Shown in pieces: positions 1 through 64,000 of a stretch of 64,000 nt of DNA. The notes under the pieces are model-generated. The model did no database searches. It was not told the DNA's origin and worked only from the letters and a program-made list of their open reading frames with translations. The number at the start of each line of letters is the position of its first letter. Positions within the stretch are counted from its first letter, which is position 1. The stretch covers positions 5,681,411 to 5,745,410 of the forward strand of contig NZ_CP036348.1 in assembly GCF_007753095.1 (NCBI RefSeq), read 5' to 3'. The position numbers and the translations under genes are program-made. This stretch comes from Rosistilla carotiformis (GTDB lineage: Bacteria > Planctomycetota > Planctomycetia > Pirellulales > Pirellulaceae).

Positions 1-662
1 ATATGCACGACACGGTCGGCACGCTCGGCCACTTCGCCGCTATGGGTGATAATGACTAATGTTTTCTGCCGATCTTGGTGCAGGCGATCAAACAGATCCA
101 AGACGTCATTGCCAGTTTTGGAATCGAGATTCCCGGTCGGCTCGTCGCCGAGCAATGCCACGGGATCGTTTGCCAGAGCACGGGCCAGGGCCACGCGCTG
201 CCGCTCCCCAACGGAGAGCTTATTGGGAAAGTGGTTCAGCCGATGCGACATCCCCACCGATTCCAGCAACTCCGTCGCCAAGGAAGCGCGTTGACTGGGC
301 GACCAACCCTTGACGAACATCGGGATCTGCACGTTTTCCACCGATGTTAGCGTCGGGATCAGATGGAACGACTGAAAGACAAACCCAATTTTATCGGATC
401 GCAATTTATGCAGCGGATGGATCGATGTGATGGGCCGCTCTTCGAAATACACCTCGCCAGTCGTCGGCGTGTCCAGCGCGCCCAAGAGATTCAATAGCGT
501 GCTCTTCCCACTGCCGCTGGGCCCCATAATGACGACATACTCGCCCTGGCGAATGTCCAACGAGACACCGCGTAGCGCTGGCACATCTCCATCGGGATAG
601 GTCTTGGTCACGTCTTCGGCGCGGATCAGGATCTCGCCGCGGGATGTTTCACTTGGGTTCAT
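1..662 (-). CDS. ABC transporter ATP-binding protein, MacB/LolD type (3' end cut by window)
   Basis: Partial gene; the C-terminal end lies beyond base 1. It begins MNPSETSRGEIL and shows a Walker A site (GPSGSGKST), the Q-loop region, a signature written LSVGERQRV (the usual LSGGE with Gly replaced by Val), a Walker B (ALLGDEPTGNLD) and the H-loop (VIITHS). This order and the short N-terminus fit ATPases that power FtsX-type permeases for lipoprotein or metabolite export. The permease gene lies 37 bases upstream on the same strand, so the two form an exporter operon. The divergent PKS/NRPS operon next door makes export of its product an attractive inference, not a demonstrated role. Confidence 0.9.
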   Translation of the reverse strand, partial: MNPSETSRGEILIRAEDVTKTYPDGDVPALRGVSLDIRQGEYVVIMGPSGSGKSTLLNLLGALDTPTTGEVYFEERPITSIHPLHKLRSDKIGFVFQSFHLIPTLTSVENVQIPMFVKGWSPSQRASLATELLESVGMSHRLNHFPNKLSVGERQRVALARALANDPVALLGDEPTGNLDSKTGNDVLDLFDRLHQDRQKTLVIITHSGEVAERADRVVH

Positions 663-699
663 ACTATAACGCCATGCCTGGTCGTGTTCGATGGATTCG

Positions 700-1827
700 T
701 TACTGCCGCAGTGCAACGGTGGGAGCGAGTCGCGAAGCAGTGATCGCCGGCAAGAGGCCTCCCAATAAGCCAACCACCGCAGCCACGGCAAACGCCTGCA
801 TCAGGATCGCAGGGCTAATCTTCCCTTGGATCAAACCATTCACCGCAGGCATCTGGGTCAGCAGTTTGACTAACAGCATCGCCGAGACAGTCCCGACCAC
901 ACCTCCCATCAAGCTCAACAGGATCGATTCCCCCAGGATCATCGAAATGATTCGATGACGCTCCCAGCCGATCGCTTTCAGAATTCCAATCTCAGGAGTG
1001 CGTTCCTGGATCGACATGAACATCGTGTTCAACGTCCCCAGCGAACCGATCAAGATGGCGACGGTCGAAGTCAGCCACGCCATGGCAATGGCCACCTGGA
1101 TCTCCGACAAACTTTCCACGTGATCGCGGGTCGTGCGAACGCTGAGCCCGGAATCCATCTCGTGAACCGCTGCAGTAATCTCTTCTTTCCGTTGGTCGGA
1201 GACGCCATCGTCCAGGACGATACTGACCCCCGATATCTGATGCTCGCGCCCCATGATCCGCTGCAATTGAGGCAACGAGACGATCATCGAACCGTTTTCC
1301 AGAACATTGTCCGATTCAAAGATCGCGACAACCTCAAACGGTTCCTCTTCAACAACATCCACCGTCTCGCCAACTTTTTTCTCCAACGTGTCGGCCAGCG
1401 TGGTCCCTAGCATCACTTGAGCTTTGTCCCCCGCTTCAATCCGCTTGCCGCTGAGGACATGAAAATGGTCGAACACCGTGGTATCGGTCGGCAGCCCCGA
1501 AACAGGAACCACGTAGAGATTCGCTTCCGGAAACGAGACCACATCGGCGAGCCCGCCGACGGCCTCTCGAACGCCCCGCAACGCCGCGATTCGCTTTGTC
1601 AGCGATTCGTCCAACGTGCTGGTCAAACGGCGTTGGCTGCCGCTGCGAACGACGACCATATCGATATCGACGCCCTGATAAAACTCCATGAACGTCTCTT
1701 TGAATCCGTTGGCGATCCCGACCAACGCGACCACCGAACCGACGGCAATTGCCACTGCGAAGACCGTCAGACTGCTGCGCAGTTTTCGCCGCAGCACATT
1801 CCTGAAGATCAAAGAACCAAATCGCAT
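700..1827 (-). CDS. ABC transporter permease, FtsX/MacB family
   Basis: A 375-residue protein with the MacB/FtsX layout: a positively charged start (RNVLRRKLRSS), a first membrane helix at about residues 20-40, a large extracytoplasmic domain (about 45-250), and a three-helix FtsX bundle at the C-terminus containing the typical RTPEIGILKAIG segment. It pairs with the ATPase downstream. Such permeases act mechanically on periplasmic substrates, lipoproteins or small molecules rather than forming a classical pore. No membrane-fusion protein is seen in the window. It follows the SDR gene by 160 bases on the same strand, so all three minus-strand genes may be co-transcribed away from the PKS genes. 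Confidence 0.9.
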   Translation of the reverse strand: MRFGSLIFRNVLRRKLRSSLTVFAVAIAVGSVVALVGIANGFKETFMEFYQGVDIDMVVVRSGSQRRLTSTLDESLTKRIAALRGVREAVGGLADVVSFPEANLYVVPVSGLPTDTTVFDHFHVLSGKRIEAGDKAQVMLGTTLADTLEKKVGETVDVVEEEPFEVVAIFESDNVLENGSMIVSLPQLQRIMGREHQISGVSIVLDDGVSDQRKEEITAAVHEMDSGLSVRTTRDHVESLSEIQVAIAMAWLTSTVAILIGSLGTLNTMFMSIQERTPEIGILKAIGWERHRIISMILGESILLSLMGGVVGTVSAMLLVKLLTQMPAVNGLIQGKISPAILMQAFAVAAVVGLLGGLLPAITASRLAPTVALRQ

Positions 1828-1987
1828 CCCAATCTCCAGAGCGTCTTAATTACCATCATGAACTCCTGTCGCAACGCGCCGCCCCCGTGAACCGCGAGTC
1901 GTCGATCACCAACTCCCTGTTCTATGACATGCCCTGCTCATTCACAACAACCGAACGAATGGATACCCAAGTCGCACCGCGGGACCG

Positions 1988-2995
1988 CTACAGCCACCCT
2001 TGCTGGGCATACCATTGCTGCGTCTGAACAATTCGCTGCTCCAGATCCATCGCGACCCGAAAATGAACTTCCTTCTCGGCTCTCATCACATCACAAAACC
2101 ATGAACCGGCGCGTGCCTCACGCATCTTGTCGACGTTCAGATAGACCCTTTTCCCCGTCAAGCGGCTCGTCATATCGGAACAGAATGCCACACCCGAGCA
2201 GATCGTGCTAGGCACCGTCAGGTGAAAAGGCGGATCACGGTCCAACGATTTCGCGATCATGTTACCCAGTGTCTCGAATGGGATGGGATGTGGGTCAGAG
2301 ATGAAGTAAAAGCCCTCGCGATCGCTATCGTCGCCGCTTTTTATCCGCTTCCCCATTTCGCAGACTTGCATCAGCCCAGTCGTTAAATCGTCGACATGCA
2401 CGAACGAATAGCGATACTGCCGCGAGATCCCGATCGCATTGATCCCCCAGCGAATCGATTGGTACATCGCCAACAGATTGCGATCCCAGGGACCAAAGAT
2501 TCCCGGCGGACGAACGATCGAAATCGGCAAGTCGTCAGCCAGCTTCAGCAGCTCCGCTTCGGCCGCCAGCTTGCTCTTCCCATAAATCGAAACCGGAGCG
2601 TCCTGATCGGTCTCACGACGAGGCTTGTCGTGCACGCAGGGCCCCGACGCCGAGAGAGACGAGACATATATTAGCCGGCCAGGCGATGGAGATTCGCGGA
2701 TACACCGAGCAAGCCTTTGCGTGCCGCCAACGTTAACGTCAAACGCGATGCTTGCCTGCTTGGGAGCGACCACCGATGCCAGATGATAAATCTCATCGGC
2801 TTGCTGCGCGGCTTGGCGATACCCATCGGTTTCCATAATATCGGCAACCAATACCTGCACACCTGCGCCCTGCAGGTCGCAAGCGCTGCGTTGGGAATGA
2901 ACCATCGCAACGACCTCCCGCCCGCTAGATCGCAACGCTTCGACAAGATTGCGGCCAACAAAACCTCCCGCACCGGTAACCAAAGCAAGCGTCAT
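1988..2995 (-). CDS. NAD-dependent epimerase/dehydratase-like SDR (3beta-HSD-like)
   Basis: A 335-residue extended short-chain dehydrogenase. The Rossmann motif GAGGFVG sits at residues 7-13 and the catalytic YxxxK appears as YGKSK after a conserved VSSLSASGP segment; the nearby RPPGIFGPWD is typical of the 3beta-hydroxysteroid dehydrogenase/isomerase and HpnA-like branch. The ATG at 2995 is preferred over an upstream in-frame TTG at 3028 because AAAGGAG lies about 14 bases upstream and the Rossmann strand begins directly after it. The substrate is unknown. Head-to-head placement with the PKS operon makes tailoring of the product a possibility; a lipid or sugar-nucleotide substrate is equally open. 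Confidence 0.85.
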   Translation of the reverse strand: MTLALVTGAGGFVGRNLVEALRSSGREVVAMVHSQRSACDLQGAGVQVLVADIMETDGYRQAAQQADEIYHLASVVAPKQASIAFDVNVGGTQRLARCIRESPSPGRLIYVSSLSASGPCVHDKPRRETDQDAPVSIYGKSKLAAEAELLKLADDLPISIVRPPGIFGPWDRNLLAMYQSIRWGINAIGISRQYRYSFVHVDDLTTGLMQVCEMGKRIKSGDDSDREGFYFISDPHPIPFETLGNMIAKSLDRDPPFHLTVPSTICSGVAFCSDMTSRLTGKRVYLNVDKMREARAGSWFCDVMRAEKEVHFRVAMDLEQRIVQTQQWYAQQGWL

Positions 2996-3380
2996 CGACG
3001 AACCATCCTCTCCTTTAAAGAAAATCAATCATTCACCGCAGAAGCATCGCGGCACCAAACGATGGCATCGGATTTGTCGTCGTGTCAGGAAGCAAACGTT
3101 TTTTTCCCTCTTTTGGCTGCTAAAATCGACGTCCAGCGGGAAATCAGCGGGCATGATTCAACGGTCGCTTCGAAGACCCCAGCCGCTACAGACGGCTTCC
3201 CCAGCAAATAGCGAATTGCCGAACTGTCACAGTTTCGCTATTCTCACCAGATTGGTGATATCGGTTCGACCTCGCTTTCCATCAACACAACCTGACACGG
3301 TGTCCCGGGCAGCTTAAGTGAGATTGCTCCCTTGAGCCACCCTCAGCGGAAACCGGAGACCGAGCAAAAGTTGGTTCCCC
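2996..3380. other. Divergent intergenic region between SDR/exporter and PKS operon
   Basis: This 385-base spacer must hold the promoters of both the biosynthetic operon (rightward) and the SDR-exporter operon (leftward). No convincing coding sequence, operator palindrome or consensus -35/-10 pair was seen. A T-rich stretch near 3107-3125 (ending in TAAAAT) is the most promoter-like part. A GGAGA lies roughly 20 bases before the GTG start of the PKS gene, which is too far to be a normal ribosome binding site. Confidence 0.4.
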
Positions 3381-6300
3381 GTGAAGAATGCTTCCCACCA
3401 AAACCAAACTGGCCAAGCACGCACTTTTTCCGAGCTGTTGTCAACTCGCGCCGCTCTCCACCCCGACCGCCCGGCGATCAAGTTCCTCGCCGAGGGAACC
3501 GAGGTAACGGACCAGGTCACGTATCAACAACTGCACGCCCGCGCCGCGTCGATCGGTTCGTGGCTGTCGGATCGCGGTTTGCGCGGCCGACCGGTACTGC
3601 TCGTCTTTCCCCAAAGTATCGACTACGCTGCCGCCTTCTTTGGCTGCCTTTACGCCGGAGCGATCGCCGTTCCCGCCTATCCGCCCCGTCGCAACCGAAA
3701 CCTCGATCGGCTGCAAGGCATGGCCAGCGATAGCGGCGCCGACGTGATCTTGACCAACGACGAACTGCTGGAATCCTTGAGCACCTGGGTCGACGAAGAC
3801 AACCCCCTTGGGCAGCGGTCTTTATTGTCGATCAATACGTTGACGGAGGACCCGCAATTCAATCCAGCCTTCGGAGCCGATCCCCAATCGCTCGCCTTCC
3901 TGCAGTACACGTCGGGATCGACCGGAGCGCCCAAGGGAGTCAGCGTCACCAACCGCAACCTGCTCGAAAACCAAACCATGATCACCGAGATCTTCGGCCA
4001 GCGCGAAGACGAAGTGATCACGTGCGGTTGGCTGCCGATGTATCACGACATGGGGTTGATCGGCAACCTGTTGCATCCGCTGTATCTGGGCGGGCATCTG
4101 GTATTGATGTCGCCATTCACCTTCTTCCAAAAACCGCTCTGCTGGTTGCAAGCGATCTCCGATCACCGCGCCACGATCAGCGGCAGCCCCAACTTCGGCT
4201 ACGACATGTGCGTCGAAGCGATCAGCGAACACGAACGCGAGCGCTTGGATCTAAGCAGCTGGAACCTCGCCTTCAACGGCGCCGAACCGGTCCGCCACGC
4301 AACGCTGCAGCGGTTTATCAAAACTTTCCAACCGCACGGCTTCTCCCCCACCGCCTTTTCCCCCTGCTTCGGGATGGCCGAAACCACGCTGATCGTCAGC
4401 GGAACGCGTCGCCCCGAGGCCCACAAATCGATCGAGGTCGATGCGGAATCACTCCGCCAGGGAACCGTTGAATCTCCCGCCCCACAGCCTCCCGAGCCAC
4501 CGTTGACGATCGTCTCCTCGGGACGCCCCGGGAGCGATTTTGATGTCCGAATCGTCGATCCCGAAACACGCATCGAATTGCCAGAGAACAAGACGGGCGA
4601 AGTCTGGGTCCATGGACCCAGCGTGACCAACGGTTATTGGCATCGACCAACCGAAACCGAACAAACCTTCCAGGCCACGATCGCGGGCGATTCGGAGCCT
4701 GCCAAACACTACCTGCGAACCGGCGACCTCGGCTTCCTTCGCGACGGAGAACTGTATGTTGCCGGTCGTCTCAAAGACACGATCATCGTGGCCGGAGCGA
4801 ATCATTACCCTAGTGATATCGAAGAGACAGTCGTCGCCAGCCATCCATCGTTGGCGATCGGTGGTGGAGTGGCTTTTTCGATCGACCGCGACGATCGCGA
4901 ACAAGTCTTTGTCGCCCAGGAACTGAAGCGTTCGCAGTGGCGTTCGTTTGATAAAGACGAAGTCATCTCAGCGATCTATGGACGCGTCTTCCAGGACCAT
5001 GGCCTCACACTTGCTGGCATTGTCCTGTTGCGTCCCGGATCGATTCCAAAAACAACCAGCGGAAAGCTTCAGCGTCGACTGACCGCCCAACTGTTTGCCG
5101 ATGGTGAACTGAAGACACTGGTCGATTGGTCGCGCGACGAAGCAATGGCGTCTTCACATCCCACCGAATCGAAACCTGAAAATGTCGACGCGACTCCGGC
5201 GACCGAAACGAGCCAACAGCAAGATCAATTGGCCGAACTGCAAACCTGGCTGACAGCACAATTAGCCTCGCTGCTGCAGATCTCTCCCGAATCGATCTCC
5301 GCTAGCGAACCGCTGGCACTCTATGGACTCACCTCTGTCGCAGCCGTTCGATTGGCAGGCATGCTCTCACAGCGCGTCGACCAACCGATCGATCCGACCC
5401 TGGCTTACAATTTCCCCACGATCGATTCGATCTGCCGGCACTTGGTTCTTGGCGAATCGGCCCGCCGCTTGTCGACGCGCGATCGCGTCCCTCCCGTCGC
5501 GTCAACCGCCGACGATCCGATTGCGATCATCGGCATGGCATGCCGTTTTCCCGGAGCGGCGTCGATCGACGAATTCTGGGATCTGTTGAGCTCCGGAAGC
5601 TGCGCGATCCGTTCTTCACGCGATGGGCAACCAGTTTCGTCTGGGGGTTCGGCCCCTTCGGCAGTGCCGACCGCGGCCGGCTACATCGACGGGGTCGATC
5701 AATTTGATCCCTCCTTTTTCTCGATCAGCCCGCGTGAAGCGGATGAAATGGATCCCCGTCAGCGACTGGCCATGGAGGTGAGTTGGCGGGCGATCGAGCA
5801 CGCCAACATGGATCCAAGGCGTTTGGCCGGTTCCCCGACAGGCGTTTTCTTTGGAGCCAGCGGTAACGATTACGAACGCCTGTGCAACGCGGCGGGGCAT
5901 CCGACGGGTGGACACTCGGCAACGGGAGTCTCCCACGCGATCATCGCCAACCGCATCAGTTACTTCCTGGATCTCCAAGGCCCCAGCTTCTCGGTCGATA
6001 CCGCCTGTTCGTCCTCATTGGTCGCGGTGCATCAAGCGGCCGAAGCAATCCGCGGCGGACAATGCGACACTGCGATTGCCGGTGGTGTCAACCTGATTCT
6101 CGATCCGGCGGTCACCCATGCGTTCCACGAGGCGGGCATGCTGTCACCGACCGGTCAATGCAAAACGTTCGCCGCCGGAGCCAATGGATTTGTCCGCGGC
6201 GAAGGCTGTGGTGTCGTCGTTTTAAAGCGGCTCTCCCAAGCGGTGGCTGATCGTGACAACGTGCTGTGCGTTGTGCGAAGTTCGGCCATCAACCAAGACG

Positions 6301-9300
6301 GCCGCAGCAACGGCCTGACCGCTCCTAGCGGCCTTGCGCAACAACAAGTCGTCCGCAGCGCATTGAACAATGGAGACGTTCACCCGGCGGAGGTCCAATA
6401 CGTCGAAGCGCATGGTACTGGTACCGAGCTAGGCGATCCGATCGAGATCGGTGCCTTGGCGGCCGTCTACGGAGACCGCTCCAGCCCCTTGCGGGTCGGT
6501 TCGGTCAAAACGAATATCGGTCATCTGGAAGCGGCTGCAGGAATTGCGGGCGTGATCAAAACCGTCTTGGCGCTCCGCAACCAAATCATTCCCCCGCACC
6601 TTGGCTTCGATGCCCCCAACCCACATATCGATTGGTCTCAACCGATCGAAGTGGCTTCCTCCACAACGATATGGAATTGTGACGATGGGCAGCTGCAACG
6701 CGCAGGCGTCAGCAGTTTCGGCTTCGGTGGCACTAACGCGCACTTGATCCTTGAGGCTCCCGCGTCGTCCCTTGCGGCCGGATCCGAAGACGCAGCTGAG
6801 GAACCATCGCAATTCCATCTGGTCAAGTTCTCCGCCAAGAGCGACGAAGCACTTGACGCTTTGGTCGCCGAGTTTTCGGATAACGCGCCGGCTGCGGAAC
6901 TCTCCGCCATTGCGGCGTCTGCCAACTTGGGCCGTTCCGATTTCCCACATCGCTTGGCCGTGATCGCTTCGTCGACCGACGACCTCATGCAGTGCCTGGG
7001 GAATCCTGAGAACCAACCGCGCGTCTTACGAAGTCAAAACGGGTCGCAACGACCGGCTGCCGAACAGGTCCGTCAAGCGTTGCACCAAGCGATTGCCAGC
7101 ACCGCCACGCTGGACGACCTTCGACAGCTGGGAAAACACTACGTCGATGGCGCCGCAATCGACTGGCGTCGGCTGCATCCAAATGCCTCGCGAACGATCG
7201 ACCTTCCCGGCCATCCGATGCGACGTCATCGCTGCTGGTTTCGCACGCAGCCGGCCGACGCGACGGGACGCCCGCTCTCCGGTGACCTCCCAAGCGAGCA
7301 TCCGTTGCTCGGAAACCGTTTCGATTTGGCCGGCGACACAATCGTTTTTGAAACCGATCTTTCCGCGATCGATCTGTTGCGCGATCACCGGCTGCGTGGG
7401 GAGACCCTCTTCCCGACGACCGGCTACATTGAACAAGCGCTCTCGGCGGCTTGGATCGCCAGCGGTCGCAAGGCGTGGGAAATCGAAGCGTTGCAAATCG
7501 AGCGACCGTTGCGGATTGCAGCGACAGGCCCTTGCCGAGTTCAAATTTCACTGGATCCTCGAGACGATGGATATCAATGTCGCATTCAACACCGAGGAGA
7601 CAGCGGGTGGCAACCGGTCGCGTCGTGCCAAGTTGTCGCCAGCACGCCGCTCCGGATGACGCCCCCGACGTCGGAACTCTCTTCGCCAACACATCGCTCC
7701 TCCGAACATCACTATGCCAACTGTGATGCCTTAGGATTGCAATACGGCCCGGCGTTTCGGGGACTGGTCGAAGTTCAGTCGGATACCGTCACGGCGGTTG
7801 GACGCGTCATGTTGCCAACGGACGTCGACGCATTTTCATCCGTGGTGATCCATCCCGCATTGTTGGATGCCTGCCTACAGTCCTTGGCTGCATTGATCCC
7901 CGAGGAATTGATGGGGTTGTGGCTACCTGTCGGACTCCAGCGTTTCAGGTTCCTATCGAAAGGTCCATTGGGGCGTGAGGTCTTGGTCCGCGGCCAGCTT
8001 CGTTTTGATCAAGCAACCGCGTCGCTGCTTGGCGATGTTTGGTTGTTGGATTCCGACGATCATGTCGTTGCAGTCGTCGAAGGCTTGCGGTTAGAGAACG
8101 GCCACCCCGTGTCGCCGGTCTCGCGATACGAAGAAGCTTGGCTGCCGCAGATCCGGCAACACGAAGCGACACCGCCCCCTGAGGTCACCGCCGTGGAGAT
8201 TTCCGCCGATCTGCTGGAGCGGCGCGACGAACTGCTTAGCAAAACCGGGTTCCTCGAATCGATCGATGCGCGGCAATTGCTTGACGAGACGTGCCAGCGT
8301 TGGGTGATCCACTGCCTTGTCAGCCTGATGGGGCCGCTGCCCGTGGGCAAGACATTGGTTCGTGAAGACTTCCCAACACGACTGGGCTTGCTGCCCGAGA
8401 AGCTTCGATCGTTCGAACGCATGCTTGAAATGCTGGTCGAAGACGGTCTGTTGGTTCGCGTCGAAGAGGGTTGGCAAACGAGGGTCGCGTTGGAACCGGG
8501 CGACGCGACATTCCATGAAGACACTCAGGCGACCTCATTGAACATCGCTGTCGCTTCCGAAGCCGCGTTACTGCAGCGCTGCGGCAGCCAATTGGCGGAA
8601 GTGCTCGTCGGCGAGATCGAGCCGTTGGACCTGTTGTTCCCCAAACAAGGCGTGACGGCAGCGGATGTCTACAAGACGTCGCCAGGGGCGCGAACGATCA
8701 ACGCGATGCTGGGGCAAGCGATTGAAGCCATCGTCGCCGCACTACCCGATGGACGCGGGCTCCGCGTGTTGGAGATCGGTGGCGGGACCGGGGGCACCAC
8801 ACACAATGTGCTCGCCAGCCTGCCAGCAGATCGTTTCCACTACACGTTTACCGATATCGGCGCTAGTTTCCTGGCGGCCGCACGCCAGACGTTTGCCAGT
8901 TGCGATGCGATTGAATTTAGGTCGCTCGATATCGAACAGGCTCCCGAATCGCAGGGTTTCGATTTGGCCAGCTTTGATCTCGTGATCGCCGCCAACGTAT
9001 TGCACGCCACGCGCGATCTGAACCAGACCGTCGCCAATGCCCGCTCGCTGCTGTCCCCCGGCGGCCAATTGTTGCTGCTGGAAGGGACACGTCGCTGCCG
9101 CTGGATGGACCTGACGTTCGGATTGACCGACGGATGGTGGCGGTTCGACGATGCGATCCGCTGCGACTATCCCATGGCCAATGAAGCGGCTTGGCGAAGC
9201 GTCTTGGCAGAAAATCAATTCGACACCGCGACGATCATCAGTCCGCTGCCCGACGATGATTCCCGCTCGGCCCAAACCGCGGAAAACGTCCTGATCGTGG

Positions 9301-12128
9301 CGACCGCCACGGAACTGAAATCGAAGCCGACTCGCGATCACTGGACGCTCGTGACCGACCGGATGTCGCGAGGTCAACGGCTCGCCAAACGCTTGATCCA
9401 AGAAGGCTGTACCGCAGAATTGATCGATGCCACCGCGGATGATTTCAGCGCGTCCGTCAGCGGCTCGATGACCCATTATCCCGGCACCCAGCACATCGCG
9501 TTCGTCGCCGGCCGATCTCAAGGTGATGCCAGCGAACACGCCCACGCCGCCTGCTTGCGGTTGCTACAAACCGTGCAGGCAATTTTGCCCAAGGTGGTGG
9601 GACCAATCGAACTGGCATTGATCACGTCCGATGCCGCAACCGATCCGACCGCGTCAGCGCTGCAAGGCATGCTCCGCTCGATCGCGTTGGAACAGCCCGA
9701 TTGGCGTGTGCGTTCGATCGATGCGGCCGGTAAAAAAGACAAATTCGCCCGCCAGGTTGCCGCTGAAATGTTGAGCGGTGATACGGAACCGGAGGTCTCC
9801 CTAGCGACCGATCGCCGTGTCCGCCGATTGCTGCAGTCGACATCGGACTTGATCGGCGACAACGGTCGCGTGCTGCGTGTGGCCACGCGAGGCAGCTTGG
9901 AAGGTGTCCGATTGGAATCGGTCCCGCGTCGCAAGCCGGGACGCGGCGAAGTTGAAATCGCTGTGTTGGCAAGCGGCTTGAATTATCGCGACATCTTGTT
10001 GGCGATGGGCATGTATCCCGGTGAAGCGCCGCTGGGGGCCGAATGTGTTGGACGCATCACGCGCGTGGGAAGCGGTGTTTCATCGCATCAGGTGGGCGAT
10101 TTCGTGATCGCGTTGGGGGAAGAGACATTCGCCGATTTCGTCACCGTTTCCGCGTCGCGGATCACCGCACTGCCCAACGGGCTTGGCTATGCCGAGGCAG
10201 CGACCATTCCCGTCGCTTTCCTGACCGCCTCGTTCGCGTTGGAGACGCTGGGCAATTTGCAGCCCGGGCAACGCGTGCTGATCCATTCAGCCACCGGCGG
10301 CGTCGGCTTGGCGGCGATCCAAATCGCGAAGGCATTGGGAGCGGAGATCTTTGCGACGGCAAGCACCAGCAAACACGCGGTCTTGCGCGAGCTGGGAATC
10401 GCGAGTGTCTTCGATTCCCGGTCGCCCGGATTTGCCGCCGCGATCGCCGATGCGACGGGAGGCCGAGGTGTCGATCTGATCCTCGACACGTTGCCGGAAT
10501 CGATGTTCCACGAGAATCTCGATTCTTTGGCCCCGAGCGGCGTGTACGTCGACATCACCAAACCGACCACCGATCGCGCTGCGGACCTCCGTTTCCGTCA
10601 ATCCGAGGCGTCAGCGACCTACCACTTGCTCGATTTGGTGCAAATCCTTCAGCAAGAACCGCAGACCGCAATCCGACGGCTCCGCGCCCTCCTGGCCCGC
10701 TTTGCCGATGGCAGCTATCAACCGCTGCCGATGGAAACCTTCCGATTATCCCATGCCGTCGACGCGATGCGGCAGATGCAGCTGGCCCGCCAGATCGGCA
10801 AACTGGTCCTTGTCGCCGACGATGCGCCGCAGCTGGCTTCTCGCGGGTCACTCGATTTTCAAGAACTCTCGATTCACAAAGACGCCGCATACGTGATCGC
10901 CGGTGGCCTGGGCGATTTAGGGCTGATGACTGCCGATTATCTTTCGCAGCGTGGCGCGGGCTTGATCGCATTGGTCCAACGCAGTCGGCCGACCGATGCC
11001 CAGCAAGTCGTGATCGACCGGATCGAAAATGCCGGCTCCCAAGTCTTGATTTGTGAAGCGGACATCGCCGACCGCGATCAAGTGGCATCGACATTAAACC
11101 GTGTCCGCCGCGAAGGGTTCCCCATCGCCGGGATCATTCATTCGGCGGGCGTGCTGCGCGACGCGTTTGTGCAAAATCAAGATGTGGATTCGTTTGGTCG
11201 AGTGTTCGACGTCAAAGCGGCGGGCGCATGGCACCTCCATGAACTGACCCTCGACGATCCGATCGATCTGTTTGTTGTCTATTCTTCGTTGGCATCGGTG
11301 ATTGGGGCACCTGGGCAATCGAATCACGCGGCCGCCAACGCCTTTCTCGATGGCCTGGTTCGACAGCGCCTCGCGTCCGGATTGCCCGCGACCAATTTCA
11401 ACTGGGGACCGTGGGGATCGATCGGCGAAGCGGCTCGCCGCGGTGCCGATTCCCGAACCGACATGCAAGGCGTGGGCGTGATCCAACCGGCAGCCGGAGC
11501 GATGACGATGCAGCGGATGTTGCCACGTAAATCGGCGATCGCCGCGATCGCTCAGATCAACGCGGACACGTTGCCGCCGCGGCTGAAGTCGCATCCGCTG
11601 TTCCAGGCGCTGCTGAACGCATCCACAACACCAGCCCCCCCGAATGAAGGTCAGATTGTCGACGAAATACACGCCGCGAATCCAGACCAGCGACCGCAGC
11701 GGATGCTTGAACACGTCCGCAAAACGCTGGCGGAGATTTTGGGGATGTCCGATGTTTCGCGAATTTCCGCATCGACAGTGATGACCGACATTGGGCTCGA
11801 TTCGTTAACCGCGCTCGAATTGCGAGATTCGCTACAAACCGACTTGGCGACGGCGCTACCCGCATCATTGGTTTATGATTATCCATCGGTGCGCGAGTTG
11901 TCCGATTTCTTGCTGACCTTAATAACGGCATCGGGAAAATCTGCCGATGATAGCAACCAGGAAGTTTTGGGAACCGTTGACGATCAGGCAGACCTTGCAT
12001 CGGTCAGTGAAACGCAGCGTGTCGAGCCCGCAGGAGAGCCTTCAATGGCGCCGGTCAGCAACGTCTCCAATCCAATCGAAGCTTCACTAGAACAATTGAA
12101 CGCAGAACTGAATCTCTGGGAATCATGA
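3381..12128 (+). CDS. Hybrid FAAL-polyketide synthase: FAAL-ACP-KS-DH-cMT-ER-KR-ACP, no AT
   Basis: A 2915-residue modular type I PKS from a GTG start. Domains in order: fatty acyl-AMP ligase (about 1-590; YTSGSTGAPKG near 176-186); acyl carrier protein with Ser652; ketosynthase (about 711-1127) with Cys876, His1011 and His1048; dehydratase with His1336 (HxxxGxxxxP) and Asp1496; C-methyltransferase with the SAM motif LEIGGGTGG near 1797; a structural KR-like segment; enoylreductase (about 2170-2480, SATGGVG); ketoreductase (GGLGDLG near 2508); ACP with Ser2808. Between KS and DH only the flanking linkers remain (DWRRLHPN...LPGHP is a post-AT linker), so the AT domain is missing and malonyl must come in trans. 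The KR has His2649 where Tyr is expected. The gene would activate a free fatty acid, extend it, alpha-methylate it and reduce the beta carbon. It overlaps the next gene by ATGA. Confidence 0.95.
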   Translation: MKNASHQNQTGQARTFSELLSTRAALHPDRPAIKFLAEGTEVTDQVTYQQLHARAASIGSWLSDRGLRGRPVLLVFPQSIDYAAAFFGCLYAGAIAVPAYPPRRNRNLDRLQGMASDSGADVILTNDELLESLSTWVDEDNPLGQRSLLSINTLTEDPQFNPAFGADPQSLAFLQYTSGSTGAPKGVSVTNRNLLENQTMITEIFGQREDEVITCGWLPMYHDMGLIGNLLHPLYLGGHLVLMSPFTFFQKPLCWLQAISDHRATISGSPNFGYDMCVEAISEHERERLDLSSWNLAFNGAEPVRHATLQRFIKTFQPHGFSPTAFSPCFGMAETTLIVSGTRRPEAHKSIEVDAESLRQGTVESPAPQPPEPPLTIVSSGRPGSDFDVRIVDPETRIELPENKTGEVWVHGPSVTNGYWHRPTETEQTFQATIAGDSEPAKHYLRTGDLGFLRDGELYVAGRLKDTIIVAGANHYPSDIEETVVASHPSLAIGGGVAFSIDRDDREQVFVAQELKRSQWRSFDKDEVISAIYGRVFQDHGLTLAGIVLLRPGSIPKTTSGKLQRRLTAQLFADGELKTLVDWSRDEAMASSHPTESKPENVDATPATETSQQQDQLAELQTWLTAQLASLLQISPESISASEPLALYGLTSVAAVRLAGMLSQRVDQPIDPTLAYNFPTIDSICRHLVLGESARRLSTRDRVPPVASTADDPIAIIGMACRFPGAASIDEFWDLLSSGSCAIRSSRDGQPVSSGGSAPSAVPTAAGYIDGVDQFDPSFFSISPREADEMDPRQRLAMEVSWRAIEHANMDPRRLAGSPTGVFFGASGNDYERLCNAAGHPTGGHSATGVSHAIIANRISYFLDLQGPSFSVDTACSSSLVAVHQAAEAIRGGQCDTAIAGGVNLILDPAVTHAFHEAGMLSPTGQCKTFAAGANGFVRGEGCGVVVLKRLSQAVADRDNVLCVVRSSAINQDGRSNGLTAPSGLAQQQVVRSALNNGDVHPAEVQYVEAHGTGTELGDPIEIGALAAVYGDRSSPLRVGSVKTNIGHLEAAAGIAGVIKTVLALRNQIIPPHLGFDAPNPHIDWSQPIEVASSTTIWNCDDGQLQRAGVSSFGFGGTNAHLILEAPASSLAAGSEDAAEEPSQFHLVKFSAKSDEALDALVAEFSDNAPAAELSAIAASANLGRSDFPHRLAVIASSTDDLMQCLGNPENQPRVLRSQNGSQRPAAEQVRQALHQAIASTATLDDLRQLGKHYVDGAAIDWRRLHPNASRTIDLPGHPMRRHRCWFRTQPADATGRPLSGDLPSEHPLLGNRFDLAGDTIVFETDLSAIDLLRDHRLRGETLFPTTGYIEQALSAAWIASGRKAWEIEALQIERPLRIAATGPCRVQISLDPRDDGYQCRIQHRGDSGWQPVASCQVVASTPLRMTPPTSELSSPTHRSSEHHYANCDALGLQYGPAFRGLVEVQSDTVTAVGRVMLPTDVDAFSSVVIHPALLDACLQSLAALIPEELMGLWLPVGLQRFRFLSKGPLGREVLVRGQLRFDQATASLLGDVWLLDSDDHVVAVVEGLRLENGHPVSPVSRYEEAWLPQIRQHEATPPPEVTAVEISADLLERRDELLSKTGFLESIDARQLLDETCQRWVIHCLVSLMGPLPVGKTLVREDFPTRLGLLPEKLRSFERMLEMLVEDGLLVRVEEGWQTRVALEPGDATFHEDTQATSLNIAVASEAALLQRCGSQLAEVLVGEIEPLDLLFPKQGVTAADVYKTSPGARTINAMLGQAIEAIVAALPDGRGLRVLEIGGGTGGTTHNVLASLPADRFHYTFTDIGASFLAAARQTFASCDAIEFRSLDIEQAPESQGFDLASFDLVIAANVLHATRDLNQTVANARSLLSPGGQLLLLEGTRRCRWMDLTFGLTDGWWRFDDAIRCDYPMANEAAWRSVLAENQFDTATIISPLPDDDSRSAQTAENVLIVATATELKSKPTRDHWTLVTDRMSRGQRLAKRLIQEGCTAELIDATADDFSASVSGSMTHYPGTQHIAFVAGRSQGDASEHAHAACLRLLQTVQAILPKVVGPIELALITSDAATDPTASALQGMLRSIALEQPDWRVRSIDAAGKKDKFARQVAAEMLSGDTEPEVSLATDRRVRRLLQSTSDLIGDNGRVLRVATRGSLEGVRLESVPRRKPGRGEVEIAVLASGLNYRDILLAMGMYPGEAPLGAECVGRITRVGSGVSSHQVGDFVIALGEETFADFVTVSASRITALPNGLGYAEAATIPVAFLTASFALETLGNLQPGQRVLIHSATGGVGLAAIQIAKALGAEIFATASTSKHAVLRELGIASVFDSRSPGFAAAIADATGGRGVDLILDTLPESMFHENLDSLAPSGVYVDITKPTTDRAADLRFRQSEASATYHLLDLVQILQQEPQTAIRRLRALLARFADGSYQPLPMETFRLSHAVDAMRQMQLARQIGKLVLVADDAPQLASRGSLDFQELSIHKDAAYVIAGGLGDLGLMTADYLSQRGAGLIALVQRSRPTDAQQVVIDRIENAGSQVLICEADIADRDQVASTLNRVRREGFPIAGIIHSAGVLRDAFVQNQDVDSFGRVFDVKAAGAWHLHELTLDDPIDLFVVYSSLASVIGAPGQSNHAAANAFLDGLVRQRLASGLPATNFNWGPWGSIGEAARRGADSRTDMQGVGVIQPAAGAMTMQRMLPRKSAIAAIAQINADTLPPRLKSHPLFQALLNASTTPAPPNEGQIVDEIHAANPDQRPQRMLEHVRKTLAEILGMSDVSRISASTVMTDIGLDSLTALELRDSLQTDLATALPASLVYDYPSVRELSDFLLTLITASGKSADDSNQEVLGTVDDQADLASVSETQRVEPAGEPSMAPVSNVSNPIEASLEQLNAELNLWES

Positions 12129-15100
12129 CCGAACCGCTCCGCTTTTCCACCGAACAACAAGTTGTTGATGCCTTGACCAAGGCGTCTCAACGGTTGGCCG
12201 ACGCGCGGCGCAAGCGAGACGAACCGATCGCAGTGATTGGAATGGGGTGCCGATTTCCAGGAGCGGACGGTCTGGACGCGTTCTGGAATTTGTTAAGCGA
12301 CGGCAAGTGTGCGATCGGCCGGGTTCCTAGCGATCGCTGGGATGCCGAGGCGTTCACATCGCCACAGCCTAAAGTGCCCGGCAAGATGATCACCGATCGG
12401 GCCGGTTTCATCGATGAGGTGGATCAATTCGATTCGCGATTTTTTGAGATCACCCGCCGCGAGGCGAGTTCGCTGGACCCGCAGCACCGTTTGCTACTGG
12501 AGACCGCTTGGCGAACGCTCGAACACGCGGGCATCCCGGTCGAAAGCACCGCCGGCGGCCGACATGGTGTGTTTGTCGGGATCTGCAGCAGCGACTATCT
12601 GGCGTTGCTAAATAAGACAGACCTTTCCACGATCGATGCCTATCGAGGGACAGGCAACGCCCACGGAGCGGCGGCGGGCCGATTGAGCTACTTTATGAAG
12701 TGGCAAGGGCCGAGTATGGCGATCGATACGGCTTGTTCTTCGTCGCTGGTCGCGGTGCATCAAGCGATCGCCAGTCTCCGCGGCGGCGAGTGCGAGATGG
12801 CGTTGGTCGCAGGCGTGAATCTGATCCTGACGCCGGGATTGAGCATCAATCTGTCGCAAGCGGGCATGCTGTCGCCGCGTGGACTTTGCCAAGCGTTCGC
12901 CGCGTCGGCCGATGGCTTTGTCCGTGGTGAAGGCTGCGGCGCCGTGCTGCTGAAACGACTCAGCGACGCGATTCACGATGGCGATCGAATCGTGTGCTGT
13001 TTGAGCGGATCGGCCGTCAATCAGGACGGTCGCAGCAACGGCTTGACCGCCCCCAACGGTCTCTCGCAGCAAGACGTAATCCGCGCGGCGCTGAAACGCA
13101 GTCGTTTGACCCCCGATGCGATCGACTACATCGAAGCCCACGGAACCGGCACGCCGTTGGGTGACCCAATCGAAATGCGGGCTTTGGGCGAAGTCTTCGG
13201 CCAACGCGAGCGCCCCTTGCTGGTCGGATCGGTCAAGACGAACATCGGGCATCTCGAAGGCGCAGCGGGCGTCGCCGGACTGATTAAAACCTGCCTGTCG
13301 TTGCAAAACCAAGCGTTGCCCCAACACCTTCACTTCGATCAGCCCAGCGACCACATTGATTGGTCGCTGCCAATCGAAGTGACCAACCGATACCGCGACT
13401 GGAAAACGGAAACCGCCGCCGTCTGCGAGCGCCAACTCCGTCGTGCCGGAGTCAGCAGTTTTGGATTCGGCGGCACCAATGCGCATGTGATCGTGGAAGA
13501 GTATTGTCCGACAGCAACCGATGAATCCAACGTTTCCGAATCCGGACTGACAATCGTCAAATTGTCGGCAAAGACGGAAACCGCATTGGAACAACTGACT
13601 CGCCAATTCGCCTGTTCGCTCCCCGACGGATCGCTCGCCCAAATTGCGGCAACCGCGAATTTGGGACGCGATGATTTTCAGTTCCGCCGTTTTGTGATCG
13701 CCGCCAGTCGCGAAGACTTGGTTTTGAGACTCAACGATCCGACGTCCAGCGCGGAACCGCAAACGCCCCGACACAAAGACTTGTTATCACTAGGACAACG
13801 CTATGTCGCTGGCGAAACGATCGACTGGCCTGCAGTCACACCAGGTCGACGCAGCCAGATGGTCACCCTGCCCGGGCACCCGTTTGTCCGCCAGCGTTGC
13901 TGGGTAACAACGCAGAAGCCGCATGAGACCACGGGTCCCGTCGAATCGACACGTACAGCGCAAACGCTCGCGACCTCCGAATCGCATCCTTTGCTGGGCA
14001 GCCGATTGGATCTGGCCGGGAAAGCGATTGTTTTCGAGAGCGATATTGCCCAGGTCGACTACCTGATGGATCACCGCTTGCGGGACGAAGCGATTTTCCC
14101 GGCGACCGGCTATATCGAACAAGGACTGGCCGCGGCTCAGCGGATTGCCGGTAAGAACCTTGGCGTGCGGGACCTGCAGTTGCTTCGTCCTCTGCCGGTG
14201 AACGAAAGCGGTTGCCGTGTCCAAGTCGTTTTGGAACCGGATTACAGCGGCGGATACCGTTGCAGCGTTCAACACCGCGGCGACGGCCCCTGGCAAGAAC
14301 ACGCCACGATGCAGCTGCGAGATGCCGATCACGAGGCCTTGGCGATCGCGAACTGGAACGCTGCAAGTTCCGCTGCCGTTCCAACGAAACAGATCGAGAT
14401 CGAAAAACACTATGCATCGATGGATGCCATGGGCATTCAATACGGCCCCACATTTCGTGGCTTGCAACGCTTAAGCGTCCAAGGGACGATCGCTTGCGGC
14501 GAGGTTGCATTCCCACCGTCGATGGCCGACTTCGCCGTTTACAGTTTGCACCCCGCATTGCTGGACGCTTGCTTCCAAGTCCTCGCCGCTTTGATGCCCG
14601 GCGATCAACACGCGATGTGGCTTCCGGTGTCGATCGATCGGGTGGATCACGAGAGCCTGAAACCTTCGTTGACGAAACTTCATGTCGTGGGACGGTTGCT
14701 GCGAGACGAAACCAGCGATCAATGGATCGGCGATATCCAATTGTGCGACGAAACGCGAAACGTACTGGGAAATGTACGTGGCCTGCATCTGCAACGCTTC
14801 GCTGCCAAACCACGCCAACCGAGCGATCACCGTTCCCGCCGGTCAAACGATTCACACCCCCTGGGGCACCCGGCGGACTACGCCGATGCGGCAACCTATG
14901 AAAGCAAGTTGCTGGACTTTGCGCAGCGAACGGTTGCGGAGATCGCGGAGATTGATGTCGACGAAGTATTGCTAGATGCCCCGCTGACGTCGTTGGGAAT
15001 CGATTCCATCATGGCGATCGAATTGCAAGACGTGCTTGAAAAAGAAATCGACATCCAAGTCTCGATGGAACTGTTCTTGAAAGATCTCAGTTTGCGAGCG

Positions 15101-15193
15101 CTGCTACACGAAGTGCTTTCCGCACACCGATCCAACGACGCACAGCACGCCGGTTCGTCCTCGGACGACGCTTGGGTTGAGGGGGCGTTATGA
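12125..15193 (+). CDS. Polyketide synthase module KS-DH-ACP without AT or KR
   Basis: A 1022-residue PKS. A short helical N-terminus (about 1-33) resembling a docking segment leads into a ketosynthase (about 34-460) with Cys204, His339 and His376. As in the upstream module, the AT is absent: after the KS come only linker pieces (VKLSAK; later DWPAVTPG and LPGHPFVRQRCW). The dehydratase carries His650, but the HxxxGxxxxP motif reads HRLRDEAIFP, with Asp for Gly, and has Asp814 in HPALLDAC. The ACP has Ser961 in GIDSI. There is no KR, so the DH has no in-module hydroxyl substrate unless another KR acts on it. The acidic, Ser-rich C-terminal tail could dock to the TubC-like N-terminus of the next protein. 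Starts and stops overlap both neighbours (ATGA before; TTATGA after), implying translational coupling. Confidence 0.95.
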   Translation: MTEPLRFSTEQQVVDALTKASQRLADARRKRDEPIAVIGMGCRFPGADGLDAFWNLLSDGKCAIGRVPSDRWDAEAFTSPQPKVPGKMITDRAGFIDEVDQFDSRFFEITRREASSLDPQHRLLLETAWRTLEHAGIPVESTAGGRHGVFVGICSSDYLALLNKTDLSTIDAYRGTGNAHGAAAGRLSYFMKWQGPSMAIDTACSSSLVAVHQAIASLRGGECEMALVAGVNLILTPGLSINLSQAGMLSPRGLCQAFAASADGFVRGEGCGAVLLKRLSDAIHDGDRIVCCLSGSAVNQDGRSNGLTAPNGLSQQDVIRAALKRSRLTPDAIDYIEAHGTGTPLGDPIEMRALGEVFGQRERPLLVGSVKTNIGHLEGAAGVAGLIKTCLSLQNQALPQHLHFDQPSDHIDWSLPIEVTNRYRDWKTETAAVCERQLRRAGVSSFGFGGTNAHVIVEEYCPTATDESNVSESGLTIVKLSAKTETALEQLTRQFACSLPDGSLAQIAATANLGRDDFQFRRFVIAASREDLVLRLNDPTSSAEPQTPRHKDLLSLGQRYVAGETIDWPAVTPGRRSQMVTLPGHPFVRQRCWVTTQKPHETTGPVESTRTAQTLATSESHPLLGSRLDLAGKAIVFESDIAQVDYLMDHRLRDEAIFPATGYIEQGLAAAQRIAGKNLGVRDLQLLRPLPVNESGCRVQVVLEPDYSGGYRCSVQHRGDGPWQEHATMQLRDADHEALAIANWNAASSAAVPTKQIEIEKHYASMDAMGIQYGPTFRGLQRLSVQGTIACGEVAFPPSMADFAVYSLHPALLDACFQVLAALMPGDQHAMWLPVSIDRVDHESLKPSLTKLHVVGRLLRDETSDQWIGDIQLCDETRNVLGNVRGLHLQRFAAKPRQPSDHRSRRSNDSHPLGHPADYADAATYESKLLDFAQRTVAEIAEIDVDEVLLDAPLTSLGIDSIMAIELQDVLEKEIDIQVSMELFLKDLSLRALLHEVLSAHRSNDAQHAGSSSDDAWVEGAL

Positions 15194-18100
15194 TTTCGAT
15201 CGATCCCCTTGTCGACAAGTTGGTCGCTGACCTGCGACAGCGTGGTGTGAAGCTGTGGAACGACGGAGGCTTGCTTCGCTTCAGCGCTTCCAAAAGTGCG
15301 CTCTCGCCAGCGTTGATGCTGCAGATGCGTAAGCACAAAGCTGCAATCCTGGAACTGCTGCAGCAAGAATCACCGGACGATGACGACGACCAGCAGACCG
15401 GTCCCGTTTCCTTGGGACAGGAATCGTTATGGCTTTTGCATAAGCAATTCCCCGACAGTCCCGCCTATAACACGGCAGCCACGCTGCGATTTGTAGCTCC
15501 CGTGGAGGTCGCCGCGCTGCGCGCCGCGTTTCAAAAACTGATCGCCCGGCACGAACCGCTGCGAACCACCTTTGCAGCCGCCCCAGGGCACGACGTTCAC
15601 GCCGTCGTGCATTCGAGTGCGACGCTTGATTTCCAGCAGGCCGACGTCGCCGACGAAGCGGCACTACATCAACGTGTGCGATCCGAATATTTGCAGCCGT
15701 TCCGCCTCGATCAAAGTCCGCTGATGCGAGTCCGGTTGTTCACCCGATCGGCCAACGACCAGATCCTATTGATCGTCGTCCACCATATCGTTTTTGATGC
15801 CTTTTCATTGTGGGTGATGCAAGATGAACTGAAGCAGTTGTATGCCAGTGAAGTTGCCGGCACGGATTGTTTATTGCCCGCGCTGCCGGCCCAATACAGC
15901 GACTTTGTCCGCTGGCAACGCGAGTTTCCTGAGACCGCCGCGGGGAACAAACAATGGGATTACTGGAAACAGCAATTGGCAGGCGATCCGGTTCCCGCCG
16001 AACTGTTATGGGACCGACCACGCCCACGCCGCAGTGCCGCCCGGGGCGCAACATTGCATTTCCCAATCGACAATCAATTGGCCGCTGGCCTGCGACAATT
16101 GGGGCGAGAGAACAACGCGACGCCTCTGGCCGTAGGGTTGGCGGTTTTTCAAACGCTCATGTATCGGCTCACCCATATCGAAGACGCGGTGGTGGGAATG
16201 ACGACCGCGGGGCGTTCGACACGCGAATACGCCAACGCGATCGGCTATTTTGTCAACACGTTGCCGATCCGTGGTCGAATTCAGGGAAAGCTGAAATTCG
16301 CAGACGTATTGACGTCGGCGATGCAAACGACCGTCGAAGCGCGGCAAGCGCAAGACTTTCCGTTTGCGTTGCTGGTTCAACGTCTTCGCCCCGTCCGTGA
16401 TTTGTCGGCACCGCCATTGTGCCGCGTTGTGTTTGGGCTACAGAAGCCGATGGCCGGCGATGACGTGGCGAGCTTGCTGGCTGGCAGCAACCAGTCCGTC
16501 GAATGGGGCGACACGCGTGTCGCCTGCTATCCGATGGATCAACAGGAAGGTCAGTTCGATCTCGTGCTGGAACTTTACCAGACACCCGACGGCTATACCG
16601 GCGTGTTGAAGTACGATCTGAATCTGATGCATACCGCATCGGCAAAACGGTTTGCCGACCAGTTTGCGCACCTTTTGGGACAGGTTGTCGACGATCCCCA
16701 TCGCGACGTCGATGACTATTCGATCGTTCCCGACGCGGAGCGGGCTCAGTTGCGGCAGTGGGCGATCGCTCCGCAGATCAACGATCCACAACACCTACGT
16801 TTCGACCGGTGGTTTGAATCGCAAGCCGCCGCGTCCCCCGAGACATCGGCCGCCGCGCTGGGAGAGCACCAGCTTTCCTATGCTGAACTGGACGCGCTGA
16901 CCAATCGAGTTGGCCGCCTGCTGCAACAACACGGCGCGTCGATCGGCAGCCATGTGATTGTCGCGTGTGGACGAACGATCGAAGCTCCCGTCTTGATGTT
17001 GGCCTGCTTCAAAATCGGAGCCGCCTATGTGCCGATGTCGCCAACGACTCCCGAGGTCCGCGCGTGCCAAATGGTTTCGGATTGCAATCCGGCGTTGGTG
17101 ATTGCCGTCCCCTCGCTTGCCCATTCGCTCGCTCAAGAATTGCCGCAGCAGCGTGTGCTCGACGCCGCCACGCTGTTGAATTTGGCAGCCGACCTAGACG
17201 ACGCGCGGATTGGAGCGGCTTTTGGCGACGAAACGACAGCGTATGTGATTTGCACTTCGGGCTCGACCGGCACGCCCAAAGGGATTGCCGTGTCACATGC
17301 CGCGCTTTGCCGGCATACCGCCAGCATGCGTGAGGTCTTCGGCACGACGGCCGCCGATCGGATGTATCAGTTCAGCGACCTGACCTTCGACCCATCGATC
17401 GAACAAATGGTCGTACCGTGGTCGGTTGGCGGAGCCGTTGTTTTTCGCGATGACAACTTGCCATCGGTCGAAGAGTTTTGGCAGACGATGTTGGATCAAA
17501 AGATCACCATCGCCAACCTGCCCCCCAAATATTTCGAAGAGTGCAGTCGTGCGATCCCGTTTGGCGATGCCTGGCCCCGCAGCCTACGTCTGATGATCGT
17601 TGGGGGAGACGTCTTCCCACGCGATGTTGCCAGCGACTGGATCGATCGCGGCGTTCGGTTGCTCAACGCGTATGGTCCCACCGAGACCGTGATCACCGCG
17701 ACCACCTGCGACGTGACTGCCGACTGGGCCCGTCTGCGGTTGCCGATCGGTAAACCCAAGCCCGGCTCAACCGCTTTCGTCCTGGACCGCCGGCACCGGC
17801 AGATGCCCATCGGCGTGGCGGGCGAACTGTATCTGGGCGGGCCGATGCTGGCCGACGGTTATGTCAACCTGCCCGAAGAGACGGCGCAGCGATTCATCCA
17901 AGTCGAAGTCGATGGCGTCGTCCAACGCATGTATCGGTCGGGCGATCTGACGCGTTGGAACTCCGAAGGGCAGCTGGAATTTTTGGGCCGGATCGATCGC
18001 CAGGTGAAGATTCGAGGTTTCCGGATCGAGCTGGGGGATATCGAAGCGGCGTTGGCGTTGCATCCAAGCGTCAGCGCAGGAATCGTCAAAGCGTTTGAAG

Positions 18101-18582
18101 ATGCTGGCGACACCTACCTGGCGGCGTTCCTGACAACCGAGCCTTCCGACGATGTGAGTGTCGAATCGATCGTTTCGCATCTCAAGGGGCGACTGCCGAT
18201 TTACATGGTTCCCCAACGCGTGGTGATTCTGGATCAATTGCCCCTGTTGGCCAGCGGCAAGGTCGATTCGAATCAGCTGCATGCCGATCCCCCATCGACC
18301 GCCGTATTGCATCGGGCCTATGTCGCGCCACAGACCCAGGTCCAGCAGATCCTCGCGGAGGTTTGGGCCAGTGTGCTGAATTTGGAACGGGTCGGAATCG
18401 ACGACGACTTCTACGACCTCGGCGGCGGATCGCTGCAAGCGCTCCGTATCGTTTCGGAATTATCAGCCCAAGACCTTGTTTCACAAAGCGACGACGACGG
18501 CCTTCCCCTGAGCCCTCAGATGCTTTTCCAATACACCACGATTTCTGAACTTTCGCCTCACCTGAGGCTTGCGAGTACATAA
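15190..18582 (+). CDS. Non-ribosomal peptide synthetase, TubC-docking-C-A-PCP
   Basis: An 1130-residue single-module NRPS. Residues 1-55 match the TubC N-terminal docking fold (LRQRGVKLW...GLLRFSASK...LQMRKHKAAILELL). The condensation domain (about 60-500) has HHIVFDA at 198-204 (the usual DG is DA). The adenylation domain (about 535-1030) has TSGSTGTPKG, NAYGPTE, YRSGDL and the terminal catalytic Lys in ASGKVDS. Hand alignment to GrsA gives pocket residues DPENIGAITK; Glu at the third position and the DxEN pattern resemble codes for ornithine/lysine, so a basic amino acid is a tentative prediction. The carrier domain has Ser1081 in GGGSLQA. No thioesterase or reductase follows. The C domain would join the polyketide acyl chain to the amino acid. 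The KAS III didomain gene starts 4 bases downstream. Confidence 0.95.
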   Translation: MISIDPLVDKLVADLRQRGVKLWNDGGLLRFSASKSALSPALMLQMRKHKAAILELLQQESPDDDDDQQTGPVSLGQESLWLLHKQFPDSPAYNTAATLRFVAPVEVAALRAAFQKLIARHEPLRTTFAAAPGHDVHAVVHSSATLDFQQADVADEAALHQRVRSEYLQPFRLDQSPLMRVRLFTRSANDQILLIVVHHIVFDAFSLWVMQDELKQLYASEVAGTDCLLPALPAQYSDFVRWQREFPETAAGNKQWDYWKQQLAGDPVPAELLWDRPRPRRSAARGATLHFPIDNQLAAGLRQLGRENNATPLAVGLAVFQTLMYRLTHIEDAVVGMTTAGRSTREYANAIGYFVNTLPIRGRIQGKLKFADVLTSAMQTTVEARQAQDFPFALLVQRLRPVRDLSAPPLCRVVFGLQKPMAGDDVASLLAGSNQSVEWGDTRVACYPMDQQEGQFDLVLELYQTPDGYTGVLKYDLNLMHTASAKRFADQFAHLLGQVVDDPHRDVDDYSIVPDAERAQLRQWAIAPQINDPQHLRFDRWFESQAAASPETSAAALGEHQLSYAELDALTNRVGRLLQQHGASIGSHVIVACGRTIEAPVLMLACFKIGAAYVPMSPTTPEVRACQMVSDCNPALVIAVPSLAHSLAQELPQQRVLDAATLLNLAADLDDARIGAAFGDETTAYVICTSGSTGTPKGIAVSHAALCRHTASMREVFGTTAADRMYQFSDLTFDPSIEQMVVPWSVGGAVVFRDDNLPSVEEFWQTMLDQKITIANLPPKYFEECSRAIPFGDAWPRSLRLMIVGGDVFPRDVASDWIDRGVRLLNAYGPTETVITATTCDVTADWARLRLPIGKPKPGSTAFVLDRRHRQMPIGVAGELYLGGPMLADGYVNLPEETAQRFIQVEVDGVVQRMYRSGDLTRWNSEGQLEFLGRIDRQVKIRGFRIELGDIEAALALHPSVSAGIVKAFEDAGDTYLAAFLTTEPSDDVSVESIVSHLKGRLPIYMVPQRVVILDQLPLLASGKVDSNQLHADPPSTAVLHRAYVAPQTQVQQILAEVWASVLNLERVGIDDDFYDLGGGSLQALRIVSELSAQDLVSQSDDDGLPLSPQMLFQYTTISELSPHLRLAST

Positions 18583-18586
18583 ACTG

Positions 18587-20602
18587 ATGTTGATGAAGAC
18601 TAACGATACCATGCTGCGTACCGTGATCGAGAGCATTGGTGCTTACCTGCCTTCGCACGAGGTGACGACCGACGAGATCGTACAGGGGTGCGAACGGAAA
18701 GTCCGCGTGCCGCTGGCGAAGCTGACAGGCATTCGTTCGCGTCGCCGCGCGGGGGTCGATGAGTTTTCGATCGATCTGGCAGAGAAAGCGGTCAGCGACT
18801 GCTTGAACCATTCGGCGTTGGCCGCCGACCAAATCGAGGCGATCGTCTGCACCAACATCTCGCGTTGGGACAGCAAGAATTCGGTCACATTTGAACCGGC
18901 GACCAGCGTCCGGCTGAAATCGCTGCTCGGACTGGACAACGCCATCGCGATCGACATCTCCAATGCGTGTGCTGGAATGTGGACCGGCGTCTACATGATC
19001 GATGCTTTGATTCGCAGCGGTGCGATCCGCAGTGGAATGGTCGTCAGCGGGGAATACATCACCCACCTGATCGATACCGCGCAGAAGGAAATCGTCGACT
19101 TCATGGATCCGCAATTGGCTTCGCTGACGCTGGGGGACGCCGGCGTCGCGCTGACGCTGACAGCCGCGGGATCGACCGGCAGCGGATTTCACGATCTCGA
19201 TATGTACACGCTCAGCAAATACAGCCAGTTTTGTGTTGCCAAGCCGACCGACAAGCCTCACGGCGGCGCGGCGATGTACACCGATGCGATCAAGGTCACC
19301 GAGTCGGTAGTCCCTCATGCGGCGCGGCACGCCAAAGATGTTCTCGATCGAAACGAATGGGGCTTCGATGCGATTGGACATGTGATCCCGCATCAAACCA
19401 GTAAGCTGACGATGCAAGAAGGGATGCGTGAGATCAAGCGGCTGTTCGATTACGACCTGTCGCAACGCCTGATTAACAACTTAGAACAAAGGGGCAACAC
19501 ATCCAGCAACGCCCACTTCTTGGCATTGCACGACGCGATGCGACGGCGCGAAGTCAAAGGAGGCGATTCGATCGTCTTTTGCATCTCCGGATCGGGTCAA
19601 ACGACGGGGACCGCCCTTTATGTGTGCGATGATTTGCCCGAACGGATCAATGCGGAAGACGCTCAAAACGGCAAACCGCGGCGCGAGATCGCGTCGACCG
19701 AATCGGCGCTGATGCCGATCCAATTGCAAGTCGAATCGCTAGGCATCGCGTATCCGCCGACTCGCGAAACCGCCGACACGCTGACCATGCTGCAGCAGGC
19801 CGGAGAGCAATGCTTGAAGCAATCCAGCTGCGAAAAACAGGACATCGATATCCTGATCGCCGCCTGCACCTACCGCACTGAATTTATCATGGAACCGGCG
19901 ATCGCAGCCTTGCTGGCCGGCCGGATGGAGATCAACTTCGATCGCGAACCCGAAGCCGAAGACAAGACGTTTGCCTTCGATGTGATCAACGGCGAAATTG
20001 GGATGATGAAGTCGTTGTTCTTGGCTTCGGAATTCATTCGCGCCGGTCGCGGCAAGAAGGTGATGGTCGTCGGATCGGAAGTCGACAACAACGCAGCCGA
20101 TCGCCCCGATCAATCGATCGACGTCTCGCCGATGGCGTCGGCGTTGATCGTCCAGGAATCGGTCGATGCGACCTGCGGATTTCTGTCCTTCCATTTCCAA
20201 GACTTCACGCAGTTCAAAGACCTCCGGAAATCCGAAGGCTACTGGAACCAGCAGGGGCAAGCCTGCATGAATTGCACCGATCAACCCGAAGCGTTGCACG
20301 CGGCCTATCTCGATTGTATCGAAACGACGGTCGCCAATTTCCTGCAAACCAATGAGCTTACGCGAGAAGACATCGCCCGCATTGTCCCCTCTCCGATCTC
20401 CAGCGCGTTTGTCGCCGATGTCGCAACGCGGTTGCAATTCCCTGCCGAAAAGGTGCTCGACATCTCCGACGCCAACGGTTCGCTGATGTCTTCGGCGATC
20501 CCCGTTGGCCTGAAAAACCTTGAAGTCGCCTCGGGTGAGATGGTGCTGTTCATAAGCGTCAGCCCCGGTATCCAGATCGGATGTGCCCTCTACATGGCGT
20601 AG
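18587..20602 (+). CDS. Fused tandem ketoacyl-ACP synthase III-like protein (active + degenerate domain)
   Basis: About 671 residues containing two thiolase-fold KAS III-like halves. The first (about 1-355) has a full triad: Cys128 (SNACAG), His269 (IPHQTS) and Asn304 (GNTSS). The second (about 375-671) keeps the fold signatures but has Glu470 (VINGEIG) for Cys and Ser602 (VPSPIS) for His, with no clear Asn. KAS III enzymes are homodimers; this looks like a heterodimer made by fusion, comparable in logic to PqsC-PqsB, where PqsB lacks the catalytic residues. As the last gene of an assembly line without thioesterase, it may release the carrier-bound acyl-amino acid by condensation or acyl transfer; this is inference. 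The ATG at 18587 was chosen (4 bases after the NRPS stop); TTG 18569 and ATG 18611 are alternatives. Confidence 0.88.
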   Translation: MLMKTNDTMLRTVIESIGAYLPSHEVTTDEIVQGCERKVRVPLAKLTGIRSRRRAGVDEFSIDLAEKAVSDCLNHSALAADQIEAIVCTNISRWDSKNSVTFEPATSVRLKSLLGLDNAIAIDISNACAGMWTGVYMIDALIRSGAIRSGMVVSGEYITHLIDTAQKEIVDFMDPQLASLTLGDAGVALTLTAAGSTGSGFHDLDMYTLSKYSQFCVAKPTDKPHGGAAMYTDAIKVTESVVPHAARHAKDVLDRNEWGFDAIGHVIPHQTSKLTMQEGMREIKRLFDYDLSQRLINNLEQRGNTSSNAHFLALHDAMRRREVKGGDSIVFCISGSGQTTGTALYVCDDLPERINAEDAQNGKPRREIASTESALMPIQLQVESLGIAYPPTRETADTLTMLQQAGEQCLKQSSCEKQDIDILIAACTYRTEFIMEPAIAALLAGRMEINFDREPEAEDKTFAFDVINGEIGMMKSLFLASEFIRAGRGKKVMVVGSEVDNNAADRPDQSIDVSPMASALIVQESVDATCGFLSFHFQDFTQFKDLRKSEGYWNQQGQACMNCTDQPEALHAAYLDCIETTVANFLQTNELTREDIARIVPSPISSAFVADVATRLQFPAEKVLDISDANGSLMSSAIPVGLKNLEVASGEMVLFISVSPGIQIGCALYMA

Positions 20603-20606
20603 CGGG

Positions 20607-21659
20607 CTATTCGATTTCGCAACCGCTCGATTCGCGTTTCGCGCAGACCGATGCCGGCTTGTTTCTTGCCTGCGTGATTTCGATCGTTAAGCGATCCCCG
20701 TCGTCGGCCGACAACAGACGCTGTCGCATCGCTTCAGCCGATTCCTGATCGGGGCAAAACGCAAAAATGGTCGGTCCCCACGAACTCTGGCCGATCCCTT
20801 GGCAACCGGCATCGCGAAGCCACGCGACCAGTGCCTCCAGTTGCGGACCGTTGTAGGCGCCGCCTTGCACCGGGGCAAACAACATTCCCGACGCATGGTT
20901 GTAGCGCGAGACCGAATTGCAAAAAGCTTCAAAATCGTGAGCAATGCTCGCCGGCAAGATCTCGTCGTTCATGATCGCCAATAGCGCATCGCGTTCGGCG
21001 GGAGCGGCGGATGCCAATTGAGCGAAGTGCGCCTGTTCCACGCCACCATGAACGTGCGCTTTGAACTGGCGAGGCCGCACCAACAAGATCCGCCAGTGGC
21101 TAGGAAACGGCTGCGTCGCGGTGAGCCTTCCCAACATCTGCCCCTCGGGGATTCCCGATTCGACGACTAACCCGCCGTGCGCAAACCCATGCACTCCGAT
21201 CGCCGAACGTCGCCCACGCGCCGCGATCTCCGCCGCCAATTGCTTCAAGGAGATCGGCATCTGCAACAACGTCGTCAAGGCGGTGGCAATCGCGAGGTTG
21301 ATCTGAGTTCCCGATCCCAAACCGGCGTGCGCGTCGGATGACTGCAGCAGTTGCAGATCGCAGGAGGGCAGCGTGGGCAGTCCAAAGTAATCGACAAACC
21401 GCTGGGCAACTTCTCGGCACCGCGTTTCGAATTCACCTTCGAATCGAAACCGATCCGACCGGACAGCGCGGACATGAACGCTCGGTCGGCGAATCATCAG
21501 CCCGCAACCGCCGTAGCAGACGCGATCGACAGGCTGGGTCGACAACAGCCCAAAATGCAACCGGCTGCCCGTGACAACATCCACCCGCTGGCAAGCGACA
21601 GGATGCGTGGGCAGGTGCGACGCGCAGGTCGCTTCGGAGCTGGGATCATGAGCGGACAT
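20607..21659 (-). CDS. Beta-ribofuranosylaminobenzene 5'-phosphate synthase (GHMP kinase superfamily)
   Basis: A 350-residue protein with the beta-RFAP synthase pattern: SRLHFGLLS near the start, YGGCGLMI, the GHMP-type glycine-rich AGLGSGTQIN, and a C-terminal QSSWGPTIFAF segment. The enzyme condenses 4-hydroxybenzoate or p-aminobenzoate with phosphoribosyl pyrophosphate, the first committed step of (dephospho)tetrahydromethanopterin synthesis. Planctomycetes are known to carry H4MPT-linked C1 genes, so this is expected in that phylum and unusual elsewhere in bacteria. Its stop lies 4 bases from the stop of the convergent KAS gene, with no terminator between. It probably marks the boundary of the biosynthetic cluster. 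Confidence 0.85.
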   Translation of the reverse strand: MSAHDPSSEATCASHLPTHPVACQRVDVVTGSRLHFGLLSTQPVDRVCYGGCGLMIRRPSVHVRAVRSDRFRFEGEFETRCREVAQRFVDYFGLPTLPSCDLQLLQSSDAHAGLGSGTQINLAIATALTTLLQMPISLKQLAAEIAARGRRSAIGVHGFAHGGLVVESGIPEGQMLGRLTATQPFPSHWRILLVRPRQFKAHVHGGVEQAHFAQLASAAPAERDALLAIMNDEILPASIAHDFEAFCNSVSRYNHASGMLFAPVQGGAYNGPQLEALVAWLRDAGCQGIGQSSWGPTIFAFCPDQESAEAMRQRLLSADDGDRLTIEITQARNKPASVCAKRESSGCEIE

Positions 21660-21746
21660 GCCCCCAGTTTAAAGTCACTGGCAGTGTCAAAGCTACCCTA
21701 GCCAATCGCGATGCAAACGATCCCCAACGGCCCCTGGCGATCGAAC

Positions 21747-22103
21747 TCACCACTGCACAGGAAACCGATGCGATCCCGATTCCAGCTGTGGCAGCAACGT
21801 GTGCCGGGCGACAGCCTTCAACGGCAGCGGGGCGTACAGATGCGGGAAGAGGTCGCCGCCGCGCGAGACCTCCCACCTCAGTGCTTCGCCCAGCGAATCG
21901 GTAGCGACCTCGGCCAGGATCAAGTCTCCCAGTCCCGCAAAATGCTTCGCCACCGTCTCTTCCAGCTGATGCTCGGCGGAAAAATGGATAAATCCATCGG
22001 CAAGATCGATTGGAGCTCCAAGAAACTGGCCCTCGTTTCGGAAGGCTTGCCACTGCGCCGGCGTCAGAATTTTGTAGATCAATGGATGGGGATCGTTCAT
22101 CAT
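21747..22103 (-). CDS. DUF952 family protein
   Basis: A 118-residue protein with the DUF952 layout: IYKILTPAQW near the start, GFIHFSAEHQLEETVAKHF, and a C-terminal GDLFPHLYAPLPL. The family is small, cytoplasmic and of unknown biochemical function; structures relate it to ADP-ribosyltransferase-like folds in some reports, which I cannot test here. Its ATG directly follows the TAA stop of the upstream amidohydrolase (TAAATG), so the two are translationally coupled. An in-frame second ATG one codon later is an alternative start. Confidence 0.85.
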   Translation of the reverse strand: MMNDPHPLIYKILTPAQWQAFRNEGQFLGAPIDLADGFIHFSAEHQLEETVAKHFAGLGDLILAEVATDSLGEALRWEVSRGGDLFPHLYAPLPLKAVARHTLLPQLESGSHRFPVQW

Positions 22104-23342
22104 TTATCGTTCTCCGAGAAGTTGAATAGGCTGTGCATCCAGCAGCGTCTCCCACAGCGAAGCCTCCGTCGCTGCAGCGGTCTTCAATACGAATAGGTGG
22201 CCATCCGATCCAGGCTGCAGACGCCCATAGGTCGGCTGTCCCAAAGCGTCGGCTCCGTGCCGCGTCGCCATCGCGACGACATCACGTGGATCAAGATCCT
22301 GCCGATGCCGCAGGAGATGCCGAACCTCGTTCCACAGATCGAGATCGGGATTCGACGCGCGCGAATCGGTTCCCAAAGCAACCCGCACCCCGGCGGCCAT
22401 CAAGTCGGCGACGGGATGTGGTGCATGATCGAAGAAGGCGTGCGTGCGTGGGCAATAAACAACCGACAACCGCTGGTGATGACTGGCGATCGTTTGAATC
22501 TCGTCAGCCGAAAGGTAGTTCCCGTGGACCAACAGTCCTCGGGGAGCGGTGGCGACGCGTTGGATCATCTGATCGATCGTGATCGCCAGCGGATACTGTT
22601 CCAATCCCGGCAGGCCCAGCGATTCGAAGGTCTCCCGCAACGGACCGTCTCCACTTTCGATAAACCTTCGCTCTTCGAGCGATTCGGCCAAATGAATCGC
22701 TAACGGAATTGAACGGCTTCGCGCCCTATCGATACACGATTCGAGTAGCGCTGGCGGGACGGAATACGGTGCGTGCGGGCTGATGCCAAATGCGATCCGA
22801 TCGTTTCCACCGCCAGCGATTTGCGTTTCGGCCCAGTCGAGCAATTCCTGCTGCCGCCCGGGCGATAAGCCTAAGACTTCGCAAAAGGCAACGATCCGCA
22901 GCTCTCTGTCGCTTGCGAGGCTCTGCTGCGCAACGACCGCTTCGTAGGGCCACGGTTTCGTTGCGATCTCTCCCAATAGCGCCGTGCCGGTGCGGACGAC
23001 TTCGTCGATCCCCTTCAGGATCGCTGCCGTCCGTTGGTCCTGAGTCAATTGCTGTTGCCGACGTGCGCAGACGACTTCGGGCAACCAATCGGCGATCGAC
23101 ATCCCCGCGGTACCGATCGGAGTCGCTAGGTCGGAGAACTCAAGGTGCGTGTGCGCGTTGACGAGCCCCGGTAGGATCGCCACGTCCCCCAGATCGCTTA
23201 GATAGGATTGGCCGCGGTAGGATTCGACAGAGACGATCCGTCCTGAGGCGATTGAGATCACGCCATCGTGGACGACGGGAGCGGCGACCGGTACGATCCA
23301 GCGAGCGCGATAGTTTATTGGAGCGACTTCGCTTAAAGACAT
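22104..23342 (-). CDS. Amidohydrolase family deaminase (possible aminodeoxyfutalosine deaminase)
   Basis: A 412-residue cytoplasmic metal-dependent hydrolase. Visible ligands and motifs: NAHTHLEF (HxH on beta strand 1), SPHAPYS, LAIHLAES, LVHGNYLS and ALGTDSRASNPDLDLWNE (catalytic Asp). This is the SAH/guanine/aminofutalosine deaminase branch of the superfamily. Because mqnA and mqnC are present at 60906-62952, deamination of 6-aminodeoxyfutalosine in menaquinone synthesis is a reasonable but unproven guess; chlorohydrolase-like or 5'-deoxyadenosine deaminase roles are alternatives. The ATG at 23342 overlaps the ATG of the divergent glycosylase gene; an in-frame TTG at 23387 would lie inside that gene. 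Confidence 0.8.
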   Translation of the reverse strand: MSLSEVAPINYRARWIVPVAAPVVHDGVISIASGRIVSVESYRGQSYLSDLGDVAILPGLVNAHTHLEFSDLATPIGTAGMSIADWLPEVVCARRQQQLTQDQRTAAILKGIDEVVRTGTALLGEIATKPWPYEAVVAQQSLASDRELRIVAFCEVLGLSPGRQQELLDWAETQIAGGGNDRIAFGISPHAPYSVPPALLESCIDRARSRSIPLAIHLAESLEERRFIESGDGPLRETFESLGLPGLEQYPLAITIDQMIQRVATAPRGLLVHGNYLSADEIQTIASHHQRLSVVYCPRTHAFFDHAPHPVADLMAAGVRVALGTDSRASNPDLDLWNEVRHLLRHRQDLDPRDVVAMATRHGADALGQPTYGRLQPGSDGHLFVLKTAAATEASLWETLLDAQPIQLLGER

Positions 23343-23988
23343 GACCAAAACCGTGGATACTGAAAAACAAACGACGACCTGGCCCAAACCACTGGCCCCA
23401 TCCTTCTACCGCCGCCCCCCCGAGATCGTTGCGAGGGCATTGATTGGCAAGACGTTGCTGCACCGTCGCGATGACCAGGTCGTGGGTGGAGTGATCGTGG
23501 AGACGGAAGCTTATCTTGCCCAATCGGATCCCGCCTGTCATGCGGCCCGCGGGATGACACCGCGCAACCGCACGATGTTTGGCCCCGAAGGGCGATTGTA
23601 CGTCTACACGATCCACGCCAAGTATTGCCTGAACGCGGTCACGCAGCGAGCGGGCGTTGGTAGCGCGGTATTGATCCGAGCGATCGAACCGCGATGGGGA
23701 ATCGAAGTGATGCAGCAGCGGCGTGGCCAGCATGCGAGCGACCGGCTGTGTCGTGGCCCTGCGATGTTGTGCCAGGCGATGGGCATCGATTTACAACACG
23801 ATGGCGTTTGCTTGACCGAAACGACTACGGTTTGGATCGGTCGGTCGGTTCAACGCATCATCGCCTCGCAAATCGTGACCGCGCCCCGGATTGGAATTTC
23901 ACAAGCCAAGGAAATACCGCTTCGCTATTTTGTACGGAACAGCCCGTTTGTCAGTGGCCCCAAATACTGGCACAAGACCGCCCCTTGA
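23341..23988 (+). CDS. DNA-3-methyladenine glycosylase (AAG/MPG family)
   Basis: A 215-residue base-excision repair glycosylase that removes alkylated purines. Family motifs are LAPSFYRRPPEIVARALIGK, VETEAY (containing the catalytic Glu), HAARGMTPRN, MFGPEGRLYVY and a C-terminal RNSPFVSG. The conserved fold starts near residue 18, so the N-terminus is slightly long; a GTG at 23353 is the only other early start. The ATG shares bases with the divergent amidohydrolase ATG (CATG at 23340-23343), so each gene's 5' untranslated region and promoter must lie inside the other if both starts are right. Confidence 0.92.
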   Translation: MTKTVDTEKQTTTWPKPLAPSFYRRPPEIVARALIGKTLLHRRDDQVVGGVIVETEAYLAQSDPACHAARGMTPRNRTMFGPEGRLYVYTIHAKYCLNAVTQRAGVGSAVLIRAIEPRWGIEVMQQRRGQHASDRLCRGPAMLCQAMGIDLQHDGVCLTETTTVWIGRSVQRIIASQIVTAPRIGISQAKEIPLRYFVRNSPFVSGPKYWHKTAP

Positions 23989-24555
23989 TCTGAGGAACCG
24001 AATGCTGCCGGAGGCCGGTCCCTACGAACCGTTTACGGCGAAAGTGAACGACGGAGACAGTGCCACGGGAATGCTAGCAAAATCCCAATCCTGCCCCTCG
24101 GTGAACCACACGCCAAATCCGGGCATGCGGGTGCGGGCGGTAATTTCGTCATGCCTGCTGGTCGATGCTCGCAGCTTGCAGGATCCGCAGCCGACGCAAC
24201 GCTGGATTGCGGGCACAAATCGTGAAGGCCCGACCAAAAATTACCGTTCAATTGCCCGAATCGAGAACGTGGTTCGCAGCGCCCAGCGTTTGTGATATAA
24301 AGCGTCGACCACAGGCGAGCGCGGCTGTTTGTGCGAAAACGCCGGCCGCGCTTTCTTATTAATTTGCTACGATTTTCCGCTGTGTCGTGGATTATCGCGG
24401 TCGATATATAATTCTTTGTGGAAAATCGTGCGTTTAACCCATTGAGCAATTTGGGGGCCAGACGCTATATTTCGTGGTTCTTAGCCAGCTCGATGGTTCG
24501 CTGTGGGCGAACGTCTGCATTGATAGCACGGCAACTGTGACAGGAGAATGCCGTT
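23989..24555. other. Intergenic region upstream of the ribosomal protein operon
   Basis: This 567-base stretch holds no convincing gene. Short open frames exist but show no motif, Shine-Dalgarno site or codon bias. It contains the hairpin listed at 24318-24352, then an AT-rich segment (about 24355-24425, including GATATATAATTCTTTG near 24400) that is the likeliest promoter region of the alpha operon. AGGAGAA lies upstream of the rpsM start. Confidence 0.5.
24318..24352 (+). terminator. Hairpin with T-rich tail upstream of rpsM (terminator or attenuator)
   Basis: An 8-bp perfect stem (AGCGCGGC at 24318-24325, GCCGCGCT at 24345-24352) with a 19-base loop, followed by TTCTTATT. It may end read-through from the glycosylase gene. 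If the operon promoter lies upstream of it, it could instead act as an attenuator. The T-run is short, so termination is not certain. Confidence 0.45.
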
Positions 24556-24939
24556 ATGCCCCGTATTTTGGGCGTTGATGTCCCTAACGACAAACAAATT
24601 CAATATTCGCTGACATACCTCTACGGCGTTGGTTTATATACCGCACGTGAAGCGTGTGAGCGTTTGCAAATCGATCCAAAGCGCAAAGCGTTCGAGTTGA
24701 CCGAAGAAGAAGTCAGTAAACTGGCTGCTTTCTTGGAAAGCGAATACACCGTCGAAGGTCCTTTGCGTCGTCAGCTGAGTTCGAACATCAGCCGTCTACG
24801 TGAAGTCAAGGCTTACCGCGGCATTCGGCACCGCCTGGGGCTGCCCGTTCGCGGCCAGCGCACCAAGACGAATGCCCGAACACGCAAGGGCCCCAAGAAG
24901 ACTGTCGCCGGTAAGAAGGGCGTTAAAGACTTGCGGTAA
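24556..24939 (+). CDS. rpsM: Ribosomal protein S13
   Basis: A 127-residue S13 starting MPRILGVDVPNDKQI, with the helix-hairpin-helix segment YGVGLYTAREACE, the RLREVKAYRGIRHRLGLPVRGQ signature and the basic RTKTNARTRKG tail that contacts tRNA and helix 42 of 16S rRNA. The start is supported by AGGAGAA placed just upstream. It is the first gene of the alpha operon; rpsK follows after an unusually long 188-base structured spacer. Confidence 0.98.
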   Translation: MPRILGVDVPNDKQIQYSLTYLYGVGLYTAREACERLQIDPKRKAFELTEEEVSKLAAFLESEYTVEGPLRRQLSSNISRLREVKAYRGIRHRLGLPVRGQRTKTNARTRKGPKKTVAGKKGVKDLR

Positions 24940-25061
24940 TCCCATTTGTGGACCGCAGCGACCGGGGCACTGCTCCGGTCGGGCCTGTGTTGAGCAGGCA
25001 ACTCGCCAGCTCCCCGCCAGAAACGCTCCGAATTCCAAGTTGTCCTTTTCACCAAATGGGA
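24940..25061 (+). promoter_or_regulatory. Structured RNA candidate in the rpsM-rpsK spacer
   Basis: A 122-base element closed by a 9-bp perfect helix (TCCCATTTG at 24940-24948 with CAAATGGGA at 25053-25061). Inside are a 9-bp hairpin at 24960-24980 (GACCGGGGC, loop ACT, GCTCCGGTC; one G-U pair) and a 5-bp hairpin at 24983-24999 (GCCTG, 7-base loop, CAGGC). Such a multibranched fold in the middle of a ribosomal protein operon suggests a regulatory or processing site; protein binding is inferred, not shown. Confidence 0.55.
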
Positions 25062-25127
25062 TATGCCCTTCGCTAGTGCAATTATTGCCAGGGAAGCCCA
25101 GCAAACCAGACTGAGAAGATTTAAAAC

Positions 25128-25511
25128 GTGTCAAAAGTTAAAACCAAGAAAAAGCAACGGCGTAACGTGGTATCGGGCATTGCCCACATCCATGCCACCT
25201 TCAACAACACGACCGTCACCATCACAGATCCCAAGGGCGAGACCTTGTGCTGGGCTAGCGCTGGCACGTGCGGGTTCAAGGGCAGCCGAAAGAGCACTCC
25301 TTTCGCCGGTCAAATGGCAGCGCAACAATGTGCAGAGAAGGCACAGAAGTTTGGCGTTCGCGAAGTTGAAGTGCGCGTCAAAGGCCCCGGCAGCGGACGC
25401 GAAAACGCGATCACTTCGCTGCAATCGGCAGGCCTGAAGGTCAAACTGATCGAAGACGTCACCCCGATCCCCCACAACGGTTGCCGGCCGCGTAAGAAGC
25501 GACGCGTCTAG
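25128..25511 (+). CDS. rpsK: Ribosomal protein S11
   Basis: A 127-residue S11 beginning at a GTG ([17 protein letters not shown]). The family core is intact: [56 protein letters not shown] and the basic C-terminal [22 protein letters not shown] lies about 10 bases upstream of the GTG. The expected next gene of the alpha operon, rpsD (S4), is not here; rpoA follows after 100 bases. Confidence 0.98.
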
Positions 25512-25545
25512 CGTTTGCTGGTCCGCCAGGTCACCGTATTGCAAG

Positions 25546-25566
25546 CACTGGGCCGATGGTCCAGTG
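25546..25566 (+). promoter_or_regulatory. Strong hairpin in the rpsK-rpoA spacer
   Basis: A 9-bp stem with a 3-base loop: CACTGGGCC, GAT, GGTCCAGTG, containing one G-U pair. It has the same length, loop size and wobble position as the hairpin at 24960-24980. No T-run follows, so it is not an intrinsic terminator; an RNase processing or protein-binding site is possible. Confidence 0.5.
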
Positions 25567-25611
25567 AAGCCTCCCACTAAAATCAGTTTTCCGTAACAAG
25601 GAACATCAGCC

Positions 25612-26601
25612 ATGCACATTCGTTGGCGTGGAATGGAATTGCCCAGCACGGTCGAAGTCGATCGTGATACATTGTCTCCCACCTACGGCAAATTTGTGGC
25701 CGAACCGTTCGAGCGTGGCTTTGGCAACAGCGTCGGCAATAGCTTGCGTCGCGTGTTGCTGTCGAGCCTCGAAGGAAGCGCGGTCACTCAGATTAAGGTG
25801 CACGGAGCCCAACACGAATTCAGCTCGATCGCTGGCGTGATGGAAGATGTTACCGAAATCGTTTTGAATGTAAAAAGCTTGATCGTTCGCAATCATAGCG
25901 AATCGACTCGCGTGATCACCGTACAGCGGAACACCGCTGGCGACGTCACCGGTAACGATGTGCAAACCGATCAAGATGTTGAAATCATCAACAACAACCA
26001 CATCCTGGCAACGTTGACCGAAGACGTGCCATTCATGATGGAAATGGTCGTTGAAAATGGTCGCGGTTATGTTCCGTCGACCGAACACAGCACTGGCGAA
26101 CACGAAATCGGAATCATTCCGATCGACGCGGTCTTCAGCCCCGTGACCCGCGTTCGCTACGAAGTCGAAGAGACACGCGTCGGTCAAAAGACGAACTACG
26201 ATCGTTTGATCATGGAAATCTGGACCGACGGCACCGTGGGTCCCGAACTGGCGTTGACCGAATCGGCCAAGATCATGCGAAAGCACTTGAACCCATTCGT
26301 GCAATACACCGAACTGGGCCCTGGAATTCACACTGTCGCTCGCGGCGGAGCGAATTCGGCTGAGGCACAACTGGAAGCCAAGCTGAACATGCCGATCAGC
26401 GATCTGCGTCTTTCGGTCCGTGCAGGCAACTGCTTGGAATCCGAACAGATCCGCACCGTTCGCGATTTGGTGGTTCGCACCGAAGATCAATTGATCGAAG
26501 TCCGCAACTTTGGCGATACTACACTGAACGAAGTTCGCGACAAGCTCAATGCGTTGGGATTGCATCTGGGGATGCGGGTTCCAACCGGCGGGTTGATGTA
26601 A
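25612..26601 (+). CDS. rpoA: RNA polymerase subunit alpha
   Basis: A 329-residue alpha subunit. The N-terminal domain (about 1-235) carries the [23 protein letters not shown] dimerisation segment (recognisable at residues 27-49) and [17 protein letters not shown]. The C-terminal domain (about 265-325) has the helix-hairpin-helix signature [19 protein letters not shown] and [15 protein letters not shown], which bind UP elements and activators. Length and order are standard. It lies between rpsK and rplQ in the alpha operon. Confidence 0.98.
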
Positions 26602-26656
26602 TCGTTGCTGTCACCAGCATCGCGTTGTAATCCAACACTAACACATTTTGTTTTTC

Positions 26657-26675
26657 GACGGGCGTAATGCCTGTC
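26657..26675 (+). promoter_or_regulatory. Hairpin in the rpoA-rplQ spacer
   Basis: A 7-bp stem (GACGGGC, loop GTAAT, GCCTGTC; one G-U pair) ending 19 bases before the rplQ ATG, so it could affect initiation. A second small stem, TGCTG/CAGCA, lies at about 26606-26619. Confidence 0.4.
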
Positions 26676-26694
26676 TCATCCAAGCAGTTCAATC

Positions 26695-27315
26695 ATGCGA
26701 CATCGACGAAAAGGACGTGTTCTCGGCCGCAGTCCGAGCCACCGCAAGGCAATGTTCAAGAACCTGGCTAGCAGCTTGTTCCTCACCGAACGAGATGCGG
26801 AGTTGGATGATAACGCGCCCAAGGTTAAGGGCCGCGTTGTTACCACACTGGAAAAGGCCAAGGAAATTCGCCCGCTCGTGGAACGCTGCATTACGATCGC
26901 CAAGCGTTCGTTGGCAGCCGAGGAAGAGTCGCAGAAGTACGCGACCGACGCAGAACGCGGCTCCGACGCTTGGAAGACCTGGCGGAAGAGCGAGAACTGG
27001 CGCAAATGGACCGACGCGCGAGCTCCTGCAATTGCCGCTCGCCGTCGCGTACTGCAATTGCTTGGCGACAAGCAAGCGATGCACATCGTATTCGACGAAC
27101 TGGCAGACCGCTTCCGCGATCGTCCAGGAGGCTACACTCGTATCTTGCGTTTGGCCAAGCCTCGCTTGGGCGACGCCGGTACCCGAGCGATTCTGGAATT
27201 CGTGGGTGTCAATGATCGCGTGAGCCAAAAGGCGGAACGCCCATCGTTCGATGACGACAGCGACGCCGCAGAAGAAGAAGTTGCCAGCGAAGAATCGAAG
27301 GCTAGCGACGAGTAG
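26695..27315 (+). CDS. rplQ: Ribosomal protein L17, enlarged
   Basis: A 206-residue L17; the usual bacterial protein is about 115-130 residues. The start MRHRRKGRVLGRSPSHRKAM and the GGYTRILRLAKPRLGDAG segment are diagnostic. Extra length comes from an insertion of roughly 45 residues (about 75-120, rich in Trp, Lys and Glu) placed between the two conserved halves, and an acidic tail (about 180-206, DDDSDAAEEEVASEE). Both are likely solvent-exposed on the ribosome near the exit tunnel region. It is the last gene of the operon and is followed by a strong terminator. Confidence 0.97.
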   Translation: MRHRRKGRVLGRSPSHRKAMFKNLASSLFLTERDAELDDNAPKVKGRVVTTLEKAKEIRPLVERCITIAKRSLAAEEESQKYATDAERGSDAWKTWRKSENWRKWTDARAPAIAARRRVLQLLGDKQAMHIVFDELADRFRDRPGGYTRILRLAKPRLGDAGTRAILEFVGVNDRVSQKAERPSFDDDSDAAEEEVASEESKASDE

Positions 27316-27346
27316 TCGTCGGGCTGACAGCAACATAAATTTTGAA

Positions 27347-27379
27347 AAGAGCAGGCTTAAACGGCCTGCTCTTTTTTTT
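27347..27379 (+). terminator. Rho-independent terminator of the rpsM-rplQ operon
   Basis: A 10-bp perfect stem (AAGAGCAGGC at 27347-27356; GCCTGCTCTT at 27364-27373) with a 7-base loop and an uninterrupted T-run to 27379. It lies 31 bases after the rplQ stop. Confidence 0.95.
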
Positions 27380-27706
27380 GCGCTGATGACGGCGCCCGTT
27401 CCCCCGTCCATCCAGTTAGGGGTCGCCTGGACCCTTGCTTCCGCTCCCTTCTGCTGGCCGACGTGTGACGACCGAAAACGAACGTTCAAAGCGGTGCGAT
27501 TACCTGGGCTGGTATTGATCCGTTGTTTCGGCAGAAGACGCTACGGCCCTGGAACCCCCAGCGGGTCATCTGGGGGCATAAGATTACCTGGAACAACCAC
27601 GACGTGTTTCGTGTCGATTGAACAAGCGAACGCTATAATCCAGCCCACACCACTGGACTTCCAGATCAGGTAGCTGTTTCGGAATCTATAGCGAGGAGCA
27701 AGAACG
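27380..27706. other. Intergenic region upstream of RDD gene
   Basis: About 330 bases without a supportable gene. Overlapping open frames on both strands lack motifs and Shine-Dalgarno sites. The sequence just before the RDD start, GCGAGGAGCAAGAACG, carries a good ribosome binding site (GAGGAG). A segment near 27628-27640 (CGCTATAAT) resembles a -10 element for this gene. Confidence 0.45.
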
Positions 27707-28216
27707 ATGTCCGACAATCCGTATGCCAGTCCCGTCGCCACGCCTTTAGACGTTACGGTCTCCGATGAGGGAGGTAGCATCGACGGAATGCCGTTTGCGT
27801 CGCAAAACCGACGGCTCGTGAATTTCTTGGTGGACAACGTGATGACACAGATTGTTTCGTCGCTTGCCGGTGGTGCGTTGGGCGCCGCCTATGCGCAAAG
27901 CAACGGCGGACAGATCACACAAGATCAAGCTACGACACTTCAATTGATGGGAATGGGGTTGGGCTTGCTGGTCGTCCTGCTGTACTTCTTCCTCATGGAG
28001 GCAACAATGGGGGCGACGGTTGGCAAACTGCTGACAAGCACACGCGTTGTCGACGCGGGCGGCGGGAAAGCGAGCGTCGGGAAACTGATCGGCCGCACCT
28101 TCGCGCGGTTGATTCCGTTTGAGCCCGTCTCGTTCCTGTTCGGTGACAAAACCACCGGCTGGCACGATTCATTGTCGGGCACGCGCGTCGTCGACATCCG
28201 TGCAGGGCGACGCTAA
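27707..28216 (+). CDS. RDD family membrane protein with N-terminal NPYASP motif
   Basis: A 169-residue membrane protein. It starts MSDNPYASP, an N-terminal motif found on many planctomycete proteins, then a short acidic linker, and an RDD domain: ASQNRRLVNFLVDNVM (the R...D pattern), a hydrophobic helix near 85-105 (GMGLGLLVVLLYFFLME), GATVGKLLTSTRVVDAGG and a final GWHDSLSGTRVV. RDD proteins are thought to be transport or envelope-related; no specific substrate can be given. It stands alone on the plus strand and converges with the channel gene. Confidence 0.85.
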   Translation: MSDNPYASPVATPLDVTVSDEGGSIDGMPFASQNRRLVNFLVDNVMTQIVSSLAGGALGAAYAQSNGGQITQDQATTLQLMGMGLGLLVVLLYFFLMEATMGATVGKLLTSTRVVDAGGGKASVGKLIGRTFARLIPFEPVSFLFGDKTTGWHDSLSGTRVVDIRAGRR

Positions 28217-28233
28217 CAGCGTGTTGCATAGGT

Positions 28234-29310
28234 TCAGGGTCGAACGCGTGAGCCGCGATACGTGAGCTCAGTGCGTTTGGCCTGGACTTGTCGGATCACG
28301 GCCAGCGTCTGTTCTTGGCTCGACAAGACATACAGGATGTCGCCCGGGTGTATCGCTTCGCTAGCTTCAGGGTTGCGACGAATACGCCCATCGGTGGAAA
28401 GGATCGCCACAATTAGGGTCCCACCGTCATTGAGGTTCAGATCGGAGATCTTGCCTCCTGCAACCGCGGACGCCCCCTCGACCCGGACCTCGCGGATCGC
28501 AAGCCCAAGCGCCTTCAGATCGCTGTTCAAGCGAGTCCTTTGACGCGCGTCGGAGATCAACGCATCGGCGGTCGGGCAGGAGATCATGTTGGCGATCCGA
28601 GCGGCGCCAATCGCCTCGGGCATCACCACGTGATTGGCCCCGCTGCGAACAAGCTTCCGCTGAGTCGATTCAGATTCGCCACGGGCGATGATCTGCAATT
28701 CTTGTGTCAGTTCACGGGCGGTCAACGTGATGAAGACATTGGCGGCATCCTCGGGCAAAACGGTCGCAAGGTACGCGGCACGGTGGATGCCAGCCTTGAT
28801 CAGCGTCTCCTCTTCGCCCGCGTTGCCCGTGACCACAAGATAGCCAAGCTCTTCCGCTTGCGCGATGCGGTCAGGATTTTCGTCGATGCAGACGAACGCC
28901 TGGTCAAGCGACTTGAGCTCCTCAGCCAAATTGCGGCCAACACGTCCGAACCCACAAATGATCACGTGGTTCGATGTTTGTGCGATTCCCTGACTCATCC
29001 GCCTCGCTCCCAACGCGCGATAAAATTCCCCTTCGGCAACCATTTGCACAAAGCCGCCCACGACATAGATTCCCGACGAGCAACCGGCCACGATGATGAA
29101 AGCTGTAAAGACCTTCAAGCCGGTGCTGTCGATGGGATGGACTTCGCCGTAACCGACACCGAAGATCGTGATCACGACCATGTAGATCGAATCGACAACC
29201 GACCAGCCCGCCGCGATGAATCCAAACACAGCAGCGACACAGGTGATCGACAGAAACGTCAATCCCACCAACATCTTCCGCACCGAGGTGCTTTCGCTCA
29301 TGGCCGACAT
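28234..29310 (-). CDS. Potassium channel with TrkA-N/TrkA-C (RCK) domains
   Basis: A 358-residue channel subunit. Two membrane helices (about 13-35 and 65-90) flank a pore loop with the filter FGVGYGE, an acceptable variant of TVGYGD. Residues from about 112 form a Rossmann RCK domain (HVIICGFGRVGRNLAEEL), followed by an EAIGAARIANMI linker and a TrkA-C domain (about 270-350). Such proteins conduct K+ and are gated by nucleotides or ions bound to the RCK ring. It is 31 bases downstream of a conserved protein of unknown function on the same strand. A second ATG at 29301 is an alternative start. Confidence 0.9.
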   Translation of the reverse strand: MSAMSESTSVRKMLVGLTFLSITCVAAVFGFIAAGWSVVDSIYMVVITIFGVGYGEVHPIDSTGLKVFTAFIIVAGCSSGIYVVGGFVQMVAEGEFYRALGARRMSQGIAQTSNHVIICGFGRVGRNLAEELKSLDQAFVCIDENPDRIAQAEELGYLVVTGNAGEEETLIKAGIHRAAYLATVLPEDAANVFITLTARELTQELQIIARGESESTQRKLVRSGANHVVMPEAIGAARIANMISCPTADALISDARQRTRLNSDLKALGLAIREVRVEGASAVAGGKISDLNLNDGGTLIVAILSTDGRIRRNPEASEAIHPGDILYVLSSQEQTLAVIRQVQAKRTELTYRGSRVRP

Positions 29311-29341
29311 CCCAGCCGGCGTGCCCTAGACAGAAGGTTCC

Positions 29342-30766
29342 TCATGTTGCCTGGTATTCGAAGTAGCTGCGCGATTTGATGACATCGGCAACCGGACCAG
29401 GAACCATCGTCTCCCAGCTGGAATCGCCGTCCTTAATTTTGCACAGCACCTCGCGCGAAAAGACGTTCAGGCATTCGGGATTGAAGTTGTCCAAGTCGTT
29501 GATGCCGCCACGATCCTTGAGGTACCCATACAATTTTTGCAACTCGGGTTTGATTTCCAGGTTTTCGCACGTCATCATAGCGCCGGTCGCCTGATCACGC
29601 AGCGGATAGCAGTAGATCTTCAGATCGTTTTTGAACAACCGCCCAAACGATTCAAGGATCCCACCGTCCAACGACGCATAATATTTTTCGTCGAACAGGT
29701 CCAACAGACTGGCTGCCCCCATCGTGATCGCGATACTTTCTTTGGTGTACCGCGACAAATACGACGCCAAGCGATAGTACTGAAAATAGTCGGAGATTAG
29801 CACCGTCATCCCACAGGCGGACATCACGTCGGCGCGGGCCAAGAAGTCGCGCAGGTCGATTTCGCCCTCGGCCTTCAAGTTCCGCATCGTGATCTCCATC
29901 ACCTGCGCTACTTCTTTGCCTTGGACATTCGGCAACTCCGTAAACTTTTCATTGGCACAACGCAGCATGTCGAGATTGACGTTGCAGACGGGCCGAAAGC
30001 TGCCGCGTTCGACCAGGATCGGCTTGCGATGGAAGAACTCCGAAGGTTGCAACACGTCGCCGTTGGCAGCAAACATCGCCGCGCCGCTGAGCCCCAGCTC
30101 GACCAGCTTCAAACTCATCAAACGGTTGTCGACGTGTCGGAACGCGATCCCCGAGAATTCGATCATGTCGATCTCGATCCGCGAGGTGGAAAGTCCATCC
30201 AAAAGCGAATCGACTAAAAGTTCGGGTTCGTGGTTCAAGGCAAACGCGCCGTGGACCAAGTTCACACCGACGATTCCCAGCGCCTCCTGTTGCAAGGCAG
30301 CTTCGTTGTCGAGCATCCGAACATGGATGATGATTTGGCTGTCGTCATCTCGCGGGTGCGCTTGAAATTTGACTCCCATCCAGCCATGGCATTCGTTGGT
30401 GCCCTGGAAATTCCGAGCCGAGACGGTATCGGCAAAAGCAAAGAAGGCCGTTGTATCGCCACGCACATCTTTCAAGCGATCCAAGTTCAAACGGTGCTCG
30501 TAATCGAGCATCGCTTGCAGACGCTCGCGGCAAACATATCGACTCGCCCGACCGTAGATCGCATCACTGACCTTCATATCGTAGGCCGACATGCTTTTGG
30601 CGATCGTTCCGGCGCCCCCGCCGACACGGAAGAACCACCGCACCACTTCTTGGCCCGCACCAATTTCAGCAAACGTGCCATAGCGGCGTGGATCGAGATT
30701 GACCTGCAACGCCTTCTGGTGTGTGTCGATAGGTTCCGGTGAAGGAATACGTGGTGACAATTGCAT
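29342..30766 (-). CDS. Conserved cytoplasmic protein of unknown function (FAEIGAGQEV family)
   Basis: A 474-residue protein. It begins MQLSPRIPSPEPIDTHQKAL and has highly conserved-looking segments (FAEIGAGQEVVRWFF, GTIAKSMSAYDM, SDAIYG, GWMGVKFQ, DLRDFLARADVMSACGM, DYFQYYRL). I recognise the type as a widespread conserved bacterial protein, often inconsistently annotated in databases as a nucleotidyltransferase or receptor, but with no established activity; no nucleotidyltransferase HxGH-type motif is visible. There is no signal peptide or membrane segment. The ATG at 30766 is chosen; ATG 30784 or TTG 30790 would add 6-8 residues. It may be co-transcribed with the K+ channel gene downstream. 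Confidence 0.75.
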   Translation of the reverse strand: MQLSPRIPSPEPIDTHQKALQVNLDPRRYGTFAEIGAGQEVVRWFFRVGGGAGTIAKSMSAYDMKVSDAIYGRASRYVCRERLQAMLDYEHRLNLDRLKDVRGDTTAFFAFADTVSARNFQGTNECHGWMGVKFQAHPRDDDSQIIIHVRMLDNEAALQQEALGIVGVNLVHGAFALNHEPELLVDSLLDGLSTSRIEIDMIEFSGIAFRHVDNRLMSLKLVELGLSGAAMFAANGDVLQPSEFFHRKPILVERGSFRPVCNVNLDMLRCANEKFTELPNVQGKEVAQVMEITMRNLKAEGEIDLRDFLARADVMSACGMTVLISDYFQYYRLASYLSRYTKESIAITMGAASLLDLFDEKYYASLDGGILESFGRLFKNDLKIYCYPLRDQATGAMMTCENLEIKPELQKLYGYLKDRGGINDLDNFNPECLNVFSREVLCKIKDGDSSWETMVPGPVADVIKSRSYFEYQAT

Positions 30767-30790
30767 TTTGAAATAGCCCGCCATGTTCAA

Positions 30791-31156
30791 ACGCGAAAAA
30801 AGTGAAAGTAGTTGAATCCGTGTTTAATAGCACGAAGTGTACCAATTCCAAGATTCACGCAGGTTAAGAATTGAAATTTCCGTATCCGCAGTTCCACCAG
30901 ACGACACCGCTCGGAACCTCACCCGCTTCGATGAAAGAATCGGGGGGGCGTGTTGCCCTGCAAATCGGCAGCTCAAACTGATCCGAGCTGGAATTCTGAG
31001 GAGGGGCCGCTATTCAATGCACTGCCAAAAATTTGTGCAAATCCGATTCGATCCAACCATCGCGGCCCAAGGGGCGTGCCTAGAATACATGCACAACAGC
31101 AATAAAAGCATGCAATCGCAACACGATCGATTCTGGAAGCTCTTGTGATCGAACGA
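30791..31156. other. Intergenic region between the conserved protein and folA
   Basis: About 365 bases with no supportable gene. An open frame on the plus strand (30837-31148) has no start context or motif. The minus-strand promoter of the downstream gene should lie here; no clear consensus was found, and no T-run terminator for folA was seen. Confidence 0.4.
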
Positions 31157-31651
31157 TTACGACCGACGTGATATCGGCCGCTCCCAAACGCTAAATTCGC
31201 TGGGAACGCTGTCGCGCGCCGCAGGGGGCACGCGTTCGACGTAGCTGCAATGCCAGCCGTTCAAGTCGAAATCGATCGTCGTGTCGCCCACCGTCTGGCT
31301 CCAGACACGCGTCAGAAACACACGCGTGCAAACCGGCAGCATCGCCGCATAGATTTGAGCACCGCCGACGACAAACGCCGTTCGTTCGCCGATGGCAGCC
31401 AGCACCGATTCCGGATCGGGAAAGACAGCCACTCCGGGATGCGACCATTGTCGGTCGCGCGTCAACACAAAGGTTTCTCGCCCCGGCAAGGGACGACCGA
31501 TCGAGTCAAACGTCTTACGTCCCATCACGATGATACAACCCATCGTTAGACGCTTGAACCGCCGCAGATCATGGCTCAATTGCCACGGCATATCACCATC
31601 GAGACCAATGGTCCCCGTCGAGGTTGCGGCAACGATTGCGGTCAATGTCAC
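31157..31651 (-). CDS. folA: Dihydrofolate reductase
   Basis: A 164-residue DHFR that reduces dihydrofolate with NADPH. It has the substrate/Met20-loop region TIGLDGDMPWQLSHDLRRFK (the acid residue is Asp in HDLRRF), the NADPH segments IVMGRKTFDSIGRPLPGR and VVGGAQIYAAMLP, and the C-terminal hairpin. The start is a GTG without a strong Shine-Dalgarno site. It lies downstream of nrdJ on the same strand, separated by a hairpin and a terminator; both genes serve deoxynucleotide supply. Confidence 0.95.
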   Translation of the reverse strand: MTLTAIVAATSTGTIGLDGDMPWQLSHDLRRFKRLTMGCIIVMGRKTFDSIGRPLPGRETFVLTRDRQWSHPGVAVFPDPESVLAAIGERTAFVVGGAQIYAAMLPVCTRVFLTRVWSQTVGDTTIDFDLNGWHCSYVERVPPAARDSVPSEFSVWERPISRRS

Positions 31652-31692
31652 GCGGAGAAACTTTTTGTAGCAGAGAGCGAAGCCGGTTATTC

Positions 31693-31720
31693 AAAAAAAC
31701 TGGCCACCGCGAAGGTGGCC
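31693..31720 (-). terminator. Intrinsic terminator after nrdJ
   Basis: Read on the minus strand, a 7-bp GGCCACC/GGTGGCC stem (31714-31720 with 31702-31708) with a 5-base loop TTCGC is followed by a run of seven T (31699-31693). It lies between nrdJ and folA. Confidence 0.9.
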
Positions 31721-31733
31721 GTGTTGGCATCGG

Positions 31734-31766
31734 CACAGCGCTTGGTGAGGTCACCGAAGCGCTGTG
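31734..31766 (-). other. Long hairpin just downstream of nrdJ
   Basis: A 10-bp perfect stem (CACAGCGCTT/AAGCGCTGTG) continues after a bulged G into a 5-bp GGTGA/TCACC stem. It lies 27 bases after the nrdJ stop and just before the terminator. It may protect the nrdJ mRNA 3' end or help termination. Confidence 0.6.
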
Positions 31767-31793
31767 CAATTCTTGACTGCGTCCAACCGAACG

Positions 31794-34700
31794 TTAGCTG
31801 CAGCCCATGCTGGCACCACAGTTGTGGCACAGATAGCAGTTGCCGTTGCGAACGGTGATGCTGCCGCAGTTGTCGCAAGCCGGAGCGTCGCTTTGGAACC
31901 GAGCGAATTGATCGCTTCGCGAACCGGGCTTGCCATTGTCTCTGGCCCCGTCGCCCGCAATCTGCATCGAAACGCCCGCACGCTCCAGCGCGTCGATGTC
32001 GACCGTCGGCAGATTGCCTACGGTGTATTTCGCCGCCGTGTCGTGAGTCTCAATCGTTGGACCATTACCACCGATCTTCATCCCATCGCCTTCACCGGGC
32101 TTGTTTCCGTTGGCCACGCTTTCAACCGACTTCGATTCGGTCGAATCGCCACCGTCGTTCTTCTCGGCAGCTCCGGGCACGGTCGCTTCCCGATATCCGG
32201 CCAGGAACGTAATTCCCATCCAACGGAAAATGTAATCGACGATACTCTTTGCGATTCGAATGTCAGGGTTGCTGGTATGCCCCATCGGTTCGAAGCGGGT
32301 GTGGGTGAACTTGTTGACCAGGACTTCGATCGGAACGCCGTATTGCAGCGCGATCGAAGTCGAGGTGCCGAAGCTGTCCATCAGGCCACCGATCGTCGAA
32401 CCCTCTTTCGCCATCGTGATGAAGACTTCGCCAGGGCGACCGTCGGGATACAGGCCAACATTGATGTAGCCTTCGTGTCCCGCGATGTTGAACTTGTGCG
32501 TCAAGCTATGGCGCGTATCTTCCAAGCGTTCCCGGCGTGGTCGATAGACAACCTTCTCGACAACTTTGACTTCCGCATCCGCCGCCGTCTTCTCACCGCT
32601 CTTGGTGTTCAGCGGTTGGCTCTGCTTCGAACCGTCCCGATAAATCGCGATCGCCTTGAGCCCCAGTTCCCAACCCCAGAAATACGCATCGGCGATATCT
32701 TGAGGTGTCGAATCGGTCGGCATGTTGACCGTCTTGCTGATCGCCCCCGACAGGAACGGTTGGGCAGCAGCCATCATCGTCACGTGGGCTTGCCAAGCGA
32801 TGCTGCGCGTTCCGCCGGCAGGGGTGAACGCACAATCGAAGACGGGCAGATGCTCGTCGGCCAGATGCGGAGCCCCTTCGATCGTGTCGTGTTCGTCGAT
32901 GTAGGCGACGATTGCTTTTGCTTGCGTCGTGTCGTAGCCGAGCGACTCCAAAGCCCCTTCGACGCCGCGGTTGACGATCTTCAACATCCCGCCGCCAGCC
33001 AGTTGCTTGTACTTGACAAGCGCGATATCGGGCTCGACGCCGGTGGTATCGCAGTCCATCAAGAAACTAATCGTTCCGGTGGGTGCCAACACGGTCGCTT
33101 GAGCGTTACGGAATCCGTAACGGTTGCCCAGTTCGAGGACCTTGTCCCACAGGTTGCGAGCAGCGTCCTTCAGGTATTCGGGACCTTCGTCGTGGATCTG
33201 TTCGACAGCATCGCGGTGCATCCCCATCACCTTCAGCATCGGTTCGCGATTGTTGGCAAAGCCTTCAAACGGTCCGACGACACCCGCCATTTCGGCGCTT
33301 GTCAGATTAGCCGTCCCATGCATCAATGCAGTCAGGCTGCCACACAACCCGCGAGCGCCATCGGAATCGTAAGGCAGACCGCTGGTCATCACCAACGAAC
33401 CCAGGTTCGAATACCCCAGCCCCAGCGGGCGATAGTTGTGGCTGTTCAGCGCGATGTCGGCGGTTGGATAGCTGGCGTGATCGACCAAGATCTCTTGGGC
33501 GATGAAGAAGACGCGGCAGGCGGCGTGGAAACGATCGACGTCGAAGCTGCCGTCGGCGCGACGGAACTTCATAAGATTGATCGACGCCAGGTTGCAAGCC
33601 GTGTCGTCCAGGAACATGTATTCCGAGCACGGATTGCTGGCGTTGATCCGGCCGCTGTTGGGACAGGTGTGCCAGGTGTTGATCGTGGTGTCGTATTGAA
33701 CGCCAGGATCACCGCAGTGCCATGCGCATTCGGCCATCTTGTTCAACAGTTCGCGAGCGTCGTATTCCGGCGGCGTGCCGGTCGCCTTTTCGCTGATCCA
33801 TTGCGTTTGCCAACGCTTGCCGTCGCGAACCGCTTGCATGTAATCATCGGTCACGCGGACCGACAGGTTCGCGTTCTGGAACATCACCGACGAATAGGCT
33901 TCGCCGTTGAAGTTGCTGTCGTAGCCCTGGGCGATCAGCGCGTGAGCCTTCTTCTCTTCGCTCCACTTGCACTCGATGAATTCCAAGATATCGGGATGCC
34001 AGACCTTCAACGATTGCATCTTCGCGGCGCGACGGGTCTTGCCACCGCTTTTGACAACCGCGGCGATCTGATCGTAGACTCGCATGAACGACAGAGGGCC
34101 CGACGGCTTGCCGCCGCCAGACAAGTTCTCTCGCTCGCTGCGGATGCTCGATAGATCGGTGCCGGTGCCGCTGCCAAACTTGAACAACATCGCCTCGCTG
34201 GTCGCCAGACGCATGATGTCTTCCATGTTGTCTTCAACCTTCTGGATGAAGCAGGCCGAACCCTGAGGAAATTCGTAAGGGTTTTCGGGTTGGTCGACGC
34301 GGCCTTGCGTCTTGTCGTAGTGCCAGTTGCACTTCGCGCCGGTCACACCGTATTGGTCGTAGAGGCCGACGTTAAACCAAACCGGGCTGTTGAAAGCACC
34401 ATGTTGGTGCAGGCACAACCAGGTCAGATCGCGATAAAAATTTTCGCCATCTTCCGCGGTGTCAAAGTAGCCATCGGCCAATCCCCAGTCGGAGATCGTG
34501 CGGGTGACGCGGTGGATCAATTGGCGAACGCTCGTTTCGCGTTCGGACTTGTTCGGGTCGCCATAAAAGTACTTGCTGACAACGACGTTGGTCGCCAATT
34601 GGCTCCACTTCGCTGGAACTTCGCAGTTGTGCTGCTCGAACAGTGCAGTGCCCGTTTCATCTTTGATCGCCGCGCTGCGGAGCACCCACTCGCTGGTGTC

Positions 34701-34847
34701 GAACGGGCTGTCGACATCGGTTGGGCAAAACTCCGAATCAATTTTCAGTCCCACGACGCTACTGCGTCCAGCGGAGGAAAACTTGGCGCGGGCGTGATCG
34801 ATACCATGTTGCTGGTCATTTTGGGGACAGGTGGGCGCAATTGCCAT
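31794..34847 (-). CDS. nrdJ: Adenosylcobalamin-dependent (class II) ribonucleotide reductase
   Basis: A 1017-residue class II reductase that reduces ribonucleotides using adenosylcobalamin. Recognisable segments include FNSPVWFNVG, FKFGSGTGTDLS, KSGGKTRRAAKMQ, NPCSEYMFLDDTACNLAS (active-site Cys and the NPCSE signature), an ATVLAPTGTISFLMDCDTTG substrate-binding segment and a C-terminal zinc ribbon (CDNC...CYLCHNC). No intein interrupts the NPCSE region. A ribosome binding site AAGGGAG lies about 10 bases before the ATG. The 5' leader is strongly structured. A long open frame on the opposite strand is a coding shadow. Confidence 0.97.
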   Translation of the reverse strand: MAIAPTCPQNDQQHGIDHARAKFSSAGRSSVVGLKIDSEFCPTDVDSPFDTSEWVLRSAAIKDETGTALFEQHNCEVPAKWSQLATNVVVSKYFYGDPNKSERETSVRQLIHRVTRTISDWGLADGYFDTAEDGENFYRDLTWLCLHQHGAFNSPVWFNVGLYDQYGVTGAKCNWHYDKTQGRVDQPENPYEFPQGSACFIQKVEDNMEDIMRLATSEAMLFKFGSGTGTDLSSIRSERENLSGGGKPSGPLSFMRVYDQIAAVVKSGGKTRRAAKMQSLKVWHPDILEFIECKWSEEKKAHALIAQGYDSNFNGEAYSSVMFQNANLSVRVTDDYMQAVRDGKRWQTQWISEKATGTPPEYDARELLNKMAECAWHCGDPGVQYDTTINTWHTCPNSGRINASNPCSEYMFLDDTACNLASINLMKFRRADGSFDVDRFHAACRVFFIAQEILVDHASYPTADIALNSHNYRPLGLGYSNLGSLVMTSGLPYDSDGARGLCGSLTALMHGTANLTSAEMAGVVGPFEGFANNREPMLKVMGMHRDAVEQIHDEGPEYLKDAARNLWDKVLELGNRYGFRNAQATVLAPTGTISFLMDCDTTGVEPDIALVKYKQLAGGGMLKIVNRGVEGALESLGYDTTQAKAIVAYIDEHDTIEGAPHLADEHLPVFDCAFTPAGGTRSIAWQAHVTMMAAAQPFLSGAISKTVNMPTDSTPQDIADAYFWGWELGLKAIAIYRDGSKQSQPLNTKSGEKTAADAEVKVVEKVVYRPRRERLEDTRHSLTHKFNIAGHEGYINVGLYPDGRPGEVFITMAKEGSTIGGLMDSFGTSTSIALQYGVPIEVLVNKFTHTRFEPMGHTSNPDIRIAKSIVDYIFRWMGITFLAGYREATVPGAAEKNDGGDSTESKSVESVANGNKPGEGDGMKIGGNGPTIETHDTAAKYTVGNLPTVDIDALERAGVSMQIAGDGARDNGKPGSRSDQFARFQSDAPACDNCGSITVRNGNCYLCHNCGASMGCS

Positions 34848-34876
34848 AGGTCAGAAACTCCCTTGTTTTCATCCGT

Positions 34877-34931
34877 GGGACTCACTCCTAGCATCTTGCG
34901 ATACACGCTTCCCAGCGTCAGGAGTGAGGCC
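34877..34931 (-). promoter_or_regulatory. Structured nrdJ leader RNA, three-way junction with two GNRA hairpins
   Basis: Read on the minus strand: a 9-bp closing helix CTCACTCCT (34928-34920) with AGGAGTGAG (34889-34881), extended by two G-C pairs beyond an A-G mismatch. Inside, hairpin 1 is ACGCT-GGGA-AGCGT (34918-34905) and hairpin 2 is TATC-GCAA-GATG (about 34903-34892), both capped by GNRA tetraloops. The element ends about 34 bases before the nrdJ ATG. A TACTAT (34937-34932) directly upstream could be the -10 element, putting the junction at the very 5' end of the mRNA. A cobalamin-type B12 box was not seen. Confidence 0.6.
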
Positions 34932-34937
34932 ATAGTA

Positions 34938-35617
34938 TTAGAAAAAGTCGTCAAGCGTTCGATCAGTTACCCGTCTGCGAGCGTGCGATTGGCCACGTTA
35001 TGATCTCATATCCACGTCGACCGCAAGAAAAACAGCAAGAATCGCTAGCATTCGCTGGGCACTACCTGTAGTGGCATTCGATGACGAACAACACTACATG
35101 TTGATCTCCATTTATCCTACCGTTCGGCTGATCGCTGTCAACGAACTGCTTAAAGTGCGGAAAATGCAGCAAACTGCTTTGCTAGCGGTGATAGCAAAGC
35201 GCGCAAAACCAAGCGTCCGAGAGCCCGTTGGATAACGTAAATTCAGGCTGCTTTAAGATTTAGAGAATTGCAACGGATCCAATGTTAGACACGTAAAAAA
35301 TCCGCTTAGATTTCGTGAAATATTGAAATTCCTCAGAGCGCACGTTTCGCTTAGGCGAAGCTTGACGACCGACGGAAGATCGCTGCCAAAGCGCAGCGGC
35401 GACTTGATTTCACAAATCCTCGGTGGCGACGGGGTATCGGCAGCCCCTAAAGCAACGCCTGCGGTCGTGATGCGCGTCGCAGCCCCGCCCCGCGCATGCC
35501 GCTTCCGACGATAGAGATTAGCGCAGATCAGGTCTCAGCATGGCGGGCATCGAAGCCACCGCCAGCGAGGCCCCCCACACACGTTCCCATGTCGCAAGCA
35601 GGCAGCGATTTTGGGGT
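34938..35617. other. AT-richer intergenic region between nrdJ and the zinc-finger gene
   Basis: About 680 bases with no supportable gene. The part 35040-35330 is clearly more AT-rich than the rest of the window and should include the nrdJ promoter zone (minus strand). From 35330 to 35617 there are open frames in several phases but no motif or ribosome binding site. No tRNA-like or riboswitch-like consensus was found. Confidence 0.45.
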
Positions 35618-36061
35618 TTACCGGCGATCGGCAACGGCCAACATATCGGCGGATCCCGGAATGGCCTGGCGCAGCGGCGAGGACCATGAGGGCGTCGTGA
35701 CGGCGTCTCGCTGCGCCGTTCCCGACTGCAATGCGTGCAATTTTTGTTGGCAGCGAGGGCAATCATCGGCATGCTGGAGCATCTTCGCCGCCAATCCGGG
35801 ATCGACTTGGTGTTTGGCAAAGGCCTCGATGTGCGCTGCGAATTCCGCACAGCTGAGGCCCCCATGGTGCTTGTGCTCTGATGCGCTTCGCGATCCGATA
35901 TTCATTCCCACGGCGACCAGCAAGCCGAGCACGGCGACCGGCAGGGCAATCCGCCGCGTCGTTGCGATTCGCCGCTTGCGACGTTGTTGATCGGCGATTT
36001 GTTGCAGAGTCCCCGGTTCACACGGCAGCCAGTCGTCCGAAGTGGATTGCGGTCGGTTCAC
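35618..36061 (-). CDS. Single-pass membrane protein with C-terminal HxxxCxxC zinc-finger-like motif
   Basis: A 147-residue protein from a GTG start with AAGGA about 10 bases upstream. Residues 1-37 are basic (QRRKRRIATTRR), a membrane helix spans about 38-57 (IALPVAVLGLLVAVGM), and the rest has a His cluster (HKHHG), a Cys (LSCAEF) and HADDCPRCQQK. HxxxCxxC with an upstream Cys/His recalls the ZAS fold of anti-sigma factors, but there the finger is N-terminal and cytoplasmic; by the positive-inside rule this finger would be outside. No sigma factor gene is nearby. Function unknown; metal or redox sensing is one option. Confidence 0.6.
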   Translation of the reverse strand: MNRPQSTSDDWLPCEPGTLQQIADQQRRKRRIATTRRIALPVAVLGLLVAVGMNIGSRSASEHKHHGGLSCAEFAAHIEAFAKHQVDPGLAAKMLQHADDCPRCQQKLHALQSGTAQRDAVTTPSWSSPLRQAIPGSADMLAVADRR

Positions 36062-36135
36062 GGAAACGTTTTCCTTCGAATGGGAAGTTCGAGATCACCG
36101 TCGCACGCTTCGAAAGCGGCACCTGGCGAGCGATC

Positions 36136-36573
36136 TTAGTGGTGTGTCGTCTGAGGTGGTACGACCGATTGCAGGAAGGCGGACATTTCGCCCGGCTCAA
36201 CAAATCCGTCGCGGCGGCCTATCACCTGACCGTCCGCGGAGAATACCACCACGGCCGGAAAGGCAGTCACGTTCAATTGCTTTGCGATCGCTTGATTGCG
36301 TTGGCCATTGACCTTCAGCTTCACAAATCGATCGTTTACCAAAACGCCGACCGATGGGTCCATCCACGTTGCGTGATCCAATTTCTGGCAGAAGAAACAA
36401 GATTCGGAGGTGACATAAACCAGCAAAGGCTTTGCCGACGTGTTCCATTTCTGCTGCGCTTGCGCGACGGATTTGATCCATTGAATCTCGGCTAACGCTT
36501 CGCTGCGCGACAGCATTAGACTCAAACAAACAACGGCTACGATGGACAGGCGTCCAATCTGCGGCTTCCGCAT
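36136..36573 (-). CDS. Exported thioredoxin-like protein with CFFC motif
   Basis: A 145-residue thioredoxin-fold protein. The ATG at 36573 is set by GAGGAG 8 bases upstream. It has an N-terminal signal-like segment (about 8-28, SIVAVVCLSLMLSRSEALA), the active-site region YVTSESCFFCQKL (CxxC with Phe-Phe) and the cis-Pro loop VTAFPAVVVFSADG. The layout resembles DUF255/thioredoxin_7-type periplasmic proteins that reduce or oxidise disulfides in the envelope. It is on the same strand as, and 75 bases upstream of, the zinc-finger membrane protein. Confidence 0.85.
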   Translation of the reverse strand: MRKPQIGRLSIVAVVCLSLMLSRSEALAEIQWIKSVAQAQQKWNTSAKPLLVYVTSESCFFCQKLDHATWMDPSVGVLVNDRFVKLKVNGQRNQAIAKQLNVTAFPAVVVFSADGQVIGRRDGFVEPGEMSAFLQSVVPPQTTHH

Positions 36574-36744
36574 TCCCACAACTCCTCGAGTCTTTCGATG
36601 TGCTTAATGCGACGACTTGGTTCGCTGCGATCGCATTCAGTGCGAATCGTTGAGATAAGCATCGTCGGTTCCCGAAATCAGTTCGGTGAACTAGGACACA
36701 CTGTGGGTAAAAATAAACCGAATAGCAAGCTTTTGCCCGACAAG

Positions 36745-37500
36745 TTATTCGAATGTTATCCAGTCCTTTTGGTGCAAACGCTGCTGAGGTTTGAAGCGGG
36801 CTTTGTAATTCAAATGGGAGTTGCTGGCGACGTACATGCCAAGGTAAACCCAGCGGCGATTCGATTGCATCGCCAATTCGAAGTTCTTCAGAATCGAATA
36901 CGTCCCCAGGCTGTATCGGCTGAACTGGGGATCGAAGAAGCAATAGACCAACGATAGGCTGTCGCGGCCAAAGTCGGTGGTCGCAACAGCAACCAATTGA
37001 TCCTCTTTCCAAAAGCTGAGCTCTTGGGTTTCGCAAATCGTTTCGACCAAAAAGCCCGTGTACTCTTGCGAGTCCAATTCGCGTTCCGACAGTCCCAACT
37101 GCCGGGCGCTACGATGTTGGTTGAACATCGCGACCCGCGCCGGGTCGACCGTTGGCGAAGCGATTCGCACTTGGAGATCTCGATCGCCCCGTTTCAAGAT
37201 CCGCCGGAATGATTGCGACCAATGAAACGATTGCATGTCGACGCGGGTCGATTCACAGGCCTGACAGTCGGCGCATTTCGTTCGATAAAGGAACGGCCCA
37301 CTGCGTCGAAAACCTGCACTGAGATACTGGTCCAACATGTCGGCCGTCATCATTCCCAGCGGCCATTGCAACGGCATCCGCGCTTCACGACCGGCGATGT
37401 ACGGGCAGGGCTGCGGTTCGTCGTGGACGACGACCAGCGGATTGGTCGCTTCGCCTTGAACGGGTAGAGGTTGGAACATCGCGTGACGCCGTGCGGACAA
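36745..37500 (-). CDS. bpt: Aspartate/glutamate leucyltransferase (arginyl-tRNA-protein transferase family)
   Basis: A 251-residue N-end-rule transferase. Motifs: CPYIAGREARMP at about 32-43, GFRRSGPFLYRTKCADCQACESTRV near 63-87, SLSLVYCFFDPQFSRYSLG and WVYLGMYVASNSHLNYKARFKP near the end. The family transfers Leu (Bpt) or Arg (Ate) from aminoacyl-tRNA to N-terminal Asp/Glu, marking proteins for ClpAP degradation; bacterial members of this length are usually Bpt. The gene stands between a thioredoxin-like gene and uup, all on the minus strand. Confidence 0.9.
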   Translation of the reverse strand: MSARRHAMFQPLPVQGEATNPLVVVHDEPQPCPYIAGREARMPLQWPLGMMTADMLDQYLSAGFRRSGPFLYRTKCADCQACESTRVDMQSFHWSQSFRRILKRGDRDLQVRIASPTVDPARVAMFNQHRSARQLGLSERELDSQEYTGFLVETICETQELSFWKEDQLVAVATTDFGRDSLSLVYCFFDPQFSRYSLGTYSILKNFELAMQSNRRWVYLGMYVASNSHLNYKARFKPQQRLHQKDWITFE

Positions 37501-37694
37501 TTGAAAAGGGCCGACTTCAGTGTACTGGATAGGTCAACAAATCGCACCGATTTTGCTCGATTCATTCTCGGCAGAACGTCGCTTCCGATCAGGCAAAGCG
37601 CCCCCTGGCGACCGTTCACCGTCGCGGAACAAACACCGGCGCGTTCGGAAGACATCGAGTTTGGGTGCTGGCGGGCACCGTGAGCCCGCTGGGG

Positions 37695-39497
37695 TTAACT
37701 CGCTTCCAGTTCTTCCCATCGCGCGTACGTCTTGGCCAGTCGCGCTTCCAAGTCCTTCAGCTTACGCTGCTCCTCGGCGATCCGCTCGCCAGGGCCTTGA
37801 TAGAAGCTAGGGTCAGCGATCGTCTCATGGACCCCGGCGATTTGCTTTTCCAATTTCTCGATCTCTGCCGGCAACCCGTCCAGTTCGCGCTGCAGTTTGT
37901 AGCTGAGCCGCTGCTTGGGTGCCGCGGAGGCAGCGCCCCCTTTCTTCTTCGACTTGCTTCCCCCGGCCGAACTACTCTCGGTCGTCGCAGTCGGCAGCGG
38001 GCCGCGCTGGGCAAGCCAATCGTCATAACCGCCGACGTATTCTTTGACGCCATCGGGTTCGTAGACGATCGTGCTGGTAACGACATTGTTCAAGAACGCC
38101 CGGTCGTGGCTAACCAACAGCAGCGTGCCGTCGTATCCGACCAGCTTGTCTTCGAGCATCTCCAGCGTCTCGGCGTCCAGATCGTTTGTCGGTTCATCCA
38201 ACACGATCACATTGGCTGGGTTGGCGAACAGCCGCGCCAGCAGGACGCGGTTGCGTTCACCACCGGACAGAAATTTCACTTGGGTGCGAGCCCGTTCGGG
38301 GCTGAACAAAAAGTCCTGCAGGTAGCCGATGATATGTTTTTCACGACCGTTGATCACGATCTGGGTGTGCCCCAGGCCAACGTTCTCTTGAATCGTTTCC
38401 TCTTCATCCAATTGATCTCGCAGTTGGTCGAAGTAGGCGATTTGCAGATTCGTGCCGGTGCGAACGGTCCCCGACTGAGGTTCCAGTTGCCCAAGCAGGA
38501 TCTTCAGCATCGTCGTCTTGCCGACGCCATTGGGACCGATGATCCCGATCTTGTCGCCACGCATGATGCTTGTCGAAAAGTTCTTCAAGATCGGACGGTC
38601 GGGGTATTCGAAGCTGACATCTTTGACTTCGGTAACCAGGTTGCCGCTCCGCTCCGCCGCTTGCACTTGCATCTGCACCGTGCCGGTGGCGCCGCGGCGC
38701 TGCGATCGCGTTTCACGCAGTTTTTCCAAGGCGCGGACGCGGCCTTCGTTGCGCGTCCGTCGAGCCTTAATTCCCTGGCGGATCCAGACTTCTTCTTGAG
38801 CTAATTTTTTGTCGAACAACGCGTCTTGTTTCTCTTGCGCCGCCAAAGCCTCTTCTTTGCGTTTCAGAAACGTGTCGTAATCGCACGACCAATCGAACAG
38901 CTTGCCGCGATCGATCTCCAGGATCCGCGTTGCCAAGCGGCGCAGAAACATCCGATCGTGCGTGACGAAGATCAACGTCCCGGGCCACTTGCTCAAAAAG
39001 CCTTCCAACCAACCGATCGCTTCAATATCCAAGTGGTTGGTCGGTTCGTCCAACAACAGCAACTGAGGCTTCGAAACGATCGCTTGAGCCAACAGCACCC
39101 GCCGTTTCATTCCCGACGACAACGTTTCGAACAACGCCTCCCCATCCAATTCCATCCGCGAGAGCGTTTGTTCGACCAGATGTTCGGCTTCCCAGGCGTT
39201 CTCTTGCAGATGGAAGTCCTCACCGAGCCCTTTGGCAGTCACTTCGGCAACCGTTTCGCTGGTTCCCGACGGAACATCCTGCTGCAGGTAGGCGACCCGG
39301 GTTCCCGACGGCATGATGATCGATCCGTGATCGGGCTTTATCCCGCCGCGCAGCATCTTCAGCAGCGTCGACTTCCCCGCGCCATTGCGCCCCAGCAAAC
39401 CGATCCGCCCGCCGGCTTCGATCTGGCAATTGACGTCGTCCAATAAACTGGGGCCACGAAATCCGACGGTGATGTTTTGAAGTGAAATAAGTGCCAT
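37695..39497 (-). CDS. uup: ABC-F ATPase, Uup type
   Basis: A 600-residue soluble protein with two ABC cassettes. Cassette 1 has GRNGAGKST, LSSGMKRRVLLAQAI and LLLDEPTNHLD; cassette 2 has GPNGVGKTT, LSGGERNRVLLARL and IVLDEPTNDLD. They are joined by a charged linker, and the C-terminus (about 530-600) is a coiled coil typical of Uup (LQRELDGLPAEIEKLEKQI). ABC-F proteins act on ribosomes or branched DNA rather than in transport. The ATG at 39497 begins the conserved MALISLQNITV; an in-frame upstream extension lacks homology. Confidence 0.93.
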   Translation of the reverse strand: MALISLQNITVGFRGPSLLDDVNCQIEAGGRIGLLGRNGAGKSTLLKMLRGGIKPDHGSIIMPSGTRVAYLQQDVPSGTSETVAEVTAKGLGEDFHLQENAWEAEHLVEQTLSRMELDGEALFETLSSGMKRRVLLAQAIVSKPQLLLLDEPTNHLDIEAIGWLEGFLSKWPGTLIFVTHDRMFLRRLATRILEIDRGKLFDWSCDYDTFLKRKEEALAAQEKQDALFDKKLAQEEVWIRQGIKARRTRNEGRVRALEKLRETRSQRRGATGTVQMQVQAAERSGNLVTEVKDVSFEYPDRPILKNFSTSIMRGDKIGIIGPNGVGKTTMLKILLGQLEPQSGTVRTGTNLQIAYFDQLRDQLDEEETIQENVGLGHTQIVINGREKHIIGYLQDFLFSPERARTQVKFLSGGERNRVLLARLFANPANVIVLDEPTNDLDAETLEMLEDKLVGYDGTLLLVSHDRAFLNNVVTSTIVYEPDGVKEYVGGYDDWLAQRGPLPTATTESSSAGGSKSKKKGGAASAAPKQRLSYKLQRELDGLPAEIEKLEKQIAGVHETIADPSFYQGPGERIAEEQRKLKDLEARLAKTYARWEELEAS

Positions 39498-39755
39498 GGA
39501 AAACCTAGGGGAAACGAACGCCTGCGTCGACGTGACGCAGTCCAAAGATTAGCCGATAGAACGTTTTTCGCCGACCCGTCGTGTACTTGAACTGGCCCAC
39601 CGTGTCTTGCTCCGCTGCAATTTTACCTGGTCGGCAAAACTTGAATCAATTTGGCAACTTTCTCAGGGTTGGCTTGACCGTGAAGGCGATTCTCTGGTAA
39701 TCGACAACCTCTTGCTGAGTGAATCTCCGCGCCCACAGCTAGCAAACGCCTGTTG

Positions 39756-40865
39756 ATGAAACGAATTTCGATCCTCTTGCGATTCTCCATGAACTGCATG
39801 CCCTTGGCATGCAGCACGGTGGTGCTGTTGTGCCTGGCAGGCTGTCGCAGCGCGGCGCACAACGACGTCTACGTCGATAAATTGGCGGCAGAGGTCCGAT
39901 TCCTGGAAGACCAGCTGTACCAGATCGACTACGAAAACAAGGTCTTGCGCGAGAAATTGCAGCGAGCCAAGCGAGCCGAGGCCCGCGCCGAAAAAGCCCC
40001 CCCCAAGAGCGTGCTGCGTTCCCCAAGCCGCGTCAAACCATCGCGTGATGACGACCAGGACAACCGTTCGACAGACCGCCGCGACGACGACAACGTCCCC
40101 CGACGGGACGACGATGACCAAGACACGCTCGGCCCGATCGAGACGCCGCGAGTCGATTTGGGACAACCCAATGTGACGCCGCCTAAAATGAGCTTGCCCA
40201 ATAACGACAACTTGCCCGACATCCAATTGCCCGAAATTATCCCAGGCGAGGTCCGCCCGCCTTCGGATTCCTTATTGATTCCGCCGCAAATCGATACCGG
40301 CCAAGTCTTGCCTCCCGGCGATGCACGGAACCTTCCGTCAGCGGCTCCGGGACAAGTGATCCTGCCAGCGGCAGTGAATCAATTGTTCGATCAGGGATCG
40401 CAGGTTGAATTGGTTGCGGCCGAAAGTCCGGTGGAGGAACCGCCGGGAGAGATCACGTCGCTGCTGATCGATCCCGCCTACTCGCGTGGACACGACTTCA
40501 CCAGCGACGGCGAAACGACGGGCGTCTATCTCGTGCTCAAAGCCCTCGATGCCAAGGGACGCGAGGTGAAAATCGACACCCCGTTGAAGGTAGCGATCAT
40601 GGATCCCAAACGCAGCGGTTCCCAAGCTCGACTCGGGCGCTGGGATTTCGATCTGCCTCAAGTCCGCGAAGCATGGCGTACCACCGTCGCAACCGACGGC
40701 GTCCACCTTCCGATCCAATGGGATGGCAAGCATCCCTTGGGAGATGAGGTCGACGTCTATTGCCGTGTCGAAACGCCGGCAGGAGACCAGATCACCGCCG
40801 AGTTGACGATCGACCTCACCCGCCACCGCTCGCGAGCCGAACTGTGGACGCCCCGCGGCAATTAA
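39756..40865 (+). CDS. Planctomycete lipoprotein with coiled coil and Asp/Pro-rich linker
   Basis: A 369-residue predicted lipoprotein with unknown function. The signal peptide ends in the lipobox LAGC (Cys at about 30). It is followed by a short coiled coil (about 40-75, VDKLAAEVRFLEDQLYQID...), a charged, disordered linker (about 80-130, rich in Arg/Asp) and Pro-rich repeats (130-205). A beta-rich C-terminal domain (about 235-360) contains GVYLVLKALDAKGREV and resembles a carbohydrate-binding or Ig-like domain, without a clear family match. It is divergent from uup, sharing a 258-base upstream region. Confidence 0.75.
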   Translation: MKRISILLRFSMNCMPLACSTVVLLCLAGCRSAAHNDVYVDKLAAEVRFLEDQLYQIDYENKVLREKLQRAKRAEARAEKAPPKSVLRSPSRVKPSRDDDQDNRSTDRRDDDNVPRRDDDDQDTLGPIETPRVDLGQPNVTPPKMSLPNNDNLPDIQLPEIIPGEVRPPSDSLLIPPQIDTGQVLPPGDARNLPSAAPGQVILPAAVNQLFDQGSQVELVAAESPVEEPPGEITSLLIDPAYSRGHDFTSDGETTGVYLVLKALDAKGREVKIDTPLKVAIMDPKRSGSQARLGRWDFDLPQVREAWRTTVATDGVHLPIQWDGKHPLGDEVDVYCRVETPAGDQITAELTIDLTRHRSRAELWTPRGN

Positions 40866-40901
40866 TGCTTTCCGCATCAGCCGTGTCGCACGCCACGACG
40901 A

Positions 40902-41192
40902 TTAACCCGCCGATTCGCCGTAAAAGCAGAGGTAAACGGTCGGTTCGGCGACGATCAACTGGAACTTCACGTTGGCACCGACGCGGAAATCGGTTCCCGC
41001 CGGAAACGACTTGTAGCTCTCTGAACCAGGCAGCTTGACCTGCAATTCGCCCGACACAACTTTCATCCACTCGTTTTCCGAAGTGCCGAACTCGTATTCT
41101 CCCGCCGCCATCACGCCCGCGGTCGCCCGGCCTTCGCGATTCTCGAAACCGATCGATTTGACGTTGCCGTCAAAATATTCATTTACCTTCAT
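40902..41192 (-). CDS. ppnP: Pyrimidine/purine nucleoside phosphorylase PpnP
   Basis: A 96-residue single-domain cupin of the YaiE/DUF1255 family, now known as PpnP, which phosphorolyses many nucleosides. It matches along its full length: [69 protein letters not shown] and the terminal YLCFYGE. Length is standard. It is a stand-alone gene on the minus strand. Confidence 0.95.
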
Positions 41193-41220
41193 CGCACGTA
41201 TCTTCTAGCTAGATGGTGAG

Positions 41221-41238
41221 CGACTGCCCAAGCAGTCG
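41221..41238. other. Perfect short hairpin upstream of ppnP
   Basis: A 7-bp CGACTGC/GCAGTCG stem with loop CCAA, about 29 bases before the ppnP start. No T-run follows on either strand, so it is not a typical terminator; it may influence ppnP mRNA or be incidental. Confidence 0.35.
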
Positions 41239-41390
41239 GATTGTCACGCGCCGCGAGGTCGCCGATGCAACCGTTGGCCGATGGGCACGTTTTAGCAAAA
41301 CCGCAGCCAATGAGCATCGGGGTTAGGGAAACCGTATGCGATTTCAGAGAGTGGCCCCGTGCAGCCAGAACTCTGGCGCCGCTGGCTCCA

Positions 41391-43127
41391 CTATGCCAAT
41401 TCTAATTTCACCGAAGCTTTAAATAGGACCGATCGGATCGCTCCGTAACTGGCTGGCAGCTGCACGACTTGGCAATCCACCTCCAATTCATCGGCGCCGT
41501 CGCAATCGACAATTGCCACGATGTCGGTCTCCATCAAACGGCGGAGCTCTTGTTGCGTACGGGCCTTCGATAATCCCGAGCAATTGACGACGATCGTCGC
41601 TGCCATCGGGAGATTCGATGCGTCGGCGGGCTGGATGCGGAAATCCATCCCGTCGATCAATCTCGCGACAAAGTCGAACGGAGCCGGGGAGCGGTTCCAA
41701 TAATGAAGGGTCGGCATCGAATTGGTCCGCCGCGCGGGCCGCTTTGACGCGGTGGTCGAATTGGGCGTGGTATCGACAATCGTTTGCGTGTCTCTGTTTG
41801 TGTCTTCGATAACTCGGTCGATAGCGTCAATCCGCAACCGTTCCAGCACCGATGCCGGAGGAATCTCGACAAGATCCCAGGAATGCCACGACGACATCGC
41901 TAGCTTGCCGACGAAGACGGACAGTTTTACGAGTTCGACACGTCTCCGCAGCGGTTCGGGCTGCTGAGATAATTCGCTGTAGGAATCGAGGATTCGACTC
42001 ATCGGTTTGCAGATTTCCGCCGGGAAATTCCACACATTTCGCAATCGCAACAACGCTTCGGCGTGATTTTCCGGGAAGACGTTCTGTTCCAGTTCGCGCA
42101 GCGATTCGCCTGTCTGTTGGCATTGCGCAATCATCTTCTGGTAGTGGTCCGGATACAGCGATCCGAGAACAACGCGACCCATAAAATTTAAGATCGAGAT
42201 CAGAACAAGATCGTTGCGGATGCTGGCGTGGCTGCCCTGTTTGATCAAATGTTCCGCAGCGACTCCGGCACTATTGCATTGTTGCCAAATCGTTGCCGCA
42301 TTCATCCAGGCAAGCTTGCGTTGGGTGATGGCAGAGAGCATTGCTGCGGCAAGCGTCAGTTCACCGATTCGCCGCAGGCCAATTTGAACCACCGCCTTGT
42401 CCAACTCGGTGATCTTTTTTCCGATGGGACGATAGAAACTACTGTTCGAAATCGACAGGACCTTCTTCGCCAATTCGGCATCGCACTCGATTGCTGCTCC
42501 CAGTTCGCGTGCAGCGCACTCCGTGCGCGTCAATTCGAAGACCTTCAGCGCTACCTTGGAAACAGGCAGCACATCCGCAGCGATCGCACGTTTACTCTCG
42601 ATGTCTTCGACCGAAACAGGCGGGCACTCTTCCGCCGCGACTTCCGACTCGCCGGACTGCTGTTCGGTGGCTGCAGTCGCCGACGCGTCGCTGACCGGTG
42701 CGTTGGCCTCAACGGCATCCGGAGCGTCGGTTCGCAGTAGAGGTTGACGGTGCAGCACTAAACCTTTCGCCTTGGCTGCAAACGCCGCATAGTTCGTTGG
42801 CTTGTAGACGATGTCGTCGACGCCGCGAAGCATTAGATCCCTCGCCAAATCGGGGACGTCGATACACGAATGAACCACAATGACCGAACGTGGTTTCCTT
42901 GCCAGCAATTCAACCGTCAACGCATGCCCATTTTTATTAGGCATCCTTAGGTCAGTTACCACGAGGTCATAGTGCTTTCGATCCAACTGCCGGCACGCAT
43001 CCTCGCCATCGGTCGCGAGGTCGCATTGAAAGTCTTCACGCTGCAACGCAAACGCAACGGTCTTTCGCGCGACCGCATCGTCGTCGACAACAAGAGCCTG
43101 AAGCGTTCGAGACGTTGTGATCTGCAT
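41391..43127 (-). CDS. Response regulator with HDOD output domain
   Basis: A 578-residue signalling protein. Residues about 10-125 are a receiver domain: acidic pocket VVDDD, phospho-acceptor Asp in DLVVTDLRMPNKNG, and conserved Lys in YKPTN. A low-complexity linker (about 135-175) leads to an HDOD domain (about 180-385; LPVSKVALKVFELT, LAKKVLSISNSSFYRP, AVVQIGLRRIGELTLAAAM). The remaining 190 residues have no recognised fold. HDOD proteins act in stress, motility and cell-cycle signalling without known catalysis. ATG 43127 starts just before the receiver; a longer in-frame extension to 43244 has no homology. No partner kinase is adjacent. Confidence 0.88.
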   Translation of the reverse strand: MQITTSRTLQALVVDDDAVARKTVAFALQREDFQCDLATDGEDACRQLDRKHYDLVVTDLRMPNKNGHALTVELLARKPRSVIVVHSCIDVPDLARDLMLRGVDDIVYKPTNYAAFAAKAKGLVLHRQPLLRTDAPDAVEANAPVSDASATAATEQQSGESEVAAEECPPVSVEDIESKRAIAADVLPVSKVALKVFELTRTECAARELGAAIECDAELAKKVLSISNSSFYRPIGKKITELDKAVVQIGLRRIGELTLAAAMLSAITQRKLAWMNAATIWQQCNSAGVAAEHLIKQGSHASIRNDLVLISILNFMGRVVLGSLYPDHYQKMIAQCQQTGESLRELEQNVFPENHAEALLRLRNVWNFPAEICKPMSRILDSYSELSQQPEPLRRRVELVKLSVFVGKLAMSSWHSWDLVEIPPASVLERLRIDAIDRVIEDTNRDTQTIVDTTPNSTTASKRPARRTNSMPTLHYWNRSPAPFDFVARLIDGMDFRIQPADASNLPMAATIVVNCSGLSKARTQQELRRLMETDIVAIVDCDGADELEVDCQVVQLPASYGAIRSVLFKASVKLELA

Positions 43128-43581
43128 CTGTCCATGTTCCGAGGCTTCGAAATGATTCGTTCCGCCACGATTGCGAGTGCAACCACATTGTAGTGCGCTG
43201 ACAATTGCCCAAGTCGTAAAAGCTTGGTGCGTCCTATCGGACAAGAGGGTGTCGCGACGCTTTCTAATCCGCCCCGGTAATCCAGAGCCTCCCGCAGCTG
43301 CGATCGAACCGAGCTTCCATTCTTACGCGGCCCAAGTGAAGCAACAGGTCGAGTGACATTGCAGGCAACAACAATGCAACGCGTGTCTGTAAAACTGTAG
43401 CACCGTTTTTTTCGGAATCAGATTCGCAAAACGTAAATCTTGCAAGTTAACCCCGTTCACACAATCGCTTCTTCGAGCAAACTGGACACTCGAGCGACGA
43501 ATCGCCGCGTCGACACCAAACATCATCGATCGCCCCCACGCAACCCAAGTGCACATTAGATCACTTCCCAAATCGATGCGT
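43128..43581. other. Intergenic region between the HDOD gene and the small membrane protein
   Basis: About 450 bases with no supportable gene. Short open frames on both strands have no motif. A T-run (GTTTTTTT near 43404-43412) is not preceded by a good hairpin. The minus-strand promoter of the response-regulator gene should lie near 43130-43250. Confidence 0.4.
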
Positions 43582-43701
43582 TCATTCCCAGGCGTGCATC
43601 TCGGCCACCATGGTTTCCATTAAACCATGCGTTAGAAACGATAAGACAACGATCCAAATTAAAAACGTGGCGGTGCAATTGATGTGGATGTAGAGGTGCA
43701 T
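43582..43701 (-). CDS. Small single-pass membrane protein (39 aa), unrecognised
   Basis: A 39-codon frame starting MHLYIHINCTATFLIW and ending EMHAWE. The Shine-Dalgarno sequence GGAGGA ends 4 bases before the ATG, the strongest in the neighbourhood. Residues about 9-28 form one hydrophobic helix; the C-terminal segment is acidic with two His and a Trp. No homologue is recognised. Longer in-frame extension upstream (to 43791) is less likely because the ribosome site points to this ATG. It may be a membrane-anchored regulator or accessory subunit. It is divergent from lutA, with about 255 bases between the starts. Confidence 0.6.
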   Translation of the reverse strand: MHLYIHINCTATFLIWIVVLSFLTHGLMETMVAEMHAWE

Positions 43702-43956
43702 GTTTCCTCCGGCTCCCTTCTTGCAGCGGGGGCTCCGGCGTACTTGTTTGACATCCGCACTCCAATTGTCAGGCCTTTCCCAACGAGGCAACTCGTTACG
43801 AGTCTTACAGGAAGCCGGTTAAGTCAGCAGGTACACCCGCCTGGCCCCCCTGAATTGTTTCCACGGGTGCTCTAAGCCCCGTCGGGCAACTATACTTCGT
43901 CAAGAAGTAATCATTCTTGCCCTGTTCGTTTGTCTGCTGAGATGATGGAAAACTCC

Positions 43957-44748
43957 ATGAGAGTCGGCCTGTTTGTTCCCTGCTACATCGACCAAATGTA
44001 TCCCGATGTTGCGGTCGCGACCCTGGAATTGCTCGAAGGGGCGGGTTTGAAGGTCGAATTCCCCGCCGCTCAAACCTGCTGTGGCCAACCGATGGCCAAC
44101 ACCGGATGCAACGACGCGGCCCGGCCGCTGGCGGCGAGGTTCTTGGATCTGTTCGATCCCTTCGATTACATCGTCTGTCCCTCGGGCAGCTGCACGTCGA
44201 TGGTTCGCAATCATTTCAGCGACCTCGTCGGCAACGATCCCCGATTGGCATCGATCCAGTCGCGAACGTTTGAGTTCTGCGAATTTTTGCACGATGTCCA
44301 TCCGATCGATTTCAGCGGTCATCGGTTTCCGTTCCGCGTTGGGCTGCACCAATCGTGCCACGGCCTGCGCGAACTGCGACTCGGCGGCGACAGCGAACAG
44401 ATGATCGAACGCCCCGACAAGGTCCGTTCGCTGTTGGCTCAGGTTCAGGGATTGAGCTTCGTCGAATTGCAACGCGTCGACGAATGTTGTGGCTTCGGCG
44501 GAACGTTTGCGGTTAATGAACGAGCCGTCTCGGTGGCGATGGGCGAAGACCGCGTGCAGGATCATCTGGAGGCGGGAGCCGAGGTGATGGTCGCATCGGA
44601 CATGTCCTGCCTGATGCATCTGTGGGGCTTGATCAGTCGCCAAGGTTCTCCGCTGGCGGTGATGCACGTCGCGCAAGTCCTCGCCGGGCGATCTCCTTCG
44701 GTCTCGGTCAAGAACTCGATCAAACCGAAAGCTGGCAACGCGTTGTAA
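43957..44748 (+). CDS. lutA: Lactate utilisation protein A (CCG-domain oxidoreductase subunit)
   Basis: A 263-residue LutA/YkgE-type protein with two cysteine-rich CCG motifs: TCCGQPMANTGC near residue 38 and DECCGFGGTFAV near 180, plus CPSGSCTSMV and HQSCHG. These CX(n)CCGX(n)CXXC modules bind Fe-S clusters as in heterodisulfide reductase. With LutB and LutC it forms the NAD-independent L-lactate oxidising complex. ATG 43957 (MRVGLFVPCYIDQ) is chosen because homologues start here; ATGs at 43942 and 43945 are possible. First gene of the operon. Confidence 0.92.
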   Translation: MRVGLFVPCYIDQMYPDVAVATLELLEGAGLKVEFPAAQTCCGQPMANTGCNDAARPLAARFLDLFDPFDYIVCPSGSCTSMVRNHFSDLVGNDPRLASIQSRTFEFCEFLHDVHPIDFSGHRFPFRVGLHQSCHGLRELRLGGDSEQMIERPDKVRSLLAQVQGLSFVELQRVDECCGFGGTFAVNERAVSVAMGEDRVQDHLEAGAEVMVASDMSCLMHLWGLISRQGSPLAVMHVAQVLAGRSPSVSVKNSIKPKAGNAL

Positions 44749-44829
44749 CACGCGCTGCGACGAGCGATCCGCGTTACCGACGACAGCATCCCGATCCAAC
44801 TTCCATTTTTGAAAACCCTGGAATCCACC

Positions 44830-46254
44830 ATGGCTACGGTTTCCGAGCATCCTGAAAAAGCAGCGGCTTATATCGCCGATCGCTCTCGTTCGCGCTGGCA
44901 CGACGGAGCGCTGTGGTTTGTCCGCAGCAAGCGCGATCGGATGGCTCATTCGCTGCCCGAGTGGGAGCGGCTGCGGAGTACGGCTTCGCAGATCAAAGCC
45001 CACACGATCGCCAATCTCCCCGAGATCTTGCAGCAGTTCGAAGCGAACGCGAAGGCCCGCGGCGTGCACGTCCACTGGGCCGCCGACGCGCAAGAGCACA
45101 ACGAGATCGTGCTGGAGATCGTTCGCAAACAGAATGCGACCCGCGTCGTTAAAAGCAAGTCGATGCTGACCGAAGAGTGCCATTTGAATCCGCATTTGGA
45201 GGCTAACGGGATCGAGGTGATCGATACCGATCTGGGCGAACGGATCGTGCAGATGCGCGGCGAACGCCCCAGCCACATCGTCCTGCCGGCGATCCATATT
45301 AAGAAGGAAGAGGTTGGCGAGACGTTCGCCAAGTATTTGGGGACCGAACCGGGGGCGAGCGATCCGCAGTACCTGACCGAAGCGGCTCGCCAGCATCTGC
45401 GCAGCAAGTTCTTGGAAGCCGAAGTTGGCATCACCGGCGTCAACTTTGCAATCGCCGAAACCGGCGGCTTTGTCGTCTGCACCAACGAAGGGAACGCCGA
45501 TCTGGGCGCTTCGCTGCCGCGCGTCCACATCGCCTGCATGGGGATCGAAAAACTGATCCCACGGTTGGTCGATCTCAGCGTCTTCGTGCGGCTGTTGGCT
45601 CGTTCGGCGACCGGGCAACCGATCACCACGTACACCTCCCATTTCCATGGCCCGCGGCCGGGCTGCGAACTGCATATCGTGCTTGTCGACAACGGCCGCA
45701 GCCGGATCCGCGATAGCGATGAATTCCGATCGGCGCTCGGATGCATCCGCTGCGGCGCGTGCATGAACACCTGCCCCGTCTTTCGTCGCAGTGGCGGACA
45801 CAGCTACGACGCGGTCGTTCCGGGCCCGATCGGTTCGGTCCTGTCGCCGGCCGCCGATACGAAACAGCATCGCAGTCTGCCGTATGCGTGCAGTTTGTGT
45901 GGGTCCTGCACCGATGTTTGTCCCGTCAAAATTCCGCTGCACCATCAACTGCTCACCTGGCGTCAACAGATCGCATCCCAGGGACTGTTGCCGGTCAGCA
46001 AGACCGCGGCGATGCGAGCTGGCAGCATGTTGTTCCAGCATCCGCGGATCTACGCTTTGGCCGGAGCGCTCGGCCGCCGCGCGTTGCGTTGGTTGCCGAA
46101 GAGTTGGATCTACAATCGCGCCAACCCGTGGGGACTGGATCGCGATCTCCCCGAGCCGCCGGTGGAGAGTTTCCGTTCGTGGTGGCAGACCAATCGCCAA
46201 GGGACTTCGGTCGACGAGGGGATGAAATCCAAGGGAGCGAAAAATGGGAAGTAA
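44830..46254 (+). CDS. lutB: Lactate utilisation protein B (iron-sulfur subunit)
   Basis: A 474-residue LutB. The N-terminal LUD-type domain (about 60-300) includes KSKSMLTEE and ETGGFVVCTNEGNAD; it is followed by two 4Fe-4S clusters, CIRCGACMNTCPVF at about 305-318 and CSLCGSCTDVCPVKIPLH at about 357-374. It moves electrons from lactate oxidation within LutABC. The ATG at 44830 is preferred over an in-frame TTG at 44809. Its 3' end overlaps lutC by 11 bases. Confidence 0.95.
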   Translation: MATVSEHPEKAAAYIADRSRSRWHDGALWFVRSKRDRMAHSLPEWERLRSTASQIKAHTIANLPEILQQFEANAKARGVHVHWAADAQEHNEIVLEIVRKQNATRVVKSKSMLTEECHLNPHLEANGIEVIDTDLGERIVQMRGERPSHIVLPAIHIKKEEVGETFAKYLGTEPGASDPQYLTEAARQHLRSKFLEAEVGITGVNFAIAETGGFVVCTNEGNADLGASLPRVHIACMGIEKLIPRLVDLSVFVRLLARSATGQPITTYTSHFHGPRPGCELHIVLVDNGRSRIRDSDEFRSALGCIRCGACMNTCPVFRRSGGHSYDAVVPGPIGSVLSPAADTKQHRSLPYACSLCGSCTDVCPVKIPLHHQLLTWRQQIASQGLLPVSKTAAMRAGSMLFQHPRIYALAGALGRRALRWLPKSWIYNRANPWGLDRDLPEPPVESFRSWWQTNRQGTSVDEGMKSKGAKNGK

Positions 46255-46876
46255 AGCACGCGACAGCCGACAAGCGATCCTCGACCGATTGCGCAGCCGC
46301 GAGGTGACGCCAGTCGAATTGCCCGCGATCTTTGGCGACGATTCGATCAGCCAAGTTGCGATCGGCTTCGACGATCCGCCGACGCAGTTTGCCGGAACCG
46401 TCGAAGCGGTCGGTGGATTGTGCCTGCAGGTCGGATCGATGCAGGAGGCGCTGAACAAGCTGGAACAGGACGAGGTCTACCGCGACGCGGCGCGACGCTG
46501 TTCGCTGGTCGGCGACGAGATCCCCGGCAACGTCAACTTGCAAGAGATCGAAGACCCGCACGAATTGAGCAGTCTCGATTTCCTGATCGCTCGAGCCGAG
46601 TTTGGCGTCGCAGAAAACGGGGCGATGTGGATCACCGACCGCGACATCCGGCATCGCGCTTCGCTGTTCATCACTCAACACTTGGCGTTGGTCGTCTCGC
46701 GGCAATCGATCATCAGCAACATGCACCAAGCGTACGAGCGAATCGGCCAACCCGAGACACCCTTTGGCGTCTTCATCGCCGGTCCATCGAAGACCGCCGA
46801 CATCGAACAGTCGCTGGTCCTAGGCGCCCACGGCTGCCGAACACTCACCGTCTTCTTAGTCGACGAGCCAGCCTAA
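46244..46876 (+). CDS. lutC: Lactate utilisation protein C (LUD domain)
   Basis: A 210-residue LUD-domain protein. Visible family segments are ARAEFGVAENGAMWITD, the RHRASLFITQHLALVV strand and the C-terminal FIAGPSKTADIEQSLVLGAHGCRTLTVFL. It completes the lutABC set. A weak GGAAG lies within lutB; translation is probably coupled through the 11-base overlap. Confidence 0.93.
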   Translation: MGSKARDSRQAILDRLRSREVTPVELPAIFGDDSISQVAIGFDDPPTQFAGTVEAVGGLCLQVGSMQEALNKLEQDEVYRDAARRCSLVGDEIPGNVNLQEIEDPHELSSLDFLIARAEFGVAENGAMWITDRDIRHRASLFITQHLALVVSRQSIISNMHQAYERIGQPETPFGVFIAGPSKTADIEQSLVLGAHGCRTLTVFLVDEPA

Positions 46877-46884
46877 CCCGCGCA

Positions 46885-46914
46885 GGAGTCAAGGCTTCAG
46901 CCGACCGAGCGCAC
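46885..46914 (+). repeat. Direct repeat copy 1 (30 bp)
   Basis: GGAGTCAAGGCTTCAGCCGACCGAGCGCAC-type unit, identical to the copy 130 bases downstream at 47015-47044. It starts 8 bases after the lutC stop. The unit contains AAGGCTT and is flanked by GCGC-rich sequence. It looks like an interspersed non-coding repeat. Confidence 0.8.
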
Positions 46915-46952
46915 TTCACAACGGTGCGTCCCAACGCGCGGGGCGTTGCCCA

Positions 46953-46996
46953 CGCGGTTAAACGACCCTCAACGATCACGCCATCGTTTAACCGCG
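46953..46996. repeat. 13-bp inverted repeat between the two direct repeats
   Basis: CGCGGTTAAACGA (46953-46965) and TCGTTTAACCGCG (46984-46996) form a perfect 13-bp stem with an 18-base loop. With the flanking direct repeats it gives a compact REP/MITE-like unit. No transposase is nearby. Confidence 0.75.
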
Positions 46997-47014
46997 CACC
47001 CACCGGGCCGCGCT

Positions 47015-47044
47015 GGAGTCAAGGCTTCAGCCGACCGAGCGCAC
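47015..47044 (+). repeat. Direct repeat copy 2 (30 bp)
   Basis: Identical over 30 bases to 46885-46914. The 312 bases that follow (47045-47356) hold no supportable gene on either strand. Confidence 0.8.
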
Positions 47045-47356
47045 CCAACCGCCCGGTTCGCCGCGTCGTTTGAAGCCACCGAGAGCACCGAGTTCACAGA
47101 GTCGCGGGCTCGTTGACGTCGCCATCGGACGTGCCCGATGGACGAAGCCCGACAGATCTAACTGCCAACGGTGTGAGTCACCGGTGTAGGGACAGGCAGG
47201 TTCATTGGCGAGGAGCTGGCATTATCCTGCCCCGATCATTCTGCCAATCAAGCAGGCCTGGGGCTTGCGCCACCAGGCTTTATGCGATCGCCACTCTGCG
47301 GCTTGCGAGCGAGCTGCCTAGACTGGGGCCTTCGGAGTCCTTGTCGCGGAAATAAA

Positions 47357-47830
47357 CTACTCCAGATCGAACGTAAACTCGTTCGGTTCGGTTTCGCTGA
47401 TCGTGGCTGTTAGACCGGATTTTGCAGAGTTCGAATATTTCTCGGGAATGATCCAGGTGATCGTCGGCGGGACCGCTTCGCCCCCTGCCGATAGATCGAC
47501 GTCGGCGGGCGTGTTGTCGACGACATCGACGCGGCGGATCGCGACGATGTGTTCGCCCGCGACAACGCCATCGTTTTCAACGTACGTCGTCAATTGAAAC
47601 TTCCCATCCGCATCGGTCTTCCCCGTCCCGGTCGATCCAGCGGTTAGGTTAGTGAACGTCACATCCGCCCCTTCGATCGGCTTGCCTTGATAGTTGACGG
47701 TTCCCGAAGCGGGATACCTCGCTGGCCACTCGGGGTTTTCCATCGGGCCATTCTCGCACCCAAGGAACATCAACAAGCCGAACGCGGCACCAAAGCCACA
47801 GATCTTTTGGCAAATCATCCGTAAAATCAC
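47357..47830 (-). CDS. Small lipoprotein with carboxypeptidase-regulatory-like domain
   Basis: A 157-residue predicted lipoprotein of unknown function. The signal peptide ends LMFLGC (lipobox Cys about 25). The mature part has ASGTVNYQGKPIEGADVTFTN and GTGKTDADGKFQLTTY, the beta-sandwich pattern of carboxypeptidase-regulatory-like domains; then GEHIVAI and IPEKYSNSAKSGLTATI, a layout very common in planctomycete lipoproteins. It sits 112 bases downstream of the DUF1559 gene on the same strand, the usual arrangement for this pair, and both are likely envelope-exposed. Confidence 0.85.
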   Translation of the reverse strand: MILRMICQKICGFGAAFGLLMFLGCENGPMENPEWPARYPASGTVNYQGKPIEGADVTFTNLTAGSTGTGKTDADGKFQLTTYVENDGVVAGEHIVAIRRVDVVDNTPADVDLSAGGEAVPPTITWIIPEKYSNSAKSGLTATISETEPNEFTFDLE

Positions 47831-47942
47831 TTTCGAATATTAAGGAACACAAGCAAGGGAGCGCAACGATCGGAGGTGGGTAAAACGCCCGACCGGCGCT
47901 TCAATTGCGAGCGAAAGAAGGAAAGGTCTGAGAAGTTGCAAG

Positions 47943-48998
47943 TTACTCGCTTGCGACTTCACCACCATTGATCGTGGCCAAGGCACCCCAGACGCCGTAG
48001 GGGCTGGCTCCTGAGAACTTCTCCGCAGCTCCTGGATTGCCGGTATCGATCGTTTCGGTGATGAACCGGACCGAACCGTCAGCAAAGACACAGTTGACGC
48101 CGCCGGGATGCCAACTCTGCGCCGACATCACGCCGTGGGTGTTGACGTTGCCAACCAAGCAGGAAGGACTGTTGGGAGGAAGGATCGCGTTGTATCCGCT
48201 GTAGATCGGCATCCCGTCGTAAGCACGCGTGCCGCCGATGCGGTAGCCTCCCACATTTGCCGACGGCAAATATTCGCGGGCGTTACGATCCGCTTGAGCG
48301 AGGCAGAGGGCGGGATTGGTTTCCAGGCCGGTCAAATTCTCGACGGTGTTGCCGAAGACACTGCGGTTGCCGCGTGGGAAGCATCGCTCGGAAATCGCCA
48401 TCGTGTTGCTGGTCCCATCGGTCACCGCAGCGAACGTCGCATAGCTGCGCGTGCCAAACAGACCACGGCGTCGGTAGGTCGCTTGGTTGCTGGCGCCGGT
48501 CACATGGTCACCGTGGCAGAACGAATAACTGGATGTCGCCGCTTCTCCATTTTCCCAGCGACCATTGCGCTTGTCGCCAACCGGGGAATCGGAAGGACAG
48601 TTCATCCCTTTGACCTGGAATTGGGAGCCCCACAAATCGTAATTTTGATCCCATGGGCTCGATCCTCCCGGACCGTAGGTGTTGCTGCCGAAAGTTTGTT
48701 GCGAATTGACCATGTCGGCCAAGGCCGTTTCTTCAAAGAAGGGCAACATCGAAACCATCGCGTTCAAACGATTAGTCGTGTGAGCAGGTCCGCCCGATCC
48801 GTGCGGGAACTTGCCATAAGTGTCGGCGTAGTTGTGTAGCGCCAAGCCAAATTGTTTCAGGTGGTTGTTGCACTGCAACCGGCGCGCTGCTTCACGGGCC
48901 GCTTGCACCGCTGGCAAAAGCAGGCCTACCAAAATTCCTATGATTGCAATGACAACTAACAGTTCAACCAGCGTGAAGCCTCGATTTTGCAGTTTCAT
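47943..48998 (-). CDS. DUF1559 protein with type IV pilin-like N-terminus
   Basis: A 351-residue protein of a family expanded in planctomycetes. The N-terminus is a prepilin leader and helix: KLQNRGFTLVELLVVIAIIG with cleavage expected after Gly7 and Glu at mature position 5, followed by LLLPAVQAAREAARRLQC. The C-terminal H-X9-DG region reads SWHPGGVNCVFADGSVRFI. Such proteins are processed by prepilin peptidase and probably form pseudopilin-like fibres. ATG 48998 was chosen because it directly begins the leader; an upstream extension is unlikely. Confidence 0.92.
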   Translation of the reverse strand: MKLQNRGFTLVELLVVIAIIGILVGLLLPAVQAAREAARRLQCNNHLKQFGLALHNYADTYGKFPHGSGGPAHTTNRLNAMVSMLPFFEETALADMVNSQQTFGSNTYGPGGSSPWDQNYDLWGSQFQVKGMNCPSDSPVGDKRNGRWENGEAATSSYSFCHGDHVTGASNQATYRRRGLFGTRSYATFAAVTDGTSNTMAISERCFPRGNRSVFGNTVENLTGLETNPALCLAQADRNAREYLPSANVGGYRIGGTRAYDGMPIYSGYNAILPPNSPSCLVGNVNTHGVMSAQSWHPGGVNCVFADGSVRFITETIDTGNPGAAEKFSGASPYGVWGALATINGGEVASE

Positions 48999-49520
48999 GT
49001 CGACCACTTTCTCAGGAGCGTGAGGAAGCCCCGGGGGGGAGGAGGGACTTCGGAACGAAAGAAGGATAGAAATCAAAAATATTCCAACCCCAACCTCCCG
49101 GATTCTACAGCACCCCAAAGGGACCTTCAATCAAATTAAACACCATCTAGCGGACGCTACACCGCCATTACCAATGCAAAGGTGAACTACGGGGATGCGA
49201 AACATCCGAAACCTGGGAGGCAGGCGAAATCACGATTCCCGGTCTCTCCGCCACGCGACAGCGCGTTCATGGGGCTCCGAGCGACGGTTACTAAATCGTG
49301 GCAGCCAGTCAAAAGGATCGGCGGAGCCCAGCCCCGCTTTTGGTCTTCCATTGGTGGTTCACCGAGGACCGCCGAAGTCCAACAATCACGCGAGGTCACC
49401 GTCTTCCTTGGCGATGAACCATCGCGAGGAAGGATGCAACCTTGGCGACGAGACCGTGGTTCGATTGGCGTCCCGATCGGCATAGAGTCTTCCGCCCACG
49501 TTCATGCCGTTCAGGGGCCC

Positions 49521-49745
49521 CGCTGGCTTTATTGCTTCCTAGCGACCGAATCGCATGCGGGGCGAGCGATTGAGGATAATCCCGAACGCTGGGAAAGCTA
49601 TTTGCGGGGAACGCATCGCTACCTAATGAAACGCTTTCCGTACGTCATTGTCTATCGTGTGGCAACGGATCGGATAGAAATCTTGGCCGTTGCTCACGGC
49701 AGGCAAAAGCCCGGATTTTGGAAGGAGCGATTGAAAACCGATTGA
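49521..49745 (+). pseudogene. Truncated RelE/ParE-type toxin remnant
   Basis: The last 74 codons match the C-terminal two-thirds of a ParE-type toxin: FLATESHAGRAIEDNPERW (the helix before the core), then RGTHRYLMKRFPYVIVYRVATD and IEILAVAHGRQKPGFWKERL. The N-terminal strand and first helix are missing. The open frame runs upstream to 49182, but that part shows no resemblance to a toxin and is more like joined non-coding sequence. No antitoxin gene is recognisable on either side. A decayed toxin-antitoxin module is the simplest reading; an unusual fused N-terminus is the alternative. Confidence 0.6.
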
Positions 49746-49862
49746 CCGCCCACAATGTGTGGCCGCCCACGCTCGCGCGGCTTGCGTTTATTCACGAATT
49801 GTTTCGCGATGGCCGGGTAGGCTTGTTCCGTCGACGGTGAGGGAAATGATGCCGCGCCATGC

Positions 49863-50981
49863 TCATCGCTGCGGACGTTGGCGTAGCCTTCGGAATCCTT
49901 GTGTCGTGACCTTTGGCTTGACGAACGACGGGGTGCGTGGATTGGCGATCCCCATGGCATACTTTTCATGCGCGTATTTGTTGAAGTTCTCGATGTTTTC
50001 ATTTTGAGTGTTGAAATCAAACTCAAAGTTCCAGGCCTCCAGATACCTGACCTCCAATTCGATTGCTTGGCGGTAGACGGTGGTGAAGTCTTCCGATTTG
50101 TCCCCAAAACGATAAGGTTGAGATGAGTTGCCGATAATCTGTCCGTAGATATCTCCCGGATAGTTCTTCAACGCCCGAATCAGAGCGGGCTGATACCTTG
50201 TGCCACCGGAGATCCACCACATCCCGGCACCGATTCGATCTCCATATCTTGGGTCTTGGTTCAGTTCGGTTAAGATTCGCATGGGGATTTCGGGCGATCC
50301 CAGAACTTCATGCACCTCGACCGCAATGGCACACGTGTCAAACGCGTCGGCAAATGCCATCGCCGCTTGTTTCACAGCACTTACCCAGACATCGGCGGTA
50401 AGACCGTTTCTTGTTAGTACGGCATAGGAGGTGCCGTTGAAATGCCCTTCCACTCCGTTCGCTGTCGCTTGAGGGACGTAGACAAGTTGGAGCCGGTTGT
50501 CGTTCGCAAATTTTTGGCTCACCGCATCGGCCAGTTCCTTTAGCCTCTTTTGAAACCGAGGATCCCACATTTTGGGAACAAGCCCCTCTTTCCCGCGGAA
50601 CTGGATCGGCATCGTTTCGACCCCCTCGTCGATCAGCCAGGCGGGATAGTTGGGGCCTTGCGCGCTTCCACCGAGCCCCGCAGAGATGGCGAGGCTGAAC
50701 GCTAAGGACTCTGCATTCCTGTTTCCTCGTGTGGCCATTTCGATCTGGCGATCGATGTCAGAAAAGTCATAACGCCCCTGCTGTGGTTCAAGCTTGCTCC
50801 ACGACGTCCTGAGCAGCAGGCCTTTGCACAACGGATGAGTTGCTGACTTTGGAGTGACTTTCGACGAAAACACTCCGTAAGGCTTTGCGATTTCATTTTT
50901 GTCGCTGCGGGAACGTGTTTCTCCCGACGCGGAAGAAATTGTCGTTAGCAGGATCAGTCCTAATCCAAATGCGAATCTCAT
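49863..50981 (-). CDS. Secreted glycoside hydrolase-like TIM-barrel protein
   Basis: A 372-residue secreted protein. A signal peptide (about 1-20, FGLGLILLTTISSASG) precedes a domain with RTSWSKLEPQQGRYDFSDIDRQI, a segment typical of GH42/GH5-like and related beta-galactosidase-type barrels, then LQLVYVPQATANGVEGHF, AIAVEVHEVLG and LEVRYLEAWNFEF. The Glu residues in the last two could be the acid/base and nucleophile, but I cannot assign a family. It is isolated on the minus strand and diverges from the amidohydrolase operon. Confidence 0.6.
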   Translation of the reverse strand: MRFAFGLGLILLTTISSASGETRSRSDKNEIAKPYGVFSSKVTPKSATHPLCKGLLLRTSWSKLEPQQGRYDFSDIDRQIEMATRGNRNAESLAFSLAISAGLGGSAQGPNYPAWLIDEGVETMPIQFRGKEGLVPKMWDPRFQKRLKELADAVSQKFANDNRLQLVYVPQATANGVEGHFNGTSYAVLTRNGLTADVWVSAVKQAAMAFADAFDTCAIAVEVHEVLGSPEIPMRILTELNQDPRYGDRIGAGMWWISGGTRYQPALIRALKNYPGDIYGQIIGNSSQPYRFGDKSEDFTTVYRQAIELEVRYLEAWNFEFDFNTQNENIENFNKYAHEKYAMGIANPRTPSFVKPKVTTQGFRRLRQRPQR

Positions 50982-51390
50982 CGCGGAAGCCTTTTGGGTT
51001 GTGTACCGTGGGAATTCGAATGCCTCCGGCCTCGCCTGGCCGCCGATTCCTCACTCCCCCTCCTGAAAAACACTCTGGAAGCTGGAACCTTTGGCTCGCC
51101 AATCTATGAACCACGCTTAGAGTCCTAAGTTTCGTTCCTCTTGCAAGGTATTCGTCCTGCGGAAAGCAAATTTCGCGAATTCAACGCTTCCCCAAAAGGG
51201 TTTGCTTAGCCGCCAGCCCATTCATTTGAGCCAAGACGACTCTCTCATTGAGCCAGTCTCTTGCTGCAGTTTTTGTTGTGGCAAGTTGTCTCCGCACGGG
51301 AAACCCCAAGCTTCTTTCTGACGTCCGGTCCTCGATCAAGTATTCTGTTAGGTTCGAAGTCCATCCAAAATTCGCCACGCTGAAAGAATC
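50982..51390. other. Divergent intergenic region
   Basis: About 410 bases between two secreted-enzyme genes transcribed apart. No convincing gene, terminator or operator was seen; short frames on both strands have no motif. Both promoters should lie here. Confidence 0.4.
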
Positions 51391-54300
51391 ATGTTGCTTT
51401 GCGAAACGAGGACGCTCCGCGTCGCCCGAGGTGTCATTTTCTTGCTGGTGCTTGCCTGCCAATCGCTTTGCGTCGCACAGGATCCGGCCGATACACGTCC
51501 GGTGGTCGGCTTGCGAGAGAATCCTCCCGACACCGTGTTCCTGAAAGATGGTCGATTAGTCATCCGCCCAGGGCAGGTGATTCCTTCGGCGTCGATCTTG
51601 ATCCGTGGCAAGTCGATCATTGCGATCGGGCGCGACATTCAACCACCGCCCGGCGCCGACGTGATCGACTGTTCCGACAAATCGATCTACGCCGGTTTGA
51701 TCGACGCGTTTGGCGAGATCGCTGTCGCTCCGCCGCAATCCAACGGCACCGGCCACTGGAATGGCTACGTTCTTCCGCGTCGATCGGCGGCCGACGGGAT
51801 CGATGACATTTCCGATATCTCCGATTACCGTTCGCAAGGCGTGGCGCTGCGTTTGATCGCTCCCAAAGGGGCGATCGTCAAAGGTCGCAGCAGTTTGGTG
51901 ATGCTCGACAAAAAATCGGGGGCGACCTTGATCGACGACGCCGTCGCACAGCACCTGCAACTAACGGTACCAAGAGATCGTCGCCGCGACGCGTACCCAA
52001 ATTCACCGATGGGAGCCGTCGCGCTTTTGCGGCAGACGTTTTCCGATGCCGACTGGTACACCAAGGCTTGGGAAGCGTATCGGTCCAAACCGACGCTCCC
52101 CCGTCCGGAGCGCAACGATGCACTCGCAACGTTAGCTGATGAAATGCGTGGTGGCCGATTCATCGTCGACGCTCCCAACGAACGCATGGCGGTGCGGGCC
52201 GAAGAGTTGGCGAACGAGTTCGCACTAAATATGACGCTGCGTGGTTCGGGGCGTGAATATCGCGATCTCGATGCGATTGCGGAAACTGGCAGAATGTTGC
52301 TTGTTCCCGTTAATTTCCCCGACGCTCCCGATGTCTCTTCCGAAGCCCAAGCTGCTGACATCGAACTGCGTGACCTGCTGCACTGGCACTTTGCACCCGA
52401 GAATCCGCTGCGTCTAGAACAGGCTGGCGCCACGTTTTGTTTGACCTCCGATGGCTTGGATGATCCCAAGTCGTTTCTGAAGAACATACGCGTGGCGGTC
52501 CGTCGCGGGCTTTCACCCGATGTGGCGTTGGCAGCGCTGACGACCACCCCGGCCAAGTGGCTAGGCCTCGACGAAACGTGTGGAGCGATTCGAGTCGGCG
52601 GACTCGCCAATCTGATCGTGACCGATGGCGAACTGTTCGAAGAAGAGACGCATGTGCTTGAAACGTGGGTCGCAGGAAAGCGATTTGAAGTCTCCGCCAA
52701 TGCCCCGGAACAACCGGATCGGTTGATCGGAGATTGGACGACCAAGATTAAAATCGGCCGCAAGGGAGTCCCTGTCGCGTTGCACTTGGCGAGGAAGAAG
52801 GGCAAATGGTCGGGGAACATCTCACATCGCAGCAAGTCGAAACCATCCGATGCGGAAGTCGAAGAATCGGATGATAAACCGGCGGCCGACAAATCCAAGA
52901 AGGAGAACGCGACGGCGGAGCTCAAAAAAATCGCTCGCGCTGTCGATCGGATGACCGCCTGGGTTGATCTTTCTCAGACGAACAACAAGCTGCCCGCGGG
53001 ACCTTCTCGCATCACCATGATCACCGTCCTGGACGAGGATGCGATTTCCATATTCTCGACCCTCGCCTTTCCCGACGGTCAAACGCAGGACTTGCAGTGG
53101 AAGCGCGTCGAGCCGAAGAACGCAACGCCTGACAACAAAGCCTCCGACAATAAGAAGGATGCTGGCGACAAGAGCGACAACGGATCCGAACCGACATCGG
53201 AAGACGCTGGGCCTCTCGACGCAATCACCGTCAATTACCCGCTGGGCGGCTTCGGAGTGACGGGCGCGGTGCCGGTCGAACCGATGGTGTTGTTTCGAAA
53301 TGCGACCGTTTGGACGTGTGGGGATCAAGGCGTCCTCAACCGAACCGACGTGTTGGTTATCGATGGCAAGATCGATGCGGTGGGGAACGCACTCGAGGTC
53401 CCCGAGGGTTGCCGCGTGGTCGACGCGACCGGCAAGCACCTGACACCCGGTTTGATCGATTGCCACTCGCACATGGGAACCGATGGTGGGATCAACGAGT
53501 CGGGACAAGCGGTGACGGCGGAGGTGCGAATCGGCGACTTTATCGACAATTCCGATATCAACATCTATCGCCAACTGGCTGGCGGAGTGACCAGCAGCAA
53601 CATCTTGCATGGATCGGCGAATCCGATCGGCGGGCAGAACCAAGTCATCAAACTGCGTTGGGGCGATTCGATGCAGGCGATGAAGATGACTTCCGCTCCT
53701 GCCGGGATCAAATTTGCATTGGGGGAAAACGTCAAGCAGAGCAATCGCTCCGCGGCTCAAACCCGCTACCCGTCGAGCCGGATGGGGGTGGAGCAGTTGT
53801 TCCGCGATCGATTCCAAGCTGCCAAGGAATACAGTGAACAACAGCGGCGGTGGCAGGCCGGTCAACGCGAGGGATTGCCGCTGCGGCGAGATCTCGAATT
53901 GGAAGCGATCGTGGAAATCTTGAACGGTCAGCGGTGGATTCATTGCCACAGTTATCGCCAAGATGAAATCGTGGCATTCCTCGACTTGTTGGATCAATTC
54001 GAGATCACGATTGGAACGTTGCAACATGTGCTGGAAGGCTACAAGGTTGCGGATCGATTGCGCGAACATGGCGGCATGGCTTCGGCGTTCTCGGATTGGT
54101 GGGCCTACAAGTTCGAGGTCTACGATGCGGTTCCTTACAACGGAGCGATCATGCACGATGAAGGGATCGTCGTGTCGTTCAACAGCGACGATCGCGAGCT
54201 GGCTCGCCATCTCAATACCGAAGCTGCCAAGGCGGTTAAATATGGTGGCATTTCGGAGGAAGAGGCACTCAAATTCGTCACGCTCAATCCCGCCAAGCAG

Positions 54301-54666
54301 CTTCGAATCGATGACCGCGTGGGATCGATCGCGCCAGGAAAAGATGCGGATCTCGTGTTGTGGAGCGGCCCACCGTTATCGACCCTTTCGCGCTGTGAAC
54401 AAACCTGGGTCGATGGACGGCCGATGTTTAGGCTCGAAAGCGACCAACGGCTTCGCCAACGCGATGCAAAGTGGCGGTCGATGTTGATCGCCAGGATCTT
54501 GGATCAAAACGATGGCAGGGGCGGTTCTGACAAGAAGGAGATCGAGGAGGAAGAGCGTTGGTTGCGTTACGACGAATATTGTCACGGACACGACGACCAT
54601 GATCACGCGCACCACAACCACGACCACAACGAGTCCGGACACCGCCACGCGGAGGCACGACGATGA
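51391..54666 (+). CDS. Secreted double-domain amidohydrolase with His-rich tail
   Basis: A 1091-residue exported protein. After a signal peptide (about 12-30) comes an amidohydrolase-fold domain (about 45-480) whose first metal site reads GLIDAFGEIAV instead of GLIDxHxH, so it looks non-catalytic. A charged linker (about 490-610) leads to a second, apparently intact domain (about 635-1035): PGLIDCHSHMG, WIHCHSYRQ, TLQHVLEGYK and VSFNSDD supply the HxH, two further His and Asp ligands. The C-terminus is a His/Asp-rich tail (HGHDDHDHAHHNHDHNE) that probably binds metal ions. The imidazolonepropionase-like branch is the best match; the substrate (perhaps a dipeptide or lactam) is unknown. Overlaps the next gene by ATGA. 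Confidence 0.85.
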   Translation: MLLCETRTLRVARGVIFLLVLACQSLCVAQDPADTRPVVGLRENPPDTVFLKDGRLVIRPGQVIPSASILIRGKSIIAIGRDIQPPPGADVIDCSDKSIYAGLIDAFGEIAVAPPQSNGTGHWNGYVLPRRSAADGIDDISDISDYRSQGVALRLIAPKGAIVKGRSSLVMLDKKSGATLIDDAVAQHLQLTVPRDRRRDAYPNSPMGAVALLRQTFSDADWYTKAWEAYRSKPTLPRPERNDALATLADEMRGGRFIVDAPNERMAVRAEELANEFALNMTLRGSGREYRDLDAIAETGRMLLVPVNFPDAPDVSSEAQAADIELRDLLHWHFAPENPLRLEQAGATFCLTSDGLDDPKSFLKNIRVAVRRGLSPDVALAALTTTPAKWLGLDETCGAIRVGGLANLIVTDGELFEEETHVLETWVAGKRFEVSANAPEQPDRLIGDWTTKIKIGRKGVPVALHLARKKGKWSGNISHRSKSKPSDAEVEESDDKPAADKSKKENATAELKKIARAVDRMTAWVDLSQTNNKLPAGPSRITMITVLDEDAISIFSTLAFPDGQTQDLQWKRVEPKNATPDNKASDNKKDAGDKSDNGSEPTSEDAGPLDAITVNYPLGGFGVTGAVPVEPMVLFRNATVWTCGDQGVLNRTDVLVIDGKIDAVGNALEVPEGCRVVDATGKHLTPGLIDCHSHMGTDGGINESGQAVTAEVRIGDFIDNSDINIYRQLAGGVTSSNILHGSANPIGGQNQVIKLRWGDSMQAMKMTSAPAGIKFALGENVKQSNRSAAQTRYPSSRMGVEQLFRDRFQAAKEYSEQQRRWQAGQREGLPLRRDLELEAIVEILNGQRWIHCHSYRQDEIVAFLDLLDQFEITIGTLQHVLEGYKVADRLREHGGMASAFSDWWAYKFEVYDAVPYNGAIMHDEGIVVSFNSDDRELARHLNTEAAKAVKYGGISEEEALKFVTLNPAKQLRIDDRVGSIAPGKDADLVLWSGPPLSTLSRCEQTWVDGRPMFRLESDQRLRQRDAKWRSMLIARILDQNDGRGGSDKKEIEEEERWLRYDEYCHGHDDHDHAHHNHDHNESGHRHAEARR

Positions 54667-56087
54667 GCAAGCAATACCCAAACATCTTCCGTTCGCTCTT
54701 TCCCGCGGCGACCAAGAACTCTGAAAAGAAGGCCAGCGAGCCTGCGAGTCAGCCTCATGACTGTCGACGCTCATTTTTGATCCGATCCGTGCTGGCGACT
54801 CTGTTCGGTTGTGCGGTGGTGTCTGGTGCAAACGTCGACGCAAACGACCAGATTCCTGGCCCTGCCCAGTCGACGCCAATCGCACTGGTCGGTGGCGTGG
54901 TCCATACGGTCGACGCGGGGACGTTGAACAAAGCCACGGTGGTCTTTGAGAAAGGAAAGATCACCCAGGTCGGAAAGAAAGTCGTTTTGCCGGCGAAGTG
55001 TCGATCGATCGACGTCTCGGGGAAACACATCTATCCGGGGTTGATGGAGTCGATGTCGAACGTGGGGCTGACCGAAATTGGTTCCGTGAGAGCGACGGTC
55101 GACACCGACGAAGTGGGAGACGAAAACCCAAACCTTCGGCCGTGGGTTGCCGTGAACGCCGACAGCGAGCTGATTCCTGTCGCCCGGGCGGGCGGAGTGC
55201 TTCTGGCGTCGATCGCGCCCAAGCGAGGGAACATCCGAGGCCAATCGGCCGTGATTCAGTTGGACGGCTGGACCTACAAGGACATGTTGCTTCGTGGCGA
55301 CACGGGGATGATCGTCTCCTGGCGTTCGTACGATTCTCGCAAAACCAGCGCAGTCGATCGCGTCAAAGAACGCGACGAACGTTTGAAAGGCTTGTCGGAT
55401 CGCTTGGAGACCGCCGCGCGGTATGCGATCGCCCGCGCCGCGCGGCCCGATTGGACGCCTGTCGACCTGCGATTCGAAGCGCTCATTCCCGTGTTGGAAG
55501 GCAAATCGCCGATGATCATCGACGCCGATGATCGACGTGAAATCGAAGCCGCCGTGGCGTTCTGTGTGGCGCGTGGAATTCGCCCCATCATCTACGGTGG
55601 CTACGACGCTCCCGAATGTGCGCCGCTGCTAAAAAAATACGACGTTCCCGTCATCGTGCATTCGACTTATCGGCTGCCGCTGCGACGCGATGATCCCTAT
55701 GATCATCCTTACACTCTGCCCAGCCGAATCAGCAAGGCGGGGATCCGGTTCGCGATTGGCGGTCCGGGATCGGGAAGCCCTGGCGGCGGCGCGGCCGCTC
55801 GCAATTTACCCTACCACGCCGCCGTTGCCGTTTCTTACGGACTACCGGCCGATCAGGCGATCCACGCGATCACCTTGGCCCCCGCAGAAATCATGGGCGT
55901 CGCCGATCGCGTCGGTTCGATCACCGTCGGCAAAGACGCGACGTTGATCGTTGTGGACGGAGACGTTCTGCAGACCGAATCGAATGTCACCGAGGCCTAT
56001 ATCTCCGGTGCAAAGGTCGATTTGGGAAGCAAACACAAAACGTTGGCTGACAAATATCGCAAGAAGTACAACCAACGCTCGCGTTAG
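54663..56087 (+). CDS. Secreted amidohydrolase-fold protein without metal ligands
   Basis: A 474-residue protein of the same fold as its upstream neighbour. A basic N-terminus (RRSFLIRSVLATLFG) fits an export signal with a twin-arginine-like RRSFL. The first metal motif is YPGLMESMSNVGL, with no HxH, and later segments read VIVHSTYRLPL and RFAIGGPGSGSPGG, lacking the catalytic Asp. It keeps the composite beta-sandwich (KDATLIVVDGDVLQT). It is translationally coupled to the active double-domain protein by ATGA and probably forms a complex with it or stabilises it; catalysis alone seems unlikely. Confidence 0.8.
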   Translation: MSKQYPNIFRSLFPAATKNSEKKASEPASQPHDCRRSFLIRSVLATLFGCAVVSGANVDANDQIPGPAQSTPIALVGGVVHTVDAGTLNKATVVFEKGKITQVGKKVVLPAKCRSIDVSGKHIYPGLMESMSNVGLTEIGSVRATVDTDEVGDENPNLRPWVAVNADSELIPVARAGGVLLASIAPKRGNIRGQSAVIQLDGWTYKDMLLRGDTGMIVSWRSYDSRKTSAVDRVKERDERLKGLSDRLETAARYAIARAARPDWTPVDLRFEALIPVLEGKSPMIIDADDRREIEAAVAFCVARGIRPIIYGGYDAPECAPLLKKYDVPVIVHSTYRLPLRRDDPYDHPYTLPSRISKAGIRFAIGGPGSGSPGGGAAARNLPYHAAVAVSYGLPADQAIHAITLAPAEIMGVADRVGSITVGKDATLIVVDGDVLQTESNVTEAYISGAKVDLGSKHKTLADKYRKKYNQRSR

Positions 56088-56187
56088 AAACGGGTGCCGT
56101 CTGATTCACCTGAGCACAAACGATCAATCGCGCTGAGCGAAACCTTCCGTTCGAACCAAACCTTCTCTTGAGGACTCCCTCGTTTCC

Positions 56188-56892
56188 GTGCCCACTCTTA
56201 AAGACATCGTCGAACGTTCCGACACGCCGATCGGTCGCGTGTTCGATCTATCCATCCAGTTCTTCATCATCCTCTCGCTGATTGCTTTTAGCGTGGAAAC
56301 GCTGCCGGGGCTCGACCCCGGATGGGCGCGTTTGCTCCACTTCTTCGAGATCGCATCGATCACCGTTTTCTCGGTGGAATACCTCGTCCGGCTGCTGGTT
56401 GCCGACCGCAAGATTGCTTTCATGACCAGCTTTTTTGGCGTGGTCGACCTGCTTGCGATCTTACCGTTCTACCTCTCGTTTGGCTTCGACCTGCGTTCGA
56501 TTCGAGCGCTCCGGCTGCTGCGACTGTTCTGGATGTTGAAACTGGTACGCTACAGTCGAGCCATCCAACGGTTTCACCGCGCGTTCTTGATCTCGCGCGA
56601 GGAAATTGTCCTGTTCTTCTTCGTCACGGTGATCTTGCTGTATCTCGCGTCGGTGGGAATCTATCACTTTGAACACGCTGCCCAACCGGAAGCCTTTGCA
56701 TCGGTGTTCCATTGCCTTTGGTGGGCCGTCGTCACGCTGACAACGGTTGGCTACGGAGACGTCTACCCGATCACGGCTGGCGGGCGAATCTTCACGTTCG
56801 CAATTCTGTTGATTGGCCTCGGCGTCGTTTCGGTTCCCGCTGGATTAGTCGCATCGGCGCTCGCCCAAGCCCGCGAGATGGAATCCGAATAA
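56188..56892 (+). CDS. Voltage-gated potassium channel (Kv type, six helices)
   Basis: A 234-residue channel subunit from a GTG start. Six helices are visible: S1 about 19-37, S2 47-66, S3 72-90, an S4 with regularly spaced Arg (RSIRALRLLRLFWMLKLVR), S5 about 137-160, and S6 about 197-225. The pore filter is TTVGYGDVYP. There is no cytoplasmic RCK domain, so it differs from the channel at 28234. It is a stand-alone gene; GAGGA lies about 14 bases upstream of the GTG, rather far. Confidence 0.93.
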   Translation: MPTLKDIVERSDTPIGRVFDLSIQFFIILSLIAFSVETLPGLDPGWARLLHFFEIASITVFSVEYLVRLLVADRKIAFMTSFFGVVDLLAILPFYLSFGFDLRSIRALRLLRLFWMLKLVRYSRAIQRFHRAFLISREEIVLFFFVTVILLYLASVGIYHFEHAAQPEAFASVFHCLWWAVVTLTTVGYGDVYPITAGGRIFTFAILLIGLGVVSVPAGLVASALAQAREMESE

Positions 56893-57058
56893 ATCACGGC
56901 GCGTTGGAGGCGACCGAGCGTTGGCTGGCTGTCGCCTTGGAAGTTGTTCCGTTTGGCAGCGTTTGTGGGAAGTGTAGAATCGACAGCCAAGCCACCTTCG
57001 CTTGCTTCGGTCCCCGGGGGGGGGCGGAACCTTCTTAAAGTCAGGTACTTGTTAAATC

Positions 57059-57319
57059 GTGCTTTCAGTCATCGTTACCTTGATCGCTGTCGGAGTGTTC
57101 ATCGCCGGCGTGCGATCGCTCCATTCGCTCAAGCGGCTCGACGAAGCAACGGGCGCGGAACGCTCCGACCCGTTTTACACGTCGGTTGCTCTGCTCTTCT
57201 CGACGTCCCCACGCGACGCGAAATTTCGCAGTCGCCAACGCCGAACGATCTGGCTGTTCTGCGGAGCGATTCTGCTGCTCTACTTCGCCCGGATCGCCTA
57301 CATCCAACAGACTATCTAG
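57059..57319 (+). CDS. Small two-helix membrane protein, unrecognised
   Basis: An 86-residue protein from a GTG (MLSVIVTLIAVGVFIAGVR). One membrane helix at each end (about 2-17 and 64-81) flanks a polar, basic middle (SPRDAKFRSRQRR). No family is recognised. The gene follows a 14-base G-rich run (near 57011-57025) and has AAAG upstream. It could be a small envelope protein; supported by hydrophobic pattern and codon use only. Confidence 0.55.
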   Translation: MLSVIVTLIAVGVFIAGVRSLHSLKRLDEATGAERSDPFYTSVALLFSTSPRDAKFRSRQRRTIWLFCGAILLLYFARIAYIQQTI

Positions 57320-57380
57320 GTATCGGGCAGGTTTGCATCTCGCAACGCTGCACCTCCCCGAACTTTGCTTCGCTCGTTCG

Positions 57381-57432
57381 ACCCTCCCCTTCAAACTGCG
57401 TTTGGCGGAGGGTGAAGTGGTGCAGCTTCACC
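57381..57432. repeat. Compound palindromic (REP-like) element
   Basis: Two overlapping hairpins: ACCCTCC (57381-57387) with GGAGGGT (57407-57413), containing an inner CAAAC-TGC-GTTTG stem, and GGTGAAG (57411-57417) with CTTCACC (57426-57432). They share bases and are mutually exclusive. The flanking 57330-57460 is rich in similar C/G blocks. Such CCCTCC/GGAGGG palindromes look like an interspersed repeat of planctomycete genomes; this could not be tested. Confidence 0.6.
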
Positions 57433-57546
57433 CGCTCAAGCTAAGGTTGAGAAGGGGACGTTCTTGACCTAAAACGATGTTGCCTGTACGCTGTGGCATT
57501 GTTTTTGCAACTCCAACCACGTCATGTGTATCAAGGACTTCCGAGA

Positions 57547-57729
57547 ATGTCAGGATCCGAAAGAAGACGCGAACTGCGTCGTCGTCGTCATCGCAGAAAG
57601 CAAGTTGGCAAGCTGACGGTTAAGGCTGGAAAGGCGAGCCCCGCTGAAAAGCTGGAAATCGCTCGCAAACTGCGTCGCCTGACCCCCGGTGCCGATGTTC
57701 TGATCGAACGATTGAGCCTGGTCTCCTAG
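57547..57729 (+). CDS. Small basic planctomycete protein (60 aa)
   Basis: A 60-residue, very basic protein: MSGSERRRELRRRRHRRKQ, then GKLTVKAGKASPAEKLEIARKLRRLTPGADVLIERL. The ordered C-terminal half with the LTPGAD turn looks like a short RNA- or DNA-binding helix pair. I recall very similar short proteins in other planctomycetes (possibly the DUF6800 family), without known function. ATG 57547 was chosen over an upstream frame start at 57493 because the conserved part begins here. Confidence 0.7.
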   Translation: MSGSERRRELRRRRHRRKQVGKLTVKAGKASPAEKLEIARKLRRLTPGADVLIERLSLVS

Positions 57730-57892
57730 ACTCCGGGCAACGCTCCAATATTTGATTCGGGTTGAGTGGTTAGCACTGTCTGGCCACCTGGTTCCATAGA
57801 TCGGCTGGAGCTGCCTTGCGACAGCTTTCGATCGCGCGAGCTGGTCGTTCTGAATTACCAACGTGGTAACGCTAACGCTATCGGAACTCAGC

Positions 57893-58864
57893 ATGCTCGC
57901 TGGTGAAATCTACCAACCCAATTCGATTCGATTGATCGATGTGCCCGCTGCCGCGACAGCTTCGGATGTCCCAGCGGGTCAAATTCTCTTTGAGCCTCAG
58001 TTGGCCTGCCTGTGCGGCAGCGACCTTCTGTATTACGAGGCCGACAATCCCGGCTACATGCCTCACGTCGGCCAATCGCTGCACGAGATGATCGGCCGCG
58101 TCGTCGAGACGACGGGCGACAAGTTTGCCGTCGGCGATCGGGTGCTCGCTGTGCCGATCGAACACTACGGTTTCTACGGCCGCTACTGGGTCGATCAAGC
58201 CCGTGCGGTCCGCGTCGATCCGCGTTGCAGCGATGCCGCCGCCGTGCTGGCTCAGCCGTTGGGAACGGTGCTGTTCGCGCTCCGCCGGATTCCGTCGGTG
58301 CTCGCCCGCCGCGTGATGCTGTTTGGCGCCGGACCGATGGGCCAGTTGTTCGTTCGCGTTTTGAAGCTGTTTGGCGCGGCGGAGATCATCGTCGTCGATC
58401 CGGTTCGCGATCGCTTGGATCTCGCGTTGGCTGGCGGTGCGACTCAGGTGATCCATGGCACCGCGGCTCAGGCGGCTGCCGAAGCGGCCTCGATGCCCGG
58501 TGGCGGTCCCGATCTGGTGATCGAAGCGGTCGGGCATCGCCAACAAGTGCTCAACGAATGTATCGCCGCATGCCGACCCGAAGGGGAGATCCTGTTTTTT
58601 GGCGTGCCGCCGATCGAAGCGAACGGGATCAAGCTGAAGGAAATGTTCTGGAAGAATCTGCGGATGTACACCAGCGTCGGCCCCAGCTTTGAGATCGATT
58701 TCTCGCTGGCGATGAAGATGGTCGCCGAGCGGACGATCGATGTCGAACCGCTGGTATCGCATCGGATGCCGATCGATCAGATCCAAGAAGCGTACGACAT
58801 GTTCGCCACGCGACGCGAGGGAGCGATGAAGGTCTTCCTCGATTTCCCCGCGTACCAAGCATGA
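57893..58864 (+). CDS. Zinc-dependent medium-chain alcohol/polyol dehydrogenase
   Basis: A 323-residue MDR enzyme. Catalytic zinc ligands are visible as Cys in CLCGSD (about 40) and His-Glu in SLHEMIG (about 68); the four-Cys structural zinc lobe of classical enzymes is absent, the sequence passing directly to a short loop. The NAD(P)-binding motif is FGAGPMGQ (about 145-152), with Asp after the second strand (VVDPVRDR), suggesting NAD. The C-terminal fold is normal. The stop overlaps the ATG of the next gene (ATGA). Substrate unknown. Confidence 0.85.
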   Translation: MLAGEIYQPNSIRLIDVPAAATASDVPAGQILFEPQLACLCGSDLLYYEADNPGYMPHVGQSLHEMIGRVVETTGDKFAVGDRVLAVPIEHYGFYGRYWVDQARAVRVDPRCSDAAAVLAQPLGTVLFALRRIPSVLARRVMLFGAGPMGQLFVRVLKLFGAAEIIVVDPVRDRLDLALAGGATQVIHGTAAQAAAEAASMPGGGPDLVIEAVGHRQQVLNECIAACRPEGEILFFGVPPIEANGIKLKEMFWKNLRMYTSVGPSFEIDFSLAMKMVAERTIDVEPLVSHRMPIDQIQEAYDMFATRREGAMKVFLDFPAYQA

Positions 58865-59343
58865 CCCAAGCCGTCTTCTCCCACGTTCCGCAACGCATCG
58901 TTTCGGGCGGGCAAACGGGAGTGGACCGCGGAGCGTTGGATGCGGCGATCGCGCTCGGAATCCCGCACGGCGGATGGTGTCCGCGCGGCCGGCTGGCAGA
59001 GGATGGCCAGATCCCAGCGCGTTACGATCTGACCGAACACCAATCTCCACGCTACAAAGACCGCACGCTGCAAAATGTCATCGACAGCGATGCCACGTTG
59101 ATCCTCTACTGCGACACGCTGCGCGGTGGCACGCGATTGACGCAGCGTTACGCCGTCGATGCAGGCAAGCCGCAGCTAGCGGTAGCAATCGACGACGAAT
59201 GGTCGGTCGAAAGCGTCCACCGCTGGCTGTACCAGTATCAACCTCTGTCGCTGAATATCGCCGGGCCGCGCGAGAGCAACTTTCCCGGCGTGCAAGCACT
59301 CAGCACCGAAGCCGTCTTGCGGATCTTTGACCACAGCGGCTGA
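58861..59343 (+). CDS. Putative molybdenum carrier protein (MoCo-carrier/LOG-like fold)
   Basis: A 160-residue protein of the 'putative molybdenum carrier' family. The diagnostic start RIVSGGQTGVDRGALDAAIALGIPHGGWCPRGR is seen at about 12-44 (GGQTGVDR and CPRGR), followed by ILYCDTLRGGT and LNIAGPRESN near the end. The Rossmann-like fold is related to MoCo carrier and YpsA-type proteins, which bind nucleotides or pterins; biochemical proof is thin. It is translationally coupled to the dehydrogenase, suggesting a shared task, although that enzyme is zinc- not molybdenum-dependent by sequence. Confidence 0.82.
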   Translation: MTQAVFSHVPQRIVSGGQTGVDRGALDAAIALGIPHGGWCPRGRLAEDGQIPARYDLTEHQSPRYKDRTLQNVIDSDATLILYCDTLRGGTRLTQRYAVDAGKPQLAVAIDDEWSVESVHRWLYQYQPLSLNIAGPRESNFPGVQALSTEAVLRIFDHSG

Positions 59344-59355
59344 CGCCGATCGCTC

Positions 59356-60774
59356 TTACGACAGCATCAACCAACAAAGGGTTGTGATGACACAGACGGC
59401 GATCAGGTTCAGCACCAATCCCGTGCGAGCCATCACGCCGGTCGAAAGCCCTCCGGCACCGTAGACGATCGTATTGGGAGCGGTCGCGACCGGCAGCATG
59501 AAAGCGCAACTGGCACTGATCGTCCCTGGGATCATGATCATTTCCGCGGGCACATCGGCGGCGATCGCCGTGCTGGCGAGGATCGGCAACAACAGGGCGG
59601 TCGTCGCCGTGCCGCTGGTGATCTCGGTCAGGAAGGTGACCAGCAAACAGACGCCGCCGATCACGAGAATCGGTGGCAGCGAGGCGAGTCCGGCCAGCGA
59701 GTCACCGATCACGGTGGAGAGTCCCGAGGCGTCGAAGCCTTTGGCCAACGCAAGCCCGCCGCCGAATAGCAACAGGATGCCCCAAGGGATCCGCTCCGCC
59801 GTCTCCCAATCCAACAGCGGGCCCTTCGCCTCGCCGCCTGAAGGGATGATGAACAGAGCCAGCGTCGCGGCCAATGCGACGGTCGAATCGCCGACCAGCG
59901 ATGTGATTCCACCGGCGTCGTTGGGCGTCGTCGCCCCGATCCAATACGACCAACCGTCAAACGGCGTCGTCCGCGTGATCCAAGCCAAGGCGGTCAGGCC
60001 GAAGACGATCAGTACGCGGACCTCCGCACTTCGCCAAGCGCCGACGTCGGGCATCTCGAAGATGGCGTCGGACTTCAGATTGCGGGTCAGCCACAGCCAA
60101 ATGATCGGCAACAAAATCGCGACGATCGGCACCGCGATGACCATCCAGTCGACAAAGGCCAGCGAGCGACCGAGCTTCTCTTCATAGAAGCCCATGAACA
60201 TCGCGTTGGGCGGAGTCCCGACGGGCGTTCCCATCCCGCCGACCGATGCGGAGTAGGCGATTCCCAGCAGCAAAGGAACTCGCAAGCCGTTGGACGCATG
60301 GCGTTCCAGCACCGCCATCGCGATCGGCAGCATCATCAGCGTCGTGGCGGTGTTGCTGATCCACATCGACAACATCGCCGTGGCCAGCATGAAGCCCAGC
60401 ACGATCCGCCGCTCGCCGCGGCCTCCCACCGCGCGGACCATGATCATCGCCAGCCGCCGGTGAGCTCCGCTGCGTTCCATCGCCGCCGACAGCAGGAAGC
60501 CCCCCATCAGCAACAGGATCATCGTATGCCCATACGCTGTCGCGACGGATCGATGATCCAGCACGCCGGTCAACGGAAAGACGATAAATGGCAGCAGAGC
60601 GGTTGCGGCGATCGGCAGGACTTCAAAGATCCACCACATCGCGCACAGAGTCGCTGTCGCGGCACACCAGCATGCCGGAGCTTCGAGGCCAGCGGAAGAA
60701 CAGCTAGCACCAACCAAGGCCGCGACAATCACACCGCCAGGCAGCATGGCCGATTTCGGGCAAGAGAACATCAT
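59356..60774 (-). CDS. SLC13/DASS-family anion transporter
   Basis: A 472-residue, multi-helix membrane protein (about 11-12 segments). Two SNT-like motifs mark the divalent anion:Na+ symporter fold: SNTATTLMMLP near 140 and TSGTATTALLLPI in the second half; GGMGTPVGTPPNA lies between. Members take up dicarboxylates, sulfate or phosphate with Na+; the substrate cannot be chosen from sequence. It converges with the molybdenum-carrier gene 12 bases away and lies downstream of mqnC on the same strand. Confidence 0.9.
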   Translation of the reverse strand: MMFSCPKSAMLPGGVIVAALVGASCSSAGLEAPACWCAATATLCAMWWIFEVLPIAATALLPFIVFPLTGVLDHRSVATAYGHTMILLLMGGFLLSAAMERSGAHRRLAMIMVRAVGGRGERRIVLGFMLATAMLSMWISNTATTLMMLPIAMAVLERHASNGLRVPLLLGIAYSASVGGMGTPVGTPPNAMFMGFYEEKLGRSLAFVDWMVIAVPIVAILLPIIWLWLTRNLKSDAIFEMPDVGAWRSAEVRVLIVFGLTALAWITRTTPFDGWSYWIGATTPNDAGGITSLVGDSTVALAATLALFIIPSGGEAKGPLLDWETAERIPWGILLLFGGGLALAKGFDASGLSTVIGDSLAGLASLPPILVIGGVCLLVTFLTEITSGTATTALLLPILASTAIAADVPAEMIMIPGTISASCAFMLPVATAPNTIVYGAGGLSTGVMARTGLVLNLIAVCVITTLCWLMLS

Positions 60775-60905
60775 CGGGAGATCGGGGGTGAATAGGGGAA
60801 TAACGCCCGATCAATCGGCGGTCGCGGTCGCGGCGGTCTTGCTGCGATCGACCGACATCGCCCGCCAGCCCGTCAAATCGCTGGCGGCGACGTTTCCGCA
60901 TCGCT

Positions 60906-62084
60906 TCACTGCAATGCGCTCAATTGAACCAGTTCCTTCGGGCCAAGGTCGCCGTTTGCCTCGATAGCACGGCGTTCCAACTCTGGATCGACCAGATTGT
61001 AGTGCACATCGCGTTGGCGTGCCTGGTACCCAATTTCTTCAATCGATTCGCGAATTCGACGCAGCGATTGGTAATGAACCGTCCCCGCTTCGGCCACGAC
61101 GTTCTCTTCGATCATCAAGCTGCCCATGTCGTTTGCACCGTACAGCAACGCCAGCTGACCGATCTTCGAACCCTGCGTCACCCAGCTGCTTTGAATGTTG
61201 GGGATGTTGTCCAGGAACAGCCGCGCCACCGCTTGCATCTTCAGATATTCGAACGATCCCGCCGGCGCGATGTGAGCCATCTCGGTATGTTCGGGTTGAA
61301 AGGTCCAACAGATGAACGCCGTGAAGCCTCCCGTTTCGTCCTGCACCTGACGCAACCGGTCGAGGTGTTCGATCCGTTCGGCGAGCGTTTCGACATGCCC
61401 AAACATCATCGTTGCCGAACTGATCCCGCCCAGTTCGTGCCACACGCGCATCACGTTCAACCAGTCGTCGGTCATCACCTTGCCGCGCGTGATCTCCGAC
61501 CGGACGCGGTCGACCAAAATTTCGGCGCCGCCGCCGGGCAAGCTGCCCAGGCCGGCTGCCTTCAACCGACTCAAGACCTCTCGCAACGACAGGTTGTTGA
61601 CTTTCGTGAAGTGATGGATCTCGGGAGGACTGAATCCGTGGACGTTGATGCTGGGGTAGTTCGTGACGATGTCCTGCAGCAGTTCTTCGTACCAGTCCAG
61701 TTTGTACTTCGGGTGCAGGCCTCCTTGCATCAGGATCTGATTGCCCCCCAATTGCACCGTCTCGGCCACTTTTTGCAGCAGTTCTTCCCGCGGCAGCACG
61801 TAACCTTCGTCACTCTTGGGGCCCCGGTAGAACGCGCAGAAATCGCAGACCGCGGTGCAGACGTTGGTGTAGTTGATGTTGCGATCGATGTTGTAGGTTC
61901 GATACGGCTCGGGATGCAGGCGTCGCGTGATCGCATCGGCAGCCGCCCCCAGCTTGGCCAGCGACAGGTCGTCGGTCTGCAACAGATGCAATCCTTCCTC
62001 GAAGCTAATCCGATCGCCCGCGACCGCTTTGTCGAGAATCGCTTGCGTTTTGGCTTGAGGTTGCGTTGTCGATCCGCTGGACAT
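60906..62084 (-). CDS. mqnC: Cyclic dehypoxanthinyl futalosine synthase (radical SAM)
   Basis: A 392-residue radical SAM enzyme of the futalosine menaquinone pathway. The cluster motif CTAVCDFCAFY follows YNIDRNINYTN; other family segments are GGNQILMQGGLHPKYKLDWYE, HGFSPPEIHHFTK, LPGGGAEILVDRVR, MFGHVETLAERIEH and TAFICWTFQPEHTE. It cyclises dehypoxanthine futalosine. ATG 62084 was chosen, with AAAGG placed upstream; a longer frame to 62150 exists. mqnA lies 97 bases upstream on the same strand. Confidence 0.95.
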   Translation of the reverse strand: MSSGSTTQPQAKTQAILDKAVAGDRISFEEGLHLLQTDDLSLAKLGAAADAITRRLHPEPYRTYNIDRNINYTNVCTAVCDFCAFYRGPKSDEGYVLPREELLQKVAETVQLGGNQILMQGGLHPKYKLDWYEELLQDIVTNYPSINVHGFSPPEIHHFTKVNNLSLREVLSRLKAAGLGSLPGGGAEILVDRVRSEITRGKVMTDDWLNVMRVWHELGGISSATMMFGHVETLAERIEHLDRLRQVQDETGGFTAFICWTFQPEHTEMAHIAPAGSFEYLKMQAVARLFLDNIPNIQSSWVTQGSKIGQLALLYGANDMGSLMIEENVVAEAGTVHYQSLRRIRESIEEIGYQARQRDVHYNLVDPELERRAIEANGDLGPKELVQLSALQ

Positions 62085-62181
62085 GGGAACCTTTCTTCTG
62101 CGTTGGTCGTTGCGTGGAAGGAAATCGATTGGTCGAGGTGATTTGTTCAATTTGGCGGCCGAGCCGTCGGCTGGTCTTTCG

Positions 62182-62952
62182 CTAGGAAGCGATCAGCCCC
62201 AGTTCGGTCGCTTTGGCGCGATACAGCTCCAGTCCTTGGCGTTCTTCGTCGCCGAGAGTGAAGTGGAGATAACGGGAAAGATACGCGAAACAGTCGCTGA
62301 CTGTCAGCCCATGCGTCCCCGCGTGTTCGGTCGCCAGTTGCTGCAAGTGCTCCATCCCCGCATCGCGGCAGTGCTGCAACGCGTCGGCAAGTTCGCGATG
62401 GTCGACGCCGCGGCGGCCGATCCACATCGCAAACACAAACGGCAGCTTGCTCCAACTGCACCAGCGATCCCCCAGGTCCCATATCTCTTGATACAGTCCC
62501 GTCGTCGGGTGCATCGCTCGATCGCCGATCAATAAGACGGCGTCGGTCGAAAGGGTATCGGGGCTGGCGTCGATCGGCAGCGGGTGCAGTTCGGGGGTCA
62601 GCCCATACTGTTGCTTCAAAAGCACTTGGACCAGCGCCGCGCTGGTCCGGCTGCCTTCATCCAGCGCGAGCGTCTTGATCTCGGGGACCGGCACACGGCT
62701 CAACAGTCGCACGCTCCAAACCGGTCCGCGACAGGCGATGCAGGCGTCCGAAACGATCTCGTAATCGTCGGCGTGACGGAAATATTCGACCGAAGGAATC
62801 AGGGCGACATCCAACTGACCGGCGTGCAATTGGTCAGCCAATCGGCTGGGAAGATCGAAGACAACCTCCGCTCCCGGCAACCGTTTTTCGATTCCATAGA
62901 CCAACGGCTTGGTGTTCAGATAAGAGACCGCACCGATGCGAAGTTTGTCCAT
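62182..62952 (-). CDS. mqnA: Chorismate dehydratase
   Basis: A 256-residue MqnA, which converts chorismate to 3-enolpyruvyl-benzoate, the first step of the futalosine pathway. Motifs: KLRIGAVSYLNTKPL at the start, DLPSRLADQLHAGQLDVALIPSVEY, LALDEGSRTSAALVQ, LLIGDRAM and WCSWSKLPFVFAMW. It has the periplasmic-binding-protein-like fold without a signal. ATG 62952 starts the family-conserved part; the frame extends to 63048 without homology. Same operon direction as mqnC. Confidence 0.95.
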   Translation of the reverse strand: MDKLRIGAVSYLNTKPLVYGIEKRLPGAEVVFDLPSRLADQLHAGQLDVALIPSVEYFRHADDYEIVSDACIACRGPVWSVRLLSRVPVPEIKTLALDEGSRTSAALVQVLLKQQYGLTPELHPLPIDASPDTLSTDAVLLIGDRAMHPTTGLYQEIWDLGDRWCSWSKLPFVFAMWIGRRGVDHRELADALQHCRDAGMEHLQQLATEHAGTHGLTVSDCFAYLSRYLHFTLGDEERQGLELYRAKATELGLIAS

Positions 62953-63052
62953 GGAAGCGTCAGTTTTGGGTAAGGCAAGCGTGGGGATGGGATCGTGACG
63001 GCGGCGGATCGCGCGGCCGCAAGCCGCTGCAATGCTCCAGCCCGACATCCAA

Positions 63053-63763
63053 TTAACCGCACAGCTCGCCTTCCTTTAACACTTCGTGGAAGCCGAGCGT
63101 CCGCCAGACTTCGGGAACGTCGACCAGCACCGACGTGGCTTTGCCAGTCTTGGGGTGGCGGAAGACGATTTGGCGGGCATGCAAAGCGATCGGGCGTTTG
63201 CGTGGCTCCGTTGATTGTGGCCCAAAATCGATTTGACTGCCATACAGGCTATCGCCGACGATCGGAAATCCACGGTGCGCCGCCTGCAGTCGGATCTGGT
63301 GGGTGCGACCGGTTTCCAGCCCGATCCGCAAGCAGGAGAGATCCCCCACGCTGGCGACCAGCTCGTAATTTAAGATCGCTTGCTTCGCCTCGGGGTGCTC
63401 CGCGTCGACAATCTCCGCCTCGGCGCGGTCCGAAATTTTCCGCATCCAATCGCGCCAAGTCCCCGTCGGTTCGGTGGGCGTTCCGGAGACGATCGCGACG
63501 TAAGTCTTTTCGATCTTCCGCGATTGGAATTGAGCGCAGAACTGCTTGGTTGCCGCTCGCGTCTTGCCGATCAGGACCGCTCCGCTGACCGGGCGGTCGA
63601 TGCGATGAGGCATCCCCACGTAGGGGGACTCTTCGCCGCTCCTCTGCTTGAAAAATTCCAGCAGCTGGATCTCCAGCGATTCGACACCTCGTGCGGCGGT
63701 GGTCAGCAGCCCATTGGGCTTATTCACCACCAGCGCGTAATTGTCTTCCCAGATAACGTCCAT
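63053..63763 (-). CDS. RluA-family pseudouridine synthase
   Basis: A 236-residue synthase without an S4 domain. The catalytic motif is MPHRIDRPVSG (Asp of HRxDxxxSG), preceded by VVNKPNGLL and followed by KTYVAIVSG, ETGRTHQIRLQAAHRGFPIVGD and the C-terminal ALHARQIVFRHP. It isomerises specific uridines in rRNA or tRNA; the target cannot be set from sequence. It is about 100 bases upstream of mqnA on the same strand. Confidence 0.93.
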   Translation of the reverse strand: MDVIWEDNYALVVNKPNGLLTTAARGVESLEIQLLEFFKQRSGEESPYVGMPHRIDRPVSGAVLIGKTRAATKQFCAQFQSRKIEKTYVAIVSGTPTEPTGTWRDWMRKISDRAEAEIVDAEHPEAKQAILNYELVASVGDLSCLRIGLETGRTHQIRLQAAHRGFPIVGDSLYGSQIDFGPQSTEPRKRPIALHARQIVFRHPKTGKATSVLVDVPEVWRTLGFHEVLKEGELCG

Positions 63764-63784
63764 CGTCGCTCCACCGGTCTCTTT

Positions 63785-64000
63785 CTAAGGTACAAGCACC
63801 GAGAAGTCGGCGAAGCGTTGATAGATCAGCAGCACGATCGCGATCAGCACCAAGCCGGCGGGGACCGCAAAACGCCATGGGGTCATGTCGACGGCACCCA
63901 CATCCTCTTGCACGAACTCCGTCTTGCGCGGCCAGATTTCGCCGATCACCAGCATCAGGATCACCAACCAAGCGAAGACACATCCCAAGAAATGGAACTC
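63785..64000 (-). CDS. C-terminal end of a membrane transporter (probably sodium:solute symporter)
   Basis: An open frame entering from the right edge gives 71 residues with two membrane helices ([18 protein letters not shown] and [18 protein letters not shown]) joined by [19 protein letters not shown]. This loop and the two-helix end resemble the C-termini of SSS-type sodium/sugar symporters. The start lies outside the window; a TTG at 63988 is inside the first helix and is not a credible start. Confidence 0.5.

Follow-up and report, generated by a model that had tools for sequence, protein, structure and literature searches.

A fused LstA-LstB-like double KAS III at the end of FAAL-PKS-NRPS assembly lines and its proposed part in non-decarboxylative chain release

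Main finding

The window (the whole analysed stretch of 64,000 nucleotides from Rosistilla carotiformis, whose genome of 7.44 Mb is a single contig) encodes a protein that combines a catalytic and a catalytically incomplete KAS III in one chain and is best read, by its sequence, as a fused LstA-LstB enzyme and not as a PqsBC. The fused enzyme is real and widespread; its release chemistry is a well motivated proposal, according to which a pseudo-dimeric condensing enzyme of the LstAB type would end a FAAL-PKS-NRPS line by non-decarboxylative Claisen release with Glu436 as the base (estimated probability approximately 0.6).

The double KAS III gene and its predicted fold

The features of the gene are given with window coordinates, strand and basis of assignment:

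18587..20602 (+): double KAS III gene, 671 aa, fused LstA-like and LstB-like halves (translation, Pfam, model, alignment, tree)
18608..19642 (+): half 1 (residues 8-352), LstA-like, catalytic (C128/H269/N304; tree)
19718..20599 (+): half 2 (residues 378-671), LstB-like, without Cys and His (alignment; tree)
18968..18970 (+): codon of Cys128, proposed acyl-enzyme nucleophile (alignments)
19892..19894 (+): codon of Glu436, proposed general base from half 2 (86 of 86 rows; aligned with the LstB-type Glu and OleA Glu117)
18893..18895 (+): codon of Glu103, the half 1 counterpart of Glu436 (86 of 86 rows)

Positions 18587-20602 (+) translate to 671 amino acids followed by a stop codon (an alternative start of the reading frame is TTG at 18569); the stop of the preceding NRPS gene lies at 18582, which leaves the gap of 4 bases reported in the initial annotation. 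That one chain contains both an active KAS III and a dead one, as described there, was borne out: the Pfam domains ACP_syn_III and ACP_syn_III_C were each found twice along the chain, the AlphaFold2 model based on a 76-row alignment reached a mean pLDDT of 92.0 and a pTM of 0.94 (compared with a poor pLDDT of 66.8 when 6 rows were used), and the 50 Foldseek matches listed for the model were KAS III-type proteins, each matching approximately half of it. The residues were also read as claimed: positions 128/269/304 of half 1 are Cys, His and Asn, and Glu470 and Ser602 occupy the Cys and His positions of half 2. The two halves of the window protein share 20.9% identity over 306 aligned positions.

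Gene cluster in the window

The neighbouring genes of the cluster are:

15190..18582 (+): NRPS, TubC docking-C-A-PCP, no TE (Pfam; A-domain code DPENIGAIT)
12125..15193 (+): PKS 2, KS-DH-ACP, no AT found (Pfam)
3381..12128 (+): PKS 1, FAAL-ACP-KS-DH-MT-ER-KR-ACP, no AT found (Pfam; FAAL by NCBIfam)
1988..3028 (-): extended SDR of the epimerase/3beta-HSD family (Pfam; same BLAST cluster as the SDRs of 23 other neighbourhoods)
700..1827 (-): MacB/FtsX-type permease (domain scan)
1..791 (-): ABC ATPase clipped by the window edge, probably belonging to the same exporter as the permease (shares a BLAST cluster with ORFs from 23 further neighbourhoods)

The operon runs in the order PKS 1, PKS 2, NRPS, double KAS III, all on the forward strand, and neither thioesterase nor acyltransferase domains were found by Pfam in these four proteins. 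Since both PKS proteins (3381-15193) possess a KS and lack an AT, the window line may require a trans-acting AT; the Bacteroidota PKS beside locus L044 has an AT of its own. The extended SDR, the permease and the ABC ATPase lie divergently at the other end of the cluster. On the 3' side, the double KAS III gene is followed by a convergent GHMP-kinase-like gene, an amidohydrolase gene and, from 25.6 kb, the gene of the RNA polymerase alpha subunit; the double KAS III gene is therefore probably the last one of the cluster. The earlier statement that no TE, reductase or cyclase follows the NRPS was correct for the thioesterase (Pfam) but has to be qualified with regard to the SDR (1988-3028, -) at the cluster's other end.

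Members of this BLAST cluster of SDRs are present in 24 of 85 neighbourhoods. In NCBIfam, the window SDR matched best to HpnA (99.5 bits), followed by OleD-type models (69.5 and 60.3 bits), all below cut-off, and its identity is 28.7% to an LstD-type and 23.0% to an OleD-like protein; its assignment as a true OleD/LstD was not supported. Reduction of a released beta-keto product by this SDR is possible. OleC was not found in the window cluster (the OleA and the OleC-like gene of this genome are both located far from it), nor were a stand-alone ligase or a formyltransferase detected among the cluster genes scanned. The Streptomyces lst-like operon comprises genes for a KAS III, a hypothetical protein, a fatty acid CoA ligase, an epimerase family protein, an NRPS and a formyltransferase, a content that is not matched by the window cluster with its NRPS and distant SDR only. 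A further lipstatin-like operon (KAS III, partner, ligase, SDR, NRPS, formyltransferase, MMPL transporter) was observed on a Rhodococcus qingshengii plasmid (L154, 8986-19510).

Conservation of the active-site columns

Six aligned double KAS proteins served as the query of a scan that yielded 234 relatives, of which 80 were retained for analysis; an earlier scan of genome contigs with a single protein had confirmed no relative. The alignment for residue counts comprised 86 rows (the 80 loci and the six double KAS proteins), of which 85 are distinct, as rows G038 and L051 are the same contig of 75,715 bases. The Cys, His and Asn of half 1 were each present in 86 of 86 rows; one of the two half-1 patterns used in the scan behind the 80 rows spans the Cys, so that its count is partly built in, while the His, the Asn, both Glu and the whole of half 2 were unselected. 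The five A-type proteins of two-gene pairs, which were found by other searches, also carry Cys, His and Asn.

Neither Cys nor His occurred at the catalytic columns of half 2 in any of the 86 rows, and the restored Cys in half 2, which by the initial annotation would have refuted its reading, was not seen: the Cys column contained Ala (48), Ser (18), Gly (13), Glu (4), Pro (2) and Asn (1), the His column Pro (80) and Ser (6). Both columns were reproduced by aligning all halves to each other; in that alignment the Asn column of half 2 held Asp (78), Ser (3), Asn (3), Lys (1) and Glu (1), the Asn being kept in three rows. The Asp in 78 of 86 rows is left unaccounted for by the mechanism proposed below and is a point against it. 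Glu470 was rejected as a catalytic residue, and with it a decarboxylase-like half 2 built on Glu470, as Glu was found in only 4 of 86 rows at a column of mostly Ala, Ser and Gly. The suggestion that half 2 may not be inert is probably right, though on account of Glu436.

E436-P437-A438 of half 2 was invariant in 86 of 86 rows and constituted the sole run of three invariant columns in this half (76-row alignment). E103-P104 of half 1 was equally invariant (86 of 86) and fell into the same column as E436-P437 when the halves were aligned; a Glu-Pro of the OleA-117 type is therefore present in both halves of all rows. In the FabH-type paralogues read in the same genomes this Pro was preceded by Phe, Leu, Met or Thr, never by Glu; the Glu-bearing KAS III proteins of those genomes were the OleA of the window genome, an OleA-like protein in the genome of L088 and an LstA-like protein in a Mycobacterium.

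Relationship to LstA-type and LstB-type proteins

The comparison sequences were LstA- and LstB-type proteins from lst-like operons of Streptomyces and of Rhodococcus plasmids (the Streptomyces toxytricini LstB was not included). In the maximum-likelihood tree of 52 rows, rooted at the midpoint for drawing, half 1 clustered with the LstA-type proteins (support 99/94) and half 2 with the LstB-type proteins (100/100); each half formed a single clade (98/97 and 100/99, respectively), separate from OleA and from FabH, and L110 contributed a long branch with its half 2. The separate affiliation of the halves argues for the fusion of an LstA-LstB pair and not for the recent doubling of one KAS III. 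The alignments agree: the Cys/His/Asn columns of half 1 match those of two LstA-type proteins, and E436 lies opposite E59 in one and E57 in the other of two LstB-type proteins (Streptomyces, Rhodococcus) and falls on E57-E61 in five of five LstB-type and other B-type partner proteins. One ORF extended over both halves in all 80 analysed loci of the 234 relatives, unlike the two-polypeptide LstAB; the enzyme is for this reason classed as a fused variant of the LstAB pair.

Three other affiliations were rejected. Membership in OleA is contradicted by the two halves in one chain and their grouping outside the OleA branch, and a FabH-like homodimer, with Cys-His-Asn in both subunits, by the count of 0 of 86 for Cys or His in half 2. 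PqsC-PqsB, which had initially been put forward as the model, was abandoned, as Asn304 is retained in 86 of 86 rows, whereas PqsC has none, and as the tree places the halves beside LstA- and LstB-type proteins.

Distribution and gene settings of the relatives

The titles of the 80 analysed loci (of 234 relatives) point to about seven phyla, i.e. Planctomycetota, Bacteroidota, Actinomycetota, Chloroflexota, Acidobacteriota, Lentisphaerota and Gemmatimonadota, the phylum being presumed by us for those relatives whose title gives genus or family alone. Across genomes the distribution is patchy: of the 60 genomes in the relatives sample, 6 (among them that of the window) had a strong full-length match, and among 392 genomes sampled evenly over the phylum (E <= 1e-40) the double KAS III was present in the window's own genome and a two-gene version in G249; G207 and G235 of the latter sample gave a single-KAS III match (only G235, L032, was read). 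In the planctomycete G249 (L034, 365-2316), the active and the dead KAS III are encoded by adjacent genes and no PKS/NRPS match was found in 12 kb.

An N-terminal extension of more than 200 amino acids was present in 55 of the 80 loci (six of these run off the contig start) and matched C or A domains in 53, which places the double KAS III in frame behind an NRPS; Pfam resolved the order C-A-PCP-KAS III-KAS III in L062, and in G029 a single ORF of 3,932 amino acids reads from FAAL through double KAS. Two Bacteroidota genomes encode the double KAS by a gene of its own, divergent from that of a TE-less C-A-PCP NRPS. TE was absent from the four NRPSs scanned (window, L062, L156, L157). A PKS, NRPS or FAAL match lay within 1.5 kb in 72 of 80 loci (60 of 65 with full flanks) versus 0 of 14 control loci with a single KAS III. 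These in-frame fusions and the contrast to the controls support the initially proposed position at the end of a TE-less PKS/NRPS line, plausibly for release.

Domain calls on whole loci at a threshold of 80 bits revealed C or A domains in 66 of 80 loci, only FAAL, KS or other PKS domains in 8 and none of these in 6. Four of the latter are short contigs (L058, L061, L081, L087; L061 has a weaker A match); L055 (16.7 kb) and L104 (22 kb), without any PKS/NRPS domain, are real exceptions. The extension of L067 and L078 is a FAAL (Pfam order FAAL-ACP-double KAS, without C or A). In view of these four loci, the more general claim that the enzyme always neighbours an NRPS and accepts an acyl-aminoacyl chain does not hold.

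Several variant settings were observed. The L067 and L078 proteins (3854-9013 and 6935-11998, respectively) are single chains with approximately 250 residues without Pfam match between the FAAL-ACP part and the double KAS III and no NRPS/PKS module; this minimal version might join fatty chains directly. In L104 (a Lentisphaeria MAG; region 9965-14269) the double KAS III stands without an NRPS next to an aminotransferase gene and a GNAT plus acyltransferase gene, which we take to be OlsB/PlsC-like; the setting may point to an aminolipid route. LstAB-like pairs of two genes, with the motif EPALAAL in the dead partner, were found in Mycobacterium (L151, 9395-11435, -) and on a Rhodococcus plasmid (L155, 6944-8915, +), adjoining genes of universal stress protein, trehalose phosphatase and wax ester synthase, a setting reminiscent of dormancy lipids. 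In Bacteroidota locus L041, a luciferase-like monooxygenase gene is located beside FAAL and a P450 gene beside the double KAS (6498-7805, 12029-13381); the BLAST clusters of this monooxygenase and P450 comprised 13 loci each, one member of each being scanned with Pfam.

Genes resembling oleBCD were found beside the double KAS in only 2 of the 80 loci (of 234 relatives), L044 and L088, which are closely related to each other; a hydrolase, an OleC-like ligase and an OleD-like reductase lie ahead of the double KAS in the same orientation, and none of these genes is an OleA. The hydrolase, presumably OleB-like, is haloalkane-dehalogenase-like in L044 (NCBIfam, below cut-off). The OleC-like ligase of L044 matched PRK09274 with 699.6 bits (cut-off 478), the beta-lactone synthetase models remaining below cut-off, and the OleD-like reductases of L044 and L088 scored 416 and 417 bits (cut-off 580). 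In the genome of L044 four other KAS III-type proteins were found (the L128 pair, L147, L148), all without the Glu; the genome of L088 encodes another OleA-like protein bearing the Glu (L140).

Proposed release mechanism and alternative explanations

In the proposed sequence of events, the FAAL would activate a fatty chain, the PKS modules would extend it, and the chain would be coupled to an amino acid carried by the PCP. From the PCP, the acyl-aminoacyl group would then pass to Cys128, freeing the carrier, so that release would proceed without a thioesterase; Glu436 would reach over the pseudo-twofold interface and take an alpha-proton, and a second acyl thioester (CoA or ACP) would be joined to the chain with no CO2 lost from a malonyl unit. 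The expected product is a beta-keto thioester, or the acid, in which an acylamido group flanks the ketone; it might subsequently be decarboxylated to an amido-ketone or reduced by the neighbouring SDR; at the two loci with oleBCD-like genes it may become a beta-lactone or an olefin. The fusion behind an NRPS in 53 of 80 loci, and behind FAAL-ACP in two, indicates that the enzyme stands beside a loaded carrier, and the FAAL-ACP-double KAS proteins suggest that a plain acyl chain can be taken up from a carrier. The OleC/OleD-like pair without an OleA ahead of the double KAS in L044 and L088, together with the lack of the Glu in the four other KAS III-type proteins found in the genome of L044, also speaks for the proposal. 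In OleA, as described in the PpyS paper (PMC4578411), the base acts on the enzyme-bound acyl group; for the double KAS III, the aminoacyl group is favoured as the electrophile, as a fully substituted alpha-carbon would otherwise result with most amino acids.

The conserved triad could alternatively serve a decarboxylative release, in which the Cys128-bound chain is condensed with malonyl-CoA/ACP as in FabH and the resulting beta-keto-gamma-amido compound cyclises (e.g. to a tetramic acid) or is hydrolysed: the His and Asn that decarboxylate malonyl-ACP in FabH (PMC4807248) are kept in 86 of 86 rows. This explanation is regarded as unlikely, since all rows have the OleA-117-type Glu in both halves and none of the FabH-type paralogues read has it, and since LstA, which condenses without decarboxylation, has a triad identical to that of half 1 (PMC12141560).

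The same invariant Glu would not be needed for an acyl transfer to an O- or N-nucleophile, or for hydrolysis, with half 2 as a docking partner, and the nearest characterised relatives, LstAB, form C-C bonds; ketosynthases with acylating activity do exist, according to PMC4578411, yet such a function is assigned a distinctly low probability here. CerJ would be an example of such O- or N-acyl transfer.

An action before or beside the line, by which the enzyme would make or prime the acyl chain instead of releasing it, would be in line with the separate divergent gene of the Bacteroidota loci, the LstAB-like two-gene pairs beside wax ester synthase genes and the FAAL-ACP-double KAS proteins of L067 and L078 without NRPS; it appears very unlikely in view of the 53 of 80 loci fused directly behind the NRPS and the four scanned NRPSs without another release domain. 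A PqsBC-like heterodimer with a purely structural half 2, resembling PqsB (without all three catalytic residues; PMC4807248) in the loss of Cys and His, is scarcely credible given the Asn of half 1 that is absent in PqsC, the LstB-type grouping of half 2 and its E-P-A in 86 of 86 rows.

Some findings also count against the favoured non-decarboxylative release by a fused LstAB-type enzyme: Glu103 is as invariant as Glu436, which a one-way donation of Glu leaves unaccounted for; LstAB and OleA use CoA thioesters in print, the PCP as donor thus being an assumption; L055 and L104 are without NRPS genes; the window SDR is distant from OleD/LstD, and the window cluster has no OleC; and oleBCD-like genes accompany the double KAS in just two closely related loci of 80, one of which, L088, has a further Glu-bearing OleA-like protein in its genome.

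A-domain codes and possible products

Codes were extracted from 58 rows, 57 of which are true A domains (L078 is a FAAL). DPWH(F/I)SLID or DVWHISLID accounted for 31 of the 57, DILQLG(M/L)IW for 8 and DPENIGA(I/V)T for 6, the window included, with 12 others; two further Bacteroidota A domains were glycine-type. By the Stachelhaus code we take the first group to be serine-type and the second glycine-type. As a tentative extension of low probability, an N-acyl-aminoacyl chain might be released by the cis-fused, half-dead OleA/LstAB through non-decarboxylative Claisen condensation with a fatty acyl thioester and, with a serine-type A domain, give a 3-ketoceramide after CO2 loss; mycobacteria and others could in this manner make ceramide-like lipids without serine palmitoyltransferase, with the SDR reducing the ketone and the FtsX/ABC system exporting the product.

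If the proposed release is true, NRPS/PKS products would be set free not only by hydrolysis, cyclisation, reduction or Dieckmann-type closure but also by C-C bonding to a second fatty chain, the TE-less FAAL-PKS-NRPS clusters in about seven phyla would be accounted for, and amido-ketones, beta-lactones or ceramide-like lipids would be predictable product classes. More generally, this would suggest that one catalytic glutamate can be the reason for keeping a 'dead' KAS III partner.

Comparison with known systems

The closest resemblance is to LstA-LstB, the lipstatin synthase of Streptomyces toxytricini, which likewise combines a Cys-His-Asn partner with a partner carrying an essential Glu: according to PMC12141560, the LstA triad is C128/H271/N305, the substitution of LstB E60 by Ala abolishes LstAB activity, and the two polypeptides condense two acyl-CoAs. 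In contrast to these two polypeptides with acyl-CoA substrates, the window enzyme is a single chain, and 53 of the 80 related loci have it joined to the end of an NRPS.

OleA of Xanthomonas campestris shares the Glu-Pro approximately 25 residues before the Cys, and the Glu of one subunit acts as base in the neighbouring subunit (PMC7064751, PMC4578411); PDB entry 5vxf is titled OleA E117Q, and its Gln sits where the wild type has the Glu of LEPST. OleA differs, however, in being a homodimer of identical active subunits on a separate branch of the tree. PpyS, the photopyrone synthase, performs a head-to-head condensation with Cys-His-Asn and a Glu105 proposed to come from the partner, the E105A variant being inactive (PMC4578411); it differs as a stand-alone enzyme, modelled as a homodimer, that makes alpha-pyrones. 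PqsB-PqsC likewise pairs an active with a dead KAS III in a heterodimer of pseudo-2-fold symmetry, PqsC being without the Asn and PqsB without all three catalytic residues (PMC4807248); apart from the missing Asn it differs in its chemistry and operon.

Among the open-access literature matches listed, there was no earlier description of a fused KAS III pair on an NRPS. The enzyme is best filed with the known LstAB-type KAS III pairs, as a variant whose two partners are fused and which stands at the end of an assembly line.
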